A DNA stretch of 64,000 nt from Tomocerus qinae (lineage: Eukaryota; Arthropoda; Collembola; Entomobryomorpha; Tomoceridae), in contig CM034546.1 of assembly GCA_020055645.1 (NCBI GenBank), forward strand, positions 16,244,001-16,308,000, given 5' to 3'. The translations under genes and the position numbers were made by a program. The notes under the pieces were generated by a model. It searched no databases and was not told the origin of the DNA. It saw only the letters and a list, made by a program, of their open reading frames with translations. Positions within the stretch are counted from its first letter, which is position 1; each line of letters starts with the position of its first letter. Of this stretch, positions 1 to 64,000 are shown piece after piece.

Positions 1-3000
1 GCTTTATTTTTTGAAGAAGGTAATGGCGAAAGAAATCTTTTCCATTTATATGTGAAGAATGGCACCCTTTCATCTGTATTGAAACTGCTGAAGTATATCA
101 AGGATGATCTTAAAATCGAAATTAAAGAAACTTATCTGGGAGTTGATCAAAATGGAAAAAATTTACTCCATTTGGCCGTACAAAGAGAATTCATTTTTGT
201 TGAAGGAATACTTGATTTAATTAAATGTGACTTTGAAGACAAGATCATTTTTGAAATGATGTTTCAAAAAGACTATAAAGGGAATTATCCAATACACATG
301 ACCAGAAGTTCAAACCATGCGATTGAGTTATTGCAATATATTGGCACCAATTTTGGTTTTGAATTTACAAGACAATTGGTTACTGAGAAAAGTTCCACTG
401 GCAATTTTCTTTTCCAATTTTTAGTTCTAAAAGATGGTCTGCATTCTGTTAAAGAGATATTTGAATTCATAAAGTCTAATATCGGAATAGAGACTCTTAT
501 AGAAATGATCGCTGATAAAACCAGTGACGGGAGTAACATGCTGCACCTGGCAGTAAGACTAGGAGGTCCTAACACAGGTAGGAACAATATTAGCTGGAAG
601 GCAACAAAAGGGTTTTTCAACTTTGCTAAACATAATTTTGGCGTTAAACACTTGAGCAATCTAATCATTGAGAAAACTAATAGCGGCAGTAATGTTCTTC
701 ATATAGCTGCACAAAACAAATGGAAATTGGAGGGACTATTTCAATTTATTTTACTGAATTTTGGTAAAACCACATTAGAAATGATACTTTTCCAGAAAGA
801 CAACAAAGGTTGCACTCCTTTTCATTTAGCAGTTAACTCTAAGCCAGGATTTGGATTGATAACTCTAATTTCAAAACATTTTGACACGGAAGCGATAAAG
901 AAAATGTTTCAAACAACAGACAGCGATGGAAGAAATCTTGTACTAAGAATGATGCATAAGCACATCAAGTCAGTGAAATGGTTATGGACTTTCATTACTG
1001 ATAATTTTGATGCTGAACTTAGAAAAGATATTTTCTTTCCAGAAAATGGAGGCTGTCAAACTCCTCGTCATCGTCCAGTTAAGAATAGTACTGGATTAGA
1101 AGAACTCTTGAAAGACTTTTTTGGTTATGTACCAGACATAGAGGAAAAAGACATAGAAGCCAATGTGTTACACATTGCAATACAAGGACGAAATTGGATG
1201 TCTGCTAATATTATATTGGATAAGGTAAAAGAGAGCTTTGGAATTGAATACGTAAAAATAATGATATTTCAAAAAACATTCGATGGGAAAAATGCTTTGC
1301 ATTGGGCAATGATGGCCAGAGAGAATACTTCAGCCACAAAATTTTTAGACTATATTAACACCCATTTTGGAATTGAAATTTCAGCACAAATTATTTGTGA
1401 CAAAGATAAAAATGGCCAAAACTCATTACATTATGGGTTGCGCTATATGACGTCAGCTTCCGAGTTTTTAGAATACATCAAAATTGCTTTTGGTATTGAA
1501 TTTTTGGAGCAAATCCTTTGCGACAAGGACATTGATGGAAGTAGCATTCTACAATATGCTTTGCCATATCGGAAGTTGGTTGAAGATATTTTTGAATTCA
1601 TTAAATTGCATTTAGGAACCAAATTTTTAGAAAAAATTATTTTCGAGAAGGACAATAACGAACGTAATATTCTACATAGTTCGTTGCTTCTGAATATTGC
1701 AACTGCTAATTTATTACTGGATTATATTAAAATCCGTTTTGGTAGCAAGATTTTAGAAAAACTTGTTTGTGAAAAAACCACGAATGGAAGTAACTCTCTA
1801 CACTTTGCACTGGAAAATTTAAAAATAGATTCCATTATAAAATATTTAGATTGTATTAAAATACTCCTTGACTACGATTGTTTTAAACATATGGTTAATG
1901 ACCAGGACAGTAATGGAAGAAATTTCGTTCACATTGCATCAATGACGGATCAATTGGAAGCCGTTTTGAACGTACTGAACCATATGAAAAACAATTTTGA
2001 CATCAAAGGTGCCAAAAAAATATTACTTGAGGTAGATATCACTGGAAGAAATGCCTTGCATTATGCAATGCTAAATGCTAGGTCCAAATTAGTGAATGCA
2101 CAACAGTTGAATGGCAATCCTTGTGCTCCATTTGAAATAGATTTTTTAAAACAGCAACTAATAACAAAAACAAACCAAAAATCTGTATTAGCATTTATTG
2201 GGTTCCTTGACTTTTGCAAGGAAAATTTTGATGCTGCTGTCATGAAAGAGTTATTATTTTTCAAAGATGGTAATTTTTATATATCATTACACTTGGCTAC
2301 GAGTTGTGGTCATTTCGTGACAGCTAAATTTCTAACAGACAACGGCGCGGATGTTTTTGAAAGAAATGGACATGATTCTGTACTTCACCAAGCAGTTTCA
2401 GGGAGAAATTTAGAAATTGTAAAATTAGTTTTCAATTCTATGCTTAGAATTTCAGATGGTAATGATATCATGATTGCGGATGCTTTAAATTATCCAGATA
2501 GTGAAGGTGATACTCCGGTTATGTGGGCAATTGAAACAGGTCAACTGGAGGTTTTAAAGTATTTACAGGAAATTGGAGCTGACATCTGCATTAGGAATAA
2601 CAATGGGATGACACCACTATGCCTGGCAGCTAGAATGGGTAACTTTGAAATTGTTAATCATTTAGTAAATAATGGTGCTGATATTTTAGATTTCAGTAGT
2701 GGTGCTTCCGTCTTACACTACACCATTATGAGTACCAAACTCGAAACGTTAATATTGGTCTTAAACAAAATGAAAGAAAGAGATCTAATTAGAGATCATA
2801 CACAAAGTGTTATCGACATTGACATTAGAGATAATGAGGGTAGGACACCTTTGCACCTCGCAGCAATGATGGGTAACTTTGAGATGACTAAATATTTGTT
2901 AGAATACGGTGCTGACGTATTTGCAACAAATAGCCATGACTCTGTATTGCACCAAGCTGTTAAAGGAAACAATTTAGATTTAGTGAGGTTAATTTTAGAC

Positions 3001-3588
3001 ACTATCACTATCAAGTCCGATAACAACAACATAAAAGCCTCAAAGGCTCTCAATAGCCCAGATAGTGAAGGTGATACACCAATAATGTGGGCTATCGAAA
3101 CAGGTAAAGTAGAGATAACCAAGTTATTGCTAAACTATGGCATAGATATTCATGCTAAAAACAAGGATGGAATGTCTGCTCTCAATTGGGCTGTCCAAAC
3201 AGAAAATTTTTTGTTGGCATTGGAGTTAGTAGATCAGTGGGGTGCAAGTCGTGATGACCTGAGCAATGATCAGAAAAAACTTTTACAATCCGTTCAAAAT
3301 GAAACGGAAAACAATCATCATGTTTTATACAGCTCATTAAAAAATGAGCGACTTCCAGACCATCCCAAACAGCAGCACTCCCACTCATTGTACAAGAGAT
3401 CCCACCAAAAGAAAATTACTTCTTTTCCTGAAATGAGAGGAGCGAGCGAAATTTCCCGGGAATTTAGCGAATTGTTTCAGCTTTCCAGCGAATTGAAAGA
3501 CAGTCTCCAAGAAATTAAAAGATTAACCCTGCCAGCGATAAAAATGCCAAGTGTTACTAAGTTATTGCCTCATACAGAAAATGAATAA
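1..3588 (+). CDS. Large ankyrin-repeat protein, 5' end outside window
   Basis: The reading frame is open from base 1, so the start codon lies upstream; 1,195 residues are visible and end in TAA at 3586-3588. Residues about 1-740 consist of an atypical ankyrin-like repeat of about 40-44 residues. Its core is acidic-K-D/T, two residues, G-x-N-x-L-H-x-A, followed by a hydrophobic helix and a phrase like F-G-I-E-x-L, recurring at roughly nt 511, 667, 790, 1267, 1399, 1519, 1642, 1768, 1897 and 2029. Residues about 755-1085 are ordinary 33-residue ankyrin repeats (TPLHLAA, NGAD and similar). Within these, a block is duplicated: the copies at nt 2341 and 2905 lie 564 nt (188 aa) apart and share DSVLHQAV and SEGDTP-MWAIETG. 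The last 100 residues are polar with no recognised domain. Ankyrin proteins are protein-binding scaffolds; no enzymatic domain is visible, so partner and function are unknown. Confidence 0.88.
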   Translation, partial: ALFFEEGNGERNLFHLYVKNGTLSSVLKLLKYIKDDLKIEIKETYLGVDQNGKNLLHLAVQREFIFVEGILDLIKCDFEDKIIFEMMFQKDYKGNYPIHMTRSSNHAIELLQYIGTNFGFEFTRQLVTEKSSTGNFLFQFLVLKDGLHSVKEIFEFIKSNIGIETLIEMIADKTSDGSNMLHLAVRLGGPNTGRNNISWKATKGFFNFAKHNFGVKHLSNLIIEKTNSGSNVLHIAAQNKWKLEGLFQFILLNFGKTTLEMILFQKDNKGCTPFHLAVNSKPGFGLITLISKHFDTEAIKKMFQTTDSDGRNLVLRMMHKHIKSVKWLWTFITDNFDAELRKDIFFPENGGCQTPRHRPVKNSTGLEELLKDFFGYVPDIEEKDIEANVLHIAIQGRNWMSANIILDKVKESFGIEYVKIMIFQKTFDGKNALHWAMMARENTSATKFLDYINTHFGIEISAQIICDKDKNGQNSLHYGLRYMTSASEFLEYIKIAFGIEFLEQILCDKDIDGSSILQYALPYRKLVEDIFEFIKLHLGTKFLEKIIFEKDNNERNILHSSLLLNIATANLLLDYIKIRFGSKILEKLVCEKTTNGSNSLHFALENLKIDSIIKYLDCIKILLDYDCFKHMVNDQDSNGRNFVHIASMTDQLEAVLNVLNHMKNNFDIKGAKKILLEVDITGRNALHYAMLNARSKLVNAQQLNGNPCAPFEIDFLKQQLITKTNQKSVLAFIGFLDFCKENFDAAVMKELLFFKDGNFYISLHLATSCGHFVTAKFLTDNGADVFERNGHDSVLHQAVSGRNLEIVKLVFNSMLRISDGNDIMIADALNYPDSEGDTPVMWAIETGQLEVLKYLQEIGADICIRNNNGMTPLCLAARMGNFEIVNHLVNNGADILDFSSGASVLHYTIMSTKLETLILVLNKMKERDLIRDHTQSVIDIDIRDNEGRTPLHLAAMMGNFEMTKYLLEYGADVFATNSHDSVLHQAVKGNNLDLVRLILDTITIKSDNNNIKASKALNSPDSEGDTPIMWAIETGKVEITKLLLNYGIDIHAKNKDGMSALNWAVQTENFLLALELVDQWGASRDDLSNDQKKLLQSVQNETENNHHVLYSSLKNERLPDHPKQQHSHSLYKRSHQKKITSFPEMRGASEISREFSELFQLSSELKDSLQEIKRLTLPAIKMPSVTKLLPHTENE

Positions 3589-4989
3589 TAATAGTACACA
3601 TAAAAACATTGTTTCTCATATAGTTTATATCATTTATCCTATATATCATTTCTCCTTTCCGTATTCAACTTATATCTCCCAATTATACATTTTGGAGAAT
3701 TAGAAGTTATAATATAGAAATGGTCTAGATGGCCCTTTCCTCAAACTTATCAATACTTTGAGGTTTATTTGTATCGTCCATCCATAATCAATTACATGTA
3801 ACAAATTTATAGTGTTAACGCTTTATTTCTTAGTAAATGCTACGTATTATTTCAAAGCAATGCATTTACTAAATGTTCATTTCTGAAATATGACATTACC
3901 TACACTACAGACCATCACTGAGAGAATATATTAAGCTTCTGATGATTCCCTAAGCATTTATACTTGGTAGTTGATATTTGGCTTATGCCATAAAATGTTT
4001 TAGCATTTTTAGTGCTATTTATGTAAAATTGAAATGGTAAGTAGTAATTAAAAATTAAACATAGGAAAGTACATCAAAATTTTTTTGGAATTTGACTAGT
4101 TATTTACTATACATGCTATTTTGAAACAATAGTAGTGTAAAAATTAAATTGTTTGGTAATTTAATGTAAAATTGTTACTAAGAGAACAAATAAAAATATT
4201 CCTGGCGTAATAAAATTCAATAATAAAATATCTAAACGTCTTTTAGCTTAGCATTTAGTGTAATTTCAAAAATAACTCTTTATTTTAAAAATTAAATCCA
4301 AAATAATACATAATAATAAGAAATAGCATAGGAATATGACATAATTTATCGTCTAGATTGTGCCATTACCGATTACCGTACCAAAATAGCAGTGAACAAT
4401 AATTAGATATGAGCTAGTAGATATGATTTTCACCGTCAGGAGGTTCTACTATGAATTAAGTATGGAAATGTAATTGGACGTATTTTCATTCGACTGCCGT
4501 GTCGTGTAGAAAGGGTAGGAAGCAAAGTCATTAAAACTGCCACTGTAGCTAAATTGAAAACTGACAGGTCCACGGATACTACTAAATAGAGTATAGTCAC
4601 CCTCTGACAGGAAAAGTAGGTTTACCATTAAAAATACCTGAAAATCGATAAAACTCTAGTTCTATTCGTCGTGTAACAGCTAGTTTGAAAGCTAACAAGT
4701 TATGTGACATTTCTATAAGTGCATTGTCTGGGACAAGGGTAATTCAGGCGATTTAAGTTCAAAATACACTTCCCTGCTATTAAATTTCCGCCTATTTTGC
4801 AATGGTTAATTAGTAATTTAATAGCAGACTTACCATCTAGTCTGTATATTAACGCCCAAGTGAGAATAAATACTGGCACATTTTTAATAAATAAACATCA
4901 CATTCACCAAATGTACTCGAAGCCTACGGATATGGAGAGTGTACCCGTACCCTATTTCATGTCCTTGAAAAGTGCGAAAAACTATGTAG
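3589..4989. other. Intergenic, AT-rich, no gene seen
   Basis: This stretch follows the ankyrin gene. It is rich in A/T with no reading frame resembling a protein family and no clear repeat. It presumably holds the 3' UTR of the ankyrin gene. Confidence 0.6.
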
Positions 4990-4992
4990 CCT

Positions 4993-5192
4993 AATACACA
5001 TGTACAAGGGCGTATATCCAGAAATCAAATTAAGGGGGTGCTTAAACATACGAGCAGATTTTTCTTATGTATAAAGCTATACTTTTAATCAATTTTTGAG
5101 AATTATCTAGTGTGTTTTTGGGAAATTTAGGGGATGCTCAAGCACCCTAGCGCAGAGCGCACCCCTCAAATACGTCCTTGCACATGTATATT
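4993..5192. mobile_element. Short inverted-repeat element (MITE-like)
   Basis: The ends are imperfect inverted repeats: ACACATGTACAAGGGCGTAT at the left matches, on the opposite strand, the end around 5170-5190 containing ATACGTCCTTGCACATGT. The roughly 200-bp interior has no coding capacity. No target-site duplication could be fixed with confidence. Confidence 0.45.
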
Positions 5193-5655
5193 ATGTCCAA
5201 AATGACTTGTAGCGATAATTGAAGGTACCTTTATACAAAAGCTTTGTGAAAATGAATATGTAGAGCTATTCATTCACACACACACATGTAACCAAATACT
5301 TCCCTAAAACACAATTTTTATAATGATAAATAGTTTTTGTTTCAAGAGTGATAGCATTTTTTATATTTAATTTTTTTGGAGGCTTTTATTGGTCTGGCAT
5401 AAGGAACTATATGTTCTATAAATATAAATTCACTTATTCTTAGCAGAGTTGCAAACATAACATTATTTGTGTGGAATATAAATATTGCGAATGACTTGGA
5501 TGAAATGTACGTAAAGCGAGATACAACAAAAACTGAGATAACAAACACAAATAACACAATTTACACAATTAACACCACCACTAAAGATTAAATCCACAAA
5601 GTAAGCCAACATAATAAGTGGAAAGCGCGCCACATTTTAAACTATTATTTTTCAG
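5193..5655. other. Upstream region of the NLR-like gene, no coding exon seen
   Basis: It contains a CA-rich run near 5277-5287 and a good splice acceptor (polypyrimidine then CAG) at 5655. That acceptor suggests a 5' non-coding or coding exon somewhere upstream, which I could not identify. Confidence 0.4.
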
Positions 5656-5691
5656 AATTATACTGCCTTGTATAAGTGTAAACCATTGAAG

Positions 5692-8600
5692 ATGATTTTT
5701 CAAGAAAATCTGGTTTACTTGCAAGAAAATATTACAAACCTGCCAGTCATTTTGACGTATTTGATTGAGAAAGACGTTATCACCAAATATGATCGCCAAA
5801 TCATTGTAAGAAAATTATTTATAAGAATAAGTATTTTAAGCCACCGGGTGTTGTATTAAGTAAAGATAAAAAATTATTTGATGGTCAATTCAGCAGTCGA
5901 AACTGAGTATCCATTCAATATTTCCGGTGTACTCATATCACTAAGTCGCCATCCGACAATACTAATGTATGATCTATTTTTTACTTTACTTAAGTAACTC
6001 ACTGTTGGATATTATGGGTCCAAGCAAACTATTTTTCCATTCAATTGGAAGAACAATGAATCATATGATACCATACAAAAGGCTTCCTTGGACCAGAACT
6101 CGAAGCCGAGAACTGCACTATGAGACTATCACACTGCGGGAATGATTTCATACCCGAAGCCCACTACTATTTGCCGACTGATGAATACCATATACTTAAC
6201 ATATTGCGAGCTCAATGCAAATGATGTAATGACCGATTAGCCGAATGTGATGACTGTATACTATACTTGTAAATTTTGTAAATTAACTCGTAAATTTTCG
6301 AATTTACTCTAAAATTTCGAATTTACTCTAAACTTTCGAATTCACTCTAAATTTTCGAATTTACACTAAATTTTCGAATTTACTCTGAATTTTCGAATTT
6401 ACTCTAAATTTTCGAATTTACTCTAAATTTTCGAATTTACTCTAAATTTTCGAATTTACTCTAAATTTTCGAATTTACTCTAAATCTTAGAATTTACTCT
6501 AAATTTTCGAATTTATTCTAAATCTTGGAATTTACTCTAAATTTTGGAATTTTGCATTCGGTTATATAGGCATTCAGTTATATGGCCATTGAGATCAATC
6601 TGTAATCAAGTAAGTAGCATTCTTCGGTCGGCCAATAGTAACGTGCTTCGGATATGAAACTATACCGAAGCACGTTAGTTAGAGTTGTAGTGTAGTTGGA
6701 CCTCACACGTTGTTTTTATCGGCTTCGAGTTCTGGTCCAAGGAAGCCTTTTGTATAATACCATGTGATTCATTGTTCCTCCAATTGAATGGAAAAATAGT
6801 TTGCTTGGACCCATAATACTATGATAATGCCAGTTAATGCTAAAGCTCGGCCACAGTTAGTTTCATTAGCGGAATTGCCCCCTTCCGTAGCCGCAGCCTA
6901 TATTTATATTGCCCGCGTAACTATTTTTGCCTAGATCTTTTCTTACCTAGATTAATAAAAAGTATATCTATATTACTATTACTTGTTAGACTTGTTAGAC
7001 ATAGACATAACAGCTTATTTTCAATTACCTAGGATAGGTCAGAAATGAGGCAAAAATAGAGTGATGAGAGGAAATGGAGGAAATATTAAACGGATACTGG
7101 ATTATGTACGGAAACTAGATTCAACGGACGCAATGTATTAGGGCAATAGGTTAAGTGGCTGAACTTGAGTCTACGACAGAAACCGCCGCCCAAATTCAAC
7201 CAACAATTTAAATCGCATAAATTTTATATTTACCAGTTGTTGAGCTTGTAAATTAATATAATAATTGAAATATACAATATTCTTTTAGATGGCTGAAGCT
7301 ACTGAATCAGATAAAAATTCAGAGCTACTAAATGTACTTGATCAGAAGGATCCGAATTTAATCAAAATTGTATTTCCTGAAATTCTGCGTAACACGGGAA
7401 ACATACACGTTGCAGATAAAATTGAAGGACGAGTGTCTGTGTATCCTAGTACAGCCAAACATTCGAAAGGTGGGACAGAAATATTGCACAATCTGGTTTT
7501 ATTATGCGAAAACCTTAAGAATTTGTCAAAAGTATTGGAGTACTTGACCGAAAACAAAATGATTTCAGAGTACGACCGCCAAACTATTGTAAGTTTATTT
7601 GTACTAAAATAAATTGTTAAAAATGTATTGCAAACAATTATTTGGGATATATATGTAAAACGTATTTCAGATTGCAGAAACAACTTCGTTTGGTAAACAT
7701 ACAAAATTACATGATATCCTTGGCAAGAAAGATTTAAATTTAATTGAATTTAAATTCCCTCAAATACTCCGAAATACGGGAAACGGACACCTTGTTGATG
7801 AAATTGAGAATACCTATTCGTATCAGTCACAGAATAAGCTAGTTAATCCGAAAATAATTGATACAAAATGGTGGCCAGATGTGAAGCCTTTGATTCAATC
7901 ATTGCACAAAAGAAAAATAGGAAACAAATATCTAGTGGAAGAACTTCACGATAAACTTGTAAAAGACATAAATCGAATGTGTGTAATCCTTGAGTCTGAA
8001 AAGGCTAGTAAGTATTCTGGAATGGGAGGGGTAGGAAAAACCTTAAGTACAAAGTGGTATGCCCACACTTACAAAAAGGAGTATGATCATATAGTTTGGA
8101 TAGACTGCGGTGAAGACAGCCTACTAAAGTCCTTCAAAAAGTTGGCCAAAGAATTGAAAATTGACGTCAAGGATATGATCGAGGTGGAGGAATATGCAAC
8201 GGAATGTCATAAAAAATTATCAAACTTTAAATGCCTTTGGATTTACGATAATGCTGAAAGTTATCGGGGGGAAGAAGGTATACAAAAAGTCCTTCCTAAA
8301 AGTAAAGAAAACTTTTATTGTTTAATAACTTCCAGAAGTAAAGAATGGGGAGCCCAAAATATTGGATTTGGAAAGATTTCAGAACTTCAACTGGATATCT
8401 TCAGCGAGGATGAAAGTCTAGAATTCTTGAAAGCGCATTTGGTTGAAGAAATCCAGCCTACGGAATTTCAACTAAAACAACTAGCTTCTTTGCTAAGCAA
8501 CCTCCCTTTGGCTTTGCAATTGGCTGTGGCAACTCTCAACAATGGTAAAATTGATTTACAAAAATATATTGACGAAACATCTGTGGAAGACACCCAAGCC

Positions 8601-10532
8601 ATAGTGGAAGAAACATTTGACGACTATGAAAAGACGATCAACAAAAATATCAAAATTTCTATGGCATTAATTCTAAATGAAAAACATGGGAAATCGGCCT
8701 ATAACATGTTGATGATTTTTGGATACATCCGACCAGATGAAGTTCATTCCAAATTTCTTTTAAAAAGTTCGAAATCGAACGTTAAATCCTTAATAGGTGC
8801 CATTGATCTATTGGAGAAATACTGTTTGGTGAGCAGATCTGGATCAGTAAAGGAATGTCCATACGATGACGGATTTTTTAATAGATTGCTTAACAGAAAT
8901 GAACAAATGGACATGGCATTATTGAGCATACATCGTTTACTTCAACAAGTAATTCGTCATAACGGCAAAAAAACAGAAAAGGAGACACTTAAAAAGATCC
9001 TAAGCTGCAAAGGATACGTGGACTACAAACTAATACCATATACAAAGTATGCTGACGAAACGCTACAAAAGCAATTTATAAAGGTCAAAACAGAATTACT
9101 AGATCAAGAGCAATTGAGAAGAATGGTCAAGCAAAAGAGATACGAAGAAGCTGTTCAACTGGCAAAGTTTATTGATGAACAACTAAGTAACAACACCACA
9201 AAATACAATTATGCGATTTGTTTAGAGAAGAATGGACAGTTTGATGATTGCATCAAAATTATGGAACCAATTTTTTCTCCAAAAAAGACAAGCAATATTG
9301 AATTAATAACTAACCTAGACATTTTATTTGGACACCTTAAGAAAAAGAAGACAACATTACTTGTTGAGGAAGACAGAAAGTTACTCGAAATCAAAATACT
9401 ACCAAATGAAAAGGATGTTTGGAATATTTTGCTGAATTCATACTTGCGCGTGGGAGAATTCGACAAAGCTTTTACTACTGCGGGGGATATCATTTTTGAA
9501 GTCGGTCGAATATTCAAAATTCTGGCTGCCACGCAACTTCCTTTCGTATTAAAATTGGAAGGAAATGACGTTGCTTTAAATTTGGATGACGAAACGCAAC
9601 AAATTTTCTTCAAAGAATGGTCTCGGAATCTTTCATCTTTTGACCGACTTACACCGACTGAGTTGACAATAAAAAACGTCCAATTCTCAAGAAATGGACA
9701 ACTTTTAAAAGAATTGATTATCAACAAAATTTTGGATCTTAAGAAAATCAAAAGACTAACAGTCATCTGCAACGAGCAAAGAAATTTGTCAATTTCTCTG
9801 AATGATGAAGTATGCATTGACTATCTTGAACTACAAAACGTAAAGTTGGAAGATTGGGAAAGGAGCATTTGGACCGTTCGGGAATTGATATTATCCAATA
9901 TTCCATTTGTTGAGAAGACACAGTTAAAATGCATAGAATTGGACATTCGAAATTCTTCGGTGGACATTTCTTGTCTGCCACAAATGGTAGAAAAACTGAC
10001 TTTATCGGAAAATACAAAAGTTTTTGCTAGTGGTGAACTTCAATTACAAAATTTGAAGTTGCTGGTCTTGAATAATGTAGAAACAACCTCCCAAATATCC
10101 AACTTCAAATCATTGCCAATAAAAAGCATTCACTTCAATCAACTCAAAGAAGTTAGTTTAAATCTACCTAAGGGGATTCAAATAATAAAAATTACCAACT
10201 ATTGGAACCATACAACTATTGTTGGTAATGAACCCATCAAAATTAACAAACTCATCCTAGAAGACTTCTCTTTGGATGAAGTAGACAAAATTTTATGTCA
10301 CTTTGAAACAGATACTCTCGTCATTTACAAAGCGCTTGGGTTATCTACAAATACTTTTGTTGAGTTAGCAAATCGAAAAATTAAAACTATTGCAGTTGGA
10401 GTTTTCAATTGGAAGCAAGAGGCTATTAAGAGTCTTCCTAAGCATATCGACATTTCAGAGTATTACCAACTCGCAGGAGGAATTTGGAAGGGAGTTGAGA
10501 AAGGTAAGTTTTGCGAATTGGCAAAGTTATGA
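5692..10532 (+). CDS. NLR-like receptor: tandem CARD, NB-ARC ATPase, TPR-like and LRR-like C-terminus
   Basis: Three exons join in phase 0: about 5656-5805, 7289-7588 and 7671-10532, giving 1,091 residues from the Met at 5692. That Met is the first residue of CARD helix 1, but an upstream exon is possible because a strong acceptor ends at 5655. CARD1 is residues 1-84 and CARD2 about 102-184; both share the phrases YDRQ-I and F-P-ILRNTGN-H. The NB-ARC has a Walker A GMGGVGKT (about 255-262), a Walker B CLWIYDN (about 325), an LITSR sensor motif (about 355), a GLPLA-like NLPLAL (about 415) and a SIHRLLQQ winged-helix motif. Residues about 560-700 look TPR-like; 700-1080 are irregular leucine-rich. 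A strong donor (AAAG then GTAAGT at 10503) just before the stop could lead to a further exon. By family this is an ATP-switched oligomerising receptor recruiting CARD partners; ligand and partner are unknown. Confidence 0.82.
6010..6818. mobile_element. Inverted-repeat DNA element in intron 1 of the NLR-like gene
   Basis: About 100-bp terminal arms, 6010-6109 and 6719-6818, are inverted copies differing at only a few positions; both contain TATTATGGGTCCAAGC at the outer end. No transposase is present between the arms, which instead hold the 19-bp tandem array. No clear target duplication was found. Confidence 0.72.
6272..6552. repeat. 19-bp tandem repeat, about 14 copies
   Basis: The unit is TAAATTTTCGAATTTACTC with scattered point changes (AAATTTTG, CTTAG variants at the edges). 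It sits inside the inverted-repeat element of the first intron of the NLR-like gene. Confidence 0.9.
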
Positions 10533-11103
10533 TGTTATGACCAAAAATGTTTCAACCTTTGATATGACATCCTATGTTATATTTGCTGTAAATAATTGTA
10601 ATTATGTAAAAAGTAATTCCTAAAGATCGTAAACAGGAAAACATTATTATTATTATTTCTGTAATTCACTTTTAGTAAACATTAAAATTATACATAATAC
10701 TATGTTCTATTGTATATACCCTGTACATGTGTAGGTTACTTACTTGGGCATTTAAAATGCCTTGCATTCGCATGTTTAGTCATTAACTTCATGTCAATAG
10801 CCCCAAATATGGGTGAGCTACATTGACTTTTTACGCCTTGCTCTTGTTCTAGAATATAGTAAATTTTCTTTCTAATTTATTCATTCCTTACGTCGCAAAT
10901 CACATTTTACAGTCATGATATGAATCATTTATTGGATACGGGAGTGAAATAAATTTTATATAACGTCTCAGTCACCCTCGTACATTTGCATAAATATACT
11001 TTATTTTAGTCGATAAATCATGGAAGTTTTTTATTAGTTTAGGTTTATACTCGAAAATTCTAATAGTTAGTTGATCACAGATAGTAATTTGGTGATTCTA
11101 TAT
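10533..11103. other. Spacer between convergent genes, no gene seen
   Basis: The NLR-like gene (plus) and the LPMO gene (minus) converge here. The stretch presumably holds both 3' UTRs and possibly a short last exon of the NLR-like gene. No protein-like frame was seen. Confidence 0.5.
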
Positions 11104-12147
11104 CTACTGAATTTTGACATCGGAACATCCGCGGAATGTCTCTTGTTGTGGTGTTGGGTTATTTCCAGCCCCTACAGAATTTGGACAATATTATTGCAGT
11201 TCTTATTCATATTCAACAATAAATTATATTGATCTTTGAATCCTGGACGATTTGACTCACTAACAACGATTACAAATAATATAATAATTCAGTTAAAAAA
11301 TGTCCAACTTACTGTAATTCCATTGAATGATACACCTCTCGCACCGAACCCCAGCAGGAAGTCTTAACTGAGTTCTGTACCAACCTATAAACAATCATTC
11401 ATAATAAATTTACAGTAAATAACAATTATTACTGCAAGCGGGTTAAAATGATATACCTGGTCCGTTGGTAACATGGACCTTGCTTCCTTGGCCATCAGCA
11501 CGTTCCAGTAAGTTTTGATTGAAGCAGTTTTGTGTTTCGGTTGCAGGGTTAGTGCATAGACGCCATTCCATATGTCCCATATGAGCAGCTGTAAGTTCAA
11601 CCTCTACGTCGATGGCCTTCGTAATTAATTGACAATATTTAACTATTCATTAAAGAGTAATACGTTCTATCCAAAACTATAATTAAAAGAATTATTTTGA
11701 CAACAAACCTGGCCTGCACTGTAGGTAGCTACAATGATGCCTCGGTCATATCTTCCTCCAATTTCGTTATCACGGGGTGTAGGACTAGATAGGGGGTCAC
11801 CGCATACTCCTGAAAAATAATTTTAAAAAAATAATTATATTTCAAAATTAAAACATGCAAACAAATATAACTTACCGCATTCGGTTCCTGGATCTTCCAT
11901 TTGATGTCTGGCCCCACAATAGAGCTATACAAATAAATAAATCCAAGCATTAAAATAATTATAAAGGAATTTCTTAAAATTTTTATAAAAGTTTATCTAC
12001 CTGGTGATCGTCATAATTGGGAGGAGGATTCAGATGAGCAAATTCAGGAACACGCCAAATGGTTGACCTGTTTGGTGGTTTCCAGAAACGACCATGACCG
12101 TCAATGCTGACGGTAATAGCAGCTACGAGAAGCAAAAGTTTAAACAT
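11104..12147 (-). CDS. AA15 lytic polysaccharide monooxygenase, secreted
   Basis: Six exons on the minus strand fit in consistent phase: 12001-12147, 11876-11924, 11709-11809, 11457-11616, 11313-11384 and 11104-11171, total 198 residues. A signal peptide (MFKLLLLVAAITVSIDG) precedes His18, which would be the mature N-terminus and first ligand of the copper histidine brace; the second is His in LTAAHMGH. Further AA15 hallmarks are CGVCGDP, PRDNE-GG-Y, the CERCIIQWNY strand and the terminal QETFRGCSD. I start at 12147 rather than an in-frame Met further upstream because this gives the cleanest signal peptide. Family members oxidatively cleave chitin or cellulose outside the cell. The substrate cannot be told from sequence alone. 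The gene lies head-to-head with the first C-type lectin, about 2.4 kb apart. Confidence 0.9.
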
Positions 12148-12222
12148 TGTCACAACCAAACCGTTTAGTAATTGAATTCGGTAGAAGAGCAAGACCAACC
12201 ATTTTAATCTGTTTCTGCTTTA

Positions 12223-12229
12223 TTTTATA
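12223..12229 (-). promoter_or_regulatory. TATA box of the LPMO gene
   Basis: TATAAAA on the minus strand, about 76 bp upstream of the LPMO start codon. The flanking sequence (CTCTTATCGC-CACAC-CCACGGCC on the plus strand just upstream) is also conserved at about 16056 and 26150 in the duplicated copies. Confidence 0.5.
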
Positions 12230-12644
12230 CAGCAACTCTTATCGCACACTCCCACGGCCGAACCACTTTACAAAAATCGCAATCAAAAATTAATTATGTT
12301 ATTACGATTAAAACATACTTGGGATTTTTAGTAGCCCGTACGAGAATCTGCCTCTTGGAAACGTATTGTCTGTGCAATTTAATCCGACCAATTTTCCTAA
12401 TCAGTTTTTTCTGTAAGAGTCCTAATTGGATGCACAGAATCGCCCAATTACCATGACAATGTTGAATGTTGACAAGTTGACATGGCATTGCATTAACAAT
12501 TTCTAGATATTTCCGAAGGTCTTTCTTCAGAACTTTAAATCGAATAAAATTTAAAACTAATTATGGCGAAACTTGAAAATATTTTCATACTTATTTAGCA
12601 AAGTAGCATAGAAAAAACAAACCTGTACACTGTTGGCATTTGGA

Positions 12645-12955
12645 GGCAAAGCATGAAAAAGGTTACCTTTTTACTAGCAAAAAGGCAAAAATGCACCTTT
12701 TTGTACCTTTTTACTAGCAAAAAGGCAAAAATGCACCTTTTTGTACCTTTTTGCTTTTCTTCCTATGACATCCACTAAAAGTGAAGCTATAATATAATTA
12801 AATTTGAGGTTGTTACAACGAACACTATCCACATTGCAAAATAATTTTTTATGGCTTTTATACCGATAAATTACAATTTATTTCATATAATTTAAAATAA
12901 CCAAGAAAGAAGAAAGGCAAAAAGGCAACCTTTTAACCTTTTTCATGCCCTGTTT
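12645..12955. mobile_element. Small terminal-inverted-repeat element with internal tandem repeat
   Basis: Ends GGCAAAGCATGAAAAAGGTT and, inverted, TAACCTTTTTCATGCCCTG mark a roughly 300-bp element. Inside, a 46-bp unit containing ACTAGCAAAAAGGCAAAAAT is repeated about twice (12666-12760). It lies in the intergenic region between the LPMO and lectin 1, and is absent from the corresponding place in the other two duplicate copies. Confidence 0.55.
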
Positions 12956-14413
12956 GGAGGGGAAAATTATTTGTGTAACTTTGTAACTATTTGTTTGCTT
13001 CGATTTTTAAACAGCAAGTTCTCATCTCTAACGCTAATACATGGAGACGTAAAGTCGACGACTAAATTCCATTTCCATAGAATGGAAAACTTGCTGCAGG
13101 AACTAAGGAAAATATACGGGCGAGATCTAAGGAACGAATTGCGGTTAGTGTCTGTGCATAATATGTTATACACAAATGTTTTTATTAACTCTCCGTGACA
13201 AACATTATCTCATCTCTAACCATCATCAATAGTTTTGATTGATTTTAATTAATAACTGCTGTCATTTGAGTTAATGAAAATTTTAAATTAATTCGAATCA
13301 CACAGTTATCTAAAGTAGGTACCCAGATAAAAAGGTGTAATAAGTGATAATATCGCTTTGTCATTGTCAATCAAGTTCATTTTCGTATCCGCCACGTGTT
13401 ATCGTCAATACATACTAATGTATTGTATTATTAAAAATTCTTTGGATTATAAGGTTAAGTTAAGTAAACTTCAGGAAAGATAATACATCTACCTAGGAAA
13501 CGCATACAAAGTCACAATAAAAGGTCAAAGTGAGTATAGAAATGTTTATTCCAGTTCAATACATTTCTCTGTAAAATTAAGACTGAATTATGTTCCCATA
13601 TGACAGGCCTTGCTTGGTTTATGTAGTAGAGTTTTTAAGACTTACTGATACTCGAATTTAAAACGTTCATACAAAGAGAGCTGCATCTATTTCGGTTCAG
13701 TCAATGAAGAAAATTATTACTATATAATGCTAATGCTACTGACCAATCTAGCAGCAGTATTGTGATTTCATTCCATCATATTTTAAATTTATAATATAAT
13801 GTACTCCAGTAATTGTCTTAACAATTTAAGAAAAAAGGCGATTAAAAAGAAACACATTAAAAATCTTGGGATAAAAATACCGACAAATGAACATCTGTTT
13901 TAACAACAAACCTTTTAACCAGACAGTAATGATAAGAAATGAAATTCAACTTTCTTTGATTTACAATTCTTTTGCCATTTCCAATCCCAACACCCTCTAC
14001 TCATATGCATAATATATATAATATAGGAGTGTATATAGTTGGTATATTATTTGAGATAGTCACTCAAAACTTAGAATTATAAAAAGAACAAGGTTAATTG
14101 GTTTGTTAATTTGCTTTTCGTTCTTCGTCATAAATCAATTGAAATCAACTCATGCGTAGAATCATAATCTTGGAAACTGTTGCATTGAAGATAATATAAC
14201 TAATTATAATAACATACCACCGTAACCGTAGCGTCTCTGTTGCAGTTCCTGACGCAATATACATTTATCTAGTTCATTATCAAATGATAAGGACTACATA
14301 TACAGCGTTTTATTGTATGTAACTATTATTAAACGGTGTTGTACTTTCGTTGTTACGTTAACAATAATCATAATCAATCATAATATATTGACATTGACGC
14401 AATCAAGTCAATG

Positions 14414-14420
14414 TATAAAA
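14414..14420 (+). promoter_or_regulatory. TATA box of C-type lectin 1
   Basis: TATAAAA 175 bp upstream of the start codon, within TGTATAAAAG. The same decamer occurs at the equivalent place before lectins 2 and 3. Confidence 0.6.
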
Positions 14421-14588
14421 GAAAATGGTTTACTAATTTACTTTTAATACATCCTTAGTAGCTGCAGTTTCAGCATTTCTTCTTTCTACAAGGAAAACAG
14501 CAACGAATTTTTTAAAATTAAAAACATTTACCCAACACTGTTGCATATACTAAGTTAAATTTTAGCCGTATCTCATAATTCGTGCATA

Positions 14589-15457
14589 ATGAAGTCCAAT
14601 ATTGTGTTTGGAATCTTATCCGCTGCAACCTTAATGGTCACGGTAGCTGGTTTTCCCCAGAATAAACTTACTAGTGGTAACAGAATTTAAATACGAAATT
14701 TATTGTAAAATACTTAAATAGCCAAGTAGTTGCATCTGTTTATATTAATCAAATAACTTTTTATTTTTTGTAGATGTCATTGCACAAGCTCAGGAGTCGC
14801 GGATGGATATCATTGGCCAAATCGGAAACAAAATTTATTACAAGAATACGGTAAGAACCTATTGTTTATACTAATGCATAACTTGAAAATATTATACCGG
14901 GTGAAAACGCACGGTTGGGTTTGCTTAAACCTTATTTTGTCCATACTTATTACTAAGTCTATAAGTATAGTTATTATGTTTTTGTTTAATCTGGGTATTA
15001 TTTTTTAAATATAATTTATTTGGTGTTTTAGACATTGTCTTCGTGGATGGGTGGTGAAAGTCGATGTCTAAGTGCAGGACTTGAATTTGCTACTTTAAGG
15101 AACAGAGAGGAATTTGCTTATGTACGTCAACAGATTAGCAATTCTGAAAGTAAGTAATTGACACAATTACTAATTGGGTAATCACAACTCCATATCCAAA
15201 CTCGTTGTATATAATTTCCATTACTAATCTCATGCCTTTTTGATATAGGGTTGTGGGTAGGTGCAAGTTTAAAGGGAGTGCCAATGGATATATGGAAAGC
15301 TTATGAATGGATTGACGGAACGGCTGTGACCGATGATATTAATCTCACTCCTACTGCACAAGAATTGTGTCTTTTACTGTCAGGAGATGATCACGTTTTC
15401 AATGATAATTGTTACCGTGGACAATATGGTGTTTTATGTCAACGTGTTCTAGCATAA
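14589..15457 (+). CDS. Secreted C-type lectin 1
   Basis: Four exons, 14589-14676, 14774-14850, 15032-15149 and 15249-15457 (88, 77, 118 and 209 nt), join in consistent phase into 163 residues. A hydrophobic signal peptide of about 20 residues is followed by a single C-type lectin fold. It shows IGNKIYY, SWMGGESRC, the LWVGASL (WIGL-type) core, and NDNCYRGQYGVLC at the end. There are four cysteines, enough for the two canonical disulfides. The calcium-site motifs EPN or QPD are not visible, though FND takes the place of WND, so calcium-dependent sugar binding is doubtful. Probably a secreted recognition or venom-, gut- or hemolymph-type lectin; the ligand is unknown. Confidence 0.88.
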
Positions 15458-15929
15458 GCAAATTAATTTTTTAGAATTATTAATGTAATAAAGGAATTAA
15501 TAGTAAATGGATGAAAACATTTTTTTAAAATAAAATAATCATTTCAAATATTCCATCTGATTTTCCAAATTTGTACTCAAGATTTGTTTTCAATTTTACC
15601 AATCTATTTTGTGGATAGTTCCATTAGGTATGTAGTCAATAGATAAATTGACAGATGTCTGTTCTGGTCTGAATTTTATTTAGTTACACCGACACATCGG
15701 TATAAAGTCCATCTGCCTTCATTTTAGTTAGGAAGGTAAAAAAGGTGTTTGCGGCAGAATAAGGCTATTGAAATTAAAATCCCAAATAAAACAACAAAAA
15801 GTAAAATTTTGAAATTTCGCTGATTATCAAAATTAATCATTATTAGTGGGGGAATTTCAATGTCCAAAATTAAGGACTGTGCCAAAATTCTGATTTATTT
15901 GATGATTATAGAAATGACAATATTCGACA

Positions 15930-15959
15930 CGGAACTACGAGAAGTACAAGTTTAAACAT
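15930..15959 (-). pseudogene. Remnant of an LPMO first exon
   Basis: Minus-strand ATG at 15959 opens MFKLVLLVV, matching the signal peptide of the intact LPMO gene (MFKLLLLVA), then degenerates and stops. It stands head-to-head with lectin 2 just as the intact LPMO gene stands to lectin 1, about 1.3 kb away. No later LPMO exon was found between 15460 and 15930. Confidence 0.7.
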
Positions 15960-17135
15960 TGTCGCAATTATATAAAAGGTTTCTGTGCTGCAGTATTTGG
16001 TACAATGAGACCAAGTACAGATGTTTCATTCTGCTGCTGTATTATACATACGAAAATAACTCTTATCGCTCACACCCACGGCCAGACCACTTGACAAAAC
16101 AGTGCAATTGAAAACTTACTACATTCGGTGTTAATTGTATTACTTGTTTAAAACCATACTTATACTTGGTTGACAATGAATCTTGATTTTTATTCTTGAA
16201 ATTGATTAGCACGAGTAGTATTACATATCAATGACAGCAAATGACATTCAGGAGATGAATACTGAGTAATGACTTGAAATATAAGTTTCAGTGAATGTTT
16301 TTGAGGTGCACTCATCTCATTTCTGGTAATTATCAATAATTTATGTCGACTTTAATCCCTCAGTCGCCTGTCATGTGGGTTTGTACTTGGTAATTGATAA
16401 TTACAAATAAAAATTGTACAAGTTATCTAAAGCAGGTAGTCCCGAGTGAGCGAGTTATGGTTATATAACCGACAATGCTAATTGTGTTGTTATTGTCAAT
16501 CAAGTTTACTTCTGATCCACATTGCCCTCATTACCACACAATGTACTTTATTACATAATTACAAAGATCTCTGAAAATAAAGGTTGGGCAAAACAAGACT
16601 TTGGAAAAGTACAGGAAACAAAGCCCTAATAAATTTAAAAGGGTAAAGTGTAAAGTCTGTTTATGGCAAACCTATATAAACTTTGTGATCCTAAAACAAG
16701 TAAAAATGGTAAACAAGTAAAATCCCTCTTCTCCAGAGTAAAGTGCACTATTTAAGATTTTTTGTTTATCCTATAATATGCTCATATGTTCAAATGTCAG
16801 AAATGTTGCATCCATTAAAAATTTAAATGCTTTGATACAGATAATAAAGATTAATTTATATGTACGATATATTTAAATCTTTTGTTTTTGCATAATTAAA
16901 TAACTCATTAAGCCGGGGTCACAAGTCACATGTACAAGTTTATATAAGCATGGTTACATAATGTTCACATTTCTACACGAATGCAGTAACTGACAGTGAT
17001 GCAGTTTACTAAGTAGTTCATTATCACAATCTTGATAAGCACTATTTGAAAAATACTTTACTTTTGTTGCACTTAGGCCAACAACAATAAGCCAATCAAT
17101 CATTTCCGATGACATCGGTGCATTAGAGTAGACTG

Positions 17136-17142
17136 TATAAAA
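17136..17142 (+). promoter_or_regulatory. TATA box of C-type lectin 2
   Basis: TATAAAA in CTGTATAAAAGTAGAG, 160 bp upstream of the start codon and nearly identical to the lectin 3 promoter. Confidence 0.65.
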
Positions 17143-17295
17143 GTAGAGCGACTGACCGATTAATTTTGTTGCATCCTCAGCAGTTCCAGCATTTCCTTGT
17201 CTGCATCAAAGGAAGCATTCTCTAATTCATTTAACTTCTGTCCACCAAACAGCTTTAAATTCAATTTTAAACGTATTCTAAATACTTAGTGCATA

Positions 17296-18292
17296 ATGAA
17301 CTCCAATATTGTGTTTGGAATTTTATCCGTGGCAACTTTATTTGTTACAGTCGCATCTTTCCCTCAAAATACCTCCACTAGTGGTAACTGATTTTAAATT
17401 TTATTTTATTAACCCAATTTTCCCAATTTATTTATTAAATACAGATTTATTTCATAAACAAAATCACAGCATGAAAAGCCAAGCAACAGTTTTTGATGTT
17501 TTATTTAATATCCAATAACTCGATATTTTTGCTGTTTGATACCCAAAAACCTGAGTTTTTATACCTGTACCATATATGCATGCTAATGCAAATAAAAATC
17601 TTGTTAATTTGATTAGATGCCATTGCTAAAGCTCGGGAGTTGCAGATGGAGATCATTGGACAAATCGGGAACAAAATATTTTTTAAGAATGCGGTGAGAA
17701 AATTTAGTTTACCTTAATGCCTTATCAACTTATTACTTAATGGAGGTAGTTATTTCCCTAAATTGACTATATAATTTCATACATACCCAATATTATTTAT
17801 TGGTTGTACTTCTAATAATAAAATTATGTTTTTTATGTGTCGTACTATAGACGTTGTCATCTTGGATGGGTGGTGAAGGCCGGTGTCGTGCTGCAGGACT
17901 GCAATTTGCATCATTAAAGAACAGGGATGAATTCGCCTTTGTACGCCAGCAGATGGAGAACACTGATAGTAAATAATTATCAAAATTAGTCATCCTTAAT
18001 TGAATTACCATAACCGCAACCATTAGCATAGATCTGTTGTTAAACCTTAAAACGGGGCCCTACTGATTTGAATGTTTGTAAAGGATTGTGGGTGGCTGGA
18101 CGTTTAAGAGGAGCACCAGAACAAATTTGGAAAGCCTATGAATGGAGCGATGGTTCGGACGTTAGTGATGATATTAATGTCACACCTACAGGCCAAGAGT
18201 TGTGTCTTTTAGTGTCAGGTGATGACCACGTCTTCACTGATAATTGTTATCGTGGTAAATATGGTCTTTTATGTGAACTCACTGTAGCATAA
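17296..18292 (+). CDS. Secreted C-type lectin 2
   Basis: Exons 17296-17383, 17617-17693, 17851-17968 and 18084-18292 have the same lengths as lectin 1 and give 163 residues. A signal peptide (FGILSVATLFVTVASF region) is followed by the lectin domain with SWMGGEGRC, LWVAGRLRGAPEQIW, EWSDGSDVSDD and TDNCYRGKYGLLC. Four cysteines are present; no EPN/QPD motif, and the WND position reads FTD. It is nearly identical to lectin 3, including introns, so the two are recent duplicates, with lectin 1 the older relative. Confidence 0.88.
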
Positions 18293-20722
18293 AAATTAAA
18301 TAACATTCTCAATCCACTTATACAATATTTAAATTTGTCTAAGAATAAATTGTTACTGTATATATGTTGTTTATCATTTTTATAGTATCGTAGCTAGGTA
18401 TATATGTCGTAGTATAACTGTACCCTCTGTATAACTGCGCCATTGTACTAGTATGACTGTTCCTCGGAAGTTATACTGGGATAACCGATCCCCCAAGTTT
18501 CAGTACAACTGTTGCATTCTTACTTACATTACATTACTTCCATTACATTGCGAAGCATGAGTTAATAAGACAATTATGCTGCTTTATAATGATTATGATT
18601 ATAATTTATGCTCAAAACCTTATTAGCTTGATTTACTCAGTCAAACAGTAATTATGTCGGCAGAAGTAAAAGCGTAAAAGAATAATTAATTGTACTTAAC
18701 ATTCTTACATGCACTGGCAACATGGCACTTGTAACACAGCGTCTTGCATCTGCAGATTGATTGACTACCGTAGGAAGTTACCGACTTTAGGACAGTGATG
18801 TACTAAAATACACTTAATTGTATTAGTTGGCCATGCCACTGTGTTTACTTTGACTGACCAAGTTCCAACTTTCGATTCGTTTACCATGGTGTCGATAATG
18901 CCTTTTAAGCACTGTAGTTGTAGATTTCCATTTTCGCGACAATGAACGCGAATAAACGATGAATGCGACAACACTTTTAAATTTTCTGAAATGATAGTAT
19001 CATTCAAAGCGGGACAAGCGCTTTCCTGTAATACCTTCAGTATTTTGTATAAATGATCGTAATTTTTTATTTCTTGGACTTTTTGTCATCCCGGTTGACC
19101 TAATACAATTAAGTACATCACTGCCCTAAGACAAATGCTGAAGTGTAGTTATTAGAGAATTTGAACCAATCTAATAATAATAAAAAGCCAGTTGATAGTC
19201 GATACTTAAGGAACGGATTAAAAAGGTCTGTAAGATTTTCAGAAAATTGATTGACAATACAAGTTAACAATTATATCGCATGGACAAACTCCCACGTTTA
19301 GTACACAAACACAAAGAGATACTTCATACATTTCAAACCGTTGTCCCATTTATTGATTTTTGATTATCGAGAGAATGAAGTTTCGTTATTAAATATGTCT
19401 GCATTATAATGAAATTGTAGTCAATTTAGATAATTTCATATAAATAAATAAATCATACTAGGGTGAGGTTGTTGACTGGGAGAAACACTGAATACTTGAA
19501 TAATAGAGAAGTCAATAATAAATGCACTGGTAAGCATTACGTGAATTGAATTTTGGGAGGGACTTTCGTTTTGAGTTGATGTAAATATGTGGAGTACCTA
19601 CGAGTTTAACATCATTTGCTACAATTTAATGGTTATGGAAATGAAATTTCTGTGGAAACTATTTCCATTCAATACGGTCTTTATTTATCTTCATTCAACA
19701 CTACTGTTTCGTAAACCATAAAACCACTTGCATTGCTTATAAGTATATAGATGCAATAACACATTATACACTCCTTTATTCTCTAAGCTGTCTAAGTAAA
19801 TACCACTCTCGAAAAGTAATAAAACAAATATTCCCTACCACTACCACTGAAAAAAAGTATCATTATTTCAAACAGTAAGTTATTCCAATTGGGAATTTTA
19901 AATTTATTATGCATCGAATGTTACATTTTAGTAATTGCTTTCATCTTAGACCCTTTTCTGTTTCACAGGGCTCGATTATGAATTGGTCGGGTTTTGGGGT
20001 ACCAAAATCAGCAAAAATTAAAAACCCTGGTCACTCTGGATTAGGTGTAAGTCGGCCACCAAGGAGCATTTATTAGAGATATTGAAATATTTTAACTGAT
20101 ATTTATTTTCAATTAGACTGTTTAATAAATCAGAAACTTTGCCGTTATTATTTATTGAAAGTGGTAAATATAATATTGATATTTAGGAAGGAAGGAAACC
20201 CAAAACCTCCTTTTCTGAGTTTGTTTGTTTTTTCTGTATTTGGGATTATGGGTTCTTCCAGTGCCACTGATCTGCCGTTGGTAACTGTGGGGCTCCACTC
20301 CGTTACCAAACAAAACAATATATCACTGTAAAATATTTTTAACATGTGCCTTAACTCCAGAAGTATAGTTAGTTTTCAATTATTAATTTTAGCATTCAAA
20401 TCGTTGGGCCATCTTCCAAAAAACCTTGGATTTTAATTTTGATACCCAAAACCCAATCGATTTCCAAAAAACACCTCCATGCCTTGTTGCGGTCTTGTAT
20501 ATTCAATGTACAAATACTTCTAGAACTTTATGAGGAATTGAAATACCTACACCATTAAAATTAAACTATGTACAAAAGTCTTTTGTTATCCTGTCGTAAT
20601 TTTCTTGCCGTGTCAATTCTGTTTTAGCACACCATTAACTAGTAACAAAAAGAAATCCTGCATTTTTAAAAATTTACTACCAAACTTTTCAAGTTTTAAT
20701 TCCTATCTTGTTCCTGTTTTTC
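18293..20722. other. Intergenic, no gene seen
   Basis: Between lectin 2 and the ionotropic receptor. Parts after about 20400 match copy 3 at 29830-30200 (for example the phrase CTCCATGCCTTG against CATTTCATGCCCTG). The extra length compared with copy 3 (2.4 kb against 0.5 kb) indicates insertion here or deletion there. Confidence 0.5.
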
Positions 20723-23002
20723 ATGGTAAAAATGTCTATGAAAATATTAATACTTTTCATGTTGTTTTCTCAAAGCACTGAAATAATGGATGCGGCAAAA
20801 ATTCGTTTGAAAAATTTACAAAGAGCCATATATTTTAAAAATTTTAGTTCTATTTTAAATTCGTTTTCCGATTGTGCTGTGACAATAGCTTACGATAACG
20901 GGGGGCCAGTTCTGGGTCACAATTTTGATTTTGAACCTCCTATTACAATTGGTGATTTTGGCAATACTAAAATGAGGAAACAAGGCATGAGAAAATGGGT
21001 GCACTGTCATTTTGTAGTCATTCTTAAATATAGCGATACTGTAAGTAGACCTCACATATCGTTTCTTAAATGTAATTCAGAGGCTTTATTCGAATCAGCA
21101 ATTGCCATTTGTAGCGAACAATTATTATATACAATGTACATTGTTCCTAAATCTATTCACGAGGACGTAAAATTATATTTCAAAGTGCATATGGTTTCCC
21201 CTGTGTTTATGGCCATATTTAATTACGATCAAAAGTTGTACAATATTGGAAAATTGTATAACCTGTCATTTGATTTAGTACTATATAAAATACCTTTAAA
21301 ATCAATATATTATGCGGAACCCTCGCATAAATTTTCATCGAATGAAACAAGTGAAGTAATGTTGGAATATCGGAGAAAACTTGATTATTATTTCTTTGCT
21401 GCATTTTCCACAAATATTAATTATCATCATTGTTTACAAGAATACAAAGTAAATCCTACAAGCACATTTGCTAAAAATAAGCCTTGGATGTCACCTCATC
21501 AAAACTTACAGCAAAGTGGACTGGAATTAAATACTTTACTAACAGCATTGTTATTACACAATATGAATTTTAGTTTCGAAGGTAATTTGCAAACCAACAT
21601 TGCAAAACTGAAATCATTGGATGAACATTGTCAAGTGACGATTGGTATATTAACGAAAACAACAAATAAATACCATAGTAATCATAAATATACAATTATC
21701 GGATCAACTGATTTCAGCTTTATAACTTGTGCTGGGGTCCATCCCGAAATTGCATGGAAGCTTTATATACATCCATACGACACAATTTCTTGGCTGTTAA
21801 TTATTTTAAGTTGTGTTGTTCTAACTTTTGTTGTCACAGTACAAGAAAAACTAACATTTCTAAAAGGAAAGTTTTTAAAACTGTTTTTTAATAATTTATT
21901 TCAAAATTTTGTTGCCTTGATTGAACAAGGAGTTACACTGAAGAAATTGTTCACCAAACAATTTCTATTTACAACATTTGGAATTTGGATACTTGTTGGG
22001 ATTATTTTTAGCAGTGCGTATAAGAGTATAATTGTTAGTAAAATAACGTCACCCATAAATTCCTATGCAGAATACGATTATTTTAATAAACTCGAGAATT
22101 TTTTGATTATTTCTCCAAAATTATTTTATTATCAGATATTAGGTCCCCACAATGGTCATAAAGTATATCCAGATGGAAAGATTGTCAGAGAAGAATTCGA
22201 AACAAAGTTGACATATGAGGTACCTAAAACAAATGAAAATCATGGTAGTGTAATTGATCATTGTGGAATATATAATTTTCATGGACTCTTGGAATTTGAT
22301 GAAAGTTACCACCTTGTCAATAAAAGTGATGCCCAGATAATTAAAGATAATCAGGTTTTTGACATCGCTGGAATTCTAGGCTTCGAAAAAACAGAATGGG
22401 AGTGGTCAAAAATAAATTTTGAAGACAAACACGGAATACTTCCTGATTTTGTCATAAAAAATTTACCAAAGAGATTTCTTATGGGCTATCCATCAACTCG
22501 CTGTAATTTTTCAACTCGGAATTCATATTTCAGTAGTAGTTTCAAATTGTTAGAACGCTGTTATCAACGTGCTTACCTTGATTACACTAAAAATATTGAT
22601 TTGATGGAGAAATATCTTTTTGATGCCAACTCATTTTTAAAAGGTAAAGACAAAATTGGTGTTCACAATCAAATAACCATATTTCCGACTTTTATTTTAC
22701 AATACTTTTATAACCAGATGCAAGTGCTATTGTCTTCGGGTATTTATTGGCATCATGAAACTTGGTATTCATATTTTGAAGAAAATAAATTCAAAAATAT
22801 GCTTACTAACAGTTCATTAAACTTGGGAAATAGAAACGGCCATGCGAATATTAACAAAAGTAATCTAATTTCATTGTTTTATATATTTTTTTGCCTTGTC
22901 GCCATGTGTTTGTTGGTTTTTCCATTAGAAATATTGTACCAATGGAGACAAAATAATCAAAATAAATGTTTATGGATTAAAAATAAATCCAGGAGTAATT
23001 AA
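20723..23002 (+). CDS. Divergent ionotropic receptor (IR), single exon
   Basis: An uninterrupted 759-residue frame. The first Met of MVKMSMKILILFMLFSQ begins a hydrophobic signal peptide, which decides the start. An extracellular N-terminal half precedes the ionotropic-glutamate-receptor-like channel core: TM1 near residues 354-375 (SWLLIILSCVVLTFVVTV), TM2 near 415-445 (GIWILVGIIFSSAY, followed by IIVSKITSP in the position of the iGluR gate motif) and a final TM near 714-736. A ligand-binding lobe lies between the last two. Such divergent IRs are ligand-gated cation channels of chemosensory neurons; the ligand is unknown. Lack of introns is common for this class. The first about 100 codons are duplicated as a broken copy at 30.2-30.45 kb. 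Confidence 0.75.
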   Translation: MVKMSMKILILFMLFSQSTEIMDAAKIRLKNLQRAIYFKNFSSILNSFSDCAVTIAYDNGGPVLGHNFDFEPPITIGDFGNTKMRKQGMRKWVHCHFVVILKYSDTVSRPHISFLKCNSEALFESAIAICSEQLLYTMYIVPKSIHEDVKLYFKVHMVSPVFMAIFNYDQKLYNIGKLYNLSFDLVLYKIPLKSIYYAEPSHKFSSNETSEVMLEYRRKLDYYFFAAFSTNINYHHCLQEYKVNPTSTFAKNKPWMSPHQNLQQSGLELNTLLTALLLHNMNFSFEGNLQTNIAKLKSLDEHCQVTIGILTKTTNKYHSNHKYTIIGSTDFSFITCAGVHPEIAWKLYIHPYDTISWLLIILSCVVLTFVVTVQEKLTFLKGKFLKLFFNNLFQNFVALIEQGVTLKKLFTKQFLFTTFGIWILVGIIFSSAYKSIIVSKITSPINSYAEYDYFNKLENFLIISPKLFYYQILGPHNGHKVYPDGKIVREEFETKLTYEVPKTNENHGSVIDHCGIYNFHGLLEFDESYHLVNKSDAQIIKDNQVFDIAGILGFEKTEWEWSKINFEDKHGILPDFVIKNLPKRFLMGYPSTRCNFSTRNSYFSSSFKLLERCYQRAYLDYTKNIDLMEKYLFDANSFLKGKDKIGVHNQITIFPTFILQYFYNQMQVLLSSGIYWHHETWYSYFEENKFKNMLTNSSLNLGNRNGHANINKSNLISLFYIFFCLVAMCLLVFPLEILYQWRQNNQNKCLWIKNKSRSN

Positions 23003-23444
23003 AAAATATTATTACTCGAAAGGGCCAATTCTTCAGTTTTTTCCGTAAATGTTTTTTGGCCAATTGTGGTCACCGAGGAAATTTTATGCCACTTATTATT
23101 TGGTTGAACAGAGGTGGAAAAAAACAGTGATGAATGTAAAGGAAAAACATTATTCAATCAAAAAGCCCTAAAAATTATGCATCCGGGGTCTGTTGTTGCT
23201 CGGTTTCCATTCCCAGTACAGAGCAAAATATGTAACTCAAAACCAAAGAGCTGAAATGCCATTGTTTATCTATCTATTTGAATGAAATGAACCGGTTAAA
23301 ATACGAGGCGCAAAAAAAGAATAAAAATAATGTACAATTCATTTTTCGTTCGGTAATAGATATACTGATCTACTCTTGTACACACCACACACACGAACCA
23401 GTACAAACGTCCATCCAGTTAACAGTTGTACAGTAAGTGTATGA

Positions 23445-24292
23445 GGACTTGGGTTGTCGGCTTCGACGAAGTAGGTTGTGTGCGACGTGGCGGTCCTGAT
23501 TTAACTGACTTTTACCTGTGAAAAAGAGCACCTAGAAGAACGAAATTAGTCTCAACATGTGCGGCGGGACAAGACCTACTGGAATATCGGATGGTTCATA
23601 GTCGAAAGGTCAGTGTTTCCCCGATTTCGGACAAAGTGATATCTTCAAGACGCAAATGTGTATCTGAACTATAGATGATATAAGACCTCATCAGATAAAC
23701 TAGGCAAGAATATACAAAGTAGGTGTTCAGACCAGCCCTAGTGACTTTGCATTCTGCCTGGAATGGGACGACAGTTATCATTCTCGCTTGCCAACTTCAG
23801 AAGTAAGTGATCTACCCTAGCACGCACAAATAATATCAAGCCAACTAACGCCCCAACCCAAGTCCCCCCCCCTACTTTGCATAGTGGTGGGGTAACTACT
23901 TTTGTGTATTTTGTTAAGATAAGCAACCACCAGGCCGTATAATAACAAGGCGTAACTATACTAACATATATTTATCTTTGTAATTCTGTTTGCTAACTGA
24001 GCCGTATGTTTTCTCTCGTGTACTGGTGGTGTAATTATGAGTCTCGATTAAAAAGGTCCATCCCTTGCTCCTCGTCTTTCGGGACTATTAGTGGGCAGGT
24101 TATCGTCATATGTGGGGTTAACGTACATTTGGCCATTGCTAGTGTAATGGTTTTACAATTGGTTTGTATTGTGTTACTTAATTTAATATATCGATAATAA
24201 TATGATTCTGAAGTTTAATTTGTTGTAAACTAATTCTTTGTGTAATGAATGATAATTCGAGAAGCACAATAAATATCTATCTATCTATCTAT
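23445..24292 (+). mobile_element. Retroposon with (TATC)n tail and 14-bp target duplication
   Basis: The direct repeat CAGTAAGTGTATGA occurs at 23431-23444 and again at 24293-24306. The right end is AATAAA followed by about five TATC units. Long direct repeats plus a simple-repeat tail mark target-primed retroposition by a LINE-type machinery. The 848-bp body has no recognisable reverse transcriptase, so it is either a 5'-truncated or internally deleted LINE, or a non-autonomous retroposon. Confidence 0.75.
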
Positions 24293-24306
24293 CAGTAAGT
24301 GTATGA

Positions 24307-25730
24307 ATGGCAGTAAGCAATGTAATCCATATACTACCATAAACAATGTTTCTACTTTATTTTTTTGAAAAATTGGTGGTATAATTTTAAAAGTTTAAAA
24401 CTTATTAAACTATGCATTAATATGACGCCCATGATTATGCATTTATTTTTAACTTGCGACTTGCAATAAATATAAATGCCAACTACTGATAACATACACT
24501 TCGTAATATTATAATATATATCGTAACCACTTTATTTCACACATTTGATATTGATGATAATATTAACTCTTAGTCAAACAATAATAATCAAAGCAAAATA
24601 AAAATGAAATAAAATCTAAGTGGACGTTTCCAAATACTTTACAATATCTAAACGTTCAATTGTTGATTTTTACACATCATTATATTGTTCTATGGCCTAC
24701 AAATTCGGAAGAGGTGCTGCCAAAACTGAGGCTGCGAAGTACATGGTAGATTTTGTGGCAAGGATGTAATTAGGGAAGGTTTTACGAGTCGAATCAAAGA
24801 AAAAATTGCTTTCTCAAAACAGCAAAAAATGACAAAGATTTCCCCGTTAGGTACGAATATACTGTATTAATTAAATTACTTCTCCCTATTGAAATAGTGA
24901 TCCCCCTGGGTAACTATTTCGATTTTTACTCATCGATAACTACGATCGACTCAAAAGCAAAATACTAATAGCTTTTAAACAATAATTCTCTGTATTGAAA
25001 TAATTCGCCACCCCAATCTAAGTTTCAGTCAGTAGGTCAGATCAGGTAGTAAGTAGTAGGTGTATTTGAATGTACATGTATTTATCCTGGTCCCCATAAT
25101 GGGAAATATGAGAGTCGAGAAATCATTTACTTTTCTATGCACCCGGACTTTAATAAAAATTGACTGTTTGTAAAATAATTCTCCATATGGAAATAATTCG
25201 CCACCCTTGTTAACTACATCGATTTTCATCGTTTTCAGGACCTAAAAATGGCCAATGAAACAATTACAATTCGAAGAATTAATTCGATTAATGCGGTAAT
25301 TAAGATAATGGGATGTATGACATATTATTCCGGGCTTGTTTTGCGGCTCATAGATATGATTATAAGGAGAAAGCTTTTCACGCACGAGTAACTTGACAGG
25401 GTAAAAGAAAACGAGGCAGTTATCCGGCTAATTTTATAATGGAAGAGTTGCAAAAGGGCCGCCAAATAAATCGCTGTTGGGGGACCACAGAAATCCTATG
25501 TAAAGGCAACCGACGGTGATAGTGATGAATGCAATGTTGAATGCAGTACCAATGTAAAGTATTTTAGATCGGCTTAGAAAGAATAATAATGGTTTCTGGA
25601 ATCATTAAAATTTAGGTCGTCTTGCACCTTACTGTAAGCCATAAACCTTTCCAACATGTTTGTAAGGATACATTTTGCGAATGAAATATAACCTCTCGAC
25701 GTCAAATTCTGTTAATTATAAATTCATGAA
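24307..25730. other. Intergenic with short phrases repeated, no gene seen
   Basis: Variants of TTGAAATA-TTC-CCACC and of GTTAACTA-ATCGATTTT recur around 24880, 24990 and 25180. No coding frame is supported. Confidence 0.4.
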
Positions 25731-26004
25731 AACTTATATAGATTTTACCAATCTACTTAAATGTCGGATTGATAGATTACTACTCTGGCTTGAATTTCAT
25801 GTAATCATACAGACGCATCGGTACATAGCACATTTTCCTTAATAATAAATAAAAGAGTGTATGTGATTATGACACAGTAAGATTTTTGAAATTAAAATTG
25901 GAAAGAATTTAAAAAAATAAATTCTGCTGACTAACATAAAAAATAATATTAGTAAATTGTATTTAAATATCCAAAATTAAGGACTAAAACAAATACCTCA
26001 TCTT

Positions 26005-26060
26005 AATTCCATTCATGGTTCCATGAATTGATAATAGCTGCAACGAGTACGTACGTACAC
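26005..26060 (-). pseudogene. Weak trace of the LPMO first exon
   Basis: The plus-strand phrases CCATGA and AATAGCTGCAACGAG correspond to CCATGACC and AATAGCAGCTACGAG in the intact LPMO exon 1 at about 12090-12130, in the expected position upstream of lectin 3. The start codon itself is lost. Supported mainly by position within the duplication. Confidence 0.45.
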
Positions 26061-26555
26061 AAAAGGTTTGTGTACTGCAACTGCTGTCTTTGGTGGGATG
26101 AGACTAAGTGCAGATTGTTTCATTCTGCTGCTCTATTTTATATATGAAAACTCTTATCGCTCACACCCAAGGCCACAACACTTAATTTGGCTTGGCAGAA
26201 CATTACAATCGAAAATACCTGTGCAAAAAGCATGCTTAAGACGGAATCTTAATGTTTAATCTTGAATTTGATTTACATGAGTTTTGCATTTCAATGAAAG
26301 CATAAATGGCAGGAGATGAATACTGAAATACTGTACTGAGTAACGACTTTAGTAAGTTCCTCAGTACAGATGTTTTTGATGTACACTCATCTCATCAGTA
26401 GTCATTATCAATAGGTTATATCGACTTTAATCCCTCAGTCGTCTGTCATGTGGGTTTGTACTTGATAATTGATAATTACAAATAAAAATCCAGCAAGTTA
26501 TCTAAAGCAGGTAGTCCCAAGGGAGCCATTTATGGTTATATAACAGACAATGCTA

Positions 26556-27099
26556 CACTCTTAAAAATGACAACAGTCATTCCTGTCGTTTTTAACATTA
26601 TTCCCAGTTATTTATCCTGTTTTTTTGGACTTACATTTTTTCCCGTTAAAATGACATGATTCAAGACTGTCAATTTTCTAACTTTACTTAATGTCAGCTT
26701 TTAACAGTAGATCACGTATCCATAACGTGAACTCATGTGAAAAAATAACGTGACAAAATGTCATTAAAGCAAAAAATTGTACCGTGACAGAGGTTTGAAC
26801 CACATACGTACACTTGTGTATCCATCCATTTTAATTCCGTCTAATGCCACTCTGCTACCAATGCTCTATGCACTGAGGCTAGACTTTTGACGATATATAT
26901 TCTGTTCGCAGCTTCCAAAATATCTACATTAATATTTCTTGTTATTTTAACAGTAAATTTTGTCAATATTTTGACATCGATAAAGTTGTCATTTTAAAAT
27001 CGTTTAACATTATTTTAATGTCATTTTTACATTCATTAATGTTACAAATGACATTGTGAAGACCACGTTAGCACAATTTGACGTTTATTTTTAAGAGTG
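26556..27099. mobile_element. 544-bp Tc1/mariner-type MITE with TA target duplication
   Basis: Terminal inverted repeats CACTCTTAAAAATGAC and (inverted) CACTCTTAAAAATAAAC; flanks TA at 26554-26555 and 27100-27101. The paralogous copy at about 16480 has the uninterrupted sequence AATGCTAATTGTG, i.e. a single TA, which gives the empty site. No transposase inside. TA duplication is the signature of the Tc1/mariner superfamily. Confidence 0.85.
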
Positions 27100-27820
27100 T
27101 AATTGTTTTGTAATTGTCAATCAAGTTCACTTCTATTCCACATTGCCCTCATTACCGCACAATGTAATTCATTATATACATAATTAAAACGATCTTTGAG
27201 ACTAAAGGATTGGTAAAGCAAAACCTGGGAAAAGTACGGGAAACAAAGCCCCAATAAATTTAGAAGGGCAAAGTGTAAAGTCGTAAACTATTAATGACAT
27301 AATATCCATATTTACTATGTACTCTTAAAACTGATACCTACTTTAACTGGCTTAAATTCACAGTTTGAATAACAAAGTGGTAAACAAGTAAAAACCCTCT
27401 TCTCCCGAGTAAAGTGCACATTTTAAGATTTTTTGTTTATCCTATATGATTGCTCATCATTTCAAATGTCAGAAAATTTGCATGCATAAAAATGTTTTAA
27501 TACAGATAATAGTAACGACTAATTCCATGTTATTATAATAAAAAAATTATTGATGTACAATATATTTTAATTTTTTTTGTCATTGCATAATAAAATTATG
27601 GATTAAGCCTGGATCACAGTCAAATGTACGAGTTGTATAAGCAGGTTACATAATGTTCACATTTCTATACACGGCACGAATGCAGTTTACCATGCATAAG
27701 TTCATTATCACAATCTTGATAAAACTTGTTTGAAAAATACTTTACTTTTGTTGCAGTTAGGCCTACAACAATACGTCAATCAATCATATCCGATGACATT
27801 GGTGCATTAGAGTTAAACTG

Positions 27821-27827
27821 TATAAAA
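27821..27827 (+). promoter_or_regulatory. TATA box of C-type lectin 3
   Basis: TATAAAA in CTGTATAAAAGTAGAG, 166 bp upstream of the start codon. Confidence 0.65.
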
Positions 27828-27986
27828 GTAGAGTGACTGACCGATTAATTTTATTGCATCCTCAGCAGTTCCAGCATTTCCTTGTCTGCATCAAAGGAAG
27901 CATTCTCTAATTCATTTAACATCTGTCCACCACAACAGCTTTAAATTCAGTTTTAATTTAAACGTATTCCAAATACTTACTGCATA

Positions 27987-29675
27987 ATGAACTCCAATTT
28001 TATGTTTGGAATTTTATCTGTGGCAACTTTATTTGTTACAGTCGCCTCTTTCCCTCAAAATACCCCAACTAGTGGTAACTGATTTTAAATTTTATTTATT
28101 ACCCCAATTGTCCTAGTTGATCTAATTATATTTTATTTTATATACAAAATCAGATCATGAAAAGCCAAGGGTTTTTGTTGTTTTGTTGGATATCCAAAAA
28201 TTTCGATTTTTTGCATTTTGGGTTTTTATCCTACAAAACCAGATTTGTGCTGTTTGATACCCAAAAAATTTATAACTAACCAGCCTGGGTTTTTCATGCC
28301 TTGTACAGAATATACTTGTAAATGCAAATAATTTTTTTAAAATTTGAATAGATGCCATTGCTAAAGCTAAGGAGTTGCGAATGGAGATCATTGGACAAAT
28401 CGGGAACAAAATATTTTTTAAGAATGCGGTGAGAAAATTTCCTTTATCTCAATGCCTTATTAACTTATTGAGTGCGTATTTCTCATTTGAGCCGGGCTAT
28501 GTACTCATGGTTTTAGAATACATTCAAAAGTGGCAGAAAGAATGTATTTCATCCCAATAGCAACAAAAATTAAGTTCAAAAAAATCCCAAAATCCATGGG
28601 TCACTTCCACAGGCTGGGGGACCCCCAACTTTGGATGCAAATTACAGCCGACCCCTTTGAGCTACGAAGTCAATTTTTTTTTCAAAAACAATAGAAAACG
28701 TAGCCTGACACCGGCAAGAAACAAATTCACCATTTGAAACTTTTGACGGAATATTTTAAAGTTTAATTTATATGGAAGATTTGTCTCCAAAACTACTAAC
28801 TAACTTATGCTACTAGCTAACTTAAAACTTTAAAAATCCCGCCAAAAGTTTCAAATAGTGGTAAATTTGTTTCTTGCCGGTGTCAGGATTTATTTTCTCT
28901 TATTTTTGAAAAATAATTCGACTTCGTAGGTCAAAGGGTTCGGCTGTAATCTGCATCCAAAGTTGAAAGCCCCCCAGCCTGTGGAAGCGGCTCATGGATT
29001 TTGGGATTTTTTTGAACTTACTTTTTGTTGCTTTTTGGGATGAAAGAAATTCTTCCTGCCACTTTTGAATGTATTCTAAAACCATGAGTACATAGCCCGG
29101 CTCAAATGAGAAATACGCACTCTATTACTTAATGGAGGTAGTTATTTTCCTAAATTGACTATATAATTTCATACATACCCAATAATATTTTGTTGTACCT
29201 TATAAAATTATGTTTTCTATCTGTCGTACTATAGACGTTGTCGTCTTGGATGGGTGGTGAAGGCCGGTGTCGTGCTGCAGGACTGCAATTTGCATCATTA
29301 AAGAACAGGGTTGAATTCGCCTTTGTACGCCAGCAGATGGAGAATACTGACAGTAAATAATTATCAAAATTAGTCATTCTTGCTGAATTATCATAACCGC
29401 AACCATTAGCATAGATCTGTTGTTAACCCTTGACTATGAGCCCTACTAATTTGATTATTTGTATAGGATTGTGGGTGGCTGGACGTTTAAGAGGAGCGCC
29501 AGAACAAATCTGGAGAGCCTATGAATGGAGTGATGGTTCGGACGTTAGTGATGATATTAATGTTACACCTACTGGCCAGGAGTTGTGTCTTTTAGTGTCT
29601 GGTGACGATAATGTCTTCACCGATAATTGTTATCGTGGTAAATATGGCCTTTTATGTGAACTCACTGTCGTATAA
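27987..29675 (+). CDS. Secreted C-type lectin 3
   Basis: Exons 27987-28074, 28352-28428, 29235-29352 and 29467-29675, again 88, 77, 118 and 209 nt, 163 residues. The protein is almost the same as lectin 2: signal peptide, IGNKIFFKNA, SWMGGEGRC, LWVAGRLRGAPEQIW, and TDNCYRGKYGLLC, with N for H in GDDNVF. Intron 2 is enlarged by a 653-bp inverted-repeat transposon. Frames and splice sites are intact, so the gene is probably functional. Confidence 0.88.
28470..29122. mobile_element. 653-bp long-TIR DNA element in intron 2 of lectin 3
   Basis: The ends are inverted repeats of about 200 bp beginning GAGTGCGTATTTCTCATTTG. The flanks TATT at 28466-28469 and 29123-29126 are a 4-bp duplication; the paralogous intron of lectin 2 reads AACTTATTACTTAATGG without interruption. 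No coding capacity. The superfamily is not clear from the TIR alone. Confidence 0.85.
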
Positions 29676-30199
29676 TAAGAATGAAATAAATGTTCTCAAA
29701 CTACTAATTATGCAATATTTAAATCTTAAAACAAAATAAATTTTTTTCATTGCAAAATATTTTAAACCTAATTGCCTTATTTAACACCAGATTCATAATT
29801 AATTAAGTTTTCCTTAAAAATCCGAGATTTGGCTAAATTTTGTTCTCCAAAGCCCAATTAGTTTCCCAAAATCTATTCCATTTCATGCCCTGTTCTACAT
29901 GCCTCCTGTACTGGCGCGTATAATATTTCTGAGGCAGAGTATTGATATACTAAATTAAAATTAAATAATGTACTTTGTTCTTTGTTCCTATCAATCCTTT
30001 GTTCTACAATAATATTTTTTGCTTATTGTATCACCACTATTTAATCATACCGTTAATTAGCAACAAAATTGAAAGTGAACAAAGCATATGCTATGCTATA
30101 TTATTTCATCTGCGTTTTTATAGTAGCTTACTACCTACCAAACTTTTAAAGTGTGAATTCCATTTCATTTTTTTTGCTATACACATTAAAACTTTTGAA

Positions 30200-30450
30200 G
30201 CAAATATTTTTATTTTTCGTGTTATGTTTATTATGGTATGTTATGGTTTCTAAAAGTACTAAAATTAGAGATGGAAGTGTATGGCAAAAATTTGCTTCAA
30301 AAATTTACAAAGAGCCAAGATATAAATTCCATTTTAAATTCGTTTTCCGATTGTGCAATGTGCAGTGACAATAATTTACGATAATGAGGGGCCAGCGCTG
30401 GGTCAGAAGTTTGACTTTAAACCTCAATTGGTTGATATAAGTAAAAATAT
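30200..30450 (+). pseudogene. Broken 5' fragment of an ionotropic receptor
   Basis: Sequence such as AAATTTACAAAGAGCCA, ATTTTAAATTCGTTTTCCGA and GGGGCCAG-GCTGGGTCA matches the 5' end of the receptor at 20810-20935, but with frameshifts, small insertions and loss of everything downstream. Product of the tandem duplication. Confidence 0.8.
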
Positions 30451-31022
30451 TATATGAGAAAGCCAGGCATATGCAAATTATAAGCAAATGGGTGTATACC
30501 ATTGCCCCATCCAGTTGAACAATTTGCTCTCAATGCATGGCAATTCTGCAATGCAATAATGCAATGTGCAAGGATAAGGATCAGGTTTTCTACTCGACTA
30601 ACTCTACTCTTCCACTTCACTATGCATGCAGGTCAGGTAACTACTAAATGATTGTCTATTGTCTGCCATACATATTCTGCAAGTGTGCAAATAATATGAA
30701 ACAAAGCAGCCGGGAAAGAATTTTTGCAAATTTTACGCGGTTACTCAGCTCAAGAGTGAAATTATCTTTTGCAAAACCGCCAGCTGCAGCTCAAAATATT
30801 TATTTTTATACAATAACTTAAGTACAATAAGTTTCACTTGCACTATTATATTGTAATTGTTGTCTACTTTTCTGTCTGTAGTACAGTTAGACTGAAATTA
30901 TATAATATTTTATTTGATATTACAAATCTTATTACACATCAAATTCTCGTAATTGGTAATCCTCAACGTTCAACGTAAAATAATAGTTCATATAAATTAT
31001 CGAGAGTTAGAACTTAAGAACA
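30451..31022. other. Upstream region of the caspase gene, no gene seen
   Basis: AT-rich. No other coding frame was seen. It must hold the caspase promoter, but no convincing TATA element could be fixed. Confidence 0.4.
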
Positions 31023-34000
31023 ATGAATTTTAGTTCTGATTATTCTGCAGAAGAGGTGAGAGTTTCTATTCGCACTATAAAAACTATATAATATGTACTA
31101 TATATAATATAACTGTTGAGATGGGTGGAATCTACTCTTTGCAATTTTCAATAGTTTAAAAGTTTCAATTTTAATTATAACTTGGTCTGTTACATTCCAG
31201 GAGTGTTATCCTCTGTCCAGAAATGGCCGCGTCCTTGTTTTAAATATGACTAAGGATGAATCCGGAGTACGGGAAAGAAAGGGTTCTGAATTCGATATTT
31301 CCAAAATTCGAAAAACGTTCGCCAAACTCCACGGGTTTAAACTAGAAGTGTGCCAAAACTTTACAATGCAAGTAATAATTTATCAACTTTTTCAAAATAT
31401 TAATTAATAACCTTTACTTTCACATTATAACCATGAATTATTATATTTAAGGACATAAAAGGAAGCAACGGTATGCTAGCTGAGTTCATTGAGCGGCTAA
31501 TCAATGATAAGGTAGATGCACTTTTTATTTTTATCATGGCCCATGGAGGACCCAAATCTGCTTTGTCCGCTTTTGATGGCAGAATTAACTTCAAAAAGGA
31601 CATTCTTCGGAGGTTTAGTATCGAAGCAGAACCTCTTCTGGCCCATATTTCAAAAGCCTTTGTGGTAAATGCCTGTCGAGGTGATGAAGAGCTTTTTTCG
31701 TCCTGGCGGTTTGATTTTGATAACTTTCCAGGTATGTCAGCATCCTACTCTTATGACAACACTTTAATTCTATACAGCACTTTGGAAGGGTTCGTTAGTA
31801 ACAGAGATCCAGCATCCGGAAGTCCTATGATACAAATGCTTTGCAACGAAATACGAATTAGTTCCTCTAATCACCATTTAGTGGACATTTTCAATAAGGT
31901 AATGTAAAACTAATACCATTAAAATTCAGATACTCAGAAACAAACTTAGTTTTGTGTTTTAAAGCACTATTCATAATGTCGTATTAGGAAAACAGCCATA
32001 TCTAAGCAACGTTCTAGATTCACACTGACAACCAACTTGTACCTACATTATTTGTAATTCTATGCAGGCCAGCCTAAAATTGAAGAACGAAGTTGATCAA
32101 CTACCTGAAGTTAGGATTTTGGGGTCGTTCAAAAGGTTTTGTCTTACTCAATCTGCGTAAGTATATATAAGTCATTAATGTAAATTATTATTTATCGGTG
32201 TATAAATTGCTTTATATAAATTGATAAATATTATATTGATATATAAAAGATTGTTTACTTCAATTTCAATCTTGTCATTGCTTGAAATTGACAGTATTTA
32301 ATTTTGTCCTTTAGAAATAATTGTAATTTGACATTTGACATTTGTAAATGAGATGCACTTATATTTTAACGAATTTATAACGTTGCACTGTATTATAAAT
32401 GTTACATAAAATAATAATAAGGACCCGTCCGCTTTTGTTAGTTGAACTTCGGTTTACTAGTTTACTTGTAAATTACGTAGGTATTAATAAATTGAACTTT
32501 AGGCGTAAACTTTCCTTTGAACTAAAACTTTCCTTTTTTGAACTAGATCAACCAATGATTCAGTTTTACTTCCTTTAGGTATGACAAACATTCAAATGAT
32601 GCAAGCATATCAACAACGATTGCAGTTCCGACATTCGCTCATCATTCAGAAAGGGTTGGACAAAATATTAAAATAGAGGATCTTAAACCAAGGCAAAAAA
32701 TAAAGTACGTGTCAGCGGTCTTCCAGGCCGTTCTACTTATAATATTATTATGTAATAATAATACCTTATTGTAATGAATACAAATAATATCAGGTGGTTG
32801 ATGTATTTCTAGCTTCAAATACCACAATATTTCATTATACGCTCGGATGCTGTACAAAACTCAAGTGGAAACTGGAGCTGGAAAGTCTACCTGCTACAAA
32901 TTCCTTTTCAGAGACGATAGTAAAGATGAATGTTCAGAAATTGAAGGCGTGGCATTTAATGCCATCGGAATGATATTATATAACAAATTGCAAGTAAGCA
33001 AATATTTACCCATCATGAATATCGTTTTAGGAAGCTGTCATTTACATTTTTTAGGCTAGCGCTAGGAACCGTTTTAAAGTATTCTTAGGAATTACGAAAC
33101 TAAATAGTGACAATTAGCGAAAACTATTTTCTTAGTGGAATTATTTCAAAAAAAGTTAAGGAAATGTAGATAATAGATTAAAATGAATGCGTTACATAAA
33201 GGATAGTAAATTCAAGAAGAGAACAAGTCTTATTAAGTTTAATGGGATTTACAACTTCAATTACTAAGACAGAAAAGGGCAAATTTTACAGTTACAACAT
33301 TTGAAAGTTTTCGTTTATGAAAATATGAATCTTTCTAATCACTTCAGGTTGGCCAGTGCGTTCAGATAAAGGAAGCCGACGTGGATATCAAAAGCTGGGA
33401 ATACCGGAATTTTGGATTGGCGGAAAATTCATTACAGTTAACTTTTAAAAATGGCCACGGTGTAGCCATTGTAACTGAAATGTCTGATTTGCCTAAATAT
33501 CCATTAATGAATATAACTGCTCTTCGTGATGTTGAGCATAAATTTCACCGGGATGTAATCGGTATATACTTACTATTGACATATAAATGTTTTTCTTTTT
33601 TTAAATGTACGTTACGTACTGCTTTTTAAAGATGTGTTGGGGACCATTACTCATTCACCCGAGAAGTTTGAAGAGACTGCTAAGGGTAGCAAGTTTCGGG
33701 CACCCATATTAAAGGACACTTCCGATGATACTGAAGTAAGTCACTCTTTAGTGTATTTTATTCCACTTTTTTCATAAGCATAGGCGAAATGTAAAGTGTT
33801 AAATGTCATTTCAGATTCCTCTCACTATTTGGGGAAATCGTCCTATGTTGGTTAAAGAATCACTTGTGTTTATTCGCGCAGTTCGAGTGATTAAACCTGC
33901 CGAAATCAGAGAATGGGAAGATGACTTAATGAGTGATTATGAAATAAGGACTGTCCATTATAGCATTTCCCAACAATCAGTTATTACAGAGGTAACTGCT

Positions 34001-34207
34001 TTTTACAAATCATGCCACATATTATGTTTTTACAGTTTACTGCAAGTAGGTTATAGTCTCGATCAGTAATAGTAATGCAATTATTTTTAACAGATAACTA
34101 CAGTGGATCAAGTCCCTTGCAAACATAAACAAATGGTGAAAAACTTTTTTAACATCAACAAAGAAAATGACGGTGGACCAGAACGAAAAGTTAGGAAAAC
34201 CGAATAA
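31023..34207 (+). CDS. Caspase domain fused to tandem RPA70-type OB folds
   Basis: Ten exons join without any phase conflict: 31023-31055, 31201-31371, 31452-31898, 32068-32156, 32579-32704, 32813-32993, 33348-33561, 33632-33735, 33815-33991 and 34094-34207, 551 residues. Residues about 15-247 are a caspase: RERKGSEFD at the S1-pocket arginine, catalytic His99 in IMAHGG, catalytic Cys143 in VVNACRG, then small-subunit phrases LILYSTLEGFVS and NRDPASGSP (binding-pocket Arg). There is no death-fold prodomain. After a 30-residue linker, residues about 275-390 form a replication-protein-A DBD-A-like OB fold (IKIEDLKPRQKI, EIEGVAFNA, LQVGQCVQIKEADV). Residues about 395-520 form a DBD-B-like OB fold (DVIDVLGTITHSP, IPLTIWG). 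The C-terminus is basic. The RPA zinc-binding DBD-C is missing. The caspase alone is certain; the fusion rests on phase and on the OB part lacking a start codon of its own. Confidence 0.75.
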
Positions 34208-34955
34208 ATTTAAAGGACACAATGCAACTCACTTGGTTTGACTTATGTCATAAAATATGATATTAGTTTACGACTACAGTTTAAAAACAATTATAGAAAT
34301 TAAAAACAGAAATTGGCGATTTCTAAATTTTTAAATCAATAAGAAACAATTAAGTGTTGTACAAATTTATTAATATTTATAAATTAAGTAATAATATCGT
34401 TTTAGTAATAGTCTCATAAAAATATATAATAACTGCATTTGGAATAGTAATTTTGTTCCAGTAATTTTGAATTTAGATTTGTTTCTTATTTTAGTTTTAA
34501 CTTGTATTACTTGTTTGAACTCTGTGACAGAAAAACAGTAATTATAGTGACTATATTAAGTTATTATTATTAATTTTTACGATTAGTTAAGCGATAAGAG
34601 TTATCATTTACTAAATAAAATAAGTTCCTGGCACATTGTCTTTCAAAAATGTCTATTCTTGTTAATATAAAAACAAAATTAATTTATTTATGTAACAATC
34701 ATAATTTTTATTGAATACATTGACTGTGGATTTTTAGTAATTGTTAGTCATTTTGCAATAAAAATTATTGGATAGTTTTAGCTCCAAAAATTTGTTAAAA
34801 TTATTAAAATTACACGGCAATTAATTTTATAGAAAATGTGTGTATTTCTTGTATCCCTAATCTACTTGATATTTATAAAATTTGAAATCACACGTGTTGA
34901 ATTTTTGGGATAAAAATAATTTATTACCATTTATTTTAATCTTGGGTACCCAAGT
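34208..34955. other. AT-rich 3' flank, no gene seen
   Basis: Follows the stop codon of the caspase-OB gene; several AATAAA-like hexamers (34612, 34756) could serve polyadenylation. No coding frame. Confidence 0.4.
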
Positions 34956-34959
34956 ACCA

Positions 34960-35125
34960 CATAGGTATGGAAATAATTTTCCCCAGAACCACTCATAACC
35001 ATTTATGGGGAACTGCAGCTGACCCAAAATTCGTAGTCTTGGATACTCCTTTGGCAATGGACAAAACCCCACAGGTGGTTTTGAGTGGTTTTATATCCGA
35101 ATTATTTCCATACCTTGTAACAGCG
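34960..35125. mobile_element. Short inverted-repeat element
   Basis: GGTATGGAAATAATT with downstream AACCACTCA at the left recurs inverted as TGAGTGGTTT with AATTATTTCCATACC at the right, about 160 bp across. Non-coding. Confidence 0.45.
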
Positions 35126-36060
35126 GTAACTATATCAACCTACCTTGCAAGTACCTATTATGGACGCAATAATTCAAGATTGGTTATTTAAGTATATATA
35201 ATTTTCAAACATTTGATTTTAAACTTCATTCATACTGCACTTTGATTCTGTAGAAGTTTGATCTATAATTTTTCATTTTTCAGAAAGAAATCAATGTTAG
35301 GTATATGCGGTGTTTCAAAGGCAAAAAACAGCCTAACGTATTTAACGTTACCATGTTTATCGTTTATATATTTACATCTTCACGGGATGTCAATATGTGT
35401 AGTTTGTAGACCAGAAGTTCAGAATTTCTATTTTTAGCGAGAAAGTGTATGCGTATATATATGTTATATATATAAGCTATCCTAGGTTGGGTTAGACGAA
35501 ATTAGATTAGGTAAGTTAGGTTAAGAGGGCTCGGCTTGAAAAAATCTCGTTAACCAGCTATAATGCGGATACAACTCAAATGTATTTTGTCCAAAATAAT
35601 GTAGTTCTTTGTAGGTATGCTTTGTCGAATCGCTATACAACACGACTGCGGAGAAATGTTCAGTGGGACTTGTAGTTGGTAGTGGGACGCTGGAAGGAAA
35701 CACCAGATTTTCTTTTTAAGGAACAGTTTAACGCGTTCTGTGAAAGAGTATAAAACCAATATCCATACTCTTGATAGTGGAATTAGGATATACAGGGTGT
35801 CCCAGAATGATGTATATAAACTTTGACCTTTAATAACTGACGAAAACAACTGCGTCAAACGAAAACTGGAATATAAGTTATTCCTGTGCCAAACATAAAA
35901 ATGAACAGTCCATTCCTATTCCTTAAAGGACGAATTATAATGTGTGCCGGGGAAGATACTGTGACTTTGTCACGTGTGAGAATAATTAATGTTCCTCGGT
36001 ATATAGTATAATATATTATTCCCCCCTTTTTTTAAAAACTTGTTACAATTGTTGACTTTT
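35126..36060. other. Intergenic, transposon-end-like fragment
   Basis: Contains TACAGGGTGTCCCAGAATG at 35793-35811, a phrase resembling arthropod DNA-transposon ends, with no partner end seen, and TTAGGTTA-like phrases around 35480-35525 that are too few to be telomeric. No gene. Confidence 0.35.
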
Positions 36061-36173
36061 CTGGTAGTCAGTGATGGGCGGGAGCTCATCCCAAGTCAAC
36101 TGAGACTAGTCTCGACTAAAGCCAGTCGACTTCTTTCGGGAAAAGACTAGTCTTATTCACGTGACTCGTTAAA

Positions 36174-36475
36174 AAGTCATCCCTAAAGTCATTTCTAGGA
36201 TACGGCTCTTAAAAAGTCATCTCTTAAGTCATCCCAACCACATGATCTCTTAAAAAGTCATCCCTTAAGTCATTTCTAATATACGGTTCTTAAGAAGTCA
36301 TCTCTTAAGTCATCTCAATCACATGATATCTAATAAAGTCATCCTTTAAGTCATCTCATTCACGTGGTCTCTAAAAAAGTCACCCCTAAAGTCATCTCTG
36401 AAATCCAACTCTCATAAAGTCATCTCTTAAGTCATCTTAATCACATGGCTCGTTAAAAAGTCATCTTTAAAGATA
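36174..36475. repeat. Left subterminal GTCATC array of the hAT element
   Basis: About a dozen copies of AAGTCATC separated by AATCACATG or CTTAAG phrases. Comparable to the subterminal motifs bound by hAT transposases. The right end carries the matching array. Confidence 0.8.
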
Positions 36476-36485
36476 TCTCCACCAA

Positions 36486-37135
36486 GGTATCGAAAAACCC
36501 GGGTTTTTTAGGAAAAAACCCTCGACCCTGGGTTTTTTAGGGTTTTTTGGGTTTAAGGGTTTTTTATATAACTATAGGTATAAATACAAGCCTATACTGT
36601 ACCATATATGAAAACTACAGCTGACAACAACAACCGTGTCAACTACTATTACTTACGTCAATGAAAAGAAAAATTAAAGCATAAAAGTTTAATTTTATTA
36701 TGTTGTAACGTCAAACGTAGCAAATGCAGTATTTTTGTGAACACCTATATTATTATTACTGTTTGATAACAACTAGTGAAATATTAAGCATTATAATATT
36801 TTACTGATTATATTGACTTTATGAAATTATTCCTTTGTTAATTTGAAGCTTTAATTGCAAAGCATTACAGTAATGAATATGTAATGATAAATTGAAGTTA
36901 TGTGTACAACAATATTATAAACATAATCTTCACAATGTAATGACTAAAGTATACATAAAACGAATATTATTATAGTCCTCACATTACGATACATTAATTA
37001 CGCGTAGACGAGTAGAAGCTATATTTGTTTCCACCTGATTATGCATTTGTTTACATTTTTGAATAGAAATTAGTATGTATTACGTATCTAGATGGAGCTA
37101 CCCAACCCATAAAAAACCCGACCCACAACCCTGTA
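36486..37135. mobile_element. MITE family with AAAAACCC ends, copy 1
   Basis: The left end has GAAAAACCCGGGTTTTTT and runs of CCC/GGG-T phrases, the right end AAAAAACCCGACCC. The interior (for example AAGCCTATA-T-TACCA and TGATAACAACTA) matches a second copy at about 54045-54690. No coding capacity. Confidence 0.7.
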
Positions 37136-37654
37136 AGTTTTACCAAGTAGTTTAGATGAATCCGACAAAAAATTCATACTGCAGATAAAACTGTGTTAAT
37201 AAAATTAGTCTATACATAACATGTCTTTTGATTTTAAGAGAAATCGGTTTTAATTATGAGCATTATTCTGAGCAATAGATTTAAAATAAATGATGATGTG
37301 GATTAAAATTACTGCTAACAGAAAATACTATTTATTTCATCACATAAAATTCAATTAAATTATATGCGCTTTAATATATGATAAATACTAACTAAAATAA
37401 AATGTAAGACAATTTTACATGCCCCAATAATTAATTGGACATAATTATTAAGGAACAAACTTTGAATTGGACAAAAACGTTTGTATAATTAAAGTGAGTT
37501 ACAATTGATATTTGATTTCTAGCAACGTTTACTCACTATTGTTTCCTACTAAAGTATGTCATTTATTATTTGATTATTTTGCATAATATCAAAATAAAAG
37601 AAATCGGACCGTCCGACTTCTGATATACTTTTACACTATTAAAACTTTACACAT

Positions 37655-40612
37655 TTATTCCATTTGCAGCTTATTTTCTAGTTGGGGCGAACGATAATCA
37701 CTGTAGGTCAAAATGTCATTAAGAGTATTTATTTTTAGTCTATTTCTTCTGTGTCGCCTCATAGCCCCCGCTACCGAAAACAATCTTTCAACTGAACCAG
37801 AAGAAGCCGGTATTCCTAAATATTTTCTGGCTAATGAACTAGCAATGGGATATTTGGTTTTTTTAGATTGCCAGAACTGTAAAGGATCAGAATTTGAATT
37901 GCATTTCTCTTCATGAAATAGATAAGACTCGCATTCCGTGTTCAAGTTAGACGATCTATCTTCTGAAATATTTTGAACAAAATTAAAAACTCCTGAACTG
38001 CTTGAGGGCATTGCTTTTGATGTTAGTTTTCTCTTTTTTGAGGTTGTTGTGAGAGATGTAGTGCTAGTACAAGGAATTTCGGATATTTCTTTTGCTACGT
38101 ATGTATCAAAAATGGTTTTAGCATAATTTTCGGAAGGCACATTTAGGCGAACAAGGAGCTTTCGTTCAGACGAATATTCAACCGTTTCAGAATGTCTTTC
38201 ACATCCCACGAAAATAGATAACTTCATCCGAGGATCTAAAATGGTAGCAATAACAAAATTATCATTATTTATTACACTATCTTCAAATCGTTGCTTGATG
38301 TTGCAAAGAAGATCTCGTTTAAAGGACTCATAATACTGGCATAGAGTATTTTTCGTATCCTGAAACCACTTGATAATACACGGGATGGCTAAAGAAGACG
38401 TTATATAGTCTCCTTGAAGTTCGTCAGTTGTGGTTTGCCAATGTTTTAAGAGCCTTACAAGTTCTAAAAGTTTTGTGCGATCAAGGTATTTTGGAGGTTC
38501 CAAATGAAAATTTTCTTTGGTCGTAGCGCTGTACTCCAAAATTAGTTGTTGCGCATGGACAAACATATTGGTCTACAAAGAAGCATTTATCAAAATGAAA
38601 AAAATGTCATATGAAATTGAAATGAAGTTTGAAATTGGACAGTCCAATTTCGTAAGTTAAGATAAATTGTACATTTATGAAAATACCTTTACGTCTGTCA
38701 GGCGTTCCAAAGTTAACAAAATTGCATTCCATCTTGTAATTCCAATGTTTGGCAATCCTAGTCCTTTGCATTTTTCGCGTAATTTACTCATGTAATTAGG
38801 GCGGCGATGGAAAAACTTTACAATCTTTTGGGCATACAATACGATTTGGCTAACGTCACGATCTTTCTTTATGGCATCATTTATAGCGAGTTGCAAAAGG
38901 TGAGCCATGCACCCAATTCGTTTCCATGTCCCAACATATATTATAGAGCTGGCATCATTAGATTCAAAATTATTATCACTTGAATCGTCCTCCTCATTTT
39001 CCGTATCAAAATTATCATCATCATCTCTATCCAGATCAAGCAAGGCACTGGATGGTCCATTGTCTTCTAAAAGGAATTGAAGTTTAAAAGCTTTTTGCAT
39101 ATTAGATGCATTGTCCGCAACTATGAATCCAATTTGATTGGTTTTCAGACCCACCTTCTTTGCCACAGTCATTACTGTATTTTCAATGTTCGCGCCGGTA
39201 TGGGACATATTGAACTCTTCAAATCCAATGGTTTTATTTACGTTTTCAAAAACACTGTTGATGTATTGAGCTTTTACTCCTAAAACTGAATAGCCATCCT
39301 TACTAGTCCATAGGTCAACAATTAGATGAACGGATCCGGGTGGTTGACTTTTAATGTTAAGTTTCAAGTTGTCGTGAATAGCTGACATTTTATTATCTAA
39401 ATGTCTCTTCACAGTTCTTCTACTACGTAAAGTTACTTGTGGCGACAGAACTTCAACTAATTTTTTAAAAGCCGATCCTTCCACTATTGAAAACGGCATG
39501 CCGTCTACAGCGACGACATCTAAAATCGCCTGTTCAAATTGTTTCTGTCTAGAAGATTCTAATGGCAGCTTTAGTGTAGCGGTCCCAAATGCTTGAATTT
39601 TAGTTTGTCCACCATTACTGTCAATTGTTTCCGGCTCAATTTGGTGACTATTCTGTTTAATTTTTTTAAATATCATTAATTCTTTTGCTATGATATAATA
39701 TCCTACCACAATTTGGACAAACCAAATTTATAGCTTGACATAATAACCGTTAAATCTTTTTTTGATCGTTTTTTTAATGTTGTTTTTTACCGAACTAATA
39801 ATAAACGGGTTATGTGCTGATTTTAGAATGCCCAAATTCATGGCAGGATAATACAATTTCTTACAATAATTTTTTTAACTTTTATTTCCGAAATGCCTAC
39901 TCACCCTTAAATGCCGAAGGAAATTCCCTGTCTGTCTTTGGAACCCTGTGATTTTAGTTTGGCAATAAATACACTTATATTGCGGTTTACCTTCATCCCC
40001 CTCTTTAATTTCATTTGCTTCCAAAGGACGAAAATATTGAATTACTTGAGAAAATGACAAGGATTTAATATTTGTTCTTCTTCTGCGTGGAGTATGAACC
40101 TTTGATGAATAAGCTGTAAGAATTAGCATTATTATGATTAGTAATTAAATTACAATTAAGATATTTGTCTTTTAAAAATGATAACTAATATTAAGGCACT
40201 CCTAACATACCAATTCTTTCAACAGTAGAACTTAAATCGTTTTTAGGTTGCTCTCCTTCAACGAATGATGTCCTTATATTCGTAGCATCGTCTTCCTTAG
40301 AAGTGCTGGCATCATTCGATTGCTCGATGCCATTATTGCGTATATCCTGTTCTTCATTTTCTACAGTTACCTCGTCATCTGGAGGGCTTGAATTTACAGT
40401 GTCATTATAGTCAGTAATTAGGTCATTAAGCGAATCTTCATTTACAACAATTATATCACAGCAGACATTATCCTCGTTTTCAATGTCCTGCGAAATTTTA
40501 CAACAGCATAATTTAGTATGTCAGTTAAGTTCTGTTCATAATATTATTTCTTTCCCTTGAGTTGAGAGCATTGCTTTGTGTCATTGTGAATGTATTGCAA
40601 TTTACTTACCAT
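37655..40612 (-). CDS. hAT transposase with BED zinc finger
   Basis: Five exons on the minus strand in perfect phase: 40610-40612 (ATG directly before a GTAAGT donor; an upstream start in the same exon is possible), 40211-40487, 39905-40113, 38687-39652 and 37655-38572, giving 790 residues with no internal stop. An acidic N-terminus precedes a BED finger (CIYCQ, NFLRHLRNSH across the third splice). The RNase-H-like core shows the first Asp in LIVDLWTS, the second in FIVADNASNM, the CMAHLLQLA insertion and GITRWNA. The glutamate follows in SGSVERLFS, within the C-terminal hAT dimerisation domain (KYPIASSLARKYL). It lies within its own transposon's termini, transcribed toward the left end, and all catalytic residues are present. 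Confidence 0.9.
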
Positions 40613-41276
40613 TGTATGTTGCAATCCAACTCCAGATCCAATGAATCGAAATCGACCCAACTTTTGGACAGTGCGAAAGTACAGTATACTAAAATTAAGG
40701 TAAGTTGAAAACCGGGGAATGGTACACAAATGACACAAAGATGTAATTATCTAGCTACTGTTTATCAATGTTTTGCTGCAAATTGGCTTGGAAATCTTTC
40801 TCTGCTATACACTATTAGAATTTTTGAATTGTCGGGGAATGGTCGGTATTCAGTTCTTGGTAAAGGACAGAAACTCAAAGTATTCTGCTATGTACGCTAC
40901 GCATGGTTGACAATACAACACTAAGATCAAAAACTGCGATGCGGTTTGAATCAAAATACGTATTGACTACACAAAGCAAAGCATGCGTTCAATTTCCATT
41001 ATGTTTGCTTGTGCCGCGTGTTCTTATTTCTTATAGTGGTATTTGAGTTGGGGCTTGGTGCACATTAATTGAGGAACGAATTAATGACTGGATATATTGT
41101 CATCGATAACAATTCTACCACATCAATTACATTCTTTTGATGTAGAAATTTGGACGGTCCAAATTCTAATTGTTCAATTAAAAGAAGTTGTCGGTGCTAA
41201 ATTTTAGTATTTTAGCTTGCTATTTTGCATTACTGTTGCATTGTATCAGCCTGGAAAGGATCGCAGTGACGAAGGT
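40613..41276. other. Shared upstream region of two divergent hAT genes
   Basis: The transposase (minus) and the 166-aa gene (plus) diverge from this stretch, so it likely holds both promoters. No coding exon was recognised. Confidence 0.45.
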
Positions 41277-42056
41277 ATGGCTGAAGACACATCATTGGAA
41301 TCAATCCGTATTGTTGTACAGGAGGGGCAAGATATAAATGTTCTGTACGAAATGGTAATTTTAATTCCAATACTTACGAAGCAAACAATAAATACATATA
41401 CTGTATAAAAATAAAAATTAAATAAGTTGCGGATACGCGTACGATTTAACACTTAATTTGCCGTATTTTAATATTGATTTTAAGGTTACATTGATTCCTA
41501 GACATGACCGACTTGTTCCTCGATGGATTGAAAATATATTTGAACACAATGAGATGACCGTTGATCAAGTAGTATCAATTTTAATGGGCTTCCTTTTAAC
41601 TGAATTCGAAAAAGCTTACATCCGCAGGTAATACTGCCGCACATTCATATAAGCTGTATAATATAACCAAGCATATTGCCACAGCCTATATCCTGATCGG
41701 AAACCATTTGCACTATCCCCTTATTGTTATTGTTATACATGAAATAACCTAATAAATATATTTATAATTATACAAGGTTTGGAATCAAATTGTTAGAGAT
41801 GGATATTGAGGATGCAGAAAAATTTGACTTTGTTAGCGACACTCTTTGTTTTATGAATTTTACGTTTTCACCTCGAGAATCATTTGCTGCCATCTGTAAG
41901 TATTTGAGAAAACAACAAACTTGGAATGATACCGAACCGGAAAATACGTATATTTATCCGGAAGAGTATATGAATCATGAACCTTGGCCTTTATCACCAG
42001 CAGACTTTGAAGTTGTGAGACCTGAGAGTAGCCAAGTTAACAATACTGAAGAATAA
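41277..42056 (+). CDS. Unknown 166-aa protein carried by the hAT element
   Basis: Exons 41277-41354, 41485-41627 and 41777-42056 join in phase (0 then 2) into 166 residues; splice sites are good (ATG-GTAATT, CAG-GTAATA, TAAG and CAAG acceptors). An in-frame leftward extension to 41217 exists, but the Met at 41277 is the first ATG. The protein is acidic, with a predicted helical middle (VDQVVSILMGFLLTEFEKAY) and the tail WPLSPADFEVVRPESS. I do not recognise the family. It is divergently oriented to the transposase inside the same transposon, so it may be an accessory transposition protein or captured host cargo. Confidence 0.6.
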
Positions 42057-42729
42057 ATAGAACACTAGATGGTCCAGTATTTCTAAATTTCCAGATGCAT
42101 ATTGTTGATGTAAAGCTCTTAATATAAATTGATATAATTAATTTATGGAACGATTATTTATATATTTAATTTCGCAATATTTGCCAATAAAATATAAAAA
42201 ACGTTTAAATTGTGAGAGTAAATCAGTGAATGATACTAATACCTAAAAGTAATTTATATTGTATATGTAATCGGAATGATCACATTCATGTTGGCATAAA
42301 TTTTAAGCTTTTATATTTAAATGTCTGTACAAAAATTTCGAGTTCGGCTATATTGAAGTGAAAAGTCTTGATGGATATTTAAAGTAAGATCTAAACCTCT
42401 TGCCAAGGCTCTTGCATTCTAAAAATGTGGCTCTATTTTAATGTATTAGCCTCGAAACTTATGCCAAACTTAAGCTGTGTGAGATCAGCAGCATGAAGTT
42501 GAGCGTCGGCTCGACAAATCCCAGTCGGGATTTCTCGGTGGTGGTTGCTTGATTCTGAAAAGTGAAAAAATGGAAATAAAATGAAATGGTAAAATAAATA
42601 AAAGGGATTAATGGCATTCATTTCACTATGGAAGTTAAATGACTTTAATTTACCTTGGACATGGCTTTTATAAAAAAACTAAGAATATAGTCAGAGAAAA
42701 ATTTCAGAATAAAGTCTGAAATTGGAAAC

Positions 42730-43700
42730 TCACAGATATCCCATTTGAACATCAACAGAAAACTAATTTGGACATCCATATATGTTCAATTTGGACGTCC
42801 ACAGATGACCAATTTGGACGTCCACAGATGTCTAATATGGACGTCCACAGATGTCTAATATGGACGTCCACAGATGTCTAATATGGACGTCCACAGATGT
42901 CTAATATGGACTTCCCCAGATGTCTAATATGGACGTCCACAGATGTCTAATATGGACGTCCACAGATGTCTAATATGGACGTCCACAGATGTCTAATATG
43001 GACGTCCACAGATGTCTAATATGGACGTCCACAGATGTCTAATATGGACGTCCACAGATGTCTAATATGGACGTCCACAGATGTCTAATATGGACGTCCA
43101 CAGATGTCTAATATGGACGTCAACAGATGTCCAATTTGGACGTCCACAAATGTCTAATTCGATGTCCACAGATGTCCAATTTGGACGTCCACAAATGTCT
43201 AATTCGATGTCCACAGATGTCCAATTTGGACGTCCACAAATGTCCGATTTGGACGTCCACAAATGTCTAACTTCGACGTCCACAAATGTCTAACTTCGAC
43301 GTCCACAGATGTCTAATATGGACGTCCACAGATGTCCAATATAGACGTCCACAGATGTCCAATTTGGACGTCCACAAATGTCTAATTCGAAGTCCACAGA
43401 TGTCCAATTTGGACGTCCACAAATGTCCGATTTGGACGTCCACAAATGTCTAACTTCGACGTCCACAGATGTTCAATTTGGACGTCCACAGATGTCTAAT
43501 ATGGACGTCCACAGATGTCCAATATAGACGTCCATAGATGTCCAATTTGGACGTCCACAAATGTCTAATTCGAAGTCCACAGATGTCCAATTTGGACGTC
43601 CACAAATGTACGATTTGGACGTCCACAAATGTCCGATTTGGACGTCCACAAATGTCCGATTTGGACGTCCACAAATGTCCGATTTGGACATCCATAGATT
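42730..43700. repeat. 23-bp minisatellite, about 40 copies
   Basis: The unit is GGACGTCCACAGATGTCTAAT plus AT. Variants end TCCAATTT, TCTAATTC and TCCGATTT; homogeneous units occupy the left part and mixed higher-order blocks the right. Each unit contains the palindrome GGACGTCC. Frames remain open on both strands only because the unit lacks stop codons in some frames. Confidence 0.95.
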
Positions 43701-44358
43701 GACACAAAGTGGCTAACAGAGGTCACTTAGGGAATAACCCAAAGGATTCTTTCAAAGCCTATTTGAACCCTCCTGATAAAGCAAAAAGGGAAACCAAAGA
43801 AATAAAATGCTATTTAAAGTTCCGGGCTAACTTAAATCTAAAGTCGACTTGGAAGTGGGATAAGTCGAGATCTATAAACATTCTGGATTTTGAAAAACTA
43901 GCTTTTGGTTGGCTTAATTAAGCTAAAATCTTTCTCCCAATTTTAAGGGGATTGGAGGAAATTCTTCCAGCAAAGCTCAAGTTGTGATGGCATGCAATTT
44001 TCATACCGTCGGCGGTGGCTAGTGATTTTTTCTAAAAACACGGCGGCGGCTGGCCGCCACGGGTGAGGGCTCTGGTCATAATCTGGTTTGTAAAATCAAT
44101 CAGTCTACTCTTGAAAATGTTGAAAGTTGATGTTGATATTGGAAACTTTGTTCTACTTTTCCTTGCATTTAATTTAAAAATCTTATTTTCACAATTGCAA
44201 TACACTGTTACAATATTAGTGCTTCCGGTTCCACGCTTCTCATATTCTCTCTCTCAAATGACTAACGAATCTGCAGGAAGCCCAATATGCTAATTGATCT
44301 GTCTCCGACTCATCCAGACATCATTCTTGGTTAATAAATATTCAAATGCTAGAAAAAT
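43701..44358. other. Spacer within hAT element, no gene seen
   Basis: Contains a GC-rich phrase near 44040 (CGGCGGCGGCTGGCCGCC) and otherwise nothing recognisable. Confidence 0.4.
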
Positions 44359-46131
44359 GTGAGTGTGAAATAAACAACAGCCCAATCTTAGTCGTAGCCT
44401 CGAAGAATTATAAACGACTAAGAGTCGTGAACATTACCCAAACTCTGAGTACTACTATATCCGACAACTTGTAATAACTATCCAATTCCACAAAATTGGA
44501 CATGCTGATTTCAAATATGGACCTCAAATTTATCACCGGACAACCGATATAGTGGACTGGGGTCCACCCACTATATAGGCATTTATATACTTTGCAATTA
44601 AATTCTGAAAACGCCAATTTAGAGGTTATTCAGCACGCTGATTTCAAATGTGGATCTCAAATTTATGTATTGACAACCGCTATAGTGGACTGGGGTCTAC
44701 CCACTATATCGGCATCATGACACTTTGCAATTAAATTCTGAAAACTCCAATTTAGAGGTTATTCAGCAAGCTGATTTCAAATGTGGATCTCAAATTTATG
44801 TATTGACAACCGCTATAGTGGACTGGGATCCACCCACTATATCGGCATCATGACACTTTGCAATTAAATTCTGAAAACGCCAATTTAAAGGTAATTCAGC
44901 ACGCTGATTTCAAATATGGATCTCAAATCTATGTGCTGACAACCGCTATAGTGGACTGGGGTCCACCCACTATATCGGCATCATGATACTTTGCAATTAA
45001 ATTCTGAAAACGCCAATTTTGAGGTAATTCAACACGCTGATTTCAAATAATTATAAAGTGCAAAGCTATAATTATATTATATTATAATTATAATTAGAAA
45101 GCTGCAAAGTATAATGATGCCGATATAGTGGGTGGACCCCAAATAGCGGTTGTCGATACAACAATTTGGGATCCATATTTTAATTCAGCGTGGTGAATTA
45201 CCTTTAAATTGGCGTTTCCAGAATTTAGTTGCAAAGTATCATGATACCGATATAGTCGGTGGACCCCAGTCCACTATAGCGGTTGTCAATACATACATTT
45301 GAGATCCATATTTGAAATCAGCGTGGTTAACAACCTCTAAATTGGCGTTTCTAGAATTTAGTTGCAAAGTATCATGATACCGATATAGTCGGTGGACCCC
45401 AGTCCACTATAGCGGTTGTCAATACATACATTTGAGATCCATATTTGAAATCAGCGTGGTTAACAACCTCTAAATTGGCGTTTACAGAATTTAGCTGCAA
45501 AATATAATGATGCCGATATATTGGGTGGACCTCAGTCCACTATAGCGGTTGTCAATACATACTTTTGAGATCCATATTTGAAATCAGCGTGCTGAATAAC
45601 CTCTAAATTGGCGTTTACAGAATTTAGCTGCAAAGTATATAAGTGCCGATATAGTGGGTGGATCCCAGTCCACTATAGCGAATGTCTATACATAAATTTG
45701 GGATCCATATTTGAAATCAGCATGCTCAGTAACCTCTAAATTGGCGATTTCAGAATTTAATTGCAAAGTATAATGATGCCGATATAGTGGGTGGACCCCA
45801 GTCCACAAAAACGGTTGTCGATACATAACTTTAGGATCCATATTTAAAATCAGCAAGCCTAATTACCTCTGAATGGGCGTTTACAGAATTTAAATACCAA
45901 ATTTATGACGCCGATATAGTGGGTGGACCCCAGTCCACTATATCGGTTGTCCGGTGAGAAATTTAAGGTCCATATTTGAAATCAGCATGTCCAATTTGGT
46001 GGAATTGAATAGTTATTACAAGTTGTCGGATGTAGTAGTAATCAGACTTTGGGTAATGTTCACGACTCTTAGTCGTTTATAATTCTTCGAGGCTACGACT
46101 AAGATTGGGCTGTTGTTTATTTCACACTCAC
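44359..46131. mobile_element. 1.77-kb foldback element of inverted satellite arrays
   Basis: Starts GTGAGTGTGAAATAAACAAC and ends with its inverse; AAAT flanks both sides (44355-44358, 46132-46135). About 200-bp outer arms enclose tandem units of roughly 132 bp, in plus orientation from about 44506 to 45045 and inverted from about 45117 to 45960. Each unit contains a small palindrome around TAGTGGACTGG/CCACCCACTA. The two halves meet in an AT-rich centre near 45050-45100. No gene inside. Confidence 0.88.
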
Positions 46132-46454
46132 AAATTATCATATCAATTACTATACAGAATAGAAGTAGTCTAGTGTACATAAATATTAGATCTACTTATT
46201 ATTCCAGAGAAAAATCCTAGTGTCTAGAAATTTTATCTTGAAATTTTCTCTGGAATTTTTACCTCTTTCTCCTTTTCACTTGCCTATTCTGGGAAGGAGA
46301 AAGAAGATTGGGATTAGTTCAGATTAGTTCACAGTTGATTAATTGAATTAAATTTTTTAGATTTTGAACTACCTTTAAGCCAATCCCGTTAGGTATTTGC
46401 CCCTTTAATACCTTTAATTTTTGCTGATTTTGGATTGTCCAAAATCAAATCAAG

Positions 46455-47740
46455 ATGGCTATGCGGAAAATTAGTCAAAGGTATAGTACAAAAATGGAAA
46501 AGTATGGAATAGCTGAAAACCCAAAGACACAACTCTCAACACAAAGAGCTGCGCCGTAGCGTCGAAAAAAGAAACAAAGTTCCTAAAAGGAAGTATACAA
46601 TTCATCCATATAAAGAAAAAATATTACGATGGACTGTTCCCGATAATATTTTCAAGACGTTAAAATCAACCCATCAAATCGTCGATGGGGTTTGAAATAA
46701 ACATCATTGTATTGAGTCTAAGGCTGAATGCTATGCTCTGAAAGACTCAATCAAATCAATCTTTCATATTTTTGGATTTGGAAGGACAGTCTCTGTATTC
46801 TTATACGGGGATTGTTTGCACAGTGCAAATTTCAACGCTCAAAAATATATTCGTTATAGACGCACTCAAGTTGCCACAGCAAATAAAAGATAATTTAAAA
46901 TGTGTTTTGGAAAGTGAAGACATCACAAAAATAGTTCACGGGGGTGCAAACGACGTCTATAACGGGATTTCGACATTTTTCTTTACCCGTACATTGACAC
47001 CCAAACAGTATATGCGGCTTATAAAGAACAAGAAAATGTCTTTACATATAATAAGACCATGGGATTCAAAGCTTTGGTGAAAGAATTTTTGGAAATTGAA
47101 ATTCCTTAACAGCAGTTGGTAGATTTTCATAGATTGCACGAGGGCCTTGTTAAGTACCGCGTACTTGATGTCAAGTTACTTCTTGGAGTGTGGTTGGAAT
47201 TTTGTAAAAGATTAGATACCGGACGGTCCGGGATCTTCGTTAACGAGTTAATCTTAAAGTCGAGGAAGCTTATGCTAAATAATCTCTATGGTGATAAACA
47301 GTACCCCTCGTTTGATAAAGAATTTCTGTATCTTCAACAAGAGTTGATGTCAATACTGTTGCTAAAGAACTGTACAAGCTTCGCGACTATACCGCTCGTA
47401 AGCAAGACATCCCACCAAAATGCGTACTGTCTACTGATTGTTTTAAAAGAATAGCAGAAACAGGAAGGGTGCCAGCCAATCTGGCTTCTGGTTTAAAAGC
47501 TGCAATTGTTAGGAAAAAAGAATTTTTTTCCTCCAACAAAGACTTTGAAAGGGATGTGTTATAGGTGTCGCTAGTTTGGTTAGGTGTTGATTGCATAGAA
47601 GAAAAACAACCCAAATCTGAAGCAGAAAAAGATTGGTACAATCAACATTCAAAAGAATGGGAAATAGAGAAAAAGTGTCTAAGGGACAAACAGTGGGAGA
47701 AGCGTGAGCTAACAAAAACTGTACATTTTTATCGACAATA
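46455..47740 (+). pseudogene. Decayed Rrp6/EXOSC10-like 3'-5' exonuclease with HRDC domain
   Basis: Similarity runs through several frames. HPYKEKILRWTVPD (about 46600) gives the pre-exonuclease region. LDLEGQSLYSYTG and VQISTLKN (46772-46840) hold the first acidic pair, and KIVHGGANDV (about 46930) the next motif. RDFDIFLYPYIDTQ follows only after a frameshift, then a stop at 47107. HEGLVKYRVLDVKLLLGVW (47140-47190) carries the last motif. LYKLRDYTARKQDIPP and LASGLKAAIVRKKEF (47365-47525) form an HRDC domain. At least two frameshifts and several stops make it non-functional. Intact relatives degrade or trim RNA with the nuclear exosome. It sits inside the hAT element, so it was probably captured from the host. 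Confidence 0.8.
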
Positions 47741-47784
47741 ATATTTGATAAGAATAAAATCCGTAGGATGCGGTTCTTAAAAAG

Positions 47785-48170
47785 TCATCTCTTAAGTCGT
47801 CCCAATCACATGACCTTTTAAAAAATCATCCCTAAAGTCATCTCTAGTATACGGTTTTTATGAAGTCATCTCTAAAGTCATCCCGATCACGTGTTCTCAT
47901 AAGAAGTCATCCTTCAAGTCATCTTTGGTAAATGGTTCTTAAAAAGTCATCCCTTAAGTCATCCCGATCACGTGTTTTCTTAATAAGTCATCCATAAAGT
48001 CATCCCGATCACGTGTTTGCTTAATAAGTCATCGCTAAAGTCATCTCTAATATTCAACTCTTATAAAGTAATCTCTTAAGTCATCTTAATCACATGGTTA
48101 GTTAAAAAGTCATCTCAGATGACTTCCAACATTGAAAAGACGAGAATGAGACTAGTCCCACACAAGTCAT
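47785..48170. repeat. Right subterminal GTCATC array of the hAT element
   Basis: Repeats of AAAGTCATC, TTAAGTCATC and GATCACGTGTT phrases mirror the left subterminal array. Confidence 0.8.
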
Positions 48171-48405
48171 CTCTGACTCAGACTAGTCTGGCTGCCCATC
48201 ACTGCTGGTAGTAAAGGTCACCTAATTCTAATGGTGATGACTTTATGTATCCTTTAAATATCAAACCACTCCCCCGGACAGTGGGTGTGCGGTATTAGGT
48301 TAGGTAGATTATATTCAAAATCGGTAGAATGCCATTTCCCCTTATATCAGATTAGGATGTCGCCGGGTTTGCCATTGGTAATACTAATACCTTTGTGGTA
48401 AGTTA

Positions 48406-48695
48406 TGAACAATAGTGTTCCCTGATCGGCTAAAAATGATTTTGATCAACCAACCGGCTAAAATGGCTGAAATGGGTAGCGGCCAAAATGGCCAAAAATC
48501 ATGGTTGTTCAAATTTTCCGCCAATTGAAGGACGATTTTCACAGTTCACATAGCCCCATTTGACAATTTTTGGACATTTCAGCCATTTTGACCATTTCAA
48601 CCACTGGCTAACTAAGAATTTAACCCAGCCGGCCGGCCATATTACCCAGCCATTTTTACCAACCAACCGGCTGGTCACCGAACACTGGGTATGAA
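48406..48695. mobile_element. Degenerate inverted-repeat element
   Basis: AGTGTTCCCTGATCGGCT at the left faces AGCCGG-TGGTCACCGAACACT (inverse of the right end). The interior repeats CAACCGGCTAAAATGGCTGAAA and its complements. Non-coding. Confidence 0.5.
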
Positions 48696-49014
48696 TATGA
48701 ATGGCAATCGCCGGTATTGCAGATATTGTCTGTGCTGCTGGTGTTTCCAGTGCGGTGGTAGAAAGAAGAATCGGCAACACCGGCAACGATGAACCGCTGC
48801 CTAAATTCAGCCCAACGTACATACATAATCAGAAGGAGGAGAATGAAGAATGTTATTGCTGCCGTTGCTGGTATGTTATTCGGCTATAGCTAATAATGAC
48901 CCGATCCCAGCCAAGCCAGCAAAGTCGCAAGATTTTAGCTGTCAGTTCTGATAATCAAATTATCAAGATACGAGAAGACATCCTGAATAAACCGAATTTG
49001 ATTAATAACAAACA

Positions 49015-52000
49015 ATGACGTATCTACAATTTCGGTCTTCCGGTTTGTTAAACTTCTTTTGTTTTCCAATTCGTACCGTAAAATTGTGTATAAAAAAATG
49101 GAAACTATGGTGGCTGTTGATGGTCTTCGTTTACTTATTGTGCGCATTCATTTACGCCATTCAAATAAGCCGTAATAAAACCACCGTAGAGCTATTAGAA
49201 GCGAGTAACAACTGTAAGTAAATTGACCTGTTATGGTAAGGTTATTACAATGTACTTTTCTCACTGTTTCTGACTTCTGACCATACGTTTTTTTCCTTTT
49301 ATTTAGATTTTTTGGATCAAGAACGGTACGATAAAATGGATCACATAATCTTCACACCAACTTGTCGGATCCCCAATGTCAGTGCCTGGGATAAATCCAT
49401 TCTACCCTTTCTGAGGCCAAAATATGCTGCTGATTGTGGAAGCAAAATGAGTCAATGGACATATGTTGATGAAACGGTAGGAAATTACATCCCAAATCTA
49501 TTTTCATTTGTATTTCTAAGGGTAGGATTTCATCCTACATTACATTAAATTTCTTTTTCTTGTGTCAGACGTAGCAAGCAAATGTATTTCATTTTTAATG
49601 TCACTGAAAATGGTTTTGTTTTTATTTAACAGAGTATTATAATTAACGTTAGTGCCATCGAAAATGGTTGAGTTTCTTATTATAAGTCTCTGGTGGATGG
49701 GCGACCTCACTAAGGAATAATTTATCGCTATTGTGCTCCATAGATGTCCCACCACTGCATTTGACTGTACATGCACGTTACCTTCAGTGCAGTGGTGGGG
49801 CATCTATCGAGCGCAATAACGATGATTATTCCTTAGTGAGGTCGCCCATCCACCAGAGACTTATAATAAGAAACTCAACCATTCAACAGGTGATTGTTTA
49901 CATTCTATTTCATGCTGCTACAAATCCATAAAACGGGATGAACAATCAACAAGTCGTTATGATTGGGCAGACAGGAAAATTGACCCTTTCAGAGATACTC
50001 GTTTGGGCGGAAAGTTGTAGGAATTTACATTGAAAGAGTACGGATCTTTTAGTAAACCGCCTGTAACTTTTGATCTAAAAGAGTAAAGTGGCATATGTCA
50101 GCGAGTGGAAGTTAGCAAATTTAATCAGCTTCGCATATCTGTAAAGCACAACTTCCTACGATGTCTAAAACTGAAGTTATAGCCATTTTACCAAAACACC
50201 TTTTTTGATATGGGGGGAGAATAGAGCCAATGTTGACAGAAATTATTATAGATGTGTAAATGAAAAAAGCATCACATTGTTGAGTGAAATCTTTTAAGCC
50301 TTCTGCTGTAAGATTTTACAAGAAAACTATTTAAAGGAAAAAACTTAATTTTTGCCCCTTTCAGGGGCAGGGGGTCCCAAAGGTAAAATCTTTGAGAATT
50401 TTTTTAAAAAAAACTATGAACCGAATTAAATGAAACCTTTACCGAAAGTAAAGTAGTAACATTGTCCTGACTTGGTTTCAAAATAGTTTTGAAATTTCGA
50501 CTTTTACTGTTTCTAAAATAAATAGGAAATTCAGAAATCATGTTTTGAGGAAAATACTAAATAATTGGCGTTCAAGTGTTTTTATAAAATTTTGACGAAT
50601 TCAAATCAAAGAAGATTCTCAATGCCAACATCCCATTTAAAATTAACTGTTTGACCTGTGACCCCCATATGGGGTGGGGTCACAGGTCAAAATACTCAAG
50701 TTGGTAATAATGCATCATGTGACGTATCAATCGAAAGGATATGACTTGAATAGTCATAATATGGTATTTATTTGTTCATACAACGACCTCCAATGGAGGG
50801 CAAAATTAAAAATTCAATTTTCTACAAATGATATATTGCGAGTGAGATATCCATCGATAAGTAATGACTTGAACAGTCATAATACTTTTTTTAAACCTTT
50901 GGCTCCGACCCAGAGTATAAAGTCGGCCTTTGGTGTAAATTATTTTCAGATACCGTAAATGCCTTAGATCGTAAACCAATTAAATACATAATACACAGCA
51001 TAATCAGTTTCATGGTAATATTCATATAATTAAAGTACAAATATATAATTTCCATCATTTCACATTAAAATAAATCCCAACTCTGGCAAGTTATAAAACG
51101 AGTTTTCATTTTTCTAGGCTTTTCAGCCACTACAAGTGGCATAATAATATTACTGCAAAATATTTGTGTATTAAAACACTTAAACTTTAAGTATGTCACC
51201 TCTCAGTTTCATATCATTTAATATGTAAAAGCAGCTAAAAACATGAGAAATAATTTACGGCACTTACGACATGCCGCCAAATACCAAATGCTGTAAATTC
51301 AATTTACGACATTTGCGGCACACTCGACACCTTAATCCAACCGGAGGTTATTGTTTGATTAAATAAATACCGTAATATGACGGCTTAAAAATATATAAGA
51401 ATATTATAAAAAGACTTTTATAATATTCTTCTAATATCTAAATTTCCTATTCAATTTCGAAACGGTAAAAGTAAAAATTTTGAAACTATTTTGAATCCAA
51501 GTCTGGACAAAGTTATTACTTTAATTTTGGTAAAGGTTTCATTTAATTCAGGTATATCCTCAAAGATTTTACCTTAAAGATCCCCTGACCTTGAAGGCGG
51601 AGAAAATTATCTTTTGATTTCAAATTGTTTCATTGTAGTGCCATAAGCTAAAAGAAGGCCTAAATGATTTCTCCCAATGTCATGTTTTTTTTATTTACAC
51701 ATCACATTACATCACACATAATTTTTGTCTTCTTCATTATTCATAAGTAATACTTATTAAGTAACGATAATACAAAAATAACTGACCAAACCTTTGTAAA
51801 TGAATAAATGATTTTATTTGGCTTAATGCAATGTAATCAAAATTTAACAATTAATATACATTATCATGTTTTACCAATTTAATTGTTGTTCATCGTTTAG
51901 AAAATTATTTATTAACCATAGCATATAAGTGAGGCAGAAGATCAGTGCACCACAGTTTACTTAGCTTCAACATTTCGTCTTTAATGTCGGCCTTTTTTAC

Positions 52001-55000
52001 TATGACGTATTCTAAATCATTTGGAGGTACATAAATAACTAAATATGCCAAGTCAATGTTGCAAATGTTTAATTGCCCTTGTATTTGCAAATACGTTTTG
52101 TGTTTATTATTTGGAACCAATTGACCGTTTTGTATTTCCAAGTAAAAATTTGATTCCTTCGATTTATCCTGGGTTTTCTTTTTCGTTCTAAAAAGAGAAT
52201 AGGGGCACTTGATTTCTAAAAGGTGCAGCATACCACCTTCTAAAACACAGTAATCTGGCGAAGCTCCAAGAAACGGTATTTTGGGATTGACAATAAGTCC
52301 CACATTTCCTTCCAAGTGTGAATCGGTGAAAACATTCTGAGTATCCATAAATAGCTTTATCGCTTGAGGCTCATAATATTTGCCATGTCTTAAGCTACTG
52401 GAAGAAGGTATAGATAAAGTCTGCTGAAATGCTAACATGGGATTAGTTGAATCTTTTAAGTGAGCAAATTTGTGAAAATTGGAAGCTGTAATTCGACAAG
52501 CCCTTTCTTTTCTCCACAAAGAAGATCTACTTTGCAACCTTGCACCTTCTTCAATTCTTTTAGCATCTGGCACCTTCTTCAATTCTATGGCAGTATCACA
52601 AAATTTCTGGTATTTTGAAATTTCCCATCCAAAGTATGTCCAAAAATCGCAAAGTGAATTGCAAGCAGTTACTCGTTGAAAAATGCATTCGGATAAGTTT
52701 ATCACATGGGATTCTATAATAAAAAATGAAAAGCTGTAAACTAAAGGTGACAAAGGTATCTAATAATCGAATCGAATAATTATCGAATAAAATCATCTAT
52801 CATATTTACAATAACATTAAAATATTTTACCTTTGGGAATAACAGGAATAAAATTGGCGGCATTTCACAACCAATATGGGCAAATTTCTACACTGAATGG
52901 AATCGAACACCGTTTTCAGGAATTGTGGGGTAACATAATTCTTTAAATTAATATTACCAGAAAACAATGCGCACTTTTCACCTAATCTTCTAAGCTTAGG
53001 TTTTTGCTCAATTTTTTCCACTTTCACTTCCCCAAATAACAGTGCAGCATCACTAACTGGTTTTTTCACATGCCATACTTTGGCTTGTTGAGTAGGAGAG
53101 GTTGCTTCAGGAAAAAATTCATCACCAATCATAACGTAATGTTTAATGTACATTAGCACACTGAGTACATGTTTGCATTCACCGTGATTCCCTAAAGGAC
53201 AGCCACAGTGAGCCCAATTTATGGATAATGGATAAGCATGATAACAAATATTGACATTGTATGCTAATCCTTTCATGGATGCCTTAATTTCAGCTTTACT
53301 TTCAGGTAGGTTGGAAGCAGCGATTCGTTGGAAAAGCATTGAAGTACACGTCCTGATTGCCATAATTTGTGAATTTGCCTCTTTGGTGATTCTGTTAGAA
53401 ATTTCCGAAAATGGATGCAAAGCTGATTCGGGAAAGCACGAAATATGCACTTTTAGTGTCCAACCGGTTTTAGGTGTCACTCTTCCTTGCAGCCCAAACA
53501 AGTCTAGAATAGTTCAAATTCTTTGTTGTCTACTTCGTAATGCCAAAAGGAAAAATTTAATATTACCGTCAGTATAGTAGGGAAAATTAAAAACTATATC
53601 CACACAGGTAGTACACAACCATGGAAAGTCATCATCCACTTCTTCCTCAACTATGCCAATACAAGCCATGTGGTACCATTCTTCACATTTTTCACATTGT
53701 ACCATTGTTGGATCGTTTGTCTTTCGACAGATACAATACAGACGATTATCCTGATTTTTAGGTTTTGACATCTTAAAAGTCTGTATAATAAAATGTGACG
53801 GGTTGTTACAAATTAAATAAAAAACAGTAAAATTTAGTAGATGCAAAATTCAATACCTGAACAAAATTGAATGATGGTAAATCCAGATTTCTAAAAAGGG
53901 CCCAATTTTTCTTGAAAAAAATCGATTACATTCCTATTACGAAAACAGAAAATTCAAAAATTTATGGTAACAAATCTATGCGTTAGATAAACAACAAAAG
54001 GAAAGACATACATGCGCGGTGGCAAATTCTGTCAGTATGTTTCGAGGTTTCGAAAAACCCACGACGGTTTTTTGGGTTTAAGGGATGTTTATATGACTGT
54101 ATGCATAAATTCAAGCCTATATTATACCACGTAGGAAAACTACCACTGACAATAACATCGACTGTGTAATCTCGCAACTGCTATTAATTATGCATATACA
54201 AACAAAAATGAAAGCGCAAAAAGATGTATTGTTAACATATTTTTAACATATTGTTACACAGCAAACACGCAGTATTTTTTTGATCACCTATAACACTATT
54301 ACGGTTTGATAACAACTACTAGTGAGTGATCCATGATAATATTTTACGGATTAAGATGACTTTATGAAATTATTTGTTTAATTCGGAGCAATAATTGTGA
54401 AGGAGCACAGCAATGATTTAAAAATGTAAAGATTTAATTAAAATTGAGCATAATTATGTATACAACAGTATAGTCTCCACAACACTTAATTTATATATAC
54501 CTAGTCTTCTCGATACGATATTTCACGTAAAACTGTAGAAGCTACAAATTGTTTCCACCTGATTGTATGTTTGTTTGCATTTTTGAATAGAAATATGACA
54601 AAATTAGTATGTTTTACTTATCTGGGTGAGCTTTAGTGTTCATTGTTGTATGTATTGTAAAAAACCCAATAAACCCAGGGTTTTTAAAGTGAACCGTAGT
54701 GGGTATGCCAATTTTTCAAGCTTTCAGTCTTCTCAAGTATACAAATATTTCCTATGCAGGAATATTTCACATTGAAGTAATGACATTTTTTAATTCGCAA
54801 AGGCTTTTAAACTAATAGCGTAGTTGTAAAAAACAGAGAAAGAAACTGCTTAAGATATTTGTTTTTGTTGGAGAATGTAAATGGGAACAAAGCGAAATGG
54901 AATGTCGATAAAAAATACTTCACTTTTTAGATGACAAATGTACAATATTTTTCTCTTTATTGTTTGCAATTAAAGACGTTTATCACGATTAGTTTCTAAC

Positions 55001-58000
55001 GAAATAATATATTTTTCAAAAATTATCACCAAAAATTATGTCAATTTTTGCAGTCTAAACTCCATGTTAACCTGTTCGGCTATTTCACTATATCAGAGGA
55101 CGTAAAGTTAGCAGCGAAATAGATTAAGCAGATAGTTATAAATTACAGTGTATGTAAGTATCAATGTATATAAACAAAAAGATTCTATATTAGCAAACAC
55201 TAAAATTGCTACTACCAATCAAAATAAAAATATTTATAATTTAATACACATAATAATACACATAATTCAGCCTAAAAACTAACAGTTTTTCAGCTGAATT
55301 TAATTATGCTTTCGGATATTCCTTGGCATGGTTAGCATTTCGGGGTAACCTGCATTGAATTTAAAATTCGTAATTTCGTCCTTGCATATTCTTTAATTCT
55401 TCCTGAAGGACCTTTTTATTTATTATGGAACCTACACTTTTAGAATCTTGGAATATCCAGGACAAAAATGCGGTGATTGATGTTTGATATCTCGGCCTTA
55501 AATGCTTTCAAAAAAATGTACAGCAAATGAGAAACCGTGAATATGAATTATTACCAAAAATCAATGTATCTGAAATGCATTTTACTCACCGTACAATTAT
55601 TCCCCAGAATACTCACTAGGTTTATTTATAACAGGGTATGGAAACAGTGTTCGGTTAGTGTATGAATTAAAAATTCTTTTTAGACAATCAGCCGCAAACT
55701 TCATAAAAACGTTCCAATTTAAACATTGGCATATTATTTACGACAACAATAATGAGATTTCTTCGATATATAAAACTCTCGCAAAAACAGGTTTGGTAAA
55801 CCACAAACGACTAAATTAAACGCGGTTAAGCTAAACAAGATTTAATTACAGAGAGTGAAGTTCAGGAAATATAAAATACAAAATGTAGCCTAAGGAAAAA
55901 GGAAAATTTGGAAGTTATTAACACTAATAATGTCTCACCGAGCCATTATTGGACTGCCATTGAAAAATCAGGCAAAGCTTGCAATTTGGGTTCGACGACT
56001 TTCAAAAACTAGAGGGTGTTTTACACCAAATGAAAGCATGCGAATATGTAGCAATCATTTTGATGGACACATGATTAAAAAAAGTGGACAACTGACCAAA
56101 GTTAATTTTTGTTTTTCGATATTTGTCTGATATGAAATAGGTACACAAAATGGATGATGAAAGCGTCCATTAAGTTCTCAATTAAAGTAACTAGCAATGC
56201 TAATCACTGTCTTGGGCTTCTCAAATAATAGACGCAGTACCACGATATTTGCCATGGAATGCTTTGAAAAAAACAACGCCGACTAGTGCTAGAAGCATAA
56301 ACACTCCATCTAGAACCAAAATACGGCCAATATTTTTTTACGCTGCTCAAAATATGATAAAGAATCCTAAGATATTACAGCGTTATATGGGATTCAAATC
56401 CGTGGAAGTTTTAAATGGTCTTTTTGTCTTCTTTTCTGCACCATTTAATAAATTTGGATTACTAAGTGGATTTAAAAAACTAAACTATACACCTAATCCA
56501 ACTACTTCTTCTAAGAAAAGAGGACCTCAGAGAAAATTGACTTTACAAGATGAGTTTTTAATGTCGTTAATAAGGCTACGAAGGAATGTCCAAATTGATA
56601 TCATAGCAGATATGTTTGGAGTTTCCATAGATTCAGCATCTGCCATAACCAATACCTGGATTATTGTAATAGAAAAAATGTTTCGTTTAACGCCTCTTTG
56701 GATTAATTCAGCAGATGGGGCAAATAAACTACCAGAGAAGTATGCTATGTATCCAAACCTACGAGCTATTCTGGATTGCACAGAAATTGAAATAGAAAAG
56801 GCTTCAGATGCTAATATACAAAAAACTCCTTTAGTAACTACAAGCAAAGGAACACGGTTAAAGGGCTAGTGGTCATGTAACCTAATGATCAAGTACATTT
56901 TGTTTCACAATTATACCATGGATCTGCATCAGACAATAACATCGTAAATCAATGTGGAATACTGGACTTGTTTAAACCAGGTGATGCAATAATGACTGAC
57001 AGAGGTTTTACCCTGGATAAAGAGTGTCAAAAAAGGGCTTTCAGCTAATAATACCTGATTTTTTAGCTGGCACTGCCCAATTGGCTCCAGATGCCGTTCG
57101 TCGAAGTAGAGAGATTGCTCGCCTTAGAGTTCGTGTAGAAAACAAGATAGGAGCAATAAAGTTTTTTCAAAATACTGCATTCAAAAATACCATTGTCTTT
57201 ACATTGCATGATGGACAGCACAAAATGAAATTCAGTTTATTATGCTTCAATTTAGTTGTTGGTTAGTTACATTTTACATTATTTTAATAATATTGAGTCT
57301 ATAAAAAATTAATAGGTCCCTTAAATTTTATGGTCAAATAACGGCTTAAGGGAGGCTTAATTGACCTAAGTCTCTATTCTGTATGTAAGTTATCAATCCG
57401 AATAAAATAGATTTTTCTCTGGAGAAGTTGATTTTTCAGTCCTTGTTCGTGCTTATTGTTTAGTGCCAAAATTCCGGTTTTTAGTGGCTTAATGGCTGCC
57501 TATTTTGGAGTTTTACGTTCCTGCCTTTCCGGGTATTAGTTATTTCCAACAGGTCCAGATAAGTACTGAAAAATTTTGGCCAAAAATGTTATTTCATGAC
57601 ACAAAAGTGCTCAAATAAATAAACTATTTTTGACTTTCCTATAGCAAATAATTTCTGATATTATTTGTTTAAAGAGTTTAAAAGATATTAGAGATACTAC
57701 TGTACTTACCACGACAACAATTTGTAATCATTTTTTCATGGATTTAATTAAATGGTTTCTGTCTAGACTACAGATGGTTATGTTGCTACACATATTATAC
57801 TTCCTAAACAAAAAGGAGGACCAAACTACTGTGAGGCTCAGGATGATATACGTATACAAGCTTCAGTCACTCAGGTTAGAACGTTTAACTAATTATCATT
57901 TGAATTTAAGTTTCATACTTGTATTTCTCAAAAATAAGCAAAAAAATATTTACCCACTTCAGTTAAATTTAATCACACTCGGATGGATACATACTCATCC

Positions 58001-61000
58001 GTTACAAACGGCATTTCTCTCTTCACCTGATCTTCACACCCAATATAGTTACCAGTCCCTTCTACCTGAAAGTGTGGCAATAGTTTGTGCTCCAAAATAT
58101 AAACAGTAAGTTAGTAAGTAAAACAGTTACACATTAACATGAACTTTACCCAATAACTGAATAATAACTTTGTTTAAATTTTTACAGAAACATGATATTC
58201 ACAATTGACAATGACATTGGAATGAGAATCATAAGAAACTGTTCAGATCCAAATTTTTTTCATAATCACGACGAAACCGTAGTAATATAATTTATTATAT
58301 TTTTTACACATTTTATATTTTCTAAATGGTTTATATAATGTATATTTTATATCACAGGTACCATTGTATACTGAAGCTACTCATGTTTCCATTACTAAAG
58401 AACTTTGTTGTACAATGATTTATAATCGGTCTACGTAAATGATGCAAGTATTTATTAGTATTTACATCTGAATAAATTTTGCTATGTTGTATTAAATCCA
58501 TTTTTTAAATCCATAATCTCTATATTATAATAGCAGACTTGAAAAATTTACGTCTCCACATTGCTATGTATGTATGTACGGGTAGTAGGGTGTTCCCTAA
58601 ATCAAAATGCGCAGGTTCATACTTTACATGAAAATAAACTACACTCTGTGTTAATATTAGCATAATTTGAAAATGAATTAAAATGTTAAACACGAATAGT
58701 AAATATTTCATAATTCAATAGCCAATACGAATGACTTGCCTACCTTTCGAAATGTATGCTGGGGGCTAATGATATATTTATATATATATTGTTAAAAAAT
58801 CTATTACGAATTGGTAGATAATTATGGATAGGGTTTTCAGGGTCAATAGAAAAAGGTTTTTTGTCAATAAAAAGAAGGTTTTTAGAAAATAGTCTAATGG
58901 TCCATACCATGAAGTAACTGGGTCAATAAAAAAAAGTACGAAAGTCAATCGAGTACAAAGGGCAATACTTAGAATGATTTTTATTTAGTCAATATTAAAT
59001 CATAATTATAATGTCAAATGGGATCTTTGAATGATTTTTATAGTTAGAAAAAATTAAATCAACATGTAATTGATTTTTAGGCAATAAAGTTGCGTTATTT
59101 AAACTAATTCACGGTTTCACCAGAGCTTTGGTTATGCCTGGAGGTATCTCTTGAGCTATCTCTTTTGGACCTACTATGGCCTGCATACGTCAAAGCATAG
59201 GTCTAGGTCTTAATCAAACTTCTTATCAATGATAGATAAGAGGTTACCTATGCCAATTAATTTCTTTATTGTATTTCATTTGTGTTGAGGCTGTGTCTGA
59301 GCTGACTGTTAGTTTAAAAACATGTCCCAACTTATTTACGACTCTAGTAATTCCGAAACAGATACAAATTCTGAATCTGAAAATGTCCAACCCAAAGTAA
59401 ACGGAATTAAATGGCGTATTTTAAAAAAGTATAAAACCGTATGCGTATGCGTATCAGTGGGCTAAAGGTAAACCAACCGTCCTGAATAAACCTTCAAACG
59501 ACGATTGCGTCTCTTACTTCTTTGCAGCGACTGATATGCCAACAGCTACAACTAGGATGGTATCCACCTACATGAATCCTAATCGCTGGGAGAAGTGGAC
59601 AAAGTTTGACGACTTCCTGTTATCGGAAACTTCTATATGGCATGTTATATTCAACACCGTGTCTTTTCGGGATTCAAAGTGTACCTGTCCAATTTATCAG
59701 AAAAACTATATGTGCAAACACATAATTGGAATTGCCAGCATGAGAAGACTACATACATTTCCCGCACGGGCTAAATAGATACCTGTTCGTGTAAAAAGAA
59801 AACCAGGAAGATCTCCTGGCATAACCAAAGCTCTGGTGAAACCGTGAATTAGTTTATTTATTGCCTAAAAACCAATTACATGTTGATTTAATTTTTTCTA
59901 ACTATAAAAATCATTCAAAGATCCCATTTGACATTATAATTATGATTTAATATTGACTAAATAAAAATCATTCTAAGTATTGCCCTTTGTACTCGATCTA
60001 TTGACTTTCGTACTTTTTTTATTGACCCAGTTACGTCATGGTATGGACCATTAGACTATTTTCTGAAAACCTTCTTTTTATTGACAAAAAACCTTTTTCT
60101 ATTGACCCAGAAACCTTTAACCGATAATTATGCATCCTCATATAGTAAATAGGTACCATGATTGGTAGCTGTAATGTAATAATGTGTCCGTGCCAAGTTA
60201 TTAAACTCCACATTATAGTTCAATAAGGATGGGAAAATGAAAAGAGCTGCCAAAATCAATGAGGGATTAATAAGGATTAAGGATTCAGAGCAGAACGCGA
60301 CAATAAATTATCAAGATATATACATACTTGTTATATATTTACCACTTACCAATTATAAGTGGTAAATAGTATTTTGTACACTGGTTGACACATATGCATT
60401 GATTGGGTAGGTACAGATGTACTGGCTAAGTGCAGATACGCTGATTTGATTTTTATAATAATATGGTTCTTATGCCTTTAATTTAGGATTTTTAGGGTGG
60501 GGAACTATTTCGATATGGGGAACTAGACATTTGGAGAGCCATATTTTCTCAAATTTATTCATTTAGTTCCCCAACTGGGGAATTATTGCGATATGGGGAA
60601 CTAAATCGATTAATACGGTACTTAGGAAAATAACGATAGCTAAATAAGAAATAACGTAAAAAGTTATGCTTTACAGTTGAGAAAACCTTATAAAATAGTA
60701 AATTGAAACAATAAAATGAGATTCTCCACATTAAAAGTCGTTGTATGAATAAATAAATACTATATTATGACTATTCAAGTCATATCCTTTCGATTGATAC
60801 GTCACATGATGCATTATTACCAACTTGAGTATTTTGACCTGTGACCCCACCCCATATGGGGGTCACAGGTCAAACAGTTAATTTTAAATACTGGGATGTT
60901 GGCATTGAGAATCTTCTTTGATTTGAATTCGTCAAAATTTTATAAAAACACTTGAACGCCAATTATTTAGTATTTTCCTCAAAACATGATTTCTGAATTT

Positions 61001-62755
61001 CCTATTTATTTTAGAAACAGTAAAAGTCGAAATTTCAAAACTATTTTGAAACCAAGTCAGGACAATGTTACTACTTTACTTTCGGTAAAGGTTTCATTTA
61101 ATTCGGTTCATAGTTTTTTTTAAAAAAATTCTCAAAGATTTTACCTTTGGGACCCCCTGCCCCTGAAAGGGGCAAAAATTAAGTTTTTTCCTTTAAATAG
61201 TTTTCTTGTAAAATCTTACAGCAGAAGGCTTAAAAGATTTCACTCAACAATGTGATTTTTTCATTTACACATCTATAATAATTTCTGTCAACATTGGCTC
61301 TATTCTCCCCCCATATCAAAAAAGGTGTTTTGGTAAAATGGCTATAACTTCAGTTTTAGACATCGTAGGAAGTTGTGCTTTACAGATATGCGAAGCTGAT
61401 TAAATTTGCTAACTTCCACTCGCTGACATATGCCACTTTACTCTTTTAGATCAAAAGTTACAGGCGGTTTACTAAAAGATCCGTACTCTTTCAATGTAAA
61501 TTCCTACAACTTTCCGCCCAAACGAGTATCTCTGAAAGGGTCAATTAAGTTAGTTTTAACTTTTTTGGACATTAATAATTAGCAAATAACTTGGAATGTA
61601 TGTTTTTGTTAATCTTGTGTACTTCTCTTAGATTCAGTAACACTTGCATTCCAATGGAAAATGTCACTGAAGTAAAAGATGAGTTTGTGCAAGTATTCTG
61701 TGAATCCATACCCTGTTCGTTTCTCAACTTCAACCATTACAGTTATTTCCACGCCATAGCACTTCCTGATAACGCCGAAAAAACTATCAAAATTATGGAC
61801 CATGTTCGAAAAAAGCGAAGGGACCTAAAAAAGAAAAGCTTTCTGAATACAACAGCTGATTTTATTTTCCAGGCTGGCAAAAAGCATTCCGATCCCACGA
61901 AAAGAAAATACAATTCGGATTTTCAACCAAATTTTGTTATTTTAGGAATAGATTCAATGTCTAGACTGAATTTTCAAAGACAAATGGTCAAAACGAGGGC
62001 ATATTTGGAAGAAATTGGCGCTGTGGAAATGTTAGGATACACCAAAGGTATAATATAAAGTTGAGTACACAAATCAGCTGATGCTGTTAATCATGGGATT
62101 GATTTATTTTTTTAAATGAAAATATTATTGTTTTTAAAGTTGGAGAAAATACATTCCCTAATTTCGTTGCGTTTTTAAGTGGATATCACGATAAAGATTT
62201 ACAGACAGTCTGCTACTTCAACACATCTACTCGTTTGGATCTGTGTCCATTTATTTGGAAACAGTTTCGAAAAGCCAATTATTTAACGGGCTACATAGAA
62301 GATGCTCTTATGTACTATCCAGTAGATGATACTTTTAATTATTTAAAAACTGGATTTGTTGAGAAACCTACGGACTACTACTTTCGACCTTTTACCCTCA
62401 GCGTCAGCAAATACAATAAAACTCCGGAATTACAAGTTAGTTATTTACTTATCAACAGATTCCATTAAATCATTTTTAATAATTTTATTAATGGCTTGCC
62501 TGATATTAGTGATATTATAGTCACAGTTTTCTAGTAACTGCATTGGGGCACAAACTGTTGACGAAACTACCCTTAAATATGCTGGGGATTTATTGAAAAT
62601 GTCCAGTAGAATAATGGCGCCTTTATTTCTTATCCATTGGTCGAATGTTGCCCATAACGATATGAATGAGCCTCAATTAGTTGATGACGTATACGTAAAT
62701 TTTCTTAGAGGCCTAGATTGGAATAATACTCTACTTTTCTTCATGAGTGATCATG
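49015..62755 (+). CDS. DUF229-family protein (alkaline-phosphatase-like fold), interrupted by giant transposon, 3' end outside window
   Basis: Exons seen: 49015-49213, 49307-49476, 61632-62047, 62140-62435 and 62527-62755, continuing past the window through a GTACGT donor. An N-terminal transmembrane anchor (about residues 33-49, [18 protein letters not shown]) is followed by a CRIPN cysteine motif. Then come the family signature [17 protein letters not shown] joined to [15 protein letters not shown], and [13 protein letters not shown] and LLFFMSDHG. The DSMSR and SDHG motifs correspond to metal- and nucleophile-binding parts of the sulfatase/phosphatase superfamily; the reaction is unknown. 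Exon 2 ends in phase 0 whereas exon 3 needs two preceding bases, so either a small exon is hidden in the 12.2-kb intron or the gene is broken. Intron 2 contains the ISL2EU-like element. Confidence 0.72.
49667..49889. mobile_element. Near-perfect hairpin element (about 220 bp)
   Basis: AATGGTTGAGTTTCTTATTA through GACCTCACTAAGGAATAAT at the left is repeated inverted at the right with almost no mismatches. The short loop holds TGCATTTGACTGTACATGC. A MITE in intron 2 of the DUF229 gene. Confidence 0.75.
51905..53771 (-). CDS. PHD-SWIM-YqaJ nuclease protein of the ISL2EU-like element
   Basis: Exons 53567-53771, 52831-53503 and 51905-52733 (minus) join in phases 1 and 2 without stops, 568 residues. 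The first exon is a PHD finger ([23 protein letters not shown]). The second has a SWIM zinc finger ([13 protein letters not shown]). The third is a YqaJ/lambda-exonuclease-like domain: [27 protein letters not shown] (catalytic Asp), LLEIKCPYS (Glu-x-Lys) and YLQIQGQL. All nuclease residues seem present. In this transposon class the YqaJ protein is the usual second gene, probably processing DNA ends during transposition. The frame is intact although the partner transposase is broken. Confidence 0.85.
54045..54690. mobile_element. MITE family with AAAAACCC ends, copy 2
   Basis: The left end is TTCGAAAAACCCACGACGG, the right end AAAAAACCCAATAAACCC; the interior matches copy 1 at 36486-37135. It is inserted inside the ISL2EU-like element. 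Confidence 0.7.
54691..55929. other. Spacer in ISL2EU-like element
   Basis: AT-rich, no recognised gene. The CxxC half of the THAP finger should lie near 55880-55930 but cannot be read cleanly. Confidence 0.4.
55930..57266 (+). pseudogene. Broken THAP/DDE_Tnp_4 transposase
   Basis: The first part (55930-56100) has THAP-like residues [30 protein letters not shown]. After an intron-like gap, 56240-56869 gives [13 protein letters not shown], a helix-turn-helix ([28 protein letters not shown]) and the first DDE Asp in [15 protein letters not shown] frameshift plus stop follows at 56866-56882. The second Asp (AIMTDRGF, 56989-57012) and the Glu ([14 protein letters not shown], 57130-57172) lie in different frames, separated by a slip in an A-run near 57030. 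The catalytic triad is therefore split over three frames. Confidence 0.82.
57767..58438 (+). CDS. AMSH/STAMBP-like JAMM deubiquitinase domain, 5' part not found
   Basis: Four exons, 57767-57874, 57963-58105, 58188-58281 and 58358-58438, join in consistent phase into 141 residues ending in TAA. The zinc site is intact: GWIHTHP followed by QTAFLSSPD fits the JAMM pattern H-x-H-x7-S-x2-D. Preceding [19 protein letters not shown] and following [18 protein letters not shown] are typical of the K63-specific AMSH family, as is the last exon ([11 protein letters not shown]). The N-terminal part of the JAMM fold, with its catalytic Glu, and the upstream MIT-type region were not found. The first exon starts after a good acceptor. 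The gene lies within the ISL2EU-like element's termini, so it is probably a captured, truncated host gene that kept its introns. Confidence 0.78.
58827..60122. mobile_element. Nested Mutator-like (MULE) TIR element
   Basis: Long inverted termini of about 300 bp (GGGTCAATAGAAAAAGG near each end; GGTTTCACCAGAGCTTTGG at their inner end) are flanked by the direct repeat GATAATTATG at 58817-58826 and 60123-60132. A 9-10-bp duplication with long TIRs fits Mutator-type elements. The interior codes only for a SWIM-finger fragment. Confidence 0.8.
59322..59778 (+). pseudogene. SWIM-zinc-finger gene fragment inside the MULE
   Basis: ATG at 59322 starts an acidic stretch ([14 protein letters not shown]), shifts frame once near 59440 and continues as [16 protein letters not shown] to SWIM residues [14 protein letters not shown] and a TGA-free end at 59778. 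It resembles the C-terminal SWIM module of MULE transposases, without the catalytic core. Confidence 0.65.
60133..60737. other. Spacer between nested MULE and right terminal repeat
   Basis: Contains phrases GGGGAACTATTTCGATATGG repeated around 60498, 60576 and 60594, but no gene. Confidence 0.45.
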
Positions 62756-63624
62756 GTACGTAAGCCCAGACATAATAATAATATTATAAGCTTTGGGACA
62801 CAGCAGTTTTTAATGTCAGAAAATTAATGCAAGCTTTTTTAAAGACTTATTTTTAAATAACCAGTAGTTTAAATGAATGAGCCTTTAAATTAAAATGTAG
62901 AATACTGCAGAAATATGATACTTTAAATTTAATGACATTTTCTTTAAACAAAGGAGCTTATCCTTAAATACGTAAAGGAACTTTTCTTTACGCATAAAGG
63001 AATGGGCCTTTACGCATAAAACAATTAGCCATTAGTATTTGTTTTTATTGAATACGGTATATATTGTGTATGTTGAAATGTATTGGTAGACAATATGTGA
63101 CCATCCGTACGAATTTAAACCATTGGCTAAATATTTTTTAAATGAGTTAGCCTTATCAAAAAAAGCCTGAAACATTCTCTACTATTTAAAAAAAATTAGA
63201 ATTTTTTTGTCATTCCTTCTATTTTTGATAAGCATATCAAATAAAAGCATTCCAGATAGATAGTCAGTATTACTAAACCACTTCAATGACAAGAACCACC
63301 CGAATTCCACAAAAACGACACCTGGTCATATTACACACTAGGCAGACAAAAACTTTGAAAATGTCAGAATTAAAAATTGGTACTCATACCTACGGGGTAA
63401 AAGAATATGGTGAATCCAAATATGGACACCGCTATATAGTGAAACTAATACCCCACTATATAGGGGGTTTACCCCCATATTGGGGAAATGTAAATATTGG
63501 ATTTAAAAGTTGAAATTCATCCCTGCTGGGTAACAGAATATGGTGAATCCAAATATGGACACCGCTATATAGTGACACAAAATTCTTTAACTTGATGCAG
63601 GTAAATTATGTTGTCGTTGGTCTT
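62756..63624. other. Start of DUF229 intron 5, short repeats only
   Basis: TATGGTGAATCCAAATATGG plus ACACCGCTATATAGTGA occurs twice, at about 63409 and 63539, and CCACTATATAGGGGGTTTACCCCC forms a small palindrome between. The phrases recall the satellite unit of the foldback element at 44-46 kb. No further DUF229 exon seen. Confidence 0.45.
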
Positions 63625-64000
63625 TCACCTGTAGTACTGCAGAAAATTGGTCAATTTTGACTTTTCGGGAGTAGGACATTTCTTTTGGGCACAAGCAGCT
63701 ATTATTTGGTTAGGCTTGTTCACTCCTACACTCAGTAGTTCCGTTACAACTTTTTTGGTTTGTGGATCTAAACCATGCATGTCATCTGTATGACTATGTT
63801 CCTTATCTTTCACCCACAAATGAACAGCTTCAATTGGCAATTGCGGGACACTTTTTACCATCAGTTCTACAATAATAATATTTAACTGTACCCGATTTAT
63901 TGCAGTTACGATAATTAAATATCCACATTCTTTTTATAAAGTTTTCGGCTTCGGTTTTATCTGTAAAATGTCTTTTATATTCCCAATCCGAAGTTTTTTT
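63625..64000 (-). pseudogene. Transposase-associated zinc-finger fragment (FLYWCH/MULE N-terminus type)
   Basis: Reading leftward from 64000, TSDWEYKRHFTDKTEAENFI, then YYYCRTDGKKCPA, then after a frameshift EAVHLWVKDKEHSHTDD and PQTKKVVTELLSVGVNKP. The Cys-Cys-His-x-His order and the el-x-x-G-V-x-K-P phrase are typical of WRKY/FLYWCH-like fingers at the N-terminus of Mutator-like transposases. Runs off the window edge; one frame slip near 63850 suggests decay. Confidence 0.45.

Follow-up and report, generated by a model that had tools for sequence, protein, structure and literature searches.

We identified, in the genome of the collembolan Tomocerus qinae, a chain of ten exons that joins in one reading frame a caspase domain with its catalytic residues to a collinear match of the DNA-binding domains DBD-A and DBD-B of RPA70. 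Read as a single gene, it would encode a caspase that lacks a death-fold prodomain and carries, on its C-terminal side, two RPA70-type OB folds and then a basic tail, with the OB folds triggering the activation of the protease. We hold this complete reading tentatively, with slightly less than even confidence.

The gene model spans positions 31023-34207 on the forward strand of the window, by which we mean the whole stretch of DNA analyzed (64,000 bases, N-free, G+C 33.3%). Its coding sequence has 1656 nt, that is, 551 codons plus the stop. The exon edges were fitted by eye to the frame given in a preliminary description of the locus, and not taken from a gene predictor; all nine introns are GT-AG and keep the frame. 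Exon 1 (31023..31055) carries the start codon and residues 1-11, exon 2 (31201..31371) the first part of the caspase domain (residues 12-68), exon 3 (31452..31898) the caspase core (residues 69-217), and exon 4 (32068..32156), which begins at residue 218, the last part of the domain. Intron 4 (32157..32578) is the fusion junction. Exon 5 (32579..32704) encodes a linker and then the start of the DBD-A-like OB fold, which continues in exon 6 (32813..32993) and finishes in exon 7 (33348..33561), where the DBD-B-like fold begins. The latter occupies exons 8 (33632..33735) and 9 (33815..33991), and exon 10 (34094..34207) encodes the C-terminal tail and the stop codon. An in-frame TAG is found at 31008, 15 bases 5' of the start codon; an unseen 5' exon beyond the modelled start may nevertheless exist.

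The coding signal was consistent with this model. Using a codon table derived from the window's three longest open frames, the coding log-odds of the proposed frame were at least zero in all ten exons (0.0 in exon 4), and higher than those of both other frames in every one of them. The introns scored below zero, with the exception of intron 2 in one frame and intron 6 in all three. The exons were richer in G+C (caspase part 40.0%, OB part 37.9%) than the nine introns (16-32%). No second copy of the protein was found in the window, as all eight tblastn pieces (E<=10) were its own exons, and the Rfam and tRNA scans gave no matches. A retrocopy or pseudogene is unlikely, since five introns interrupt the OB part and its frame contains no stop.

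The N-terminal half matched the Pfam family Peptidase_C14 (PF00656) along residues 21-233, with an E-value of 1.3e-22 (81.1 bits, for a cut-off of 21.4). The closest PDB structure to this half was the caspase-1 of 1m72 (E 4.8e-11), which we take to be the Spodoptera enzyme. By alignment, His99 (in the motif MAHGG, from residue 97) and Cys143 (in NACRG, from residue 141), both in exon 3, are placed on the catalytic positions of 1m72, found there in THGE and QACQG. Arg37 (exon 2) and Arg186 (exon 3) align with arginines of 1m72, presumably those of the S1 pocket that set the specificity for aspartate. The pocket Gln of the QACxG pentapeptide is here Asn. On these sequence grounds we assign the N-terminal half to the caspases, its catalytic residues being intact, and predict protease activity. 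Pfam gave no match to CARD, DED or any other death fold in the 551-aa protein, nor any match in the upstream ORF at 29427-29672. The preliminary description had proposed a ten-exon, single-frame protein of 551 residues with an intact caspase His/Cys pair and no death-fold prodomain, and our results agree with it in each of these respects.

The OB part comprises 304 aa, starting at residue 248. Its residues 19-237 matched positions 167-380 of the 608 of the profile TIGR00617 (rpa1), with an E-value of 2.8e-11. The match is collinear across 219 residues and covers DBD-A and most of DBD-B, following the domain limits that we assume for these profile positions; its score of 42.6 bits is far under the cut-off for full RPA1 (334.2). 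The sole PDB sequence matching the OB part at E<=1 was 4gnx_C (E 3.8e-6), labelled "putative uncharacterized protein", a segment of which matches the RPA chain 1jmc_A (E 3.1e-36). Against a profile built from three RPA segments of the PDB output, the OB part scored 27.5 bits, while the controls gave at most 9.5 bits (200 shuffles), 1.1 (reversed sequence) and -0.3 (caspase part). A chance match is rejected by these shuffles together with the TIGR00617 E-value. The Pfam model REPA_OB_2 remained under its cut-off on the OB half, with 15.6-19 bits for a cut-off of 27. Two further candidates, AhpC-TSA and thiol-peroxidase, were discarded because they scored below threshold and overlap the region that RPA70 matches more strongly. 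Sub-threshold Pfam matches were also obtained to the OB folds of MEIOB and of telomere proteins (E 0.026 each), and OB folds of the MEIOB, RADX or telomere type are possible closer kin. Neither the N-terminal RPA domain nor DBD-C had any match in the protein with Pfam or TIGR00617. A six-frame pattern search of the window for the zinc motif produced three matches, none of them RPA-like by eye and one containing a stop. The prediction of two OB folds like DBD-A and DBD-B, lacking DBD-C, thus held in the TIGR00617 and 4gnx_C matches, and the profile search of the C-terminal part against RPA DBD-A/B that had been suggested with it did find a match, though the Pfam OB models stayed sub-threshold.

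The residues of the putative binding surface gave a mixed picture. We assume here that the human RPA70 numbers fall on the aligned letters as we placed them, and that R234 is a charged DNA contact. Phe337 (exon 6), Tyr368 (exon 7) and Trp461 (exon 9) align with F238, F269 and W361; F386 had no clear counterpart in the OB part. The charged contacts compared are changed: R234 corresponds to Glu333 and E277 to Gln, and K343 aligns with a gap (in the RPA-segment profile) or with Phe (in the 4gnx_C alignment). The OB pair is not basic, with a pI of 6.28, 33 Lys plus Arg and 36 Asp plus Glu. F238, F269, W361 and F386 are described as aromatics of RPA70 important in DNA binding (PMC10250233), and E277 and K343 are among the RPA residues named in PMC4269926. 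The RPA-1 of L. braziliensis is described as binding RNA besides ssDNA (PMC4269926), so that RNA is a possible ligand of the OB pair as well. Overall, the OB half is RPA70-like, and it could bind single strands. The basic tail encoded in exon 10 contains the motif PERKVRK, judged by eye to be a possible nuclear localisation signal.

The two halves belong to one protein if intron 4 is spliced out, as we infer. The coding bias favours the phase-matched frame on either side of this intron. The frame of the OB part is open from 32559, and there is no methionine in exon 5. The phase-2 donor of exon 4 (TGC|GTAAGT) has the full consensus on its intron side, as in intron 8. Splice sites were scored with a leave-one-out matrix, the donor matrix being made from the other eight donors; the intron 4 donor ranked 695th of 3331 GT sites, a low rank due to the atypical TGC of its exon side, and the acceptor was among the best 77 of 3120 AG sites. 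As a gene model the fusion is the simplest, the indirect evidence supports one protein, and we consider a single fused gene to be probable. No second copy of any repeated element in intron 4 was found within the window at E<=1e-3. A bacterial promoter scan of this intron gave 4 sites for 3.4 expected, a result that is meaningless in an animal.

In the alternative of two adjacent genes or transcripts, which we regard as unlikely, the caspase would be short and stop at 32160, through retention of the intron or polyadenylation within it, and the OB folds would come from a transcript of their own, beginning at an unseen exon further upstream or at a start inside intron 3 or 4. Unspliced, exon 4 indeed runs into a TAA at 32158-32160. 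However, a phase-2 GTAAGT donor left unspliced always reads NNG TAA; the stop is therefore automatic and not a relic of a former end of the caspase, although it would nonetheless terminate an intron-retained form. Intron 4 is also the longest of the nine (422 nt, followed by intron 6 with 354 nt) and the only one to carry an AATAAA (at 32486), and therefore a caspase-only transcript, formed through intronic polyadenylation, is possible; yet the hexamer is uninformative, with 118 occurrences on the forward strand of the window and at least one in 315 of 636 segments as long as this intron. As for the start of a separate OB transcript, the region 31899-32578 contains eight ATGs, four of which (31976, 32062, 32353 and 32399) have a GT in phase to join exon 5 and could begin a short leader. 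Three of them would require the donors GTATTA, GTTGCA, GTTAGT or GTTTAC. The fourth, at 32062, shares the frame of exon 4 and can use the donor of that exon, but a leader from it includes the caspase C-terminus regardless. This ATG (32062-32064, forward strand), just 5' of the intron 3 acceptor, could start a form consisting only of the OB folds and the C-terminal end of the caspase.

Caspases that initiate cell death are usually switched on via adaptor proteins. Under the single-gene reading, the OB pair would most likely bind single-stranded nucleic acid (DNA, possibly RNA), several molecules would assemble along one strand, and their caspase domains, brought into proximity, would dimerise and become active, leading to cell death or to the cleavage of nuclear substrates. 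The best reading of the locus is a caspase that single-stranded nucleic acid activates or targets, in concept an AIM2-like device within one protein, with this mechanism as a proposal. In its favour are the phase-consistent exon chain, the caspase and RPA70 matches (E 1.3e-22 and 2.8e-11) and the three aligned aromatics; the changed charged contacts, the unclear counterpart of F386 and the non-basic OB pair speak against it. The more specific proposal of an adaptor-free caspase whose RPA-type OB folds assemble on ssDNA or RNA, as a condensed counterpart of AIM2 acting against DNA damage, viruses or transposons, is possible but doubtful. Provided that the transcript exists, its product would be a cell-death protease equipped with its own sensor of nucleic acids; and a caspase owning a single-strand-binding module would, if true, couple cell death to DNA damage or foreign nucleic acid within a single molecule.

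The closest functional rival is nuclear single-strand targeting without activation: the OB folds would bring the caspase to ssDNA, telomeres or nuclear RPA partners, with a local and perhaps non-lethal cleavage. The RPA70-like OB pair and the basic tail with PERKVRK speak for this, but the localisation signal was judged by eye alone, and we think this role rather improbable. Less probable still is that, in a real fusion, the OB pair has lost nucleic-acid binding and become a module for protein interaction or oligomerisation. The changes in the compared charged DNA contacts, the non-basic character of the pair and the sub-threshold Pfam OB models would fit such a loss, but three of the four stacking aromatics keep an aromatic residue at the aligned place.

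Relatives of the fusion were searched for in several collections. In bacterial and archaeal contigs, the search gave 31 pattern stretches and no relatives; in viral contigs, the fusion query gave two stretches, neither a relative, and the query with the PDB-derived RPA segment gave none. Since these collections are bacterial, archaeal or viral, their silence is uninformative on animal relatives. No caspase-RPA fusion was found among the titles and abstract openings listed for caspases combined with OB-fold, RPA, other nucleic-acid-binding or unusual domains, a search that left most subscription journals outside. Among other reports, the dipluran Campodea augens is credited with 35 caspases (PMC6938034).

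Other genes and gene remains were detected in the window. Roughly 20 kb before the caspase, a CARD match in two stretches (7289-7609, forward strand; PF00619, E 1.8e-6) is followed, 50 bases later, by a 957-aa frame with an NB-ARC match (7659-10529, forward strand; E 6.2e-11), and the two may form one Apaf-1/NLR-like gene. The caspase described above did not itself match CARD, so its recruitment by CARD-CARD contact would not be expected. Also on the forward strand, we found an open 1195-aa ankyrin-repeat frame that runs off the start of the window (1-3585), a 787-aa frame that is ionotropic receptor-like by eye and unmatched in Pfam at E<=0.01 (20639-22999), and matches to a 3'-5' exonuclease (46742-47077), HTH_Tnp_4 (56204-56866), JAB/MPN (57645-58106) and a SWIM zinc finger (59425-59775), as well as a DUF229 protein in two frames (61579-62465; E 1.6e-12 and 8.8e-30), each of them probably an exon. 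The reverse strand carries the remains of a hAT transposase (37658-39727), with a dimerisation domain (E 1.6e-15) at 37658-38572 and, beside it, a 350-aa frame with no Pfam match at E<=0.01. Further along this strand (51908-53849), a YqaJ-type exonuclease (E 5.7e-10), an unmatched frame and a PHD finger (E 2.7e-10) are found consecutively.

Compared with known systems, the protein shares with short-prodomain animal caspases such as 1m72 the caspase domain, the catalytic His and Cys, the two aligned arginines and the lack of a death-fold match. It differs from 1m72 in having about 300 more residues beyond the caspase C-terminus, the pentapeptide NACRG instead of QACQG, and Asn in place of the Trp of SWR. 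With RPA70/RPA1 (4gnx_C, 1jmc_A) it has in common the tandem DBD-A and DBD-B OB folds, alike in order and spacing; unlike RPA70/RPA1, it has no match to the N-terminal RPA domain or to the zinc-bearing DBD-C, its charged contacts are changed, and a protease is fused to it. The bacterial EACC2 and TRADD-N systems likewise pair, in one protein, a caspase with a second domain, which is variable and proposed to be sensory (PMC8195603). They differ in being bacterial, and the available text of that source makes no mention of an RPA-type OB fusion. The likeness to AIM2 (PYHIN) would be functional, in that tandem OB folds may feed caspase activation in both. Neither HIN nor PYD had a Pfam match here (E<=1 for the 551-aa protein, E<=10 for the OB part), and the HIN of AIM2 binds double-stranded DNA. 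In AIM2, the tandem OB folds of HIN gather on DNA and, through PYD and ASC, lead to the proximity-driven activation of caspase-1 (PMC4646227). That pathway thus uses a PYD, ASC and a separate caspase-1, whereas in the protein modelled here the OB pair sits in the protease itself.
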